From Tigriopus japonicus (lineage: Eukaryota > Arthropoda > Copepoda > Harpacticoida > Harpacticidae), in NCBI GenBank assembly GCA_010645155.1, contig CM021314.1, positions 6,894,279 through 6,958,278 of the forward strand: a stretch of 64,000 nt of DNA, written 5' to 3'. Made by a program: the position numbers and the translations under genes. This document shows positions 1 to 64,000 of this stretch, piece after piece. The notes beneath the pieces are model-generated. The model did no database searches, was not told where the DNA came from, and saw nothing but the letters and a program-made list of their open reading frames with translations. Each line of letters starts with the position of its first letter. The first letter of the stretch is position 1.

Positions 1-130
1 TCAGGAAACGAGACCAGACCAAATGGAAAAGAAATGTGCGGCAGTGGCAGCAAGAAGAAGAAGAGCAGGAGGATAAGGAGGAAAAGTAGAAGTAGAAGAG
101 GAAGACTAAAAAGTGGATAAGGCCAATGGA

Positions 131-168
131 TTGCTTGCTTTGCTTGCTTGCTTGCTTGCTTGCTCGCT
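131..168. repeat. (CTTG)n microsatellite
   Basis: A tandem run of the 4-nt unit CTTG/GCTT with one substituted unit near its right end (GCTC). No coding role is visible. Confidence 0.85.
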
Positions 169-3100
169 CAGGAACCTCTCTTTGGCGAGGTAAAATGAAA
201 AGAAATGAGTGAAGTCAACCTTTGGCGTCCAGGGACCTCTTTCTTGGCTCTTGGCTCCTCTTCGGTCGCCACTCAATCCCCCAATGAGTTAAGTAAAGGG
301 GTTTCGCTCTCTCGGTCTCTCTTTCTTTCCCTCTTTTTTGGGCCGGAAATGGGTATTCATTTCACGAGGTAAGCGCCCACTCCAGAGCTTGACAGTGTCT
401 TAATCACAAGATTGAATTTCGTTCAGAGAGTCCGTGTGAATGAATTCAAGGAGCTTCACTCTCGCTCTCTCTGGCTCGGTTTGCTCCGGCTTCGACGTAA
501 GAGGATTTCAATTATTTGATGTCCAGGCTCCTTCAACCGCTTTTCGAGCTTCCCTTTATGCCTTCTTCCTTGCCAGATTGAAGTGAACTCACTCACTCAC
601 TCAATCCACGTTCTTCTTCGGCTTCACCACCAATGGTACCACTGCCTGCTGGTTTCTTGGTAGTGCCTAAGAGGCTCAAGATGAAGCGAATTTCTGTCAT
701 CGCCCCCTTCCTCATCATATTTCTTTGCGGTCCATCCTCGTGCTCATATTATGATTTCGCAGTGTCCTTGAATCCATTTCGGCAGGTTAAGTGGAAGATC
801 TGAAGATGGCGACGACGTCGCCAACAACAACGTCAAGAAGAATAAGGATGACGGGATCCAGATCGTGATTTCTTTTTCCATCTTCTTTGTTGAGCTAATT
901 CTTTCCTCCCATCCCATCATCGACAAGCCAGGAACAAGGATTGTTGACTTTACTTTGATTGAGGAGGAGGAGGAGAAGAAGAAGGAGACGAACCAACCGA
1001 GCTACACTACTCTACACTATGTGCGGTATGTAGAGAAGTTCGGAAACCCGCCGTCATCGACATTGCTCCTCGATATCTCTTTAGAGAGAAATAATAATGA
1101 TGACGACTTTTGGGGTGGAAATTGCCTGCAGATCTTCTTCCCGTTTCCTTTCAATCTCGGTGGTGAGTCCCTTCATATGAACAACTTACCACCAACCAGC
1201 AGCAGGTCTGGATCGGTTCTCGGCATGGAGCTCACATGGCTTCTTCCATGATCCTCCTCTGCCTCCGGGTGGGCTCATCAACTTTTCGCTCATAATGCCA
1301 ATGTTTGGAGTGTACTGAAGAACGAACGAACGAACCACGTCGCAAATGAAGGAATTCTTTAATAGCTCGAATTTTTGCTCCCTTCATGCGAGTCCAACTT
1401 TGATGAAAAGCCTCTTTCATTCTTTCTTTCTTTCTTTCATTCGGTCGCTCTATCAGTCTGTCTGCGTTTCGATCTTCTGACGCTTTTGGTTCTTCATCGC
1501 CTCGACCGACGGCTTCTTCTTCTGCTTCTGCTTCTTCATCATCCTTCTTGTTGTGAATGTTAGGGCTCTGAAGGGCGCAGGTGGTGGTAGCCTTGGTGCT
1601 AGTGGTCGTCGATGTCTTCCATGTGATGGGGAAAACTTTTGGGAGAACCCGTGGTTTTACTTGGAAACCGTGGGGCTAAACTTGGTACACATAGCGGCCT
1701 ACAAGAACTCTCTGATGAGAAGAGCCCCCCTTTGGAACTTGGAATAAAACTCGAGCAACCAAGTAGCTAAGTCAACTCGAATCCTTTACTATTTTGTGCC
1801 CAGTTTCTGATAGGTTTCCCAATCCTCCCTCAGCCTCCAACATGTCAGACACTAAGTCAAGATCGAACGATGGGTTTTGAAATCCTCGGACGTAACTCTA
1901 AATAGAATCTGGTTGATCGCTTCTTTGCCAGGGTGCCGCCAATCCCATACGGTTTATGTGTTTGCTTGGCCAAAGATCCGTCCACATGGGAGTGAAGGCA
2001 ACATGAACATTTTGGGAACGATTTTCTCTCTTCAGTAGGTTTCTCGGAAAGGGTCTGATGGGCTGGAAGTCGAAGACCTCGGGAAACGAAAAGAAACAAT
2101 ATTGACAGTTCTGGGATGGAACGTGGATGGCTCGGGCGTTGATAGAGGAGTCCAAAGACGACAAGCCAGACAGGCAATCGTTTTCTCCTACATTTCGTCG
2201 TCTCAACTCCGAGATCGAGCGATCGAGCGATCGATTGCCATCCAATAGGTGAAATGACAGAGCTATTTCTCGATTCTGCCTTTGATTTTTTTTAAGTGTG
2301 AGCCTGCCAAAGGCTCTCAAAGATGGCGAAAAGGGGTGCATGGACTTAAAGTTGTTCGTGTGAGGATTAGTGACTTTACCGCTCTAAAAGCTGATTTTCC
2401 AACTGGCTTGCCTCCATCTTCCAGATGTATCACTTTTCCATTTCTACGTTCGGCACTGTGTACTTTACTGCCAGGTGAGTGTCTAATCCTCCAAGGACCA
2501 AATCCCGAATAGATGATTGAAAAAATTGTTGAGGCGAGCATTGTGTTTCTTTGATATCTCAAACACTCCGTTTCACGTAACTATATGCCTTGGTTTTTCG
2601 GCAGAAAAAAAGGAATCATGTTTGCTGTGGCAAGAAAATGTTTTCCAAGTTTGCGTCAAGTAATTTTGTGCAAACCCTGGTAAAATGGGTTGCTATTGTG
2701 GTCGGTTGCCGAAGACCTTCGGTTTCATTGTTTTCAAGTTCCATTTTGTGTCTCGTCAGTTTCATGTTGAGCGTATCGGATGAAAACTTTGTAGATGGGA
2801 TGTTTGCCGTTAGTCTGAATGGTATCTGACCAGAGAACGCTCAGTGTCAGCACAATGGAAGGAAAACCGGGTTTATTTGAACATTTAGGCATAGGAAAGT
2901 TTCATATTCATGCTCAACAGCAGTAGCGGTATCTCATGAGCGACTGATTGGTTACACGATCCACAAGATCCACTCAACGACGTGTTGCGAGTCGACTCGC
3001 TCGCTCTGATAGGACAGACATCCTTTCTTGCTCGGGTTGCTTGTCAGGCTTTTGAAATATGGATGAATCTCAAGGCTCCTTTAGACGGGGATCGAGCTCA

Positions 3101-3202
3101 AGGATCGAGGACGGAAAAAAGATCCAAGATTTGGCGGTCTCTTCTGGCTGAATGCCCGCCTGGTCTGAATGGTTGGTTGCGGTGGCCTAGAAGTTGTTCA
3201 AG

Positions 3203-3254
3203 AACAACGGCAACCACAACGACAACAACAACAACAACAACACCAGCAACAACG
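3203..3254. repeat. (AAC)n-type microsatellite
   Basis: An imperfect run of CAA/ACA triplets, perfect over about 20 nt at its centre. It lies in a short open frame that would read poly-Thr on the plus strand or poly-Val on the minus strand; both readings are typical artefacts of triplet repeats. Confidence 0.8.
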
Positions 3255-4257
3255 AGAGAGAAGGAAGCGTCAAGCCGTGGCCTTGTTTGCATGTGCCAGA
3301 AAGAATGAAGTTTAGTATCTGGAATTTCTTCGACCCACCTAGACCAAGGAACTCCAACTTAAACTTCATCTAGCTTGATGCTTCCAGGAGGCCATATGGG
3401 CGCAGCCTCCATCCTCTCACAAGCTCACACCCAACGAGAATGGCGAGAGGACGAAGCCCGCAAACTTTGAGAAGACAATTTCTCACTGTCTCGGAAAGTT
3501 CCTTTGGATCGAAATAAAGCCAAGTGCAAAGCATTCTGCTTATCTGGGGGATTCCTAGCTCAATTGTCATGTAATTCTTCTTCATTTTGGGCTGGCTTTC
3601 CAAAACCAAAACTTTCCAACCTGATCCACATGCTCTACTTTATAAGTTGTAGTTGTTGGGAGTAGTTCGCTCAGGCCAATTGCATTGTACGTTAGTAACA
3701 AATGCGCGTGTCAATTCCGATCCAGGACACACAAATATCAGTGGAACTCGTGCACTACGAACCGAGCCCACAGAAACCCCTTTTTATTTATCTTTGGCCA
3801 GGACTCGAGAGCTAGTTGAGATCTGTCTGGAATTCTCTCTGATTTTGTCACATTTTGAATTCACTTGGAATGCAGCCAACTCCACTTCTGTTGAGAATTA
3901 CTAGGAAACACCAGCTTCTTGACAAGAGCGCGATAGAGATCACAGAATTTTGATCGCTTTACTGGATGGCGTTAACATTAGAGCACAACTAGTAAGTAGT
4001 GTGTTGTTACGGGCGAGGTTACAAATCTCTATCTTTCTCTCTCTTTGAACCAACCAACTTCGTCAACCTTCTTCCAAAGACACCAACCTCTCACATGTAC
4101 GGTATGCACTGTGAACGAACGAACGTATGGTTGTCTTGGATTTACCTTCCTCGATATGCATGGTAGAGATCTAGCTCGAACGTATTACATTAAGGAGTTC
4201 AAGAGCGAAAAGAAGTGTTCCACTAGGAGTGGAGACCGAAAACGCCAAGCGTAACGT

Positions 4258-4302
4258 CTTCGACGTCGTCGTCGTCATCATCATCAACATCATCATCAAC
4301 TT
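4258..4302. repeat. (GTC)n/(ATC)n compound microsatellite
   Basis: Adjacent runs of GTC-type and ATC/AAC-type triplets. I see no sign that it is translated. Confidence 0.75.
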
Positions 4303-6906
4303 CTTCTTTTACGGAGTTGGTACCGTACACTTTTTTCAACTTTGGAGACTAAGAGGACGAAGCAGAAGTGTCACGGTCCGTTTAGCCTCACCTTTTTTGC
4401 AAAATGAAATGGTAAACTTATTAAAACGTCGCTACCACAAGTCCATTAGTGCCATCCTTTGAAGTTCGTAATGGGGTAAAAATGTCCGACAGAGCAAAAA
4501 GGCCACAGGTTACAAGTCCAACGAGATCAGATCCTAGAAAATGCTTGAAGTGCATTTAGTGGAAAAAAGAGGGAACGAGACAAGGGCCAAAAAATCGCTG
4601 TTCCCATCCTCGAGGGCTAGCTAGCGAGCTAGCTCTATGCATAGCCAAGAGCAATTGGGCGTTACTAGGACAACGAACGCAGAAAGAAAGAAAAGAACGA
4701 ACCCTGTATTTTGTTCGTTCATCTTAGATGTGCCTTCTCGATAGATCCTAGAAGTCTTTGGCTTTCGAACGAAATCAAGCAAGGTCGTTGTCAACGTCCC
4801 ACGTACGTAGGAGATGAGAAATGCAAGGAAGGCTTGACAAATCCCGATCCGGCGTATATGCACTTTTTCGGTGAGTTTCGATGTTGTTGTTGTAGAATCT
4901 TGTGGATTGGCCCAGGATAAAAACACCCCGTTTCTCCACTTTGGCCGTGCTAGTGGGGACTTGGGAATGCATATTTCTTTTATTAGGATACGATATTCTT
5001 CCTATCCCTGAGTACGATTACGAATCTTGTACACTCCTTTTGGGATATGAGGGTTGCGGCGGTGAGAGCGTTTATGATTATGGCTTTGGTGCATATATTT
5101 GCCGTATGATATCTGTAAATGACATTTTCTCCGCGTTGAACAAGTCCAAACCACTCACGAGCAACCGAAGAGCGAACGAAGTCGAAATTATTGCAATCCT
5201 TCCTCTCCATCCACGAAACATCTTTGCCCGATGTCGTTCAGTCGTTCGGTTGGTCGTTGGTTGGTTGGTTCGTGGCTCTGGATACAATGCGATATGTAGT
5301 TGTGGAACCACGACCATTTTCAATGGATGGTTGTGGACTAGAGTTGAAATGATCGTAGTCGTTCACGAGAGCACAGCCAAGCGGGGGGCATTGAATCGGA
5401 AAAAGCCAATTAGATGAGCGAAATTCTCTTCTCTTTTTACTGTACTTCTCGGATCCTCGATCGTGGTTCAGTGGCGAAGAAATGGAAGAAGAAGAAGAAC
5501 TTCCACCACAACGACCAGTACAGATGAGGATGGAGTTCAAACTAATTGCGTCTAAATGATGTGTCCTTCAAGCAACGCCAAAGTCGGGGACTAAGGCCGC
5601 ATCCACAGGAAGAAAAGTGGCCAAATAGATATACGTATTACAGTACCAGGGGGGAGATTAAGGCACCTCGCTCGACCAAAGGGGACAAAAACATCGAGGA
5701 AAAGGATTATTTGCTCGAGTCCAATCATGGGATCCACGGAAGCAAAGAGAACAGATTACCCGAATCAATTTGTGCCAGCACCACGCCAAGCCACAAACTA
5801 TTCGGTTCTAGTCTAGTGAAGCTCGATCGCTTTTAGAAAACGTTCGTAGACTCATCGGAGTCTTAGTAGAAGTAACGACTTTTGGTCCAATCATAAGAGA
5901 AAATCTGCAGGATAGTAGGAACTTCTTTTTACAATGTTAAGCAGAAAGACAGACAATGCAGGGGTTGATTTTCTAAAGCTGGAAACCCCGTCTGCTTTGG
6001 AAGAAAACGTCAATGAGAGCTAGAGGGATAAAAACCCAAATTTGAGCTCACTCTCGTCCTAATGTATTATAGATAGATTTTTCGCTTCTTCTGGTCTGTT
6101 TCTTTGTTTCTCCGATTCTTTTTGGGTCTATCTTTTGTTCCCTCTCTTCTTCTTTTTCTCTCCCTCTCTCTTCTCTCAACAAGAAGATGAATTTCCGAAT
6201 AGTTTTGAGAAGTTTGAGATCGAGGCCCTTGAGAATTCTTCCGAGCAACAAAGAGACGAGTAGAATCAACAATGAATGAGGTGTTACCTGACAGGCTCAA
6301 TCTCAGAGTGCCATCACATACATACATACATTCACACTTACAATTGACCAGTCGAATCAGTTTCAATCTTAGATAGAGACACTCCTCGACCTTGGCTAAA
6401 TACTGACAAAAAAGACAAAAAAGTCACCAAGATGGACGAGAAAAGAACGTGTTGTTGTCCGTGGCAATTTGCCCAAATTTGCCCATCGGCCATCGAATCG
6501 TTCACAGATTGAAAGCGAAACTGGCCAAGCAAGTGATGAGTGAGTATGATCGTTGCTAACCAATGCGCGACCTTTGCTAACCGCATCCTTCAACAACATG
6601 CATGGATTGAAGGGTGTTCAATGTCAAGTGGTTGTTGGAGGTCCCCTATTTGGAGTGGTGCCCTATTGACTTGCTCGATGGCATACATACTACAGGCATG
6701 CATGCACCATGACGCTGGTGCCCACCTATCTATCTCTCTGCTTGCTTCCTTGCTTGGTTGCCTTACTTCGAAATAGGTTTTACATCGAGTTTAGGACGGG
6801 GTTGATTGTTGATACGATTTGGTTGGGAACACAAAGAGAAATGTCACATGGCACACGCAGAAAGACAGAGCAGCGGAAAGGTCAACAGGGGGAATCATGA
6901 TCTTAC

Positions 6907-7000
6907 CATAAACAACAGGGAGTTGAGAGGTGCCAAACGCCCCAAACAGGGACATGGCCAAAAGGCACGTGCGGAATTTCCAGGATAACATCGTGGACAT
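6907..7000 (-). CDS. Possible first coding exon with signal peptide
   Basis: On the minus strand an ATG at 7000 opens about 31 codons with a basic start, a hydrophobic core (CLLAMSLFGAFG) and small residues after it. The exon ends at a good donor (TATG/GTAAGA) at 6907. This looks like a secretory signal-peptide exon. I could not find the next exon between 1 and 6900, so the host gene is unknown. A second frame through the same stretch is also open from a good acceptor near 7052 and gives an acidic segment. Either reading may be right, or neither. Confidence 0.22.
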
Positions 7001-10000
7001 CACGGTTATCGGCGTCGTCTTCGTTTTCGCCGGCGTCGTCTTCAATCAGATCTGAAGCACATGGGTTCAAAGACGCCCCACTGGCACAAGCCGATATGGC
7101 AAAACGTGATTATGATAATGATTATTTCGAGGATAAAGACTTAACGTCGGGGTTTCACGTAGATGGGTGGACTTGATTCGCACACACTCGTTGAACTGTC
7201 GAAAGGGGTCGTCGAGTATTTCGCACAATCATGATGTTGATATCACCGCAAAAACAACACACATACTTCCACTATTGTCACGTTGGATGCACCTGGAATC
7301 AACCTGAGCGAGCTCATAGACACTGGGCTCTTTTGCCCCCTGTATTTGACAGCAATTTGTTTCTTCTTAGGCTCCTCTTCACCTGCTTTTTCTGTGTTGT
7401 TGTAGTTTTTGGTGTGTCAGTTAAGATTGGCCGGATGTGCCTCCCGGTTTCACTGCCTGAATCCTGGGGAGCGTAATAATAAGGTGGTTGTAACAGAGGC
7501 GCACAATACAGTCCTGGGGTCGTCGGATAGTTAGCTGGTCGATCACCTTTCCCACGATGTCGGTCGCAGGAAATAATAATAAGAACAACAACAACAGCAG
7601 CAGAAACTCCGACCACTACTCAAAAGTTGCCCCATTGTGGTGCTTCGTACCTTCGTTGTCTTTACAGCCACAGGGGTGAAGCTCAAGAAATGTTCCCCTC
7701 ACCATCGATAAGCACATAAAATAACGCTAGTAGGAGAGAGGCTCACTGAGGGAGAATGAATCAGAAAAAATGTCGGGGTCCCATGTGTCACGATTAATAT
7801 GTTGCGAGTCTCTCTGTCTTTCGCTCTCTTCAAGGCTTGAATTGCAACTGAACTCTCAGTCCTTCATTTCTTCCTCCGTTTCTTCGACTTCCACTTGGAC
7901 TAATCTGGTCGGTGTTTGCTCCGGCGTTTCCTCGCTCGTCTCACCGGGAAGAGAGTGTTGCTGTTCGAGAGACCGCGAAGGGCCCAAACTGATTCTTCCT
8001 CTCTGCTCGAGCCTTCTCCTCTAAACCGCGTTTGACGCCGCCATTCTCCGTGCGCATGAATTGCTCGGCACGAAATACAACAGAGATTGGCTGGCTTTAA
8101 CCCAGAGTGTGCTCTAAGATGGCTAGAATTGATCATCTGCCATCTCAGGCAGCCAATCATGCATAGAATGAGAAATCGTACAAGAGAAATGACTTCAATA
8201 ATTGATAATCATGGATGGAATGAGACTGCGTGGTCGAATCTCGAGGCTTTGGGCTTCCGAACTCCCAGAACAATGCCACAAAGAATTCTTGCAGAACGTC
8301 GGGAAGGCTTCCTGTCAAATTGGTGAGTTATTGATTGATGCAATCAAGGAGCTAGAAGAAACGCATGATGTCGATCAAAGTCTCCCCGAGACTCGAAATT
8401 GGCAAACAAAAGGGTTGCTGCATCAACTACAACTTGCCAAAAAGAAGTTGGCTTTCAAGGTGGTTGCAACCGAACGTGGAGCATAATGACCATATCCGCA
8501 AACATGTCTGTCAATATTGCCAACTAATGAGCGGGTACTTCCTCGGTGAGGGGTAATATATGACAGTCATTCTTGTTTACAATACTCTGGGCCGAGCGTT
8601 TCAGACTTAGGATGATATTAAACCGGCGCTAGTCAATTAGGCCTCTTTAAATCCTTCGACTCAGCGGGGATCTTTTCGTCACTCACCTGTTCCAAGGTCA
8701 ACCGTTGGTCGCGAGAAAATGCATCCAAATGAAGATGCCCAGACCCATGAATTACGACATCAAGCCGAACACACGAACAACCACAAGCCAAGACAGAACA
8801 ATAGATTTAGGCTGCAGATTGTGTTCTGCATGACGGCGTCACATTGCATTGGTTTTAGTTTTTGCATTACACTGACAGGGACAGACTCATTTTGTTTGCC
8901 ATTGCCGATCCACGAGATGAAACGACGGTTCTGACAAACTGGTAAAGGGCTCAAAATTATTGTCTCATGTTCGAGTCCTTTTCTTTGAGCATTTACCATT
9001 GGCGCAATGGCTCGGAGTTTTAGAGGTTGGATCGCTTTGGGGCAAACTGTGATGGGGGAGTTGGTGTCGTTTGAGTTGTAACCGGAACGGGTTGACTTGA
9101 AAAAGGAACAATTTGTCAAATGAGTCTCTACGTTCGATTCCGTTAGCTTCCACTGTCACGCAACTCATAAGAATATGCACGTAAGCATCTGGAAACGTGT
9201 GTGCGTGCGTGTTAGGGTTGGATGCCAATTCTACGCCAGTTACCATCATCAATGTCTCAAAAATGGGAGGCCGGATTGGGAAGTGATGCAAGTCGATTTC
9301 GGAATTCATACGATATTTCCATGCTGCCTCTTTCCTGCCGATATTCCGGCCAGATTCGTTTTTCCTCTGGTTCCTGTTCTTCCTCTCTGATCCTCCAACT
9401 CGTCATCATCATCATCTTCCTCTTTCTCTGCATCGTGAATCTCGGGCCCCAAATGCAGTGGAGTAGATAGACTACATAGTGTGGAGCTCTAGTAGTTCTT
9501 GTTATACAATTCCATTATCTTTCAAATTGCGCCAAGACATGAATCATTCAGTACTCTGGGTGGCTTGACTGCTACTTCTGCTCGTATTACTCTCGAACGA
9601 CTCCTTGTAGCAGTGCTACGTATGTACTTCTCTTTCCTGCTTGCTAGCTTGCTTGTCTTCGTGAGCTGGTTCCTTGGTTCCGTGGTTGGTTGTTGTGCTC
9701 TTTTTTTTGTTTAGGGATGCAATCTTTCTTTTCCTTCTATTCAGTGGATGTTGGCCTCCGAACCAAAGTTTCTCAGTAAGGATTTCAAGGGAGCTATCTT
9801 GATTTTCTCAACTCGACACAAGTCATCCTTTTTAACATTAAGAAGTAGGCTTGGCTTTGAATTTGGTGCAGTTTTATTTTGTGGGAATGCCATCGTGCAA
9901 CCCAGAATGCAGTAATGCATCTGTATATTCATAGTCGGACAAGGATCGACCACCAAAAGTCTCGCACGTGAGTTCCCGTGAGATATTGGAATTTACGAAC

Positions 10001-13000
10001 TTTCCGTCAGGGCGCTTGCTCTTCATAGAGAATCCTCAAAAAATTCCGAGCTTTTGAACGAAGACAATGGTTCTTCAATTGACCGGCGAAGATATATGAA
10101 CGAGTCGGCTTCAGCTAATTACCAAGAAGTAAAAACGCAAATACTTTTGAAATAACCTCATTTTAGTCTCACATACCAGACTACCTCCATTCAAGCGATC
10201 TTTGTTTTAAATGTATTATCTGTAACTCACGAGCAAAGCACGGAGATGCCCAACCGATCTCAGCCAGTCCCGGGCAGAACTGATCGTAATAACAATAGTA
10301 ATGAAAATATTCAGATGAGTTTGAGCACGGCGTCAACCACGGCAAACGAAAACGACGACTCTCGTCGGCCTTGACACATGGATTGTGGTGCACTCACTGC
10401 ACTGCTAGGTTGCCCTCAACTATCTGGAGATTCCTTCTCCCTCCTCCGATTCAACTAAGACAGACGAAGAAGATGAGTTTTCTTTCCCAGCAGTCCTTCC
10501 TCCGGGGTGTCATTTTTCGTGCCTGCTCGAGATAATGAAATTTCGATTTTAATAATGGCTCAACTCTGAGCATACACACCATGGAGTCAATAGCTCGGAG
10601 CTTCTCTTCTCATCACAGCAGCATCTCCGGCAGATGAAGAAATTCCAGACTAAATGACAACAATCACCGCATGTGTGTGTATGTATGTAGTGCACACACA
10701 CAGTATACCGTTCTAGCCATGAGGGCACCAAAGTATTAATGATCAATAGAGAGAAGATTCACTTGAGAAAGAGAGGCCACATTGGAGGCCTGGTATGAAA
10801 GATATCTAGTAATAGGTATATCTATCTATCTGACTGGGTTTTGCTCCTAATACGCCTAGGAAGAAAAGACATGCCGTGTAATGGAGCATGAAGAAACGAT
10901 TGCCTCATATGATATTTAAATAATAGGCAAAGGGAGGTCTGGGGAGGGAAGTGAAGGTAAGAGAAAGAAAAAGGAGAGGACAATGAGGAACAAAGGGCAT
11001 GGCCGGATTTTTTCAAGATGATGAACCAATTTGATTACCTATTTCCAGTTACTGTATTCAATATTGGAACGACTTTACCTTCTTCCTGCACTATAGGAGA
11101 ATACCAAGAGTCGTTTTATTTTTTAGTATATTTCACAAACAATAACACATGAAACAATCTAATCACTAATCAGCAATGGTAGCATTTTTGAAAACGCTTG
11201 GTCATACGATAAAATGCAACTTTAAATCAGGCTGTGCCGCAATTACACGAATGATTTGATAAAGCATGATGCACCAAACATTTTCAATGATTATGCCTTC
11301 TAAACGGCTTCGTCTTCAGTTCAATGAACATGCCATTAGTCAGAAATGTGAACCGGAGGAATTTGGTTAGCAATTTTGCATCGGCATTCGGCAATCTAGT
11401 GATAGCGAAAAAGTCTTTCCAATCCAGCCCCAAACTGGCACTCGGCTTTCAGAGTAATAGAAAACCCCAACTTAAGCAGAAAAGTCAACTTTATTTCCCC
11501 CAATTTGTTCTTGACAGAGATCCAAGTCGACAAAGCCGTTTAAAGGTCTAATCCCCCCTTTTTCTTCCTCTTCTTCTTCCTCCTCCTTCTCTTTTTTCTT
11601 CGATGGTTACCCTTAAACGCGGACTACTTGCTACCATCGCCACGAACCAACCAGCCAATTGCATTCTAGTCCACGTTCTTAACCATTCGTTCCTCCCCTC
11701 ATTCCCTAAGCCCGCAAAAATGTGCTTCAGACAATGATGGTCAGCATCTCCCCGTTTATCTGTTCCACTTCTCTCAAAGTCCTGTCTTCTCAGATTGTGG
11801 CAAAGTTAGCCAAAAATGAACACCTACTTGGCTCCTTCGGTTCGTCCAACCAACCAACCATCCGTTTAAGTCTGTCAGGCCGATAGACAACTACGTAGAC
11901 GACCCACCGAAGAAGGTCTAGGAGTTAGTTGCATGGGACGAAATAGCCATCCAGGGCTTGTGAGAACGTATTAGTACTTACACTAACGCTCCGATCTTTC
12001 TTTGGACCCACTCCCAATACGAGTAGCGTACATCCGATGGCGAAGTGAGGAAAAAGCCATTCCAAATCCAAGTCATTCGTTCTCTCTCACTTACTTTGGT
12101 GGACGCAGGAGGAATTCCAATCAGAGATAAGGACACTTTTTTCTTGACTAGGCTCAAGGGCCAAAGCAGATCAGTCCCAGCTTCAACACCATGAACAGCG
12201 GGATGCGGGTAGTTAGTCAGTTGATGGCCTAACGGGTACACACATACTGTAGGACTGTGTGTAGAATGTAGACGCGGTATACGAGTATACGTACCACATT
12301 GAACTGAACACCCAAGTGTTCTAGTCTAGAAAGAAAGAAAGAATGAGACCCTTGAAATGAGGGTTCGAATTTGTGAACAAGAGATGGTGATTGGACCAAT
12401 TGCAAGAACAGGAAGAAATATTCATGGGTGCTTTTCGTATGTATGCAATTATGCATAAGCTGTAAAAGCAAAGTACACGATTGCTCAAACTGAGGTCGAG
12501 GGATGGCGATTTTTGGCAGCCTCCAATGTGCTGCAGGATGGAAAGATAATGGATGGATGAACCCTTAATGAGGCAAATATTTGGACAAACGAAACAGAAG
12601 GAAATCTCAAGGTTTTGAAATGATTTGTAAACAGAGGAGATCATGGAAATGAATTTAAATAATTCGTTTCCTTGCCTGCTCAGAACTGGTTTGATTTCCC
12701 AATCCAATTCCTGACCTAAACGTTATTTAATAAATTGTAAACGAGACAGAAAAGAAACTCCCAAAATTTAATTAGGGGGCTGACCCTATCTGACCATTCA
12801 TACAATTAGCTTTTATGATTGCTATAATCAAGCTATAATTTCGACATTCATAGTCATTCATAGCGAAAGATCTTTAAAATCTTGAACTGTTTTGGCACTT
12901 GCCTGCTGAGAGGCATAAATAAAGGATTTATTCTTAATCGAAGTTCACTTTAAAAATTTATAATCCTGCCTTGTTTAGATCCTTCTAGTTTCTAAGGCTG

Positions 13001-14144
13001 GTGAATCTTCATACATCCAATAATGGCATTGCTGGAAGTGACAAAGATGGGAATTGTCAAAACCCGCCTAGAAAACATTTTCAAGTTTCACCTTCGAATT
13101 TGAAGGGGAGTTTGCTTGTTCCAAACGGGCATGGATTAAAATCCTGTTCCTCTCAAAATTTGAAGTGATTGGAGACGGTAAATTGTGTCGGTTTGTCATT
13201 TTCAGGGCTTGATCATAATTCTTTACGGAGTGAGATTGACTTAATAAACACTGTGTTGGCACTTGATTCGTTTTTATCTCATGGATCAATGTTTGACTTC
13301 GACGAGACAATGGCTTAACCATCAATAAATAAGACTACCAATTAGGCTTGAAATATCAAATCGAATAGACTGTATTTGTTCTTGCCCTTTCGAACTAACA
13401 ATACTTATGGGTAATCAAAGGCAATTATTGTGCTAAAAAGTTGAAAGTAAGATAAAAGAATTTGCAAGTTGGCAGCCAAAGGAAATGGAACAATTATTTT
13501 ACAAATTGGTTAAAACATGTTAATGGAAAATGGCCACTGGGTTCTCCACCTGCCTCGCTTACAGGATTTCCCCTATGCTTAAAAACAAACGATTATTGGT
13601 CACAGATCCTGTAGTGGGAAGAGTGTTTCAACCTAGACCTTTAGTTTTAATCGGCGTTTGCTTTTACAGCAAAAAGCGCTGAGCCTTGTCACCATGACAA
13701 TTAAGTAATCTTAGGGAGATATTTTCCGAGTGAGTCGCATCCATTTCTTTGCTACGTACCACTTTACAATGAAAAAACAATAGTTGTTGGATTTCTAAAA
13801 TATATATTTTTTACGACAAAAACTTCAGCAATGAAACTAAAGGAAACCCTTCAAACATAGAAAGGTAGGTTGCAATGTTCACAACTGATAAGTTTCGTGT
13901 AGTTTTGTTCTACGTTAAGGAAAAAAATATTTGTTTCTTGATCATTATCAAAATAACAAAAGATGAACCAAAAGCGATTGTTTGAAGAAGAGAAAATAAT
14001 GCAAAAATATAAATGCCTTGAATCTTGCAATAGGTGGTTGAGTGATAGCATCATAACGAAGAAAAATAATCTAACAGCTGGCAAAATCCATCGATTCACG
14101 TTCTCTGGCCCGTATTCTTATTCCGAACTTCAAGAACAACCTCA

Positions 14145-14173
14145 AGTCCGACTTTAAGTACCAAAGTCGGACT
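14145..14173. repeat. Perfect 10-bp hairpin
   Basis: AGTCCGACTT at 14145-14154 is followed after 9 nt by its reverse complement at 14164-14173. Related AAGTCC/AAGTCG words recur over the next 100 nt, so this may be a remnant of a small repeat. No terminator-like or RNA role can be inferred. Confidence 0.5.
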
Positions 14174-15164
14174 CGTTCAAGATCGAACCGGAAGTCACAT
14201 TTTTGAAGATTTTCAAGTCCAACTTATTCAAGAACGACTTAAAGCAGGAACTCTCGAAGAAAATGAACACCGACTCGATCAAATTCCAAGGTGATCGGAA
14301 ACATCAAAAAAGGCTTTCAATACACAAATGACCCTTCAACGCATAAGTGTGGAATCAAAAGAGATTTGTGGATAAAAATGGACCATCGGCTCCGCTTCCA
14401 AATTGTCCCAATTGTCTTATGCAAACACTGAAAGAAGCATAAACGGAGCATGATTTGGATAGGAATAAAAAGAACCTTGTATGGAACGCCCCTACCAAAA
14501 TTTCCTATCTTCAACCCAAGAACCCACAACACTCCTATTTAATATCCTTGACTGAACAGACTGGATCGTGTCCCGTTCTTTGCCTAAAAGCAGTATTTTT
14601 TATACACAACGTGCTCCAATTTATTCAGTTTCCCCTAACGAGTAATAAAGATGCAAGTTTCCACTCCGGAAACTGAAAAAAGATATTGAATGAATGTACT
14701 GTTGATTCAATAACATTGTAATCGCCATCTTGGCGTCTTTATTTCCGTGTTCGACTTTCATGAATTTGTTCCTCTCTTGAGTTGTGCCTATTAGCATGAT
14801 TAGTCTTCTTTAACGATTTTGTACCACTATTTGCCAATTTAATGTGACGAAGGGACTGAGATTGTGTTGGTGAGAGGGTATTATTGCCGAACCGCATAAA
14901 CTGAACAATGAGTTTGAGACGTTTGGTTTAGCGAGTCTACGACCGTAGAAAAGATAAAAGATAGAAAAAAGAAAAAAGAAGATAGATATCCAGTCTTTTC
15001 TCCCGTTACAAACATAATTAAGGATATCTTAATACCAATAGAACCATGTATTACGTTTTTTGGATCCCTTAACTCTGATAACCCTAGGGACACTTTTTTT
15101 TGTTTGGGAACCTTCTCGAGATTTATTTTCTCATAAATAGGGGTGCAGATTTCAGGCAAATAAG

Positions 15165-15372
15165 ATTTTATGCCCAAAAACATGTTTGTTTGCTATTTGC
15201 TAGCTTTTAAAGTTTATTTGCCATTTTTATATTTATTTGCCATTTTTGGCCAAATAAATACAAAATTGGTCGGTTTTTGGGCAATTGAGTGCAAAATTTG
15301 TCGTTTTTTGGCCACATCAAAGAAATTTTTTTTTTGCCAAAAACTAGGCAAAAGAAATTTTTGGCCAAAATA
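15165..15372. repeat. Low-complexity TTTGCC / TTTTTGGCCAAA tract
   Basis: Repeated words built from TTTGCCATTTTT, TTTTTGGCC and GCCAAAA occur in both orientations over about 200 nt, giving the tract partial self-complementarity. It lies just upstream of the retrotransposon LTR but is not part of it. It may be the remains of a subterminal-repeat element. Confidence 0.45.
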
Positions 15373-15517
15373 GTTTTTTTCAGGATTTATTTATTATTCA
15401 ACGGAATCAAAATATTTTCTATTAAATCCTCATAGATTATGAGGCGAGATGCGTAGCAATCTTCAAAGATCGAACTCAAGGGGAAAATGAGAAAAGACTG
15501 AGACTACGGATAGCCAG

Positions 15518-15711
15518 TGTAGTATAATCAAGGTTTTGTGTATTTGAGCTCGATCTTCCCTACAGGTTTCCTGATCGTACTTTGATAATTAGTCTCTCGC
15601 GCTCAGTTCTCTCTTGATTCTCGATCGTTCTATACCAATATTTTATTTGTCAAATATAAAAGTTCTATTCGTTTGAATATCTTGGTGGATACTCCCAACA
15701 CTCATTTCACA
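15518..15711 (+). repeat. 5' LTR of the Ty3/gypsy element
   Basis: It begins TGTAGTATAATC and ends TTTCACA (TG...CA ends), 194 bp, immediately followed by a primer-binding site. The same 12-nt start reappears at 19954 right after a purine-rich tract, which defines the LTR start. AT-rich TATA-like sequence lies about 60 nt before its end. Confidence 0.7.
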
Positions 15712-16701
15712 TGGCGCAGACGGTATCTGCCCAACGATTGGTGGTTCAATCCATATCCAACGTGGACAGACTGATATCGAAGTTTATCCCCGATGTTCAA
15801 GCAATCTCAGACTCCACTCGAGAAAGAAATTCTGATCGGATCCATCTGGCTGAAGTTGAAATGGAAGATGTAAGGATTGCTTTGGAAAAACTCGAAAGAA
15901 ATGTGGTCAAACTTCATGATGAGTTAAACCTGGCGAGTCCATCTCCAAATATCTCGTCAGACTAAGGTTAATCGGAGACAACGCTCAAATGGACAAACTT
16001 CTTTATGAAGATGTTCTGGCAAGCCATCTTGTTGCGACGGTCATACAAAAGGATCTTCAAGTGAATTACTCAAGATGGCGGTGACCGATTTCAAGTCGAT
16101 CAAGGGTAAGTGCCTTGCTTGGGAATCTTCTGGAGCCAATCAATCAGAAATGGTGAAACCAACTATTCCAGTGCAACAGATCCATACATCTGCTTACAAG
16201 AAAGCCCAAAAGGCAAAACACACAAGCAAGTTAGCTCAGCCCAAATCCTGTACAGAGGCTGCGTTCAAGTCGAAGCACTGTCCATATTGTAGAGGTTCGT
16301 CCCACCAAAGACAACAATGTCCGGCGCGAGATGCATTTTGCCGCAGTTGTGGTATCAAAGGCCACTTTGATAAAGCATGTCTCAAGTCAAAAAAGTCTGA
16401 TGGTAAAGAAAATTCCAGGGAACAGCGTATCAACACCAACACCATAACTAACAGGAGTGCTTCGTCTCACATTCGTAAACCAACTCCTACAGCACAGATG
16501 ACAATTATTCTTCATGACCGCTCAATTGCTATTGATGTCCTTTGTGATACTGGTGCAAATGGCTGTCTCTTTCCTCATGCATTGGTCAAGGAGCATGATA
16601 TCCCTATTAACTCAGCACAAAGAGCAAAAATCGTAGCCGCTAATGGATCACAAATCAGATGTTTTGGAATTTCTTCCCTAAAAGTGCGTTACTATGCATG
16701 A
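15711..16701 (+). pseudogene. Gag-protease remnant
   Basis: Two frames cover this part. 15711-15965 encodes an 84-residue helical, coiled-coil-like piece and stops. 16075-16701 encodes a nucleocapsid with two CX2CX4HX4C zinc knuckles (residues 69-82 and 89-102 of that frame), followed by a retroviral-type aspartic protease motif CDTGANG. The short stretch between them continues in another frame and then stops, so gag is shortened and frameshifted. After 16701 the protease C-terminus continues in a second frame (about 16659-16844). Confidence 0.75.
15712..15722 (+). other. Primer-binding site, tRNA-Ser type
   Basis: TGGCGCAGACG directly abuts the LTR. It differs by one base from TGGCGCAGTCG, the complement of a tRNA-Ser 3' end used as primer by several arthropod gypsy elements. 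The ATG of the first gag frame overlaps it by position only. Confidence 0.65.
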
Positions 16702-16850
16702 TCAGGAACTCGATCTCAAAACATACAGTATCTTTCGCCCGATATTTCAACGTTCATGTATCATGGCAAGCTATGATTGATTTAAATATCATTCACAAAG
16801 ACTTTCCTAAGCCTTTGACTAAAGCACTCTCAAAATCATTATAGACAAGA

Positions 16851-18539
16851 TTGCAGCTTCACAAGAGTCAGCTGAACACGGATCCTTCCGAATCAGAAAT
16901 TGAACAATTTAAGACTGCACTTCTCGAGAAGTATGCATTTGTCTTTGATTCCTCAACTCAACTCCAAGCCATGAAAGGAACTCCAATGCATATTGATCTC
17001 CTACCCATCACTCCGGAAAACAAACCTAGAATTTGCATGGTTCCACGTGATGTTCCATACGCTTATCGCGATCCAGCCAAGCAAGAACTGGACTATATGA
17101 TCGATACGAAAATCGTCCGGTCCTCCGCTGAACTCTCTCAGAAGTTGAAGAAATCTCCAGACTTCGTCTCGCCCTCTCTAATCGTACCCAAACCGAATGG
17201 ATCAGTGCGATTTGTGATTGATTTTCGTGAACTCAATCGCTTTGTCAAAATGCCAATTCATCCCTTCCCATCTGTAAAGGACGTGAAGACATCGATTCCT
17301 CATAACTCAAAATGGTTTGCAACTCTGGATTGCACTAAAGGATACTTCCAAGTACCTTTGGATGAAGAAAGTCAATTGGCAACGAGCTTCATCACTCGTT
17401 GGGGAACTGCCCCAATGGGTCTCTCGAGTTCAGGAGATGAGTTTTGCGCGCGAGGAGATAGAATTCTCGAGAAAATTCCAAACAAGATCAAGGATGTGGG
17501 CGATATCCTGATCTTTGCCAAAACCTATTCCGAACTTCAAGATACTTTGGAAACTCTACTCAAAACATGTCAAGATCATCAAATAACTCTAGCTCCGGCC
17601 AAGTTCAAAATTGGCAAGAAGGTATCATTTGTGGGCATGATTATCAGTCAAGAAGGTGTTTCCGCTGATCCTTCAAAGGTTCAAGGCATCAAGGACTTTC
17701 CTATTCCTGCCAATATTATGGATCTTCGTAGTTTCTTCGGACTGGCTAATCAACTGGGATCTTTTCTTCCTGACCTCTCAAGTCAACTCGAACCCCTTCG
17801 TCAACTCCTTCGTCCAAAAAATTCATAGGTATGGACGAATGAACTTCAAAAGGCTTTTGATCAAGTCAAAACCACTTTGTCCTCTCTACCTGTTTTGGCT
17901 CACTTCAACATGTCTCTCCCCTCACGACTGGTGACTGATGCCTCAAAACTCAACGGTATTGGTTTTGCTCTCCTTCAAAATCATGGTTCCAATGGAATTG
18001 ATCAATGGAGACTGGTTCAAGCCAAAAGTCATTTTTTATCAGAAACCGAATCTCGGTACTCGGTGGGAGAAATTGAGGCTCTCGCTATTCAATATGGTAT
18101 CAAGCAATGTGATGTATACCTTCGAGGCCTCCCTCATTTCATCGTAATTAGCGACCACAAGCCACTTCAATCAATTATGAATGGGTACAATCTCACAAGC
18201 ATCGAAAATCCAAGAATGCAACGTTTTGTTGAAAAGCTCATTGGCTACAATTTTAGCGTTGAATGGATTTCCGGAAAGCAACACTTAATTGCGGATGCGT
18301 TAAGCCGATCTCCTGTTCAAGATCCAGATCCAATCTCCGAGTCCGGTGAAGATTTCAATCATGTACTATGTTCCAATGTTGTTACGACTCTGTCCGATCC
18401 AAATCTCGATTTTCTTCACTCTGCCGCGGAGGAGGAGGAGGAATACCAGGAACTAATTAAGGCGATATCTACTACGTGTCCTAAAAAAGTCCAAAAACTT
18501 CCAGTGAATCATCTTTGCTCAAGCGGAACGATACAATGA
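16851..18539 (+). pseudogene. Reverse transcriptase-RNase H of Ty3/gypsy, inactive
   Basis: The frame holds RT landmarks: FVIDFRELNRF, then LDCTKGYFQVPL, then the active-site block VGDILIFA, where Ty3/gypsy enzymes have VDDILIFA, so the first catalytic Asp of the pair is Gly. A TAG at 17826-17828 interrupts the frame. The same frame then continues through RNase H (VTDASKLNGIGFAL, SVGEIEALA, ISDHKPLQ, GKQHLIADALSR). After about 18520 the reading jumps straight to the integrase C-terminal region, so the integrase zinc-finger and DDE core are missing. Confidence 0.88.
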
Positions 18540-19923
18540 ACATGCTAAGGAACTCGTAATTCTCTCCTCCTGGTGACCACGTTCGTATTCAACACCATGC
18601 CAACGGATCATGGGACCTTAAAGGGTTCATTTAAAGTGTTCGTGATCGTGGACGTTCTTACGTCAGGGTGGGCATTTTTCGACATCGAGAGCATTTTGGA
18701 CACCCTAGTGTCCAAAAGTGTCCAAAAGTGTCCAAAAATACCCAGAAGGTGCCCAAAAATCCCCAGAGGGTGTCCAAAAATCCCCAAAAGACGTCCATAA
18801 GTGTCCAAAAGTCCAACAAACGTAAAAGAAAGTTGTACAAATCAGACGAAAAACCAGTTACACCACATAAGTAATTGAATTCTAAAGAATGCATGATTGT
18901 GTACTTAAACAAACATAGTTCTATTAATGGGAACATTACTTGGAGAAATAAACTTTGCCATGATAACTTGTTAATAACTTGTTAAAAAAATAAATGTTTT
19001 GTTTATACAATATGGTAAAATGTGTGTAACTGTTCAAAATGTTTCAAGATTTACATTTTATTTCCTCATCTGTAAACAAGAGTCTTGTCTTTTTTAATAG
19101 TAAAACAACACTGCTTTAATTCTTTGGCAAAAGCATTATAATACCCACATTGCAATCTGATATCAGTTTGAGTGTGCTTTATTATAGTTAACATTTTTTG
19201 GACAGTCAGGTCAAAAGACTTCTTGGAAACACTTGCAACAATGATAAACTTTGGAATATAAATCAAAATACTAAGTAACCTTCTCTTGTCACAAATCAAG
19301 ACACAATTAGCTTTAAAATGTACTCGCATACTATGTTTAACATGAAGTGTGGTGTGAGCGTGTTATTTGTAGTCCCAGTCTCACATTCGTTTGTTCGTTC
19401 ATTCCTTCAGTCGATCATTCTTTCCCACATTTTGGACGATGCTCCGTGGTCAAATGAAAAGAGTGGAAAGTTCAAATGTCCAGTTTGGCCTTCAAGTTAT
19501 TGGCTCATTTAATGTATTAAGTGTAAGTTTCTTATGCTGAATTGACTTATTCTTGCTTAGATTTCGTCAAGTGACGTTTATTTTGGAGAGAAAGTTTGTA
19601 GAATGTTATTCTAAAAATGTTTTTAACCATTATTTTTCGAATTACTATTTTTGGACACTTTTGGACACTCCTATTTTTGGACAGCCTTATTTTTGGACAC
19701 TTTTGGACACCTTTTGGACAGGGGTGGACAAAATGTCCAAAAATCAAATGCCCAACCTGTCTTACGTTGTTTTATCCGATAAAAGAGAAATTCTTAGAAA
19801 CAGAAGGCATCTCAAACTTATCAAGGATGGAAGTTCGGAGAAACCGTGTGATATCACCGAAATGATTCCTCTTCACCATCGACCTTCCCGTTTGAGAAAG
19901 CCTCCAACCTTTTATCAAGCCTG
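18540..19923 (+). pseudogene. Integrase C-terminal tail split by a DNA transposon
   Basis: The left part (about 18540-18663) encodes a typical GDHVRIQHH-type integrase tail with frame changes. The right part (19760-19923) resumes with YVVLSDKR, RNRRHLK and a stop at 19921-19923. The gap between them is exactly a 1,096-bp insertion plus one copy of an 8-bp duplication, and the two sides are in register across it. The integrase zinc-finger and catalytic core that should precede this tail are absent. Confidence 0.75.
18664..19759. mobile_element. Non-autonomous hAT-like DNA element (1,096 bp)
   Basis: The element has terminal inverted repeats CAGGGTGGGCATTT (left) and its near-complement AAATGCCCAACCTG (right), with one mismatch. 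It is flanked by the perfect 8-bp target duplication TCTTACGT at 18656-18663 and 19760-19767. Subterminal arrays of TGTCCAAAA units (about 18705-18812) and the inverse TTTTGGACA (about 19650-19742) sit inside both ends. An 8-bp duplication with CAGGG-type ends is characteristic of hAT elements. No transposase frame is present, so it would depend on an autonomous relative. Confidence 0.85.
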
Positions 19924-19941
19924 ATTCAACTTATTGAATTT

Positions 19942-19965
19942 GAGAAGTGGGATTGTAGTATAATC
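19942..19965 (+). repeat. Polypurine tract and truncated 3' LTR
   Basis: GAGAAGTGGGA is followed after two T residues by TGTAGTATAATC, the first 12 nt of the 5' LTR. Beyond this the sequence no longer matches the LTR, so the 3' LTR is truncated or replaced. Confidence 0.6.
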
Positions 19966-21689
19966 GGTAATGGTGACGATGTGAGGTCCGGCGGGTCCGG
20001 CCGAAAGAGCTAATTGGCGTTGACAGAGTTTTTCGAACCAATCATGCCAATGAACATCAAGAAAAAGGCCAGATTTGGTTTGCTTCCCGATTTGTGTGCT
20101 GGGGTTCGCGCCTCTATGAGAGTTTTTGTTTCAAACCTTGTTCAGTAAATGCTGGTTGTTTTTCTGTATTTTTAGGTATGTTTAGGTTAGGTTAGGCTTA
20201 GTTAGATTAGGTTAGGTTAAGTTTATGTTTAGTTCAGATAATCTATGCTCTTCCTGTCAATATTTTGTCCATATCTATGACGGTATGACTGGGTATGACT
20301 CATCTCCCAGATCGGAAGTCATTCAGGGGCCATACAAGTACGAGTTGAGAGAATGGGCCCTGGTCTTAAAACAGCTAGTTGTCATCAAACTTGCCGTGAC
20401 TTGCGATTGAGACGAGATAAAGTTTTAACGAACTCACATGGGTTCAGTCTGTTACAAGAAGTACCCTGTTCACAGTGGTATTGTTGTTGTTCAATCAAAA
20501 CAATTTGTTAACTGTTTTGCGTTGAGTTCTACCGTGATTTTCAAATTTCCCCTTTAATCACCGACAAGATAAGAACAATATAACGCAACCTCGGTGCGTG
20601 CATCGTGTTGTACATAGACCAAGGAAATTAAAAAAACCTTTGTACTGTACTTTTGTAATCACCAGGGCTCGGAATGTATACAAAAATCTTTTATTGGCAT
20701 TTAGAGCCCTGATTTGCACTGATATGCATTTTGAGCATTCATTTGCGTCGAAAAAAACCAAAGCTGAAAGGGGTCGTCCTAATAACACACTCATCAGAGC
20801 ATTAGACGCTCTCTAATGGGATTTTTAGCTAATTATAATGTATTTTACAAATGAATATCGAATGAAATAAAGCTGAGACCTAAAAAAAGTTTAATTCTAA
20901 GTGCTTACTTGCATTTTGTTTTCCATTTTGGAGACTCAGAAATAATTTTTGGATATTTAATTTAAATTTGGATACGAAAACAATTGATTTTTTCAACTGG
21001 TATTTTTTTTTCTGATACAAACTTTGGAAGTCATGGTACCTCAACTAACAAAGCCTCCTCTATTTAGTGTAAGGATCACAGGTTTATGCCTCTTAAAAGC
21101 TGACGGATGCCAACAAGGGAGATATTTTTTAAAGGAATTTAGTCTTTTTTTTTTCAAAATTAGATTTCGAAAAATGGAATTGACAAAGACTATAGGCTTG
21201 GAACTGAATAATGAACGGACTAAATTTGTGGATATTGTTGTGATTGGTTAAAAGTCACAAGTCTGAAGCTTCGTCACATCCACAGGCAGAAAAAATCAAA
21301 GATATGTTAATATGAGGCTCAAGATTCAAAAGATTGCAATTTCTAGCCCTTTGAATTTTAACTCGACAACCTAGACCTTAAAACCCAAAACAAAACATAA
21401 AATGCCCTCCTGATACATGATTTCATTTGCATTTTTATTTGGATTCTGGGCCTTTTTTATTTGCATTTTGAAGGACATTTGAGGCATATCTTATTTGCAT
21501 TAAATTTCCAGGCCTACTAATCATTAATCAGAGATTTTTCTAAAATCAGCTCTGATTTTCCAAATTAACTAACCAAAAAGATTTTGGAAGGTGTCGAAGT
21601 CTCAATCTTCAATTACGTCATAAATAGAGCAATTTCAATGAAAAACAATTCAATAATAATTAAATGCAATAAAGTCATCAAATGCATGG
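19966..21689. other. Intergenic stretch with telomere-like repeats
   Basis: I see no gene. It contains a GC-rich segment at about 19985-20115, TTAGG-like units at 20172-20221, and AT-rich sequence onward. Short open frames (for example 20598-20816) have no recognisable content. Confidence 0.5.
20172..20221 (+). repeat. Degenerate TTAGG-type repeats
   Basis: Several TTAGG/TTAGGTTAGG units with substitutions over 50 nt. TTAGG is the usual arthropod telomere unit. The array is too short and too degenerate to be a telomere and is best called interstitial. Confidence 0.65.
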
Positions 21690-21696
21690 TTCAAGC

Positions 21697-22130
21697 CAAG
21701 AAGCACGGAAATCATGGAGTGGGAGGCTAGAAACGAGAATTATGATTTCCAGTTGAAACAAACCATTTGCGTTCTTCTGGCTTGTATTGAGAAGAACACT
21801 TATTTCAAATTTCAGCCCAATCGAATGCCGGAGGGAAAAGTTATGCCTTCTCAAATTTATGTAGTGAAGAGAGCATAGAATGAATGAACTCGCCCTTCCG
21901 TGGTAAAACGATTACCACAAAAGGGCGAGTTCATTCAATCTCGGTAGGATTTGCACTGAACTTTGAGTGAGCATAACTTTTGTCTCCGACGTTCGATTGA
22001 GCTGAAAATTGAAATACGTATTCTTGTCAACATATGCAAGGTCTCATTTGCAGAAGAACGTAATTGAATTCTTACTGGAAATCATTATTTTCATTGCTAG
22101 CCTCCCACTCCATGATTCCAGTGCTTCTTG
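21697..22130. mobile_element. 434-bp foldback element
   Basis: The outer arms begin CAAGAAGCAC and end GTGCTTCTTG. They stay similar inward (ATCATGGAGTGGGAGGCTAG on one side, its complement on the other). The centre is a perfect 16-bp inverted repeat GAATGAACTCGCCCTT with an inner GTGGTAA/TTACCAC pair, so the whole element can fold into one long hairpin. The direct repeat TTCAAGC at 21690-21696 and 22131-22137 is a 7-bp target duplication. There is no coding capacity. Related pieces occur near 26.5 kb and 63 kb. Confidence 0.8.
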
Positions 22131-22137
22131 TTCAAGC

Positions 22138-22922
22138 ATACTTCATCAGTAGACTTCCGTCCTTTTTGGGTCTTTTCGACGTTATCATGCTTCTAAAATG
22201 ACGCCATATAGATGTTAACTTCTACGAAGTATAGTTTTACAAAAAAAACCTTCTTAAATAATGCCCTAAAAGGTAAAGAACGTGTTTGAAGTCAATAACG
22301 TAAACATGCTTGTAGTGTGCTTTGGTGCCGACAAAACCTGCGAGCCATTCAACGCATCAAAACAGACTGATCAACAGGCACATAGAAAACTGAATTTGGG
22401 AATGTACCAAATCAGGGTACTTTTTGTAGGGTAAGCTAACACAGTTTTTCGGCAATAAAAATATTTGATTGTATTTGAGTAATCGACATTTGACTCATTT
22501 GATTTAGTTCATTTCATTGTCCTTTTAGGACAATTTTACAAAAAATGACGCGTTAAACAGCTTAAAGACTTGTGATACAGAGTGGGAAAAACTCAACTAG
22601 AATAATTGCGTCAACCTCTTGAAAATCAAATGCTTCATACTCCAAATTCTTGAAAACTTGAACCCAACAAGCGCCAAGCACCTCATTATAACGTTCTCCA
22701 CGGAAGTGCCTAAACTTTGAAAGCATTTGCAAATGCTTGCTATGTCAAAGAAAGTAGTTTAGTTGATAAAAAAAACTCTTGTCTGAATTGTTTAAAGACT
22801 CTTATATCTCTCTCGTTTGTGCATTACGAACTTAAGAAGAATAACTAGTCACCCAAGCACAACACGATTCTATTCTATAAATATACCAATACGTCAACGA
22901 TGAGCTAGGAGAGAGGTTGTTA
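22138..22922. other. Intergenic, 3' flank of the carboxypeptidase gene
   Basis: AT-rich sequence with no open frame of note. It should include the 3' untranslated region of the minus-strand carboxypeptidase gene, but I cannot place a clear AATAAA signal close to its stop. Confidence 0.5.
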
Positions 22923-24791
22923 TCAGCAGTTCATAAATGCTGCATACACACGCTTTGTCATCTTATTGGGAGGTCGGAATCGATGAGATGAGTTCTTGTG
23001 AACAAACTCTTTGGCTAGACTCTGGGCCCACAAAGGTTGGGAGATGGGCACCATGTGGCCTGCATTGCGTACAATCACATAGGTTAATCCTCCACCTTGA
23101 GCCACATGGCCAGCCAATTCATGGGCTTTCGTGTCCTCGTTCCAGACCCAGAATATCTTCCGTTTACCGAATCGCGACTTCCTCTTCCATTCGAGGGAGT
23201 TGATCACCTTGTTAGTTCCAGGAACGTTGACAATTACATCCAGATTGCCATTGTAGACTAGAACCTCAATCGAGCCCTCATTCAGGATGTCATTGAGCCA
23301 GGATTTCTTGCTATACATAACTGCCTTTCCGAGGTAATCCGACGACAGGAAATCGTCGTAGAATCGTCGTGCGCCCACATTGATCCCTCGACGCACGTGC
23401 TCTTGTTGAAGGAAACAGATGTATTCGTGATTGGTCAGGTAATTGCTGCCAAACGTGAAATCATAGATGTTGGTCAGATTCATCACCTCGGTGGCAAAGT
23501 ACATCAGCGCTTTTTGAAAGCTTTCCATATCGCCTTCACCTTCAATGGCCTTCGGGATGTCCGCATCAAACGCCTTGAGCGTCTTGTATTGTTCCGGACT
23601 GACGTAACCCAAATTGGACACGAAATCCGCGTATTGACTCTGCTCAAGAGCACTCAAGAATCCGTTGCCGATGCCGATGCCTTTAAAATTAAGTCTGGAC
23701 AACAAGTCGGCGAACTGGGAAGGTTGGCGTTTCAATTCCAAGTACTTGTGTGCCAGGCTCACCACGTAGGATCCGCCATAGGATTCGCCAAAGGCAAACA
23801 CTCGAGTGGACTCGGCACTCTGACCTTTGGTGAAGTGGGGAAAGACCTTCATAAATTGGGAGAGGGCCTCCAGAAGGTCAACCGCCACGTCTTTATCGGC
23901 TCGGGCATATCCTTCTTCATCCTCAGTGAAGCTGAAGCCCGTTCCAACGGGACTGTCGATGTAAAGCATGTGATGAGATTTGGTCCAACTGTAGCGGTTG
24001 GGAATGAGATAGGGATGGGAGTACTCATCGTTCCATCCCATGAGAAAGGGGCCATTTTCCTTGAAAAGACCGTATACGGAAGGCCAGCCAGGGCCGCCTT
24101 GAAGCCACACAACCAAGGGAATGTCACCTTTGATTTCCGGCTTTGAGGCTGGGAAGTACCAGAAAAATAAATTAGAACCAAAAGTCTTGTTCACGGTCAG
24201 GTAACCGGAATAACTACGCTCGCTTTGTAAGATGAAGTGAACCCGAGATCGATGCTCGGCCTCGTCAAATTCACCGGCCTCGATAAGTGGGGTCAAGAAT
24301 AAGGGTTCACCCACATCTTCTGAGCTAAAATTCTTGTGAATGGCCTTCGGATACACGGAATAACAGAGCCTCGGCTTTTCACGAGGCGTTTGAAGCAGTT
24401 TCGCATGCAAGGTGGCAAAGTCATCTTCGGATTCGGTGAGCTTCCATACCACCATGGTGCAGCCAAAGCAGAAGCAGAAGAATGTCATAATGATGGCATA
24501 AGTAATTAGCCGCTTGTAACGTTCGATCTCTTCGAAGGCTTTCACTTTGTCCTTCTTCAACTTTTCGATCTGACGCAGATCCTTGGCGTCTGATGTTCCA
24601 CCACTCTCCACACCTCCCATTAATGTGGGCTCAAGGCCATCCTCGTCGTCCTCAAAATCCTCATCCGGACGCATATGTCTACTGTTCATATCCGATCGGG
24701 TGGGATTGCCGTTGGAAAAGCTGTTTCCACCATTGCTGAGGGAACACACGGCCGAATGCATCTTGTTATTATCAGGACGAACATGGAACAA
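22923..24791 (-). CDS. Serine carboxypeptidase, CPVL-like, membrane-anchored
   Basis: A 622-residue intronless frame of peptidase family S10, which removes C-terminal residues from peptides in lysosomal or secretory compartments. Visible landmarks are WLQGGPG (229-235) for substrate binding, GESYGG with nucleophile Ser337, Asp518 in YNGNLD, and His579 in NAGHMVP, so the triad is complete. The WLQGGPG form and the overall pattern fit vitellogenic carboxypeptidase-like proteins (CPVL). Unusually, about 94 acidic and polar residues precede a hydrophobic segment (about 95-117). This suggests a type II membrane protein rather than one with a cleaved signal peptide; family members are usually near 470 residues. 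The start is the first ATG of the frame; Met11 is an alternative. Confidence 0.93.
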   Translation of the reverse strand: MFHVRPDNNKMHSAVCSLSNGGNSFSNGNPTRSDMNSRHMRPDEDFEDDEDGLEPTLMGGVESGGTSDAKDLRQIEKLKKDKVKAFEEIERYKRLITYAIIMTFFCFCFGCTMVVWKLTESEDDFATLHAKLLQTPREKPRLCYSVYPKAIHKNFSSEDVGEPLFLTPLIEAGEFDEAEHRSRVHFILQSERSYSGYLTVNKTFGSNLFFWYFPASKPEIKGDIPLVVWLQGGPGWPSVYGLFKENGPFLMGWNDEYSHPYLIPNRYSWTKSHHMLYIDSPVGTGFSFTEDEEGYARADKDVAVDLLEALSQFMKVFPHFTKGQSAESTRVFAFGESYGGSYVVSLAHKYLELKRQPSQFADLLSRLNFKGIGIGNGFLSALEQSQYADFVSNLGYVSPEQYKTLKAFDADIPKAIEGEGDMESFQKALMYFATEVMNLTNIYDFTFGSNYLTNHEYICFLQQEHVRRGINVGARRFYDDFLSSDYLGKAVMYSKKSWLNDILNEGSIEVLVYNGNLDVIVNVPGTNKVINSLEWKRKSRFGKRKIFWVWNEDTKAHELAGHVAQGGGLTYVIVRNAGHMVPISQPLWAQSLAKEFVHKNSSHRFRPPNKMTKRVYAAFMNC

Positions 24792-26369
24792 ATATTTTGA
24801 TAATCATTGGGGAGGGGTTAACTATCCTCACAATATTCGAAAGCAAACTCGAGACTTCACAGCGTTTGAATCCATGTCAAGAGACCTACTGATCCATTCA
24901 CTATGAGAGAGGGAAAAACGGAGCACAACGATCGTCGATGGGCGAACAAGAGTCGACGGAGAAAGAAAGACAGAAAGACGAGCAAGTCATTCACTACACA
25001 AACTGCTTCACTACGGAGAAGAGAGGACACCCAAATCCCAGCTTTTGAGCTAGAATTCTAGACCGAGAGGAAACTCAATAGGCGGCCTTCAGGCATCTCA
25101 GGAGATACTTCCCATTGCTTTTACCAAACTGCTCCCACTTTTCATCTGATTTAGTGTTGGATGATTTCTTTTTTCTCAGAACCAAACATTACAAGTGTTA
25201 AGGACCACAAACTTTTTGCTTTTTGACATTAACCAGTTTGCAGCAAAATTGTCAAAACTGTTTAATAAATGGGAGGTCCCTTAACCTCGACGACTTATTA
25301 CAACGAAACAAGAATAAAACACTCAATTATGGGCACTTAAGAGGAATAGTGTTTTCACATTTTATTTGTCTCATCTAATATTAGTAATATCTTCTAATTT
25401 GCACTCTAGGTGAGAATGCTGTTGAGATTTGAGCGTTCGTACCTCTGAAGGGCCGTCATTTTTGGATAAACATCTCATGGTTTCAGGAGTCAATACGTTT
25501 CAAGCATACTTCGCAGAAGACAATTAAAACTGGGTTTCAATTGAAATTTCCATAAATTTCAAGTGTCAAGACTAATCATCGGTTTAGTTCGGTACTCTAA
25601 TTTGTGACAGCCCTCTAATTGTGGTACGAGATTTTGTTAGTTTGCTTACTTGTTCTGATGCTTACCAACGATTGAGCTTTCTTTTTGTTCCAAATGCAAA
25701 CGAACGTAAGTACTACTTCCCGCATCAGCAAAGGAAACAGGCAGAACAAGAGAGTTCTTCGTGCAGGATTTGCTCCTCTACTTAATAACTTTTCTCAGGT
25801 ACTACATTGCAGCATTCGTTGAATCCGAGAAAGGCCGCTCAACGGCCTCAAGAGTTTGCCGCTACTTACTAACTAACTACTTTCTTCGTTTCGCATTCGA
25901 TGTTCGTCGGCCTTGCTTGGTCCACACATCGCCCAAGACAATTTCAAAAACTTTCTCGCACAATGCGATAACTTCATTTTGGTCCTAGGTTAAGAAAGTA
26001 GTGCTCAAAACTTTGGTTGTTCGTTTTTGCCAATCTAGGGAATTTAATCCAAGTTTGAAGGAACCTTGAGTATCCTCGGAATGATATGAGCTTGGATCTA
26101 AGACGAACGGAACACTGAAGTCATCCAAAGTGTCCTCCGAGACGAATCACAGGTCATAGATTCTAAAATTGGTCTAGAAATCCATGCACAGGTACACAAT
26201 TTGCAACCGAATACTTGCAAAACATACATGCTATGTAAGTTGGGTCAAGAACGACCCAAATACTACAACGAGTAGAATGAAGGGAGAGAACCGCCCGTGA
26301 TTTCGAGTAGAAATACATCAAATCGATTCCGTTCGTCAAGTGATACGAGGTGGGGGTTGGGTGGACTGC

Positions 26370-26600
26370 ATATTTTACTACGATTTTCAGCTCAATCGAA
26401 CGTTGTGGTGTTGTGCTCATTCAAAGAACAAAACATAATTCAACGGAGAATGAATGGGCCCTCTTTTGGTATTTTTATCCCACAAAAAGGGCTAGTTCAT
26501 TCATTTCATGCCGTTCTTTACTCAGATTTGAGGAGGCACGCCTTTTTGACATTGGCGTTTGATTGATTTGAAATTTTGAACATGGATTCCTTAGAACAAA
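26370..26600. repeat. Diverged copy of the foldback family
   Basis: The segment shows the same order of words as the 434-bp foldback element: TTTCAGCTCAATCGAA, then a central hairpin built on GAATGAATG...AGGGCTAGTTCATTC, then a right arm GTTTGATTGATTTGAAA. The arms are much more diverged and the ends are not definable. No target duplication was found. Confidence 0.5.
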
Positions 26601-29600
26601 GGCCTGAAAACAATGAAGTAGACCTGATCTGAAAGATTCAAACACAAGATGATCATTGTCGTCTTTAGCATCTGCATCCCTGTTTCAGAGGGCCCCGGTT
26701 GCATTCTTTTGTTATCTTACATAATCCTGGAGTTTCCTTGGTTGATGTACCCATTTCTTGCGAAACAGAAAAAAGTTCGCGGAGAATTGTGGTCCTTGAA
26801 TTTCTTATACCACCAATCAAGAAAAATAACGAAGCATCAATTATTTTTCTTGTGAGGGCTCAAGGAGAGAAAGTGTAATTCAGAGGGCTTTATCATAAGA
26901 ACTAAGTTTTGAAACTAAGTTTTGAAGATAGTGTTCAAAGCTGTTTCTAGCTTATAACACTTTTGATTTGCGCCGTAAATTTCTACCTCTCATCTTTTCG
27001 AAAATAGGTTTTTTTTCGTTTGGATTAACAAGGGTAAGGGTGAGCTTGAATATATCACTCAAACGAAATATGTTTAAAGATTACGCCTCAAAATGATTCA
27101 CTCATTTTCAAACATCAACGGCCTTTGATTTCTTATCATTTAGTATAACTGCATTGACAGAATAAACTTGTAACTCCAACATAATATCTTCAATCAACAT
27201 GAATATCAGGATTTATCCCAAGTTGATATAAAATGTCACGTCACGTCTGCTAATGCGTGAAAAAATGAACATGCTGGCGGCATTTCCGACGAAGTTTCAG
27301 TTCGTTAGAACTGAGCAGGGAACAACTCCTGAATTAAGCACCAACACCTAGCCAAAAATGCATAATTCGGGTTGAAGACAAACGTCAAAGCATAAAGTTG
27401 TTTAACACAAGTTGGTGATCGGCTCAATCGTGAGATAAATCGTGCCGAAACAACTCTTCTTTGGGTTCAAGTCTACATTCTTGAGTTTCAGTTTGCATCA
27501 CAATCAGAGTTTCAGGTACGACAAAGTCTTATTCTGTGTTCTATTTACTGTGAGTTATTCCTTTTATCTTCACTAATCAGCATGATAATGTATGGGAAAA
27601 AGTATGCGCTAGGGTTTTTATTAACCAGGCTGTTCCAAAACGTGAAATATCTTTTTTTTAACATTAATTTCAACAAAACGTCAGCCCACTTCTATACTTA
27701 TTGGCATTATAAAGCTCTTAGTCTGTGCTAATGGTTAATTAGTGAGCATTTCTCCTTTGTAATTGAAGTATAAATTTTAAGTTTTCTAAAAATATAGTCT
27801 CAGAATTGCTCGAATTTATTCAAACGCAAAGCACATTTTTAAAAGCCACAAGAGCGTTCTTGAAAGTGTGTACAGAAAACTTCTGAACAAACAATTTGAA
27901 ACTATGTCTAAACGTCAACCTTTCTAACATTTTGGCGACAAAAGTACAGAAAAATGGGACAACCTGCGGTACCTTCATCCTGTGTTCTTGTGCGACGAGG
28001 GGCACGGATTTTCATTTCGAAAATACACATTCTACTCCATGAAAAGAAGTAATGTGTTTTAACGTTGCGAACTAAAACTCACTCAAGAATACTTTGCAAT
28101 GATTGTTGATGAAGACAATTCTGCGATTATTATTTCCTTAACTTTAAAAATCAGGTTTAGTTTCAAATTACACGTACTGAATGAAGCAGGCATAGTCGTA
28201 GGCACTAAGCCAAGGCCTTCCGTGATCCTTGACTAAGCTCGCAAGAGAAATGGCCAAAACGATCAAAAACTCTCCTCCAAACACCACAATTACGAACGGC
28301 TACCTCATACATTTTCTCGCCTCAATTGACGTTCCAAAACAATGAAGAGGTAGAAAAGATGTTCAATCATTCTCTGGCAAATGTTTTTACAACAAATCAT
28401 TGATCAAGTTGAACTACATACACTACTTGATTTAAACTCTTTATCTTTAAAAACCACCCTTCTACCTCTCCAGTCATAAAAAAGAAAAAGAAATGTGAAC
28501 ACTTCGACCTTTTTGTGCAACATTTCACAAAATCGCTCAGTGTTACACAAATGGTGTGAACGTTGGTTCGATCTATTCAAAGGCTATTTATCCTGAAAGG
28601 AGTTCGTCCTAATCATCTTCGACGCATGCAATTCTTTGTTCATGAGACAAAGGACTCGGTTAGAAAGGTCCTTGACAAAAGCAAAATGTTCTTGGGTGCT
28701 TTTGTAGTTTCTTTTCGTGGATCCCCAAGCCCTTGTGAGACAGTGAAAAAACGAAAGCGTTTGAAGTTTTTCTGACACTTTTTCCCCGGATTTGACGCAA
28801 TACACGAACAAACGGGAAGAGGACTCTCGGTTCGATAGGCAAATAGAGAAAGATCGGGTTTGGGGAAGCTGGTAACTAACTACTACCACTTCCTCTTATC
28901 TTTGGCGAGCTCATTGCCTCCCCAATTTTGATGTGATAAGACAACACGAAAAATGGCATGGGTTCACCATGGGTCTGAAACAGATATCAACCCAAGTGTG
29001 CTCTCCAGTCATGGATCCCATGCCAGCTGAGCCTTGTTCAGTATATGAAAACGGCACGATCCAGCGAGAAGTTCAGCTGGAATTGTGTGCGTCTGGAGAG
29101 CAGATGTGTCTCTCTTGTGTCTTTCACGGCTTCTGTAAGTTCTGTCTCCTTCCAAACGGACGACAACTCTCCAACGATGACGACTTGTGTTCATCCAGAC
29201 TGACGAGGGCACTTGGAGAGCTCGAAACCGCCTAGATCGGGATTCTCGGTGGATGGATTCAATGCCTCGGAGTCAACCTAGTTGTGCACCGCACCAAGAA
29301 GATAGAAAGAACATTTTGGAGGAGGGTGAGTTGTTGAGAATGCCAATGGCGTGCGCGGATGACCGGACTTGATCACTTCAAATCAAGTTCAGCTGTTCGC
29401 ACCGCTCTCTTTGGAAGTTGTCGTGGTCTCCATGGCCTCGTCCGGGTGCAGTGGTGGATCGACGTAGCAGTACTTCTGCAGGAGCTCTCCGTAGCCGTGG
29501 AAGTGAAGTGGTATAGAATTACTTTTGTAGGACCATCGTCGAGCTCTTCTGTTTCCTTCTCCTCTTGCCTCACCACAATAACTTCCAATGCTTTGTTGAG

Positions 29601-30956
29601 TGCTACTCTCCTGTGTATTTTGAAAATCCGAGTGTTCGGGAGCTGCTACCATCACTCCCGCAACAGTCCTGTAACAACCCCTCCAAGGCCTGCTCCAGCC
29701 ACTACCACAGCCATCGGCAATTCGATCATTACAGGGTCACATTTGAAGAAGAGCTGCCGATGCTTTACTCCAACCATTGCGTCTTGGTGATCAGTTAAAA
29801 AAGACAGATTTCGAATGGTCCTCTGTCTTGGTTTCGTTATTTTGGTGCTCAGAGTGATTCAAGTTGATCAAAGAGTGGTGTTTCAAATGCAAGTTCATTC
29901 ATCAGACGTGGAGGGAAATCAAGCGAAACCAACATATAAATGCAAAAGAATTTCTTGAGTGCAACGTGACTGAAGGTAAGACTACAAGTAAGTGTACTTG
30001 ACTTGACTACATCTTGATTTCGAGCGAAGCAGCCAGCAAGCAAGACCGTGGTTTTCAGGTCATAAGGCAGACGATTCATTCCACCTGAAACGGAACGGTG
30101 GTTTGGAAGAAGTGGAATTAAATGAGGATCACTGAAGACGGTAGTTAGTTGTTTGAGATTTTGTCTGGCCGCCAGGCTCTATTTCCGGTCTCTCTGTTCT
30201 CTTAAAGTCATTGTGATGTGATGGTGGGAAATCTGAGCGAGAGCGACTTTCATCGGAGGTGGGGATTCTACCTGATGAACTCGAAGTTGGAGTTCTAAGG
30301 TATTTTGAAACAGTCAAGGCCCATTGGGCTGAAAATTATTCAACAGTGCAGATTTTGAGATTCTATTTAGCCTTTTTGAAGCTTCATTCCCAACCTATTC
30401 CGTAAGACACGCATCATCAATCTTGTAAATAATGGATGAATCGAAGTAATAGCTCAAAATAAAAGAGCCATACCTTATATGTCATGGAATCACTAATGAA
30501 ATTCAAATCAAGAGTTGTTATCGCGATAGGTCCTTTTCGGTTCCACCGTTTAGCACATCGTTTTAACTCAGTGCCAGGTTTGAGCAAGGGCCCTTTATCA
30601 TTCAAAGTCAGATGTTTACCATTATGATTTATCGCTACCAAAGCCAGTTGTCCTGTTATGGAATGCTATTAATAGTAATCTAGCGCCAATAATCGTTTTC
30701 GTTGAATGCTCAAAATCATGGGAAAGGAAGAGGGTGTGAGAGGGGTATGAATTCAACTTTCAGATGATGCTTCTTCATTCAATTGCTTTAAACAAGATGA
30801 GTCATCATTAGCGCTATTTAATGGGGGTCTCGAGTTCCATGTAAAAAAACGTCCATCTTCGAAGGCCAGCCAAATCTGTCGACGTTGGTGAACGAACACT
30901 GTACAGACAGCAAATTCATACACAATGACAACCCTTTAGGCTGCTCTGAGATGAGA

Positions 30957-30974
30957 TAGAGAGAGAGAGAGAGA
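30957..30974. repeat. (GA)n microsatellite
   Basis: A perfect run of about nine GA dinucleotides. Nothing else is visible around it. Confidence 0.8.
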
Positions 30975-33019
30975 TGGAGATCTTTTTTTGAGAAAAACTT
31001 GTTCTTTCTTTGTTGCTGTAGCTCCATTCCAAGGAGTACGTTTCTCTTATTGATTTGCCAAAACGGGTCAAATGAGTAACAAATGGATCCAAGGATTCAA
31101 GGATCTTTCATTTACACATAGATCATTCGAAATCGTCAATTTATTGACCATTTACTCTATTATTTGAACTATCTGATACGGAGGTGTCATAAATCGACGT
31201 GAAACAAAAAGATAAGCAGGAATAACACTAATACACATGTTCAAAAACCCATCTTAGATTTTTTTTGGACCAAAATGTAATTAGCCAGTGATTTCGAAAA
31301 AATCAAATCTACAGATATTGCAATTCAAAAAAAAAAAAATTATACACCATTAAAAGAGATGTATATTCTAGTAAATTACATGCAATTTTGACTGACTTTT
31401 TCTTGTTCATATATCGGTAGCAATTGTTTGATTCCGCTTTGTGTTTCATTTGAAGTAGTACAATAACTTGAAAAAATAAAGAAATGAATAACGAAATGAA
31501 GGTTTTTTTCACAAAAAATACAATCCTCGGAGAACATTCGCATGAACTATGTGCATGATGATATTTAAACATTGATAGTAGGTTTTGATCAAATTGCCTA
31601 TGTCAAAAACTTTACCGGTAAATTAATTCAGTTCCTCCATTAGTCACTAGACGAAGATATATCATGGCAGCCGAAAATTTCCAGTTTTTCCCCATTTTGT
31701 GAATTTTCCAATTGAATACTTCGCATCCCTCACTTGAACCTCAAATCTCAACGCCCACAATTCAGCATGATCATCATGAAATATATTTTTTGCATTTTTT
31801 AAAAAGTTGTCATTTTGGTGGGGTTGAAAGAGTTTTTTTTATCCGGAAATTTTGTATCCAGAATTTTGGATGTGGGAGACCCCCTCCCTGATCTTTATGA
31901 TGTTGGTGTTTTTTGGTTGATTGCATATTTCATTGGCGTCATTAGGGATATTTTACACAATCGAGGTAGAGCTATTAAAAGCTCACATTATAACCCCCCA
32001 TTAATACATGGCGTTTTCCATCAACCAGGGAAAATATTTTTGAACAAAAATGTCACACATGATTTCGCCATTTCAACACCTCCTTGTCTACATGTCAACG
32101 TGGGAGGTTAGACATGTACACATTCCCTAGTTCTTAGTGGGAGGGTTGGCAAGATTTAGCCGATTGGAGTCACTCATGTTATATCTATCGGTTTTGTTTG
32201 GTCAAGGATTGTTTGGGGTGGATTAAAAAAGATCAGTCGAGTGTGCTGGCTTCCGTGTTGAAAACTTGACTGCTGCATAAGAAGTTTAGCAAACAGTGGG
32301 AATAGCCGAGGCAAAAAAAAGCATTCCAGTAGCTCATATCTTGAGCTTTCTTTGGAAGGTTTAGCCTCAACTCCATTCCCCCTTGTCTCATAGTAAACGC
32401 CAAAACTTTACCTCGCACCCTCGTTCAACTCCATCCGTGTGTTGATGAGAGGTGAATGCAAGGAGGAAGCAGAGGTGCATTTCCATGTCACAGTCTTGAA
32501 TGTCGGACAAAAACACACTCACTCATGTGAACCCCTACCTCATCATATACCTCTCCATCTTCTTTGCAGACAAAGTTGCTCCAACTACGTTAAAAGCGGG
32601 TGCATTTCGAAGAAAGCTTGATGATCCACGGACAACTCGAGGACTGTCCGGTACACCCATTTGCTCGAACCAACAAAAACACCCTCGTTTTTCATCCCTT
32701 TGGAAGGTCCACATGTGAGTGTGTGAGACTAGAAGACAGGCCACAGGGTGAATTCACTAAAACAGCGAGGACGCGGAGTCTGATTTCCCATTTCATCCCT
32801 CCTCCACTTCCCCCCATCAGCAATCCGGTTGGGTCGATTTGGTTTCGTCCCTTGAACTTGCCCTTCTCGTGATTTTAGCCGACGTAACTGATGTGTGAGG
32901 GAGAAAGAGAGCTTTTCATGGACACCCCAAGTCTGGCTAGCCGTTGTTGTCGAGTGTTCCTCTGATGTTGTTACTTCCACGTTCTAACCCCGCACTCGAC
33001 GTAGGCCAAATTAGCAACG

Positions 33020-35628
33020 ATGTTGGCCAATGACCGGTCGGAACATCGCGCGGCAACGAGGGTGGACCCGCCATTCCAAGCCGCCGGCGGAGACCACACT
33101 TCCAAGTTATCGTCCAAAGAAAGGGTCGGGGTGGAAATTCCGACAAGCTACAATCACAATAACGCACCACAATTCAATCGAGGTGAAAAGGCCTCATCGT
33201 CTGTGAGATTACGCAAATCTGGTGAGAGATTAGAGCATTCGTCAGCTGAGGCAAAAGGTGCTAGTAGTGGGAAAAAGGATCTACGCTTGCCAAATTATCG
33301 CCATAGTGGAGACTTTAGCAATTTCTTACTTCCCTCCCGAATGAGCAGCCGATCCAGCCACATCATGATGGATTCTCCCACTGAGGAAGAAGAAACCGAC
33401 GATTGGTCCTTTGTCACGTTTCCCAACGGTCAAGCCAGTGTCCAAGAGGTGCAAGCCAGTGTGGTGGAAGACACACCCAGCCATCCAACTCCTATCAAAG
33501 CGGTAACTCACCGAGTTCCTGGATTATCCTTGAGCGGCAATCCCAACTTGGAAAAGTTATTTTCCATCGGCACCTCCTCCTCCTCCTCATCTTCCTCCAA
33601 GTCTAAGCCCATGAGTGTGGCCTCTAAACGACAGAGCTGTGATCTCAGTAACCTCGGTGGGACACCCGGGGCCACATCCAGTCCCAACAGATTATTCGCT
33701 CCAAATCCTCGAAGGCTTTCCATTGATCCCGACTCTTCACCTTTCGTGCGGAACTTGGTGGAACGTGATTCAAAGCGTCGATTCCTTCGCAAGAAGTCCG
33801 ATCAAAATGGCACTTCCTCTTCGACTAAGCGGTGCAGTGGCGAGTTTCATTTCGTTACTAAACCAGTTCAACAAGAAAAACATTTGCTCGTGACTGATTT
33901 CAACGGTTCCTCTGAAGACAACACTGGTAAAAATAACGCTCGTGAAGACAATACTGCACCAGCTATTCCCCAAAGAAATGTGCGAGGAGGATTGGGACGA
34001 AGAGCTGCCACGCAACTTAATATTCATGTGAAGAATAATACTAGCAGCTATAAGGCCGCTTTATACAAATCTCAAGAACATTTAATCAAGGTTGGTAATG
34101 TCTCAAACGGCTTTTACAGAGATTCAGGATGCTAATTGCGGATGTTTTTTTTAGCAGAATTTGGAGGAAAGATCTGGGGTAGGATTGGGCGAATCTACGA
34201 GGAACCTCGCAGAGACGAATGAAGTGCTCAAGCGAGGTTTCCTTTGGCAGCAACGTGACAAAATATTCTCCCGGTGGAAGGAAAGGCTCTTTATTCTGAC
34301 ACGAGAAACATTGAAATGCTTTAAACAAGACGCTGCTGGCTCACGACCTTCAACCAACGATCTGCTTTACACTGTAAGTTTTGGAGAGTTGACGTGCATA
34401 TTTCATGAATAAATTCCAATATTCTTTTTCCCCTTGACTTTCAGGTGAAACTGGCGGATGTGGTTGATGTGGAGTTGTTGGACAAACGCGGTTACCTCAC
34501 CATTTGTGTTTCTCTGGAAAAGGATGGCAAAGTATTTTTGCGAAAAACTGAGGGCATCAAGGAATGGTACAAGCAATTGGCAGTGAGTATTTTACGATTT
34601 AGCTTGCTTCCCAAATGGATTGTGAAGCCTTACCTAAACTGTGTCGCTTTGATTTTCAACAGGAACTTAGTCAGCGTCAAAGGCCGAAAAAAGCCACCCC
34701 TTCCTCAGGCAGCTTTTGGATGAAACGCCAATTGACCGATTCAAGCGGAATGGAGCATTGGTTGCAGAAAAAGAAAGGTATCACCATTGCGTTGCTCATC
34801 CTGGCCTTGTCATTTGTCTAATGCATTTCCTGTCCCAATGTCTCATAGGATTACTCTCTGCATTTTCGGGATCCAGTCCGGATATTTCAAAAGCAGGTGG
34901 TGGCCCTGTGAAGAGCGAGATCACGTTGGATCAACTCTGTGACCTTTACGACCAAGCCGACAGTGACAAAACTGAGCAAGACCAACCCAAAGGTGCATTG
35001 GCCAGGTCTCCAATAAAACGTCGAACCATAAACCGTCTTTCCCGTAAGGCCAATACACCATCAATGTCATTTGATACTGCTTGTCATAAATTTTCTCGTC
35101 TCATTTTTGCAGTGATGACCGATTTGGACCTACCAGATCTGACTCGCCAATTTGACAAGGGATTCTTTCCGAGGAGTAAATTTGCCATGGAGTTTCGTAG
35201 CAACGATTCTGGAAACCATTCCATAAGCACCAACGTATCAGGTAATTATGATGAACTTTAAGACTTTTGCTTACTACCTCTGGATGATTAACTACAAGAT
35301 TTCAAACCTTACTTACAGAGGACAGGGCGTCCTTCTTTCTTTGGAGATACTTGATCTATTTATTCTTTGTTTCATGTTTGCAGTCGGTTCCACAACATCC
35401 TCTATCTCTAAATCGTCCTCGCACGAGGACCGAGATGAAATTTCCGGCGCAACAGACAAGGGCTCGAATTGTAAGTCCAACTTAACCGGATACCAACCCT
35501 TTAGGTAATTCACCTCCATTTGATCTTTTTTGTCCTCTTCCTTTTTAGACGAGTTACCTTTGGACGAATCACCTCGACGACGAAAATCTTCAACTATTGT
35601 AAATGGATTGCAAGTGACTCACGTTTAA
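33020..35628 (+). CDS. PH-domain protein, eight exons
   Basis: Exons 33020-34090, 34155-34373, 34445-34582, 34663-34777, 34849-35043, 35113-35241, 35384-35470 and 35549-35628 join in frame to 677 residues. Residues 1 to about 370 are Ser-rich and disordered. About 383-476 form a pleckstrin homology domain: KRGFLWQQ opening strand, RWKERLFILT, then a C-terminal helix with EGIKEWYKQL, which carries the invariant PH Trp. The tail is polar, with short basic and Ser runs. PH domains bind phosphoinositides or proteins at membranes; the specific family is not recognised. The 69-nt intron 35044-35112 is itself open in frame, so retention would only insert 23 residues. AATAAA at 35829-35834 is a likely poly(A) signal. 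An acceptor-like site just before the ATG suggests a 5' untranslated exon. Confidence 0.8.
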
Positions 35629-37117
35629 GAAATCCAGCCTTGAAATACAATTTATGCAATTACCAATCAAACACAATGAAACTTCGCATTGCACACGTCC
35701 ATTTTTGTAGCTTCTAAGGATCTATAGCTGAGTCTTCTTTTTTACCTTAAAGTGACCACTTCCGACCCATTGTCAATACAAGTAAAATTCATTTGCTTGT
35801 AAATTTGACGAATGATTTTTCCCCGACGAATAAAGGTAGAATAGACGAACAAGTTTTTTCGTCTACAGTTTATGCAAGGTTGTTTTAAGAACATTGATTT
35901 ATGCAATGTTGTAAGCGTTTAGGTCAGTATTTTCACGAGTTGCCGAATAATTATTTCGTTATTTCGAAAGTGCTTAGTACCATAAAAAGGTGTTGAAGAA
36001 ATGTTCGCTTTATCAAGAGGTTCACATTTTTGGTTTTTCAATGTGTTCAGTCAACAGTTCTTCTAGAAAAGCTTAAATCTGGGTCCAAACCAACTACTTG
36101 TTCAATTTGAAAATGCTTGAGCGAGTACCAAACCATCTTTTGGAAAGGAAATGATTTGATTAACAAAAAAGAACCTCCACAATATCCGTGTCATAGCTTG
36201 TAAATAAATAGGAATTGAGTTAAGAAATAAAAACGTGAAAAACGTTTTAGTAGTTGAAGAAGTCGAAAACTTTCCCACAAACCCAAAATAACTGATTTTT
36301 ATAAAGACGAAAAATTTGATAAAATAGTCCCTTTTCTAGACCCAAAAAATGTCTAAAAGAGTGAAAATTCCTCAAAAGCCCCAAAAATGAATTTTGCCGA
36401 AACGAGGTTCAAGAAATTGCTGGCAAACATACGGCAAGAAAAGTATATATGAATCAAATGAAAAATTCGCAAAGATATTAAAATAAAAAAAATAAAAAGT
36501 GAAACTTAGGATTGACTGCAGCCTTGATTTTTTAGCAATAGTAATGTTTGACTATATGTAGAATATAGACTACAATCAAAGGGGGCATGAAGGGATCATT
36601 TAAGTAATTGACCCAACCCTTCCCTTCAAGTTTCTTTGACATGTCGGAACTTCTCGAAGGACCTAGCTTCTTTTCCGTCTTAAATCTCTTTGTCTTACAC
36701 AGACAAAACTTACTTAGATAGGAAATCCGAAACCTAAAGGGAAATGTTGATACTTTCCTAACGAACAAAATCAATCAAAAATAAATGGAAAACATATAGA
36801 AATTGTTTTATATTCATTAGAGTTTCTATGATCTTGAACAAACTTTCTTTTTAGAAAAATAGTGACACCGTTTAGAAACCTCTACCAGCTTTTCCGTCGT
36901 TTTCTATGGCCCTAGAAAATAGAGACACATATCTGGGGACAAAACACGAGGGCGCTCGTCGTCTGGTGTAACCTCCAATTCGAGGTGAACTGTTGAGCTC
37001 ACCAAGAAGCCTACTACCAGTAAGCAAGATTACAATCTCAATAACCATGCTTGAGTGTAGGGTGAGAACGCAAAAGCTATCTTTCTTGAACTCAAAAACT
37101 CGGTTTAGGCCCTGAAC
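35629..37117. other. Intergenic, AT-rich
   Basis: After the AATAAA at 35829 the stretch is AT-rich with no gene-like frame. The last few hundred bases should contain the promoter and 5' leader of prolidase, but no clear core-promoter element can be named. Confidence 0.55.
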
Positions 37118-37282
37118 ATGGTAGTTTATCCTGTGATCATTTTAAATCTCAATATACTTCCTGGGACCCTCAACAACTCACCTTCAGTTTCAGTAATCCG
37201 CTTTCACCCATGCCGGCTTCAGTTCATGATCGCCGTCGGAGCAATCAGCCTCACTGAGCTGTATATGGACAGGAGGAGCGGG

Positions 37283-37656
37283 ATGATCAGCAACTTAAGG
37301 TCCGTGTTTTTGTTAGGGAGCCGTCGAGCCGCCGCGTCCTCCTCCTCCTCATCATTATCATTATCATCCAAAGGGAGACGTGTAGTCAAAAGTGGACTCT
37401 TCCAAAGATCTCTCGGCGTATTATCATTTTCCCCGTCACAATCACGTTCATTTCATTGGGCACATCGACACTGCATCATCACTGCTCTCGATAGGCCGGG
37501 TTTATTATCTCCTAGGCCAGCTCAATCCAGACTCAACAAGCCCCCTTCAGGCGCAATCGCGAGGATCCTTTGGCCAGAGTCTTCCAGGACATTGACTCGT
37601 CATCCACGTTGCATTGCTCCTCGTCGATCGTTCTTCACCACTTCTCCATCTTTCAA
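37283..37656 (+). CDS. Upstream in-frame exon of prolidase, presequence-like
   Basis: This frame (open from 37118; ATGs at 37118, 37265 and 37283) reads a long basic, Ser/Arg-rich, almost acid-free segment with MISNLRSVFLLGSRRAAA at its start and RRSFFTTSPS near its end. A donor at 37657 (CAA/GTAAAA) and the acceptor at 37725 remove a 69-nt intron. They join its phase-2 end exactly in frame to the codon before the prolidase Met at 37727. It resembles a mitochondrial presequence of about 125 residues. It may instead be 5' untranslated sequence that happens to be open. Confidence 0.4.
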
Positions 37657-37726
37657 GTAAAACAGCATCGGTAGACATACAACGAATATCCAGGATGGTC
37701 CGTTTTCATTGATTCCCCGTTTCAGC

Positions 37727-39573
37727 ATGGCCGAACCCAATCCCAAGGATGGATATTTCTCCATGGGACCCAATACCTTGAAGGTGCCCATGGCCTTGTT
37801 TGCCAAGAATCGGCAACGTTTGGCCGAAGCTCTCCGATCGCATTCCAAGACGCCGGAAAATAGCATCGTCCTTTTGCAAGGAGGTGGCGATCAAGGCATC
37901 TGCGAGGGCGATTCCTCGGACGTGGGGCCCATTTTTAAGCAGGAGGCCTTCTTTCATTGGGCCTTTGGAGTCTTGGAACCCGACCACTTTGGAGCCGTGG
38001 ATGTGAATACGGGTAAAGGCGTGTTGTACATTCCGCGGTTGCCCAAGGAATATGCCACTTGGATGGGTAGCATCAAGAACTTGGAAGAGACCAAGGAACG
38101 GTGAGTGTTGAGAAGAAATGACGTTGGAAATGGTAGGGGAAATATATTTCTTTATTGAATAAGATATCGTGTGGACGAGGTCCGATATGTGGACGATATG
38201 CCCAATTCCTTGCGAGAGCTCCAAAAAGATCCCACTCTACTCACTTTGAATGGAGTCAATACGGATTCGAAGAAACAAACTCGACCGGCGGCTTTTGATG
38301 GTGAATTGAAGAAAAAAAAACGAGAGTTTATGAACGAGTAATGTTAAATTTCAATTTCAACCCAAAGGCATGTCGGAATTCAAGATCGAACCCAATCATT
38401 TGCACCCCATTATGTCCGAGTGTCGCGTGATCAAAACCGAAATGGAATTGCAAGCCTTGCGATATGCCTCCAAGATATCTTCCGAAGCTCATAAATCTCT
38501 CATGAGGCAAATCAAGCCGGGTATGAAGGTAAGTGTAATCAAAGCAGACAACGAAGTAGACAGCGGCTAATCTGGCAAGATTTTGGTGGTTTCTCAAGGA
38601 ATTCCAATGTGAGTCTTTGTTTCTGCATCACATCTACTTCTATGGAGGAGCTCGACACGTGTGTTACAATTGCATTGTGGGCTCCGGTCAAAGCGGATCT
38701 GTCCTCCATTACGGGCATGCTGGTGCGCCCAACGACCAAAAAGTCGAGGATGGACACATTGTTCTGTTTGACATGGGTGCCGAATATTATCGATTCTGTT
38801 CCGATATCACCTGCTCGTATCCTGTGAACGGGAAGTTCACGGAAAAGCAAAAGGTCGTCTACAACGCTGTTCTTCGAGCAAGCCGAGCCGTTCTCGAAGC
38901 CGTGAAACCTGGTGTCAATTACAAAGACATGCATCTGTTGGCCAATCGGGTTATGCTGGAAAATCTGCTTGAAGGCGGAATCATTCAGGGTAGGTTGTGA
39001 TTTTAAAATCTTCCCAAAGAATGAGTTCAGAAACTTAACGGGATAAGTTTGATTTATTTCAAGGTGACATTGAAGACATGATGAAAGTGAATCTAGCAGG
39101 CAAAGTGTTCCAGCCTCATGGTTTGGGTCACTTCATGGGCTTGGATGTCCATGATGTGGGTAAGAGCTTAATTAACTTCATGAAGTGTTAAAATGGCGTT
39201 CAGTGATGTTCACTGAATTTGTTCTACAGGTGGCTATTTGGAGGGTCATCCGACCCGTCCCAAGGGACCTGGAGTGGGCAATTTGCGCACTGCCCGTACT
39301 CTCAAGGCCAACATGGTCTTGACCATCGAGCCAGGGTGCTACTTCATTGATTATCTGCTGGATGAGGCCTTGGCCAATCCGGAATTAAGCAAGTTCCTTG
39401 TGGCGGATAAGATCGCCGAGTATCGAAACTTTGGTGGAGTGCGAATTGAAGACGACATCATTGTGACGGCAACCGGAGTTGAACTCATGTCTAAAGTGCC
39501 TCGAACTGTTGAGGAAATCGAGGCTTGGATGCGAGGCGAAGGTGGAGACGTGGATTTCACCAACAAGGTTTAA
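37727..39573 (+). CDS. PEPD: Xaa-Pro dipeptidase (prolidase)
   Basis: Exons 37727-38100, 38164-38300, 38368-38528, 38599-38989, 39064-39159 and 39230-39573 join in frame to 500 residues; human PEPD has 493. Prolidase cleaves dipeptides with C-terminal Pro, recycling proline from collagen-like and dietary peptides, normally in the cytosol. The pita-bread metal ligands of peptidase family M24 are all present: Asp in FDMGAEY, Asp in CSDITCS, His in HGLGHFMG, Glu in TIEPGCY and Glu in VRIEDD. The N-terminal half matches the aminopeptidase-P-like N domain. The exon carrying the ATG is preceded by a good acceptor, so transcription starts further upstream. The gene is convergent with tektin, their stops only 129 bp apart. 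Confidence 0.95.
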
Positions 39574-39702
39574 CTTGACGGCACTCGATTTTTACGCACA
39601 ATTTCGAATCAGATTGATTTTTCTAATTGAAAACGAATAAGATACTTTTACAAAGGCAAGTGCAAGAAGTGGTGCGTAAAATGCTTCTTATCCTTGGCAA
39701 GT

Positions 39703-41109
39703 CTAATAGGCTTGCATAACAACGCCTTGACGTAGCGTGACACATTTGACCTCGTCGATATATATGCTTTGATTTTTGACATTGATTTGGGCTTCCAATT
39801 CCAGTCGACTCTTTTGTAGAGCGGCATAGCAATCCCGGGATTTTGAGAGTTGGGTTTCGAGTCGACGGATCGATTCAATGAGGTTTTCCGACTCCATTTG
39901 AAGTTGAAGGTCGACATCGTCCAAAACGAGCTCACGCTCGGGTCTTTGCTTCCTTTTTTGAATTCGCATTTGGCATGTGGCCAAAGGCCCATGTTTAGCT
40001 GACAAGGCCTTATCCAAGGCCTCCACGCTCTCTTCCAGTTCGTGGATCTTGACGATGGTCTCGGAAAGCTGTTGCTCCAATAAGTTCTTGGCGCCTTTGA
40101 CTTCGTTGAGACGTCGTTCAAATGCCCGATCGGTGAGATCTTTTTGAGATCGAAGATGTGAGGCCACATGAGCTAAGATTCCATCGACGGTCGATTGTAA
40201 CGAAAGCGTATTTTGAACCCTAAGATCGGCCATTTCGAGGTTCTTTTGGCACAAGCTCTGCCAATCAGATGGAGTAAAGGTTGTGGCTTCTGTTTTCTTT
40301 TTGATCGGGTAACGTTTCAAAGGCTCCGGTTTGTTGGTCTTGCTCGGACCCGTCATTTCCAAGGTGGATGTGGTCTCATCAATATTTAAGGCCACCTCTT
40401 TGTCCGCCAAGTCCTTTTCGATGATATTTTTCACCCTGCGGATTTGTCGCATATCTTCGTCGACTTGTAGTTGGGTTTGTTTCAAGAGCACTTGAGCGCT
40501 TTGCACGGTTTGAAGTTCAAACTCTAGATGCCTTTCTACATTATCTCGGACATTATCTACGCCCTGTCTTTGTCGTCGAAAGGCCAAGCATTGGTCATTA
40601 ACCTTCATGGGAAGATCACACGCTTGCAAGGCTTGACCCAAACGAATCGCTTGGCTGTCCATCTCATCCAAAAGCGATTTGAGTGTGGCCAAGCGATTGT
40701 CTAATTCCGATTTCCAGAAACCAATATCCCCGACACGTTGACGGAAGCGCACCTGGACCTCCTTGTGATCTTGTTTGACGCGTTGTTTGACATCCGAAAT
40801 GAGCTCTTTCGTTTCTTGGACCAATTTCTCCGCTTTGACCCGTTCAGTTTCGGCTTGTCGATTGCTTTGCAAATTGGTTTCATTCCATTCGGGGTAGTAT
40901 TTCTCCAGATTGGCGCTCAAATGCTTGGCTCGGGCATTGACTTCGTTATGCTCACCCATAAGAGTACTGGAGATATCCGTACCCACCCGAGAAGGCTTCA
41001 TGGCCATCTCCTCCTTCCGAGATAACTCGTTAGTTTGCGGGAAATTCTTGCGACGACTTATGCCAGCCATTTTGGAACTGGATTTGTAACCAACTATTTG
41101 TGGGATCAA
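39703..41109 (-). CDS. Tektin family protein
   Basis: A 468-residue intronless frame, almost entirely heptad-rich coiled coil, of the length and architecture of tektins. These filament proteins lie inside ciliary and flagellar doublet microtubules; in an arthropod they mean sperm or sensory cilia. Landmarks are FWKSELDNRL near 131, LRVQNTLSLQ near 296 and the C-terminal YIDEVKCVTLR, equivalent to the tektin YIDxxKCxGxR. The signature nonapeptide RPNVELCRD is strongly altered to RPERELVLD (389-397). It resembles tektin-4/tektin-3 more than tektin-1, but the class is not certain. Codons for Met1 and Met14 are both possible starts. Confidence 0.82.
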   Translation of the reverse strand: MIPQIVGYKSSSKMAGISRRKNFPQTNELSRKEEMAMKPSRVGTDISSTLMGEHNEVNARAKHLSANLEKYYPEWNETNLQSNRQAETERVKAEKLVQETKELISDVKQRVKQDHKEVQVRFRQRVGDIGFWKSELDNRLATLKSLLDEMDSQAIRLGQALQACDLPMKVNDQCLAFRRQRQGVDNVRDNVERHLEFELQTVQSAQVLLKQTQLQVDEDMRQIRRVKNIIEKDLADKEVALNIDETTSTLEMTGPSKTNKPEPLKRYPIKKKTEATTFTPSDWQSLCQKNLEMADLRVQNTLSLQSTVDGILAHVASHLRSQKDLTDRAFERRLNEVKGAKNLLEQQLSETIVKIHELEESVEALDKALSAKHGPLATCQMRIQKRKQRPERELVLDDVDLQLQMESENLIESIRRLETQLSKSRDCYAALQKSRLELEAQINVKNQSIYIDEVKCVTLRQGVVMQAY

Positions 41110-42342
41110 TAATCGGGAACAGCCATGGAAACGGCCTCGTCAACCAACCTTCATCCCCTTTTCAGAATGGATCGGTGAGGGTGTTTTGTTGTGGTGAGCT
41201 TTGCGCCCATACGTAATAGGTGTGATCCAAAAAGTGGCCTGGTGTATGCACATCGTTCCAACACTAAGGAACAAGGGTTTTGAATGTCAGGCAATTTGGG
41301 CCCTTGACCTCCTTTTCGACGAATCGACGAATTCGAATTTTGTTTCATAGTTGGAGACTAATTTTGAATTGTTGTTTAACCAAATAGGCTTTATTTTTTT
41401 ATCGCTCCAAAGTCTGCAAGAAGTCTGATGAATAGTTGTAAGCATACTTTTGAAAAGAAAAGATGGCAATTTGGTGATCGGCTCAATTTGAGACAAAATA
41501 AGAAAAAGGGCATTGCTACTCGAGTTAAAAACAAATATTCAAAGATAACAAAGGTAAAATATTTCTGAATTCGGGGTCCAAAGTCCTCGAAACATGTGTT
41601 GTAAAGATCATTGTTCCTTCAATCCTCTTTCCCATGCCATGCTGAAACTCACTTGGTCGAGCAATTGGCACCAAGCCCAAGCTCAGATATCCAATTCACT
41701 GCGTGGATAAACATTTATTTAGAACCAAATACCGCAAAGGAGTCTACCAAATTTACGTTAGTCTTCTGACCTCTCTGGAAAATTAAATTAACTTTTCTCT
41801 GTGTTAGACTTTCTGTTTTGTTCTTGGTCTTGGTCTTTCCTGAACGAAAAATGGAATTAATGATGGACAAATGCGTGAGTAACAGGTAAGATCTCTTCAT
41901 TTTCTTCTCAAAGGACTGTTTTGTGGCTTCCTCCCAATTAGCTGCCTCTTGTGACACCAATATTGGAATGATAAATGGTACGACTAGAGCACGGTGGAAA
42001 CTATATGGTCTAGATGCAATAACCAAAGGACGTGGTAAAGGACAGTCATGTACAAAAAAGACTATTTTTTTCAAGATGGAGTATCGAAATTGATTTGCCA
42101 GCACACCTGGATAACTGGATATAAAATCAGTCGCAAGACATTTAAGGTGCGAGACCTTGTCCACTCAAGAATGCAAAAGTAAAAAGAACAAACTATCAAT
42201 TTCAACGTACTAGCCGCACAACAAAACAGGACCTTAAATTAGTAAGACACTTATGAAGTCAAATACCGTTCACATCAATATCACAGCAATGTCACTTTAT
42301 TCCATTGCGCGGCCCTAAATGAGCCCTCACAAAACAAATAAT
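41110..42342. other. Intergenic between tektin and cathepsin D-like gene
   Basis: I see no gene. It includes the presumed tektin promoter (divergent side) and one copy of the 113-bp repeat (41574-41686). AATAAA on the minus strand overlaps the stop codon of the cathepsin gene (42342-42347), and a second minus-strand AATAAA lies near 42297-42302. Confidence 0.55.
41574..41686. repeat. 113-bp direct repeat, copy 1
   Basis: It matches 44606-44718 at 111 of 113 positions in the same orientation. The two copies lie about 3 kb apart on either side of the cathepsin D-like gene. No terminal inverted repeats, coding frame or known RNA are recognised. Confidence 0.9.
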
Positions 42343-43998
42343 TTATTGAATGGAATCAGCGAATCCAATTCTCATGTTCTCCACATCGAACTCCGAGTAA
42401 AACTTGCCCATAAAGATATCTCCTAAAATCCACCAAGGTCCCATAGGCAAATCGAATCCCATAAATCCAGAGATGCATTGAGTAATGCCAAATTGTGTAA
42501 CCTACAAAGAACAGAAAAAAACATGAAATCCGTTGTCCATTATGGAATGACATCTTTCAATCTCTTTAACGTTACCTGGAGGACATATTCATTAGCAGTC
42601 AAAGTGTAAGCCTTTCCACCGAATGTAAAGGTCACATCAGGTAAATCAGGAATGGTCGAGCAAATGATCTCGTATTGACCAGTTCCAGGCAAGACCTCAA
42701 TTCCACCAATACGCTCATTGATCTCTTTGCAGACGTCAGCGGGCCCCAACAGAAGACTTGTACCAGAATCGATCACCGAAAGGCAACCTTCCTCACAAGC
42801 AACAATATCAGAATCAGCCATCGAGAAACTGTTTGTCAATAAAATTGAGCACCATGGTTGAAATCACGTGTATAATTAATCGTTGTTTTGTTTACCCGTC
42901 CATTGGGATTTTCCAATAGTCATCGCCTTCCACGTCAATGTAGTGAAATTCACCGGTGTACAATGACGGGTCGGATCCTCCAAGGATCATAGCTCCACCA
43001 TTGGGATCTTCAGGGTCGCTGAAATACAAAAGAGTCTTAAACAGCTGTTGCCAATGCTTTAGGAATTTCAATTTTGTACCGGTTCAACCAAAAGGAGAAA
43101 ACGGGAGCTTCGACTAAATCTTGGTCAATCATGTTAGTGAAAAGTGGGGGCACGCCATTGACGGCCAAGTTGGGCAAGCCCATTCCAGCAATTCCGTCAA
43201 ATCGAGCGGCAATGAAGGTAATTCCTGGCTCATGGTTCACCTCGGCGAACATCTGGTCCTGAACGCAGAGTCCAGCCACCTGCGGAAAATATCAGTGGGA
43301 AATGATGTGAATGCGTTTAGTTAGCACCGTTGAAATTTCCGTGGGTAACTCACGCAACAGGTATCAACTGAGAGGAATCCACTGACAGATCCAGATCCAT
43401 AATTAAACACGATTTCTGTCCCATCAGCCACATAGGTGGAAGATTCAGAGCTGTCGTATTGGTCATGGGAAACTTGATAAGCCAGAACAAAATTAAAAAA
43501 ATAGAAGCAAGCATGTTGGGATTGTCCTAGTTAATGTTGTACTTACTGCAACCGAGCTCGAGAATGTTGCAAGTAGCTGAGGGAACCCACAAATTACTAG
43601 ATCCGGTGTCAAAGATCACTTGGAAAACTTGTCCAGGTGTTCCCAACTCAACGTCACCAAAATATTGGGCCTGTGAGAAATAACTTCTATTTAAAAGGTG
43701 TCCTTGGAACCTATTATTTTAAAATTCTCCTACATCTAGGTAGTTGGTAATGTTGGCGACAACAAATTTGTCTCCACCCCAACGATTTTTAGCAACACGG
43801 AAGGAGTTGTCAAGGTCCTCACGGGTCCTTCGACCTTCATGTACTCGTTTCAGTGGGATCCTAGGATAATAAAAAATAACAATACATGAAAAATAATCTA
43901 AGAAGGAATGTTAGATTTACTTACTTATTGAAACCCTGAACCGAGGCCAAAAGAACGGCCAAGGCGAAAAAGCCAACAACGGATCGGAGAGAGATCAT
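42343..43998 (-). CDS. Cathepsin D-like aspartic protease
   Basis: Eight minus-strand exons join in frame to 392 residues: 43998-43925, 43860-43734, 43670-43547, 43472-43354, 43279-43080, 43018-42896, 42828-42576 and 42501-42343. A signal peptide (1 to about 22) precedes a short basic propeptide. The two catalytic motifs of family A1 are intact: FDTGSSN with Asp88 and IDSGTS with Asp276. The flap region [16 protein letters not shown], and the C-terminal [16 protein letters not shown] are all typical. It should act as an acid endopeptidase in lysosomes or as a secreted digestive enzyme. The lack of a vertebrate-type processing loop makes the split between these roles uncertain. Introns are about 54-91 nt, as in neighbouring genes. 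Confidence 0.95.
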
Positions 43999-45098
43999 GA
44001 TGTCAACTGGCTACGTTTCTTATCCACGCGACTATCAACTTTCACGCGACTTTTATCATAATTATTGTACAATTTGATTTACGTACTAGTGTGTTGATTT
44101 AACCTTCCGCCCTATTTGATTAATCTACTTACGTACATACATAGGGAGGGTCTTTGGAGAGAAGTACATAATAGGATTACTTGTTCATATCCATCATCGA
44201 GCTGAACGTTTCTTGCAACTCATCGACTCAAAGCAAAACTCTTGTTTGCAATTATTTGTGGGTTTCTATGTAGTCAATGCTTAATAAACACTAATCTCTT
44301 ACAAAGCTCCAAAAATAGATATTTGAGCCCAACCAAAGAAGGAAACAAACAACATGGCAAGCTGAAACTTCCCGGGCTTGTTCATAATTTCATTCCCACT
44401 TTTCCCCTAAGGAATGGAACAATATCTAGGCGGGACGGCTCCAATGCTTTCTATTCCTATCATCTTGTGCTGTGCACAGTCGCACTTTTATGTTGTTGAG
44501 GGCTTTCATCCACAACGTTTCTCTTTCTTTCCCGTTTCTCCTTGGTTAAGAGAGCTGTTCCACATGGACTGAAGATCTGGTACTGAGCCGATGCTGCACC
44601 ATGAAGGGTCCAAAGTCCTCGAAACATGTGTTGTAAAGATCATTGTTCCTCCAATCCTCTTTCCCATGCCATGCTGAAACTCACTTGGTTGAGCAATTGG
44701 CACCAAGCCCAAGCTCAGGCGTTAGGAAAGAGATCGATGGGATCTCCTGACAGAATTAGGAAAGCTCGCGGGGCCGAGTCTACAGTGAGGCGGTGGTTGA
44801 CGGCTCTCCTTTATCTTGCGTGGCTTGGTTGCCACCAAATGGTAGGCAAACGAATGAACGAGTTGGAGTGGATGGTTCTGGCCAGCCCTCGACAGAGGGC
44901 TTGTCAGCTCACATGATAGAGGCCATCTTAATAGGGAACACTTTCACCAGAGCCCTGGTAGACTCTGTTTCAATGTTGGGGGAAAAATGTCCCGCAATTT
45001 GTTAATGTAAGTGTTGACAGGCTCATGTTTGGGCGTGTTTCTAATTGGCACGGTTTTTGCTCTTTATCTCTTTTAGGTGGGCGTGGAAAGACCTTAGA
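43999..45098. other. Head-to-head intergenic region before stoned
   Basis: This stretch lies between the divergent cathepsin D-like gene (-) and stoned (+), so it should hold both promoters. It contains the second 113-bp repeat (44606-44718). A pyrimidine-rich acceptor ends at 45076, showing that the stoned start exon follows an upstream untranslated exon that I cannot delimit. No further coding frame is supported. Confidence 0.5.
44606..44718. repeat. 113-bp direct repeat, copy 2
   Basis: Near-identical to 41574-41686, with two differences. It lies in the leader or promoter side of the stoned locus and may belong to a 5' untranslated exon. Identity stops sharply at both ends. Confidence 0.9.
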
Positions 45099-45134
45099 AT
45101 GAGGTACCATGTTCAAGGGACTCTCTGGGCTTAA
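45099..45134 (+). promoter_or_regulatory. Upstream ORF overlapping the stoned A start
   Basis: An ATG at 45099 (A at -3) opens a 12-codon frame ending TAA at 45134. It starts 10 nt before the stoned A ATG in a different frame and terminates inside stoned A. Ribosomes that initiate here would bypass the stoned A start and could resume scanning in the AUG-poor stoned A coding region. Confidence 0.45.
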
Positions 45135-48100
45135 AAAGGCCGTGAAAGGAGGTTTCAGTGCCGTTCAAGAACACTCATCTCAGTTGGCCGAACAAGTTGT
45201 TGGAGACCCATCGACAAGTAAAGAACACCTAAAAGAGAGCATCAAAAAGCGTGTCCAAGGAGGCGTTGCTAGTGTCGTTGATGTGGGTGGAACTGTTCTA
45301 GGACCAGAGGCTGGATCACACAAGGAGAAGGCATCCGACGTTGCTCGCAATATCAAACATTACGGAGCCTTCACCGAGGATTACCTCGGGTATGCAGATC
45401 CTACCAAGGACCTTCGCAAGGCCGTAAAAGAACAAGAAAAGGCAGCCAAGAAGGCGCGAAAAGACAAGAAGAAAAAGACTGGCAAAAAAGAGGATCTCTT
45501 TGATCCTGAGAATATCGCAAAATACAAAAAGGAAATCGAAGAAAGAAAGAGACGCGAGGCAGAAGCGCAAAAGTCCACAGCCGACGGTTCAGATCAAGAC
45601 CATTCGGAAGAAGGAGCCCAAGAGGATCGAGAAAATCTTCATCTACAACTTGTCAGTGAAGCGCATTCTTCTTCAGAACGTAACACTCCAATTAAAAGCC
45701 CAGTTAGTGGGGCCGTAACTCCTCAAAGAAACGATAAAGACGATTGGAAACTATTCCAGAATCTTACATCCGGAGTCGATCATCTCATTCAAAAAACAAA
45801 AAACGACTTAGTTGGACTAAAACAAGAAAGCTATTTCAAAAAGAAGGATCCAGTCGAAAGCGCTGAAACCGACGGAGGTGAAAAAGGTGGAAAAGATTCG
45901 AAAAAGAAGTGGGTCAATCTTGACCGAAACAGTTTTGACGACTTTGACGGAGAAGTTTCCGGGGACGAAGAAACAGTTCTTGGTGTTACATCTCGAAAAG
46001 GTTCGTCTGTTGAAAAGGCACCCGTTGAGAGTCTTTTGAAAGAGGAGGTTCAGGAGAAGCAGGTTTCTCGTGAACCCTCAGAAGAGGAAGAGCCCGTTGA
46101 TCCTGATGACGACGACGATTTATTCAACACAGCCTTTGTTGATGCTATTACTAGCGGAGACGTAAAGCTCATTGCTATTCCCGACGATCCCGTTCAAGAA
46201 GAAGGAGACGATCCTTTCAACACAGACTTTGCCAACGAAGTGGTAAAAAAGCAAGAAGAATACACAAGACGGGAAGTAACAAAACTTAAGTTTTCCGGAC
46301 TCTCTTCCGTTGCGGATGTGCTCTCTGGAAAGGCTGACAAAGTCGACAAATCGTTAGTTGATGTAACTGTGAAACGGAAGCGACGACGGGCCAACCGAAT
46401 TAATCTCATTGCTGATGACAATAATGAAGTGACCGCCCTTGAGGACATCGCCACACACGAACCACAAAAAGATCAAGAAACATCCGGAGCTGTTGATATC
46501 TTGTGCGAGTTTGATAGTTCACTACCAATCCCTGAAGGTGATCTTTTAGCTACCAGTCCATCAGTTGATACCAAACAAAAACCGGTTGAGTCGAAAGTCG
46601 CCTTAGATCTCTCTGAATTTGAAGATTTCGGCGGTGAAGTGAGCCCCAAAGGCTCAAACCTCACTAGTAACGTTGCTATTCTCTCGGGAGAATTCGCCAA
46701 GCCTGCTGAGGAAGAAGAAGACGACTTTGATGCTGCATTTGATGTCCTTGCCAAGGAATCTGTAACTAGAACCAGACTTGAAGAGCTTGAGAAACAGTTT
46801 GAAAACGACGATATCTTTGACACAACCAGTGCCGACAAAGTTCTAAAACTCGCCTCACTGATCGACCCTGTCAATAAAGAGGAAGAGGAAATCAACTTTG
46901 AAGATCCCTTTGATACAAGTGCCTACGAAAGCATCACTGGCGACGTTGAGACCGAGCTCGAATTCGAGTCTTTGGCTCAAAGGGAAACGCCCGTAATCAA
47001 TACCGACCAAGTTGTAGCTTCCGCTGGCGAAGCCGCGTTTGGTGGAACTAAAACTGCAAGTGCGGACGAAGGTTGGGCCCGATTCGGAGACAGAAAGCCA
47101 CCACCACGCCCACAACCTCCCCGCCCGAAGCCTGCTCGACCACCTCCATCATTTATTGGTAATGCACTAACTGAAGCTGACGCTCCAGGAATAGTGGTCA
47201 AGGCCCCAAGCACCGAATCAATCAAATCGTGGAACATTTCGGTGGCAGAAAACCTAATCAAGCAATCCGAGGACGCTGTGATCGCTCAGACTGTTCTAGA
47301 GGAAGAAGAGTTTGATCCCTTCGATACCAACAAATTTGACGCAATAGTTCAAAAAATCGAGGACGATCCTTTTGATACTAAAGAGTACGACAATATTGTA
47401 AAAGTTGAAGTCGAAAACGCTGAGGACGAAATAGAAGACCCATTTGACACTTCTCACTTGGAAGGCGATAAACCTAAAGAAGAGAGACCAAACACCAACA
47501 CACTCAAACCTGCCGCTAAAGAAGACGTTGAGTGGGACAGTGCCAACGAAGAGGAAGAAGTGCCTGACGTCATATCAATAGATCTTTTATCTCAAAAAGA
47601 CACGGACGCAGACGCAACTCCAACTTTATTAACAGAAGAGGCCCTAGCACCAACCATAGCCGAACCTGTTGAAGTTGACCCATTTGACACTGCTTTTGCA
47701 GCCGAAGTTCTTCCTGACAAAGGAGATCCATTCGATACAAGTTACGTAAAACACGGTCCGGGTAAGGCCGAGCTCAAGGCCCTTGAGGAAGAGTTTCTCT
47801 CTGAACAGAAGAAGGAGAAGCCAAAGAAACCCAAGAGCAAATTGGTACCTGGAATAGCTGGTCGCGCCCGACCTAAAGGAAGTGTCAAGACTAAGTCTTT
47901 ACCTAAAGTTCAGGCTCCTGAACCGGAACCAATCGAGGACGATCCATTTGACACGTCAATTGCTGACAAGGTGATAAACGACCCTGTGACGAGTGCGGAA
48001 CCAATCCAATCGTCGACAAATAACGCAGAAAAAACCGAGGCATCTCAACCAGAATCGGACGATCCATTTGATACAGGAATTGCAGAACCCAACGTCGCTA

Positions 48101-48165
48101 AAGACTCATCGGAAACGAACTTAAAGGACTCCAGTGACGAAGACGATTTTGATCCCAGGGCTTAA
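45109..48165 (+). CDS. stnA: Stoned A-like protein (first cistron)
   Basis: A single uninterrupted 1,018-residue frame. The N-terminal quarter is basic and Lys/Glu-rich (KKKKTGKKEDLFDPENIAKY). A segment WKLFQNLTSGVDHLIQKT resembles the conserved Stoned A middle. The acidic remainder carries nine DPF[DN]T repeats plus variants such as DIFDT and DLFNT, and a Pro-rich stretch near 665-682. DPF motifs bind the AP-2 alpha ear, so the protein should work in clathrin-mediated synaptic-vesicle recycling. The frame has no Met codon after the initiator. Only eleven ATGs occur in other frames before the next cistron, all in the +1 frame and each followed by a stop within 20 codons. Stoned B starts 34 nt after the stop, which points to a dicistronic mRNA. 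Confidence 0.88.
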   Translation: MFKGLSGLKKAVKGGFSAVQEHSSQLAEQVVGDPSTSKEHLKESIKKRVQGGVASVVDVGGTVLGPEAGSHKEKASDVARNIKHYGAFTEDYLGYADPTKDLRKAVKEQEKAAKKARKDKKKKTGKKEDLFDPENIAKYKKEIEERKRREAEAQKSTADGSDQDHSEEGAQEDRENLHLQLVSEAHSSSERNTPIKSPVSGAVTPQRNDKDDWKLFQNLTSGVDHLIQKTKNDLVGLKQESYFKKKDPVESAETDGGEKGGKDSKKKWVNLDRNSFDDFDGEVSGDEETVLGVTSRKGSSVEKAPVESLLKEEVQEKQVSREPSEEEEPVDPDDDDDLFNTAFVDAITSGDVKLIAIPDDPVQEEGDDPFNTDFANEVVKKQEEYTRREVTKLKFSGLSSVADVLSGKADKVDKSLVDVTVKRKRRRANRINLIADDNNEVTALEDIATHEPQKDQETSGAVDILCEFDSSLPIPEGDLLATSPSVDTKQKPVESKVALDLSEFEDFGGEVSPKGSNLTSNVAILSGEFAKPAEEEEDDFDAAFDVLAKESVTRTRLEELEKQFENDDIFDTTSADKVLKLASLIDPVNKEEEEINFEDPFDTSAYESITGDVETELEFESLAQRETPVINTDQVVASAGEAAFGGTKTASADEGWARFGDRKPPPRPQPPRPKPARPPPSFIGNALTEADAPGIVVKAPSTESIKSWNISVAENLIKQSEDAVIAQTVLEEEEFDPFDTNKFDAIVQKIEDDPFDTKEYDNIVKVEVENAEDEIEDPFDTSHLEGDKPKEERPNTNTLKPAAKEDVEWDSANEEEEVPDVISIDLLSQKDTDADATPTLLTEEALAPTIAEPVEVDPFDTAFAAEVLPDKGDPFDTSYVKHGPGKAELKALEEEFLSEQKKEKPKKPKSKLVPGIAGRARPKGSVKTKSLPKVQAPEPEPIEDDPFDTSIADKVINDPVTSAEPIQSSTNNAEKTEASQPESDDPFDTGIAEPNVAKDSSETNLKDSSDEDDFDPRA

Positions 48166-48199
48166 TTCTTGATTTCTGGTGTATTAGCTGTCGAGCATC

Positions 48200-51100
48200 A
48201 TGGACAATCCTTTCTTATACAATGCGGGCCCGCCTCGCCCACAGGCCCCTCCTATGGATAATCCGTTTCTAGCTCAAGGGGCCATGGGACATGGAGGTCC
48301 AATGCCTGCCCATCATCATCATCATCCACAACATCAAGGTGTAGGGCACCCTGGAGGGGTCCCAAATCCCTTTCTACAAGGGTCACCGGCGCCAGCCTTT
48401 CCTCCAGCTTCCATGGCTCCCCATTCTCAAGCTCACGGGCCCTTTGGTGGACATTATGGTGCCTCTCCACCGGTTCAAGGAGTTCAAGCAAATCCATTCG
48501 CAGACTTTGCAGCCCCGTCTCCACCTGTTTCTCATCATTCGCCATTTCATCCGGTATCAAGTTATGCTCCTACCCACGTTCCACAGCATAGTCAACCAAC
48601 ACCTCCAGCACCACATCAACAGCATCATCATCATCAAGCCTATCCGCAACCATCTCAGAATAATGTCTTCGTGGCTCACAATACTCCCTCGCAAAAGCCA
48701 GATCCACCCGCTAAACCCTCTCCCTTCCATGAGGAGCTGATCAAAGCTGAACCCGCTAAACCACCGCCCGAAGAGTATCCTCCTCCACCTACTGAAATGG
48801 AATTGGAACAATCAACAATTAACCAATCCGATAGGGACGATGAAGATTTAGCCTCCACTACCAAGAAGATGGCTGTCAATGACAACCCTTTCCTCTCCGG
48901 CATATCAACAAATGAGGAAGATGAAGCTGCCTTACCACCTCCCCCCGAGGAAGAGACTTTGAGTATTGGAGCATCTTTATTTGGTAATGATCCTGAGCCT
49001 GCGGTTCTACCACCTGATATCGACCAAGACACTAAAGTGGAACCCCCCAATTTTGAAGAACCGCTAATAAAGGTAGAACCTTCTGAAGCTGATACAAAAG
49101 AAGAAGAGTCAAAATCTGACGTTGAACAGAATAAGCCATTGGAACCTGAGAGTCCAAACGCAAAGCCAGATGCAAACATTCTTGACCTAACAGATAATCC
49201 TTTTGAAACCAAAGAAGAGCAAGAAAGGCCAGAAACTAAAGAGGAAACTGAAATTGTCAAGGATGACGCTCCAGTCGACCCCGAGAAGGCTGCACATGAG
49301 GATTCCCGTGATGAAAAAGATGAAATTGACGAAAAGGTCAAAAAAGATTCCGAAGAAGAAAAGGAGAAAAAGGACCAAGAAGAAGAAGAAGAAGATGAGG
49401 AGGAGGACGACGACGAAGATGAGGAAGAAGAAGAGGACAGGCCAAAACCTGCTATGACAACGGGTGATGCTATTTTTTCGGATTTGCCGACCACTGACGC
49501 AAAATCCACTGGAGCCTCAATTTTCGGTTTGAGTGAAGAGAGTGGTGCGGGATCCACCGGAGCCAATTTGTTTGGAGTCCGAGCTCCTCAATCCACCCAA
49601 CCTGCTTTAGGATCCATGACCGGGTGGGATGACGCATTCGATCGCAAGTTCGACACAGCTCAAGAAACTGTAGTCACAACAAGCTTACCAGGAGATCCAT
49701 TCGACCCATTTGGAGGTCCTGGAGCAGGAGCTGGAGGGTCTGCAGCTAACACCTTTGCCGACAACTCTTTTGGAACCAGCTCGTTCAACCCACCTCCATC
49801 AAAAGCATCCGAAATACCCAAGGAGAAGAACCCTTTCTTGGACACAGGTGATGCCAGTGGCGAAGAGCAAGAGGAGATCCTTTTCGACGACGACACTAGC
49901 AAGCCTTTGGAACCCTTTCCTCGGGTTCATGATCAACCCGACGGTTGGGAAATGTTCGTTCGACATCCCGCCAAAAAGAAGCTCACTGCTCAAAGGTGAG
50001 GCATCGAGAGAGTCAGTCCTTTTAATTAGCTAGTTAATTAAGACTTCCTTGGAAATTGAGATTGATGATGACAACTTTTGTTCTAGGTATTGGAAGAAGG
50101 TTTATGTTCGCTTGATATTGCAAGGTGATACTCCCTGTGTGCAATTGTTTGAAAATAAGGAGGCCAAAGACCCTTTCCAAGAACTGCCTCTTCAAGCCGC
50201 TTACTCACTCTCGGAGATCTCACATCAAGTGTTCGACCAGTATTCCAAGCTTTTTACTCTCAAACTTCAATACATTTTCTATAAAGAAAGAGCTGGAATC
50301 CGGCCCGGTCAAATGAGCAAAATGCAAAAACTCACCGGAAAAATTGGATTCCTCGCCAAAGCTGTTGAAGATGCAGATTACGAAGGCGTTAAAGAATTTG
50401 CAAGTGATATGAAAAAACTTGGAGTTCCACTTGAACATGCTCCACAGGTAAGAAATGGTGTTAAAAGTAGGAATTGGAGTTTAATAAGTGACTCCAGAAC
50501 TGTTGACCCATCATTTGCAGATCTCAGAGTTATTGAAGATTGGCAGTGAAAATTTCGAGGATCTAAAGCAGTTTTCAATTTGTGTCGAAGAAAAGCTTTT
50601 CCGAATGGATGTGCATAGAGAAAGAGCACTCACATACAAGACAGAAGAAGTTCAGCTCACTGCTGTAGATGAAGTCTTTGTGGAACAAGATAAAACTGGA
50701 CATGTTATCAAGCAACTATGTAGGGTCAGAGTGTTTTTCCTGTCCTTCCTCACAGGTATGCAACATTCACTGGTACAACAATATTAATCATGTGAATTTC
50801 TTATTGTTCATAGAATATTTTCCCTATAGGCATGCCTGAAGTTGAGCTCGGTGTCAACGATCTGGAACGTATGGGATTGGAAGTTGTAGGGAGGCACGAT
50901 ATCCTACCTGTCCCAACAGAGCAATGGATTCGTTACGAAGACATCGAGTTCCATCAGATTGTCGATAAAAAGGCCTTCGAAACAAATGACCATATTATCA
51001 AGTATGATTCAAAATGCCAGTGAATGACAAAGACAATCATTGTTTTTGGTCTTTTCCCAGATTCCAGCCACCTGATGCCTGCTACTTGGAGATCATGAGA

Positions 51101-52107
51101 TTTCGAGTAAGGCCTCCAAAGGCTCGAGAGCTCCCTATGCAAGCTAGATGCTCTTTTGAGATATGCGGCAGCAAGGTAATACCTTTCCCCATTGTGTATG
51201 CACTGATTCTATGGTTGGATTCATTGCAGGTGGTCATAAGAGCAGATATGATGATTCCATACCATCACACCAAGGCCTGGGGTCAAGTTCCTTGTGAAGA
51301 TGTAGCCATGCGTATTCCCCTTCCAGAATGTTGGATCTACCAATTCCGAACGGAAAAGCATCACATGTCTTTGAGCCAATTGGCCACTGGCAACATCAAC
51401 CTTGGAACTCGTATGGGCTCGGTCAAATCTGCTCACAGGCGAGCAGGAAAGGTTAACTATAGATTAATTACTTTTTTATGTTTAGCAGAAGTTAGTGTCT
51501 GAAATTAATTCGTTTCAACATTTCAGGTCAAAGGGCTGGAACGGTTCATGGGTACACTTGAGACTCATACTCAAGAGCTCATGGAAACCTCATCGGGTCA
51601 AGCTAAGTACGAGCACCAACATAAGGCTATTGTTTGGAGGGTTCCAAGGCTTCCAAAGCACGGACAAGGTAAAGTGGGAGGGTTTTTTACACTTGCGTTC
51701 CCCAAAGACCGCTCCGCATCTTTCTTTTTTTAGGTTCCTACACTAACCACGAGTTTGTCTGTCGGTTGAATCTAACTAGTTTCGACCAAATGCCTGAAAC
51801 GTTTGACAAGCATTTCTTTGTGGAATTCAACCAACCCGCCACGACGGTGTCCCACACTGTCCTCCGTTCCGTTTCGATTCTGGAAGGATCTGGGGAGCCT
51901 CCCGAAAAGTTTGCCAAATACTTGGCCAGACACGAATACAAACTGGAGATTGAATTCACCGAGAAAGAGCAAAACACTTACGCGGCTGCTGCCACTCAGA
52001 AGAAGGTCATTATGGAGAAGGAGGCAGTAGAGGAGAAGCCTCAGGGAGACCCAGATTTCCCCGACGAGAATGGGGAACGACGATTTTCGGATTCGGATTC
52101 CGATTAG
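48200..52107 (+). CDS. stnB: Stoned B / stonin (second cistron)
   Basis: Exons 48200-49995, 50087-50447, 50521-50755, 50830-51001, 51061-51175, 51230-51451, 51527-51668 and 51734-52107 join in frame to 1,138 residues. The disordered N-terminal half holds seven NPF motifs, which bind EH domains of Eps15/intersectin, and a Glu/Asp run (about 395-415). About 575-720 is the stonin homology domain. From about 780 to the end is a mu homology domain (RVRVFFLSFLTGMPEVELGV, then RCSFEICGSK), the part that in stonins binds synaptotagmin. It is an endocytic sorting adaptor for synaptic-vesicle proteins. The start context ATCATGG (A at -3, G at +4) is strong. No acceptor or promoter-like sequence is needed between it and stoned A. 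Confidence 0.94.
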
Positions 52108-52894
52108 AGCACCTTTTGTTTCTTTATCAAAATGCACCATCAGTCTTAAACTCTATGTATTGTCCTTGGTTTCATTTCAAGTGCTGATACGTTCTTAGTT
52201 TTTCATTCATGTGTGTAGCGATTCTGCATTAGCAGGATCTGCTCCCCAACGAGTATAATCTAGTCACAGATTCCAATGGATGAGCTAATAACGCCTTTTG
52301 AAAGCGTGAACGTGCATTCTATAACATGGTCCCAAACGAACCTCAACTTACTTCTAAGCGTCACAGATGTGAAATAATCTCTCAACTGGATTCACATTTG
52401 CGATTTAAACGTTTGGTGTTATTATTTTCATTTTCATTTCACTCCCCATGTTTCCCTCATTGTAAGTTAGAGTCCATTACTTTTCAAAATGACCCTTATT
52501 CTTACCCCAATACAGCAAATAAGGCTTTGTCTTCTGCATACATTGTTAAAGTCAATAAGTATTGTGTTCTTACTATATCCATCTACAATATGCTATTGCA
52601 TTTTTAATATGCTAAAATGCTTGTTACCATTGAATGTGTCTTGAAATACAGACCAAAGCAGACCTTTGACGGCGTCACTTTTGGGCAAATTTTGCGCTCC
52701 AACTACATTCTTCATGTTATAGATCAAAAGTTCATCCAAGAGCCTAGACACAACTAGAAAGTAACCAATTTAATGGTTGTCATGTGAATGAATGTTTGGT
52801 TGTTAGGTCTCGACTTTCTTCATTTGACCAAACACTCAACGACGTTCTGAGACCCTCATAAAAAGATACTCTCTGCCTTGAAACCACGAGCAAA
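52108..52894. other. 3' flank of stoned and promoter side of Ly6 gene
   Basis: No coding frame of note. AATAAG at about 52515 may serve as a weak poly(A) signal for stoned. A TATA-like CATAAAAAG at 52857-52865 lies about 30 nt before the expected start of the Ly6-like gene. Confidence 0.5.
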
Positions 52895-53302
52895 ATGAAA
52901 CAATGGTTGGGCTTGTTGTTATTTGTCTTCCTTTACGAAGAGGTTACCAGTGCCATTTCCTGTCACTATTGTGGTCCTGAGAAATTGTGCCCTCTCCCAT
53001 ACGATAAAGATGTGACGGAAGCGGATAAACGGTCCTCGTGCGAAAAGGCTTGCATCAAATTTGACGGTGATAGCAACGGCAAGCGAGTTCTTGTCAGAGA
53101 TTGTGCCCAACCTGAGCATTATGACATGATGAACACGTGCAAAGACGATCAGGAATACCATGGCGCCGAAGGAACTTTGTGCGTATGCAATGGTCCAGAT
53201 TGCAATTCTGCTCATCGGGGTCTTTACCTAAGTGTTGCCATCGTAGTGGCATCTTTAAGCACCCTTTGCTTGCTTGGGTTGCACCTTGGAAATTTTGTTT
53301 AG
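52895..53302 (+). CDS. Ly6/three-finger GPI-type protein 1
   Basis: A 135-residue single-exon frame with a signal peptide (1 to about 20), ten cysteines spaced as in Ly6/uPAR three-finger domains (opening CHYC, closing CVCNGPDCN) and a hydrophobic C-terminal tail (about 112-133), as expected for a GPI anchor signal. Arthropod relatives include quiver/sleepless and boudin-type proteins, which modulate channels or cell junctions at the surface; which one this matches is not clear. A TATA-like box at 52857 and AATAAA at 53321-53326 frame a compact transcript with a very short leader. It is followed 102 bp later by a paralogue. Confidence 0.8.
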   Translation: MKQWLGLLLFVFLYEEVTSAISCHYCGPEKLCPLPYDKDVTEADKRSSCEKACIKFDGDSNGKRVLVRDCAQPEHYDMMNTCKDDQEYHGAEGTLCVCNGPDCNSAHRGLYLSVAIVVASLSTLCLLGLHLGNFV

Positions 53303-53404
53303 ATCAATGTGAACCTTGACAATAAAACAACGAGCTATACTAATTTCATTGAAAGTGGATACAAATAATAAAAATTCAACGCATTTTACAGATTCTCTTA
53401 GAAA

Positions 53405-53857
53405 ATGATTTGGACCCGCTCATGGCTAGTCATTCCTTTGGTGATCTTCACAATTTTGAGTCAGGTCATTTCGACAATATCTGCGGAAGCAACGGAATCG
53501 GGATCAAAGGTGGAAGCCACTTCAGAGACACCGAGGACTTTCCAATGTTACCAATGTGGGGTCACGATGACCTGTGAAAATCCTTTTGAGAATGCGAGCC
53601 TTGTGACGTGTCAAAAATCTTGCATGAAGTTCGATGGGTTCGCTCCCGATGGAATGCGCGTTATCATGCGAGATTGTGGCTATTTTGAGGCCCAAGGATG
53701 TGTTCATGATCAACCGTTTGAACGAAACTCTGCTGTAGGAACCGTTTGCCATTGTAATGACGACGACAAATGTAATAGTGGAATATCTACAGAACCTACG
53801 CACATCTTGTTCTTGGTCATGTCTTTTGGATGCTTGTTCGGAATGTTCTTCTCATAG
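53405..53857 (+). CDS. Ly6/three-finger GPI-type protein 2
   Basis: A 150-residue single-exon frame. A signal peptide of about 26 residues is followed by a Ser/Thr/Glu linker, then ten cysteines in the same spacing as the preceding gene (CYQC...CHCNDDDKCN) and a hydrophobic C-terminus (about 132-150). Shared motifs such as KFDG and R(V/I)xxRDC show that the two are tandem duplicates. It is predicted to be GPI-anchored at the cell surface; the specific function is unknown. Confidence 0.78.
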   Translation: MIWTRSWLVIPLVIFTILSQVISTISAEATESGSKVEATSETPRTFQCYQCGVTMTCENPFENASLVTCQKSCMKFDGFAPDGMRVIMRDCGYFEAQGCVHDQPFERNSAVGTVCHCNDDDKCNSGISTEPTHILFLVMSFGCLFGMFFS

Positions 53858-54487
53858 GATATATTGTGATAAATGTTGTTACAGCTATTCAATAATACAC
53901 TTCTGGATATTTTTTGTATTACAATGTCTCATATGAGTTATCAGACGCATTGGTTTGGTTTTGACCGATAACCAGGCAACCAAGACAAGAAAAAAACAGG
54001 AAAGATTCCAGACGAAATGTCCCGTTACTAAATTATGTCATTTTAAATTTTATTCGCTCGTCGCAAGTTTGATGATTATAATACTTTTGAAAACTAAAAC
54101 TTACCTATTCCTAGCTTAGTTGGTGGTTCCTGAAGGTGCATTTTCGCTCACCAAATGTTTTATTTCATTGTTTTGCTGGATTTTTTTTGGTCGAGAGTTC
54201 TGGTCTTTCCAGGAAATTGGGAATTCCAAAAAGCTTTTCATCTCAGAAAATTCACCTTAGCCTCTCCAGCCTCATACCAATAAGGTTATGCATGATATAA
54301 AGTGTAATAGATACGAACGAGTGTGCTCGATGTCTTGATACATGTTGTGAGACAGGCAATCAACCATGTCAGTCGACAAAGGCACGGTCGAACAACCAAG
54401 ATAATGGCAAAAAACCAGTTCTGGTGAACTCATAGCTTTAGTAGAAGAAGTCAGTCGAAAACGGTCTTCGGTACGTCTAAGATGGTG
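53858..54487. other. Intergenic between Ly6 pair and protease homologue
   Basis: AT-rich sequence with no gene-like frame on either strand apart from an antisense shadow. It should contain the promoter of the serine protease homologue. Confidence 0.5.
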
Positions 54488-56109
54488 ATGTCTAAAAACT
54501 TCTACACTCTCCAGTAAGTACCGTGTGTAACTACTTTGCTCATCTTTTTTACCATATTGACAATCAAGCTTGTCTTCAAGGATTATTTGTTTGGCATTAT
54601 GCATCGGATCTGCATTGACCCAAGACATTGACGGGAGTGGCCGAGGACTCTTGGCCGATTTGTTAGGTTTGACAAAGAATGGTCATTGACGTCAAATTGA
54701 CCCTTTGAGTGAAACGTTTTTTAACCTCTCCGTAGGAAAGCATCCTCAAGGCATTCCTTCTTCGTCTAATCTTCAAGAGGGTCGTCAATCTCAGCATTGT
54801 TGTTGTCTCCAATCTGGATCTATCTGCCCAAGTGAGAGTGAATTTGGCGGTAATGAATATGATTATGGTGATGAGGACTACGTAGGTGCTATCATTCCAC
54901 GAGCTCCTGAACAAAATCAAGACGACATCACAACCCGGATTGTTAACTCTGTAAGTGTATACGAGTACTATGAACATACTTTGCGTTATCGAATTTAAAT
55001 TGAAAGTAATAATTTCGTTTCAATAGCCTGATGGCAATTCAGGTAGTGGGTGCTCTGTGGGACAACGACAGTGCTGTTATTCAAGTGCCAAAGCAGTTCT
55101 GTCGGTTTCGAATGTTTGCACCCTCCTTCAAGGAGGTGGTGGACCATCGGCTCCTTGGACCCAAGGGTGTTTTGGCAACTCTCCACGTCAATCAGGGGGA
55201 AAGAGGTGTGGAGAACGAAGTTTTTCCCACTTGAACCAACTTGGACAAGGAGAAGCTAGTCCTCAAGAGTTTCCGTGGGCCTGCATGCTCTTGGATGGTG
55301 AGAATCGGTTTATTGGAACCTGTGCAATTGTTCCCGAAAAATTTGACAACGACATATCTCGAGGAACGACAAAAGTAGTGACGGCAGCCCACAAACTAGA
55401 TGCCATTGGTCAATTTGAGTAAGTTGCGCATGTATTCAACTTCAATTCACAATAATTCGTCATGCTGGAATCGTTTTATAGCCAGTTGAAGGTCCGAGTC
55501 AACGAGTACGACGCCAACGATTTTATTAGCCCGCCAGAAATATCTCGTCATGAGGAATATACCGTGGTCAAAATCACAGTTCACCCTGAATACCGCCCAA
55601 AAAGGTTTATCAACGATTTGGCTGTTTTGGTAGTCGACCGACCCATTGACCTTTTAAGTAATGACGGAGTTAACGCCGCTTGTCTGCCCCACTGTCCCGA
55701 AATGTTTGATTACAAATTCCCAAATGGCACTGGTACTCGTTGCTGGACAGCAGGGTGGGGCAAGGACAAGCTCAACGGCAATTTCCAGCCCATCATTCAC
55801 AAAGTAGACTTACCAATCTACGATCAGAATCAGTGTGAAAATGCAATTCGCAATGAACTCTCGAGGAAGAATCACGCGGCTGGACAACGCCTTCGACTTC
55901 ACGCAAGCGAGCTTTGTGCAGGTGGAGAGGCGGGAAAAGATGCCTGCGATGGCGACGGTGGCGCCCCTCTCGTTTGTCAAGCGGTCACCGGGCAATTCTA
56001 TGTGGTAGGTTTGGTGACTTGGGGCGTGGATTGCGCTCTCCAAAATGTACCCGGGGTCTATGCCAGGATTAGCTATTTCAGGGACTTTATTGAGAATCCT
56101 GAATCGTAA
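54488..56109 (+). CDS. CLIP-type serine protease homologue, catalytically dead
   Basis: Exons 54488-54513, 54581-54666, 54736-54950, 55027-55418 and 55482-56109 join in frame to 448 residues; the two first introns are 67 and 69 nt. A signal peptide (1 to about 22) is followed by Cys-rich clip-like segments (HCCCLQSGSIC; GCSVGQRQCCY) and an S1 chymotrypsin-fold domain from about 200. The His (TAAHK) and Asp (NDLAVL) sites are kept, but the catalytic Ser is Gly399 in CDGDGGAPLVC, where active enzymes have GDSGGP. This is the pattern of prophenoloxidase-activating-factor/masquerade-like homologues, which act as non-enzymatic cofactors in melanisation or adhesion. The first tiny exon rests on splice sites and signal-peptide logic only. 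Confidence 0.85.
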
Positions 56110-56196
56110 ATTGTTATCTGATTCTTCTTGATGTGTAATTAATAATTTGAAATACAAACCTCGAGCTGTTTAAGAGCAAACACTCTACAAACAGAG

Positions 56197-57056
56197 ATGC
56201 TTTGGAATCATTTGTGTTTTTGCTTTAACTTGTGGATCCCGTTGGTTTTTGGGGGACCACTCTCTGACGAACATTTCCTATATGGGGACATGGTTATGGA
56301 CCAAATAACACAAGAGGGAAACCGGCTTGCATTTGATTCCATTGAACAAGATATTGATGCACTCCCTCCGAGCATCCAACCTACACTTTCTTCAAAACCT
56401 GAAGGTATTCCTGAACATACGATTCTCTTCAAAGAGGTTGGATGGATCGACATAACTTTGAAATATCTTATCATTTAGAATTCTGGTCGCCAAGCAAAAC
56501 AAAGTCAAACAAGTCGAAAGCATTGCAATATCTTGTCCATAAAGCCTTGATGCAGCAACGCTCAACAAATATTGATCATCCAATTAAATTTTCACCCCAC
56601 CATACCGGTAAACACTAATTGACTAGTCCGAAACAACTGGTTCAATCTTTTATTATGAATTTTGCTTTCACCGTAGAAACTACTTCCATGGAGGATTTTT
56701 TCAACTCGCCCAAGCCCTTTGTTCGCTTAAGAACAGGATTAAAAACCGACTCGAATGCAGATTTGGATCGGATTTCTCGGAAAGCTGAAGAGGTTCCCAA
56801 AGAAACAACAATATCGACGACAGCAGCAGCAGCAGCAGCAGCAACAACAACAAAAACAACAAAAACAACAACAACAACAACAACATTGATTCCATTATCT
56901 TCTATTGAGGGTACAAGCACTGCTTCCGATGACATGGATGAGGACGTTCCTAGTTTCTTTGAAGATCAAAACCTTCAAAATGCATCAAACGTGAAAGGAA
57001 GAGTGATCAACTTGAAAGTTATTAACCATGGGAAACAAATTATGTATATTTTTTGA
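56197..57056 (+). CDS. Putative secreted Thr-rich protein, two exons
   Basis: 56197-56404 and 56677-57056 join in frame (phase 1 to phase 1) to 195 residues. The first exon opens with a hydrophobic leader (FNLWIPLVFG) like a signal peptide. The second encodes a Thr/Ala run from a CAG/CAA/ACA microsatellite (about 56820-56885), then an acidic segment. No domain is recognised. It follows the protease homologue closely and converges on the DHCR24 gene, whose stop is about 107 bp away. The intron is 272 nt, longer than most here, so the join is less certain than the others. Confidence 0.4.
56820..56885. repeat. CAG/CAA/ACA triplet microsatellite
   Basis: Runs of CAG then ACA/AAC triplets, read as Ala and Thr in the plus-strand frame. 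It is likely to vary in length between individuals. Confidence 0.8.
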
Positions 57057-57163
57057 GCTCTTGTTTTCTTTCTATGCATGTGCAACAACAAAATAGAACT
57101 TCCATCAAGCAAGGGTCCTAATGTGTTGTTCAAATCTTGTGCTTTTGGGTTAACTCATTGGGT

Positions 57164-60100
57164 TCATGCCCGTGCATGTTTGTTGACTTTTTGATAAATC
57201 CTAGGGAAGGCGCCATCACATTTGTATTTGGTTCTCATCTCATTGTACAGTGTGTGATCAAACATAGCCTCAAAGTCCGCCTCATTGAGATAAGAATCCG
57301 CGTAAAGCATTTGAAACCTGCCAAAAGATAACCATTCACTTTTTAAGATCAATTTATAGGGCAGCAGAAATCTGATCCACCAATTGATAACTATGGATAT
57401 CAAGCAACGAATATTCGTGTGCAAATTATTTACGAATCATCATCTCTAGAAAATCTCGTGCAAATAAGATGTTGCCGCTAATTTGAATAGGAGAACAACC
57501 GCTAATTTATCTCAATGTCCTAATTACTACCCTCAGACCAATGAACGCAAATAAATGAGACCACGAGTCAGTCGAGTTTCAACGCCAAAAAGACGAGGCT
57601 GGGGGTAGGTAACTCCAAAAGACTTAATGCTTTTATCTATCTCTCATCTCTCTCTCATATATCAATAAAGGTTTAAGTTCGTGAACCGGCGTTATTTCAA
57701 ATAGCATTTAAAAAAAATTGCAAAACAAGAAAAAGTGGCAATACAGCTTTCCAGAAATAGCTGATCAATGATTATCCATGTTTTTCCGCTTTCAGAATTG
57801 CACATTTTTAAAGGTAGCATTCTGATACCTCGTTATTTGACATCTTGGACTTAAAAGCATTATCTGCTAGCAACTCTTTCATATGCACTTGAACAAAAGA
57901 AACAAATCAAATCAAATCATATTTTTTATAATCAAGAAGATTGCTCGAGATATCTTTGTTTCTCGAAGTTCAAAGATTATTTGTTTTCTCCAAAGTGATA
58001 AGTTGGGGAAAAAGTTTGCGAGAAGGACGTCAAACAACAAAAATATTTAGGTTGATTTTTGGATGAAGCGTTTCTAGTGAAGGACTGATTCAGGGAAGCC
58101 AGAAGTTCCTATTTTATCCTGACCATGATCGTTCTTCAAGAAATTTGAAAAGGTGATGACTATAGCAAGGATAGAAAAGTAAAAAACATCTTTTTTTTTT
58201 ACTTTTTGCCCTTTTTTGGTGGATTCAACTTTTTTCAATTAAAAACCTTTTTTACCTTTAAAACCACATTTGTGTCTCGCTACATTTTTTTTGAATAAAT
58301 ATTCAGCAAAGTACTTCCATATTTTGCTCTTTCACGCAAATCTGCCGCTTTTGGGGGTCCGGTGTTTGTGTTCTTTGGGCCCTTTGCGTCTTGTGCTTTT
58401 CAAGTCCAAGAATAATAACGAAAACTTACATGTTTGACCTCACAAAATTTCTTTCACCTGTAATTTTGCTGGCGCTAATTCAAACCATACATACATTTTC
58501 TAATAGCTTTTGCAAACTTTTCCGACAAACTGAAAATAAATAACAATTATTTGTGCATGCCATTTTCTCAAAATGAACTAATTTCTCTGTAACAATTTTT
58601 CAAAATCTCTTTCAAAACAAATTTTTGAAAGAGAACAAAAGATGGCGCTGTAAGACAAAAACTTAGAATTGGATGTGGCTCCTTCTTCTCTGCTATAATC
58701 TCACTGCCGATTTCCTGAGGTTGCGTGATCTATTTCTTTAAAACTAAACCTAAGTTAGGTTGGATTACATTCTATTGTGTTGGATTAGGTTCGGTTTTAG
58801 GTTAGGTTTTAAGTTAGGTTAGGTTAGGTTTTTAAAATGGAGTCACGCAACTTAGGATTTTTTCACTGTGAGATAATAGGTAAGAGGCTCCATCTAGAGC
58901 ACTAGCTCCTTCAAGAAATTTACGGTAGATCCTTGGAACTACTTTAGACGCAATAATCTAATAGGCTAAAAATCTTGTACGTAGGTGCACAAAATACCAC
59001 AACAAAGTACAAAACATAAGTCAAAAAAGTAATTTTTTCATTCATGGTTGACTTTTCATCCAGTTTAGATAGATACTAGTACTTGTGTTCTAACTAGTAC
59101 TGCAGCCTTGCAAGGGAGTTCCAAAAGTAATATTAAAATTCACTTGTATACTTTCATTTAATCCACAGTTGACTTTTATATGTACAATTATCTTAACTAT
59201 TCCATTACTAAAATGCATGATGGTCATTGCAACTTGACTATGCTAAAAAACTTAGATTTGGCCATTTTTAATTACTTTTTTTGCCGTTTTTTCTAAACTT
59301 TTTTTCGATGTTTTCTTCCACTTTTTTCCTTGCTCTAGTGATGACCATTTTCTCAAGTCAAAGTTTCATCCAAATTAAGGCTTAAGAGCTTCAATCTCAT
59401 GGGTCAAAAGTTTGATAAATTTTGAAATAAGCTGAAACTGAGGAATGCGAGAGTGCGTTTGAAGTTTGCAAAAAACTGCTGGTTTTCTGCAAATCTGCCC
59501 AAACTTTAGGCTTGTGAAGTATGAGCACAAAACTTTTCAAGCTCGGCGGAAACAACTTTTTACGCTGGCGGTTTGCATGGGTTTGAGTAAAAAGAACACC
59601 CACATCTGATTATTCACGTTGCAAGGTAATAACGCAACAATATCAGTTCATGTTTCTCACGTATGCTTCGAATGCACAATGTAAATTATGGGTGACTAGT
59701 AATAAAACCTCATGTTTAAGTTCATTTTGTACAGAACTGAAAGAATAGGCTATGAGCCCTATGAGCATAAAATTATTGAATAGCCCAGGCAAAATTCAGC
59801 ATCTTTATCAATGGCACAAGGTGCATTTTGGTTTAGAGAATTGTGACCACCAAATCTCGAAATGTAAAGAGTGTTTTCTCGGATCAAAATTGGAAATACC
59901 ACTGCATTGCATTGAGTTATTATTCAAAACATTTTCGTATGGTTTTCTTACCCTTTCTTCTTCAAGACATAGGATTCCAATTTTTGTGTTGTCTCAACAC
60001 AGTTGAACCCAGGGCGCTTCGGAACTCCATAGACCCCAATATCCATAAAGCTGGAAAACACATCGTTAATTGGATCTCCTCGCTCCAACATGTTCCAATT

Positions 60101-61449
60101 AAGCCATCAAAGAATCTTTCCACTTACATTTGGTCCCCCTTGGCATGGCTCTTCAGGAGTCCAGGTTTGTTTGGCAACCTGAAGGGACAAAGCCAAATCG
60201 GATAAATGGCCACACTCTCGTCAAAGAACTCCAAGGCTCCTGTGGTCTCGTCGATAGGCACGAGCATATCCTGGAAATGACAGAACCCACTGAGTAAATG
60301 ATATTCGAGTACTTAGTTTGAAGAGGAGCTCTCGTGATAAGTCTCACTTGAATCATGTGGTTTTCTTCGTATAGCTTTTTGATGGTTTCTCCTTGAGTAA
60401 GTTTCAGCAGTGAAACTTTGGGTGGGATCAGCCATCCCAACAGATAACGGAAAACTACATTATTTCCAAACGGAATGATATCTTGGATCTCCCAGAAAAT
60501 GGATCTTGAATGACGATGGTAGTATTCGCGTAAAGGAATGTACTCAATGGTTTTTCCTCGATCCAAGAAGGACTCGACATGCTTGAAGAACCAAGGTTTG
60601 TGCCATGTGCCAATAGAATTGAGTCTCTGGGGCTCACAACTGTCCACCATTTCGCCTTTCATGACCACACAAGCACTTGGGGAAAAGGCCAGACATTCAA
60701 TAAATTCTGCAGGTAACCCATTTTTGGCATCTTTGCCGATTTCGTCCTTCATCATCTGAAATCGGTCAAAATCAAAATGATGTTCTTCTAGATTTTTAAG
60801 CAAGGAAAAGAAAAAAGCGATTATACGTACCTGGACAGCTTCTTTAAACGAATGAACGGGAATGTACTCCATTTTAATAAAGCGTTTTGCAGGAATGATT
60901 CTAATTTTAGCCGCAGTTAAAAAACCTAAAGTTCCATAAGACCACGGGACGGCGTAAAATAAGTCAGAATTATCTGACTCTGAGCAAGTGACCACATTTC
61001 CATCAGAAGTCACAAGTTCATATGACTCGCAAACATGCTGAAATACAAGAAGTATCTTTTGTTACTAGAACTACAACAGATCATTGTTTGTGCCTTCTTG
61101 TAAACCTTCTTAGTACTCTAGTGATGGGCTGAAGGGGCTCATAACCGAAACCAAAATCAGTTGACTACAAATTTTTGTTTTTGGACAATTCACTTTAAAA
61201 TTGATATTGCTCATGTGTTCGATGTTGGGTAATCCCAAATTGAAAAAAAAAATCTTCCGTAATTTCGACTGAAAGGCACCTACCTGAAAGAGGCCGTATT
61301 TATGTGACGAAGTTTCGATCCCTGTTCCCATAACCATCCCACCCACGGTCAAATCGTCTAATTCAGGTAGAATGGGAATAGTCCACCCAAGAGGTTCCAA
61401 TGTGCGCGACAATTGTCCCATGGTGACTTGAGGTTCACAGGTGACCGTC
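57164..61449 (-). CDS. DHCR24: Delta(24)-sterol reductase (5' exons missing)
   Basis: Minus-strand exons 61449-61284, 61037-60831, 60755-60348, 60270-60128, 60050-59952 and 57317-57164 join in frame to 391 residues, matching the last three quarters of the roughly 516-residue family. The enzyme is an FAD-dependent ER reductase that reduces the delta24 double bond of desmosterol to make cholesterol. Landmarks are [18 protein letters not shown] (FAD domain), [48 protein letters not shown] and [16 protein letters not shown]. One intron spans 57318-59951 (2.6 kb). The N-terminal membrane segment and first part of the FAD domain were not found up to 64000 and probably lie beyond the window. Arthropods cannot make sterols de novo, so it most likely serves conversion of dietary sterols. 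Confidence 0.93.
57318..59951 (-). other. Large DHCR24 intron
   Basis: AT-rich, with no coding exon recognised. It contains an imperfect foldback element carrying TTAGG-like repeats (58674-58897). The donor (GG/GTAAGA) at 59951 and acceptor (GGCAG/G) at 57318 preserve the frame between LKKKG and FQMLYAD. Confidence 0.8.
58674..58897. mobile_element. Foldback element carrying TTAGG-like repeats
   Basis: The left arm, from GATGTGGCTCC through ATCTCACTG to GGTTGCGTGA, is mirrored on the right by TCACGCAACTTAGG, CACTGTGAGATAATAG and GAGGCTCCATC, with small gaps. Between the arms (58748-58835) are TTAGG-rich units, including three perfect tandem copies of AGGTT. No target duplication is clear. 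It may be a MITE that has captured or expanded telomere-like sequence. Confidence 0.55.
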
Positions 61450-61730
61450 CTACGAAAAAAACAGACATTAAATCACCAGTGACTCCTCTTGGTGCATTTG
61501 TTGATTGATGGTCAGAGCGCTCAGAATCGCGGCTTTGAAATCCCTTTGTCACCAAAATAGAGATTTTTTTTTTTTGGATTATTGGTGCTAGGGTCGGATG
61601 TTTGAGCCACGCCCGACCACTGAAGTCAGCCATTACGTAGATCAAATATTCCCGATAAGCAATATCAAGTCCGGGATCAGAATGGTTCTCCGTCTGTGGT
61701 TGTTGATTGACGTCTAAAAGTTTTTTCAGA

Positions 61731-61806
61731 AAGGTCGGGGAGCAGAGTCGAACCTGCGACCCCTCTCACTATAGGGAACTGCGCTAACCAAGACGGCACA
61801 GCACAC
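61731..61806 (-). mobile_element. tRNA-derived SINE head or tRNA pseudogene
   Basis: On the minus strand the segment has an A-box-like GCCGTCTTGGTTAGCGCAG and, after a spacer, a B-box GCAGGTTCGACTCTGC with an exact 5-bp T-arm stem. The acceptor-stem halves do not pair and the anticodon arm is poor, so it is not a functional tRNA. It looks like the RNA polymerase III promoter head of a SINE. The body and ends were not delimited. Confidence 0.55.
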
Positions 61807-62869
61807 CTTTTCAAATTAATCCCTTAGTTTATATTTTACTTCGGGGGCGTGGCACGTTTTCATCTTGAAAGTAGTCTAGCCTAAACTTTTTTCCCTCAAT
61901 AGCTTTTTTTTTCAACCCATACAAAAAGCTCGCGTAATGCTTGGGGATTTTGCTTCATATTTTGATACCACTGACATCACCCAAGCGAAATAAAGCATTC
62001 CGCCCGTTTCTAGGGAAAAGGAATTCCAAAAGTGAATAAATCTCTTTTAGAGAGAAGAAACTTTTGCAATAATCACCGAAAGGTCTTGAAATCATTCTCA
62101 TTTATCTTTGAATACCCGTTAGAGCGCATTAGCACATATTGGCAACTAACAATCAACTTAAAAGGCCAATTTAAATTTGATTTTTTTAAGAATTTTCAAT
62201 TCTTTCTTCCAAGGCACCAAATGCATCAGCATAATTTCTTGTCTTGGTTTCCCATTTCTGCCTGACTTTGTAGAAAATAAGTTAAATTACACCATGGAAA
62301 GGGTCGAAGGAAATTAGACAAAAAATCAGAAAGGAAATGGTTCTCCTAATTTGGAAAAAAGTAAGAATTACTCTGCAACCAGGAGTTGCTCCGAATTTCA
62401 GTTGATCGCAAGTTCTCAAATTCCAAATTTGATTAATATTTACGGAACAGATGGCAATACTACAGGGTTGGCCACTGGCTAATCAATGGCCAATAACTGA
62501 AAGGTTTGAATGAAATAGCGTTGAAGCAATCACAAAGGCTCTTGAAAAACTTTAGTTGTCTTGTGCTTCATTATGAAAATCTTGCCATATGGAGAGCCAA
62601 ATTTTGCCTAAAATATTTCAGTCTCAAGTATTTCATTTCTTGAAAAATTATTTAAAAATCATGACATGATCGTGTCCTTAGACATGACGAGTGCGTCCAA
62701 GAACATCGTCAAAGAGGGGCTCAGATTGTCGTTACGAAGTTTGAGAATTTTTGAAAATACCGATTACGTTCTACTTTCCTTGAGGAACATTTCGAAACTT
62801 TTCGAATGCATATTTTAATTTTCAGCACAATAAAAAACGGAGCCCAAAGTTCTTTCCTTTTAAGTTCAA

Positions 62870-63060
62870 GCATGAGGAGGCACAAACTAAATGACGGACA
62901 GTAACTCTCTTATTGCAAGATCTTGCAAGGGGTCTACCGAATTCATTTTCAGTCTGCACTTGCCTGAATTGTAAAGTCGCATAACTTTTGACTCCGCTGT
63001 TTGATTGAGCCAAAAATGGCTGGCAAATTCCTTGTCTCCTCTTTTAAGACCTTTAAATTG
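62870..63060. repeat. Fragment related to the foldback family
   Basis: It contains GCATAACTTTTGACTCCG followed by GTTTGATTGAGCCAAAAATGG, matching the right arm of the 434-bp foldback element (GCATAACTTTTGTCTCCG, then GTTCGATTGAGCTGAAAATTG) at most positions. The left arm is largely lost. Confidence 0.5.
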
Positions 63061-63477
63061 TAGTAAATTCTCTTGAATTTGAGCAAGGATGCTAAATTTT
63101 ATCCATAAAAATAGCGTAGTCTCTGGTGCAACAAATTGTTGTCAAAAAATTGCTTCCCAAAAGAATGAGTCCTTACCGTCGCTTAATAGTGGTACAAGTT
63201 TTAAAAGTAATTGCTATTTTTCAATGTAAGCATCTGCAATTAGTATTACTTGCATTTGCTACTGAAATCAGGTAATTGTAATTGCAATCGCTTACAACAT
63301 TGCTAAAGTGGCCAAGCGTACTAGCGCGTTCATAACTGTGCCGAGTATGAGGGACGGATTGAAGCTGTAGGGAGAACCCCCTTTGCGAAAGGAAGCAATT
63401 GGTTACGGATGAAGAATCTTTTAGTGGCATGTATGATGTCAAGTCAGGTGTTCATTTTCTTTATTTCTCCTCTCCAG

Positions 63478-64000
63478 AAGTTTAGAACAAAAGCCAGTAT
63501 TTCTTCATATGCTGATGACACAAAATTAGCTTGTGGAAGGAATGGTCAGGACTCAAAATGTTTAGTAGATGACTTGGAGAAAGTCTACTCTTGAGTTGGC
63601 GAGAGTAACATGGCATTAAACGGGATGAAATTCCGCACAATGACGTATGGGGCGTCAAAATTAGATGTTCCGCTCAAAGACAATAGAGGTTGTGATATTG
63701 AGCAGGTATCGTCCATGAGGGATTTGGGAGTTGTCGTCCAAAATGATTGAAAGTTTGATGAGCATATCCAGTGCAAAGTGGGGAAGGCATTTCAAACGTG
63801 CGGCTGGATCTATCGCACTTTCAAGTCCAGAGATAGTATTACGATGCTAACTCTGTTCAAGTCGATTGTTCAACCGCATCTTGAATATGCCTCACCCATT
63901 TGGGCTCCAATGAGTTCGGCAGGTTTGCAAAAGGTCGAGCAGGTCCAAAGATGTTTTACTAGGAACATCACAGGAATGAGAGAGCTCTCGTATTGGGAGA
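63478..64000 (+). pseudogene. Non-LTR retrotransposon reverse transcriptase, broken
   Basis: Reading in one main frame gives the RT active-site block SYADDTKL, then DLGVVV (palm/thumb region) and LEYASPIWAP, KVEQVQRC (LINE RT C-terminal signatures). In-frame stops at about 63592 and 63748 show that it is inactive. It runs off the right edge. The pattern fits Jockey/CR1-like LINEs, but the clade is not certain. Confidence 0.82.

Follow-up and report, generated by a model that had tools for sequence, protein, structure and literature searches.

Dicistronic transcripts of stoned, and also of Snapin, were reportedly described in Drosophila melanogaster by Wall, Phillips and Kelly in 2005 (J Biol Chem 280:27670). 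According to excerpts of later papers, reporter assays of stoned and Snapin from Drosophila point to leaky scanning and to an attenuating effect of in-frame AUGs (PMC11892635, PMC3372440), and the Drosophila contexts diverge from the consensus (PMC11892635). The AUG shortage in Drosophila stoned, which the earlier note on this DNA mentioned, is a published phenomenon, and, as far as these excerpts go, the AUG-cleared first cistron is known as a principle. Two other systems were compared with the present one. Bicistronic loci of green algae show AUG depletion before ORF 2 and weak internal AUG contexts, and leaky scanning has been demonstrated there by mutation, but their ORF 1 is relatively small compared with the 3.1 kb of stoned A (PMC11892635, excerpts). 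ORFs I-III of rice tungro bacilliform virus differ in belonging to a plant virus and in spanning about 900 nt (PMC5902531, excerpt).

The window analyzed here, a stretch of 64,000 nucleotides from the copepod Tigriopus japonicus, holds a homologous pair in the same order as in Drosophila, with an AUG-poor first cistron and a second cistron that would likewise be reached by scanning. Unlike the Drosophila locus, it belongs to a crustacean, and the context of its stoned A AUG cannot be called plainly weak, whereas the Drosophila contexts are off-consensus; the out-of-frame context and length pattern, the terminal-Met exception and the overlapping upstream ORF (uORF) described below were measured in the present work. 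Tigriopus californicus TCAL_03141 (UniRef: Protein stoned-A) matches StnA at 87% identity over 100%, and Lepeophtheirus salmonis stnA does so at 43%; profile A1 ties StnA to protein P0043 (E = 3.7e-34), the relatives of which include named insect stoned-A proteins. StnA has been said to be insect-only (excerpts of PMC3393740 and PMC3373503); its copepod homologues, already so named in databases, make it older than that claim allows. The predicted spliced stoned B protein contains the PF00928 mu-homology domain (residues 752 to 1085, E = 2.1e-38). These matches bear out the identities given to both genes by the earlier note, which had treated stoned B as one long ORF reaching 52107; the end at 52107 stands, but the coding sequence is interrupted by seven predicted introns of 54 to 91 nt (exons 48200-49995, 50087-50447, 50521-50755, 50830-51001, 51061-51175, 51230-51451, 51527-51668 and 51734-52107). 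A recount reproduced the remaining coordinates of the two genes, the gap between the stoned A stop codon (TAA, 48163-48165) and the stoned B ATG, and every ATG position. No AATAAA was found in the 34-nt spacer, which is compatible with both cistrons lying on one mature mRNA; the dicistronic layout is supported.

Table 1. Features of the stoned locus, in window coordinates
Feature	Position	Strand	Basis
Predicted intron in the 5' leader, 70 nt (GTAAGT ... CTAAT ... TTTTAG)	45007..45076	+	Splice sites by consensus
Putative 11-codon uORF overlapping the stoned A start	45099..45134	+	Read from the sequence
stoned A, 1,018 codons, AUG-free in frame after the start codon, with 11 AUGs out of frame	45109..48165	+	ATG scan and homologues
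AUG-free stretch in all frames, 1,035 nt, abutting the stoned B AUG	47165..48199	+	ATG scan
Intercistronic spacer, 34 nt	48166..48199	+	Sequence reading
stoned B, eight predicted exons, 1,138 aa	48200..52107	+	Gene prediction, mu-homology domain

The stoned A frame contains no ATG in the 1,017 codons that follow the start codon, as the earlier note had observed. For comparison, 31 further ORFs with a minimum length of 200 codons (11,303 codons in all) were taken from this genome: from 20 stretches of ten kb, six of which contain N, from eight loci of 3 kb and from the present window. These control ORFs contain 226 ATG codons (2.0%), and their longest ATG-free run is 258 codons; at 2.0%, the probability of encountering no ATG in 1,017 codons is 1.2e-9. 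The AUG shortage in stoned A is not due to chance. Out of frame, between 45109 and 48199, there are eleven ATGs in the +1 frame (45281, 45392, 46106, 46142, 46316, 46361, 46415, 46424, 46730, 46742 and 47162) and none in the +2 frame, and the ORFs that they open comprise 1 to 19 codons, identical to the counts and short closure reported before. The figure of about 48 ATGs earlier expected over this length holds for random sequence; a control that preserves protein and codons yields about 25 out of frame, and the genomic 2.0% implies about 20 in frame. In 5,000 synonymous shuffles that keep the protein and the codon counts, 24.9 ± 3.1 out-of-frame AUGs were obtained, compared to the 11 observed, and no shuffle was as low. 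Exon 1 of stoned B, with 22 such AUGs and 22.8 in shuffles, shows no depletion. By the terms of the earlier note, its reading would fail if AUGs were as common here as in composition-matched controls; they are rarer.

The AUGs that survive out of frame were sorted by frame length and context. None opens a frame of at least 20 codons, against 9.1 in shuffles, and those opening shorter frames number 11 versus 15.9 (P = 0.087); 3 have a purine at -3 against 12.7 in shuffles, and 8 have a pyrimidine against 12.2 (P = 0.067). Among possible AUG sites, 8/17 that combine a short frame with a weak context are used, compared to 3/40 of all others (p = 0.0014, with the split chosen post hoc); tested singly, short versus long frames give p = 0.024 and pyrimidine versus purine p = 0.093. 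Out-of-frame clearing is strictest in the last third of stoned A: the AUG at 47162 is the last before stoned B, and the AUG-free stretch that follows, confirmed in all frames, would hold 9.1 out-of-frame AUGs in shuffles. The short, weak sites carry an AUG in 0/8 cases within these 1,035 nt and in 8/9 upstream. The empty +2 frame was rejected as evidence, being by itself weakly informative because only 2.3 AUGs are expected there (P = 0.037).

A codon-junction test separates selection on the RNA from selection on the protein. In stoned A, NAY codons are written as NAT in 11/57 cases before a codon starting with G, as opposed to 55/106 before other bases (p = 5e-5). Conversely, all other NNY codons favor T before G (119/184 versus 95/184), and the NAY codons of stoned B show no difference (32/57 before G versus 71/121 otherwise). 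Out-of-frame TTG, GTG and ACG in stoned A are not depleted, so the AUG shortage does not reflect avoidance of TpG. In this species, AUG depletion is a direct observation, as is the way it varies with synonymous codon choice, with ORF length and with AUG context.

A set of 162 StnA homologues was examined, comprising P0001 to P0042 ("crustacean-type," of which only P0001 and P0020 bear organism names) and P0043 to P0162 ("insect-type," the 120 listed out of 440 homologues, part of them with insect names); all counts that follow apply among the matches listed. Internal Met is absent from 110 of the 162 proteins (37/42 crustacean-type and 73/120 insect-type), and 135,621 residues contain 59 internal Met in total. 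Of these, 38 fall in the last three codons, all at the LESEL-M position of insect-type proteins (38/120) and all preceded by Leu, which places a pyrimidine at -3. After clustering at 70%, 4 Met remain in the crustacean-type clusters (n = 25) versus about 429 expected, and 12 in the insect-type clusters (n = 44) versus about 793 expected; aligned L/M pairs number 11 versus 971 and 38 versus 4,369 expected, respectively. Contigs predicted from DNA may extend into introns, and four Met in tails or an insertion (two in P0035, M552 of P0042 and one in P0089), as well as five near N-termini (P0025, P0104, P0110, P0161 and P0162), probably lie outside the true protein, although they are included in the 59. 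The rule is not universal: P0041 and P0042 each have three internal Met, aligned within the family, two of the three following Glu, that is, with a purine at -3. Judged from these protein sequences, depletion of in-frame AUGs is directly evident across the homologues. A pattern search for orthologous DNA matched 53 viral_contigs and 303 genome_contigs stretches, none of them from a relative; therefore, the out-of-frame pattern rests on the DNA of one species, and only the in-frame rule is comparative. AUG clearing in copepod stoned A looks old, strict and rule-bound, and the claim of selection against AUGs along the entire first cistron is supported by the control ORFs, the shuffles, the codon-junction test and the homologues alike.

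The most likely interpretation, in which we place considerable confidence, is a conserved dicistronic locus where 40S subunits scan through stoned A to stoned B along a path kept clear of AUGs by selection. We infer the dicistronic mRNA, the scanning itself and the mode by which the stoned A AUG is bypassed. A single mRNA would bear both cistrons, and part of the 40S subunits would skip the first start codon and continue for about 3.1 kb until they met the stoned B AUG. With A at -3 and G at +4, the latter has what is generally regarded as a favorable context. Ribosomes starting at an AUG in the stoned A frame would be tied up in a long ORF and lost to stoned B, so that such an AUG would be purged unless near the stop; an out-of-frame AUG would be tolerated mainly when a weak context allows it to be skipped or a short frame allows scanning to resume. 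The shuffles and the Met positions of the homologues indicate that AUGs survive mostly where the context is weak and the frame short, the mark expected of 40S subunits scanning through stoned A. Counted against scanning are the 3 of 11 surviving out-of-frame AUGs with a purine at -3; moreover, an extra assumption is needed to explain both the unused short, weak sites of the last 1,035 nt and the 38 terminal AUGs of the insect-type homologues listed.

Of the two routes to stoned B that had been proposed, scanning through stoned A fits the data, whereas reinitiation after termination on stoned A leaves unexplained the lack of AUGs as far as 3 kb before the stop. Ribosomes that remained bound after the stop and started again 34 nt further on would suit the very short spacer and the strict clearing of the last third, but internal AUGs would then matter only near the stop, and they are cleared over 3 kb, out of frame too. 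Reinitiation downstream of long ORFs is also generally inefficient unless a helper is present. This route is very improbable; the AUG pattern does fit reinitiation following the short out-of-frame ORFs within stoned A. Nor would internal ribosome entry directly upstream of stoned B require clearance 3 kb upstream, and, as weak evidence, the folding of the last 150 nt is equalled or surpassed by 179/200 shuffles (z = +1.13); although such entry is possibly common in fly dicistronic genes according to the FlyBase authors (PMC4528330, excerpt), we give it hardly any credence here. Little can likewise be said for an acidic, disordered protein avoiding Met for reasons unrelated to translation: StnA is also poor in Cys (0.42%) and Trp (0.29%) over the 162 homologues listed, but such avoidance can account neither for synonymous out-of-frame AUG avoidance nor for the terminal LESEL-M Met in 38/120 of the insect-type proteins listed, and it is extremely unlikely.

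Two further explanations would make use of the spacer, where a stretch ending ...TGTATTAG at 48187 could be read as resembling a 3' splice site. A leader trans-spliced to this AG would give stoned B its own capped mRNA, as in the spliced-leader operons of nematodes and chaetognaths, which resemble the locus in having close cistrons on the same strand. Excerpts of one study report a 46-nt spliced leader in calanoid copepods and a probable one in parasitic siphonostomatoids, but in harpacticoids and cyclopoids neither CopepodSL nor CopepodSL-like sequences gave a significant hit (PMC4664967); excerpts of a chaetognath genome paper mention Tigriopus only as food, with nothing on its splicing (PMC12460157). 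The 20 specified bases of CopepodSL have no match in the T. japonicus genome at ≤2 mismatches among the matches listed (at 3 mismatches, 20 matches versus 11 for the reversed-pattern control, again among those listed), and the 26 bases common to CopepodSL-like1a and -like1b have none at ≤3 mismatches. With these two leader patterns not found, and with AUG removal, which the operon model does not predict, left unexplained along stoned A and in insect-type homologues, trans-splicing is improbable. Joined instead to the leader donor at 45007, the same acceptor might permit cis-splicing past stoned A; this, or else an internal promoter, would produce a separate stoned B mRNA and make the AUG gap a relic. 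Monocistronic forms exist at many fly dicistronic loci too (PMC4528330, excerpt). A relic would decay, yet synonymous AUG avoidance is strong in the present genome, and 37/42 crustacean-type and 73/120 insect-type homologues among those listed lack internal Met; we consider a separate mRNA unlikely.

If 40S subunits do scan through stoned A, the start codon could be bypassed by leaky scanning or through the overlapping uORF. The stoned A AUG has A at -3 and T at +4; judged by the general rule, it is not clearly weak, so context alone does not explain leakiness. The uORF AUG, also with A at -3, lies 10 nt 5' of the stoned A AUG, and its stop ends at stoned A base +26. Tentatively, ribosomes might translate the 11 codons past the stoned A AUG, stop at +26 and rescan about 3 kb past weak micro-ORFs to stoned B. 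The uORF would then set the StnA/StnB split, and the entire stoned A cistron would act as upstream sequence obeying a code, maintained across Pancrustacea, in which context and length decide which AUGs are tolerated. New here are the copepod case, its depth, the short-frame, weak-context pattern and the possible uORF over the stoned A start. Over 3 kb of this locus, selection seems to have filtered AUGs according to their context and frame length, so that nature itself provides a widely sampled experiment on the distance that scanning 40S subunits travel in animal mRNA and on the AUGs that they ignore. The lack of internal Met may also be a strict enough rule for spotting further scanning-dependent dicistronic genes from sequence alone.

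Other codons and triplets of stoned A also deviate from expectation. In frame, CTG encodes 1/61 Leu, where the control ORFs would predict 9.2 (p = 0.001), and TTG (6 versus 15.1) and GTG (13 versus 24.9) are similarly scarce. Selection against near-cognate starts is not claimed, given that G-ending codons are mostly rarer in stoned A (G3 = 0.154) and that out-of-frame CTG is not depleted (40 versus 36.8 expected). Also to be set against the scanning reading, the z-score of out-of-frame TTA (-4.57) shows a depletion equal to that of ATG (-4.43), which for TTA probably reflects avoidance of TpA, and out-of-frame AGC (z = -2.6) and CCC (z = -2.5) are reduced as well.

The recount reproduced every coordinate and AUG count given in the earlier note, which had described a dicistronic stoned locus with AUGs removed from its first cistron. 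The start codon of stoned A is its sole in-frame ATG; out of frame, 11 ATGs occur in the +1 frame, opening ORFs of 6, 11, 19, 7, 13, 1, 5, 2, 11, 7, and 2 codons, and none in the +2 frame. A spacer of 34 nt separates stoned A from stoned B, whose predicted spliced protein (1,138 aa, 27 Met) contains the mu-homology domain PF00928. The window spans C11:6894279-6958278 of a 194.9-Mb assembly. The stoned A protein (StnA) encoded here shares 87% identity with Tigriopus californicus TCAL_03141 and 43% with Lepeophtheirus salmonis stnA, which points to another species of Tigriopus, a harpacticoid copepod genus, as the likely host.

Features of the stoned locus and its neighbors (window positions)
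Feature	Position	Strand	Remarks
Reverse-transcriptase ORF between two adjoining ORFs	16009-18539	+	PF00078
Adjoining ORF	16009-16701		no match in Pfam search
Serine carboxypeptidase S10	22926-24803		Pfam match
Tektin	39706-41139	-	Pfam match
Spliced gene	42500-44000	-	divergent from stoned, ~1 kb apart
11-codon uORF	45099-45134	+	candidate uORF; AUG 10 nt upstream of stoned A start, same predicted exon, A at -3; overlaps stoned A start
stoned A	45109-48165
stoned B	48200-52107		seven predicted introns, 54-91 nt each
Single-exon gene	52895-53302	+	cysteine-rich 135-aa protein, Ly6/uPAR-like by eye
Trypsin	55456-56109	+	Pfam match

For comparison within the genome, the window, eight 3-kb loci, and twenty 10-kb stretches (six of which contain N) were screened for stop-to-stop ORFs with 200 codons or more; of the 36 found, 32 remained after overlap removal, stoned A included, among which non-coding ones may be present. 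In the 31 controls, ATG accounts for 226 of 11,303 codons (2.0%), and the longest run without it is 258 codons, whereas stoned A goes 1,017 codons without one. The same controls contain 429 out-of-frame ATGs against 394.6 expected from synonymous shuffles, with z values ranging from -1.79 to 2.39, compared with -4.2 for stoned A.

Selection against AUGs in stoned A acts on the RNA. A NAT codon ahead of one that begins with G creates an ATG in the +1 frame, and the choice between NAT and NAC leaves the protein unchanged. NAT is used in stoned A at 11 of 57 NAY sites before G versus 55 of 106 before other bases, the reverse of the trend in the other NNY codons (T at 119 of 184 before G versus 95 of 184 elsewhere); the corresponding NAT counts in stoned B are 32 of 57 and 71 of 121. 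The most strongly depleted out-of-frame trinucleotides of stoned A are TTA (z = -4.57) and ATG (z = -4.43), followed by AGC (-2.58), CCC (-2.47), and TAC (-2.09). The TTA depletion looks like TpA avoidance because TAG (-1.8) and CTA (-1.6) are also low out of frame in stoned A, as are TTA, CTA, and TAA in stoned B exon 1. General TpG avoidance as the cause of the ATG loss is ruled out by out-of-frame TTG, GTG, and ACG, all of which exceed expectation. In-frame CTG makes up 1 of 61 Leu codons at window positions 45109-48162, versus 9.2 expected from the 31 control ORFs, and may belong to a wider scarcity of codons ending in G.

The out-of-frame AUGs that persist in stoned A include none that opens a frame of at least 20 codons (9.1 in shuffles) and 11 that open shorter ones (15.9 in shuffles). 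A purine at -3 is found in 3 of them against 12.7 expected, and a pyrimidine in 8 against 12.2. Of the 57 possible sites, 17 combine a short frame (below 20 codons) with a weak context (pyrimidine at -3), a pairing chosen post hoc; ATG is used at 8 of these 17 versus 3 of the 40 others. Tested one at a time, length gives p = 0.024 and context p = 0.093. Every surviving AUG lies at least 1,038 nt upstream of the stoned B AUG, and the last 1,035 nt before stoned B have ATG at 0 of 21 possible sites versus 11 of 36 upstream (p = 0.004); 8 of these 21 are short and weak, yet none carries an ATG.

Of three protein searches, the first listed 39 StnA homologues, the second added 4, and the third (best 120 of 440) another 119, for 162 distinct proteins among the listed matches. 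Internal Met is absent from 110 of the 162 listed, which together hold 59 in 135,621 residues. Most (38) fall in the last three codons of insect-type proteins, always within the motif LESELM; four, in the insect-type P0044-P0047 (P0044 from Cyamophila willieti), lie 17 codons from the end, aligned with the place of the LESELM Met, and single ones occur 37 codons from the end in P0119 (insect-type) and 31 in P0040 (crustacean-type). These 44 follow Leu, Phe, or Pro, whose codons begin with C or T, so that their AUGs have a pyrimidine at -3, which is not independent evidence because the motif is common by descent. Five others, close to the N-terminus, are probably upstream starts, and four within tails or an insertion probably reflect intron read-through. 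The remaining six are internal and family-aligned, three each in the crustacean-type P0041 and P0042, with two of the three in each protein after Glu (purine at -3); judging from these sequences, the AUG constraint seems to have been lost in that lineage.

With clusters cut at 70% identity, and Met expected from I, L, V, and F content using general background frequencies, 25 crustacean-type clusters contain 4 internal Met versus ~429 expected, and 44 insect-type clusters contain 12 versus ~793, 8 of the 12 in the last three codons. Pairs of aligned residues that include Met likewise fall short of expectation in both groups (crustacean-type first, insect-type second): Leu/Met, 11 versus 971 and 38 versus 4,369; Ile/Met, 29 versus 500 and 192 versus 1,502; Val/Met, 23 versus 536 and 32 versus 1,613.

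A ribosome can resume scanning after translating a few codons, and weak AUGs are skipped. An in-frame AUG would matter in the case of 40S subunits scanning across stoned A, because it would draw them off into a long ORF, whereas short frames would be tolerated for the first reason and weak-context AUGs for the second. The terminal Met of insect-type proteins is the reverse side of the same rule, since so close to the stop (one to three codons away) an AUG can open no more than a tiny frame; this exception sits badly with the strict last 1,035 nt here, for which the model gives no account. At positions -3 and +4, the AUG of stoned A is flanked by A and T, respectively, and that of stoned B by A and G. 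A ribosome using the candidate 11-codon uORF would pass over the stoned A AUG, terminate at stoned A base +26, and be free to resume scanning, a bypass that we infer from sequence. Should the leader extend that far and its predicted 70-nt intron be genuine, two more upstream AUGs, at 44987 and 45005, would join the uORF frame.

Under the non-scanning routes considered (reinitiation at the stoned A stop, an IRES, a spliced leader, or an own promoter), an in-frame AUG keeps the StnA frame and would be harmless, or relevant near the stop only. Spliced-leader trans-splicing was a serious rival as the source of stoned B mRNA, being in use in calanoid copepods, and the 34-nt spacer looks like a splice acceptor; however, the accessible text of PMC4664967, the paper describing that calanoid use, reports that known leaders were not found in harpacticoid data, and neither the copepod leader CopepodSL nor the part common to CopepodSL-like1a and CopepodSL-like1b is closely matched anywhere in this genome. 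A leader other than those searched for may serve stoned B, and an additional monocistronic stoned B mRNA may coexist with the proposed dicistronic one; because the rivals are not mutually exclusive, their confidences do not sum to one. One and the same 24-mer, differing from the CopepodSL pattern at 3 positions, occurs in this genome (G000) at C1:8020346, C5:6128624, and C118:7368 and is probably a dispersed repeat.

Drosophila stoned is the founding case: according to the accessible text of PMC11892635 and PMC3372440, which cite Wall et al. 2005, internal AUGs are scarce in its first ORF, the second ORF is attenuated by in-frame AUGs, and reporters indicate leaky scanning. The stoned A of this copepod is similarly poor in internal AUGs and adds to this known phenomenon, with a rule that is sharper than any description found. 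Among the top matches of a literature search, with most subscription journals outside it, no description was found of a crustacean dicistronic stoned locus or of Met-free StnA across arthropods.

The spliced gene divergent from stoned presumably has aspartic-protease-like motifs, and a promoter region common to both is possible. Elsewhere in the window, the reverse-transcriptase ORF and its two neighbors probably constitute a retroelement.
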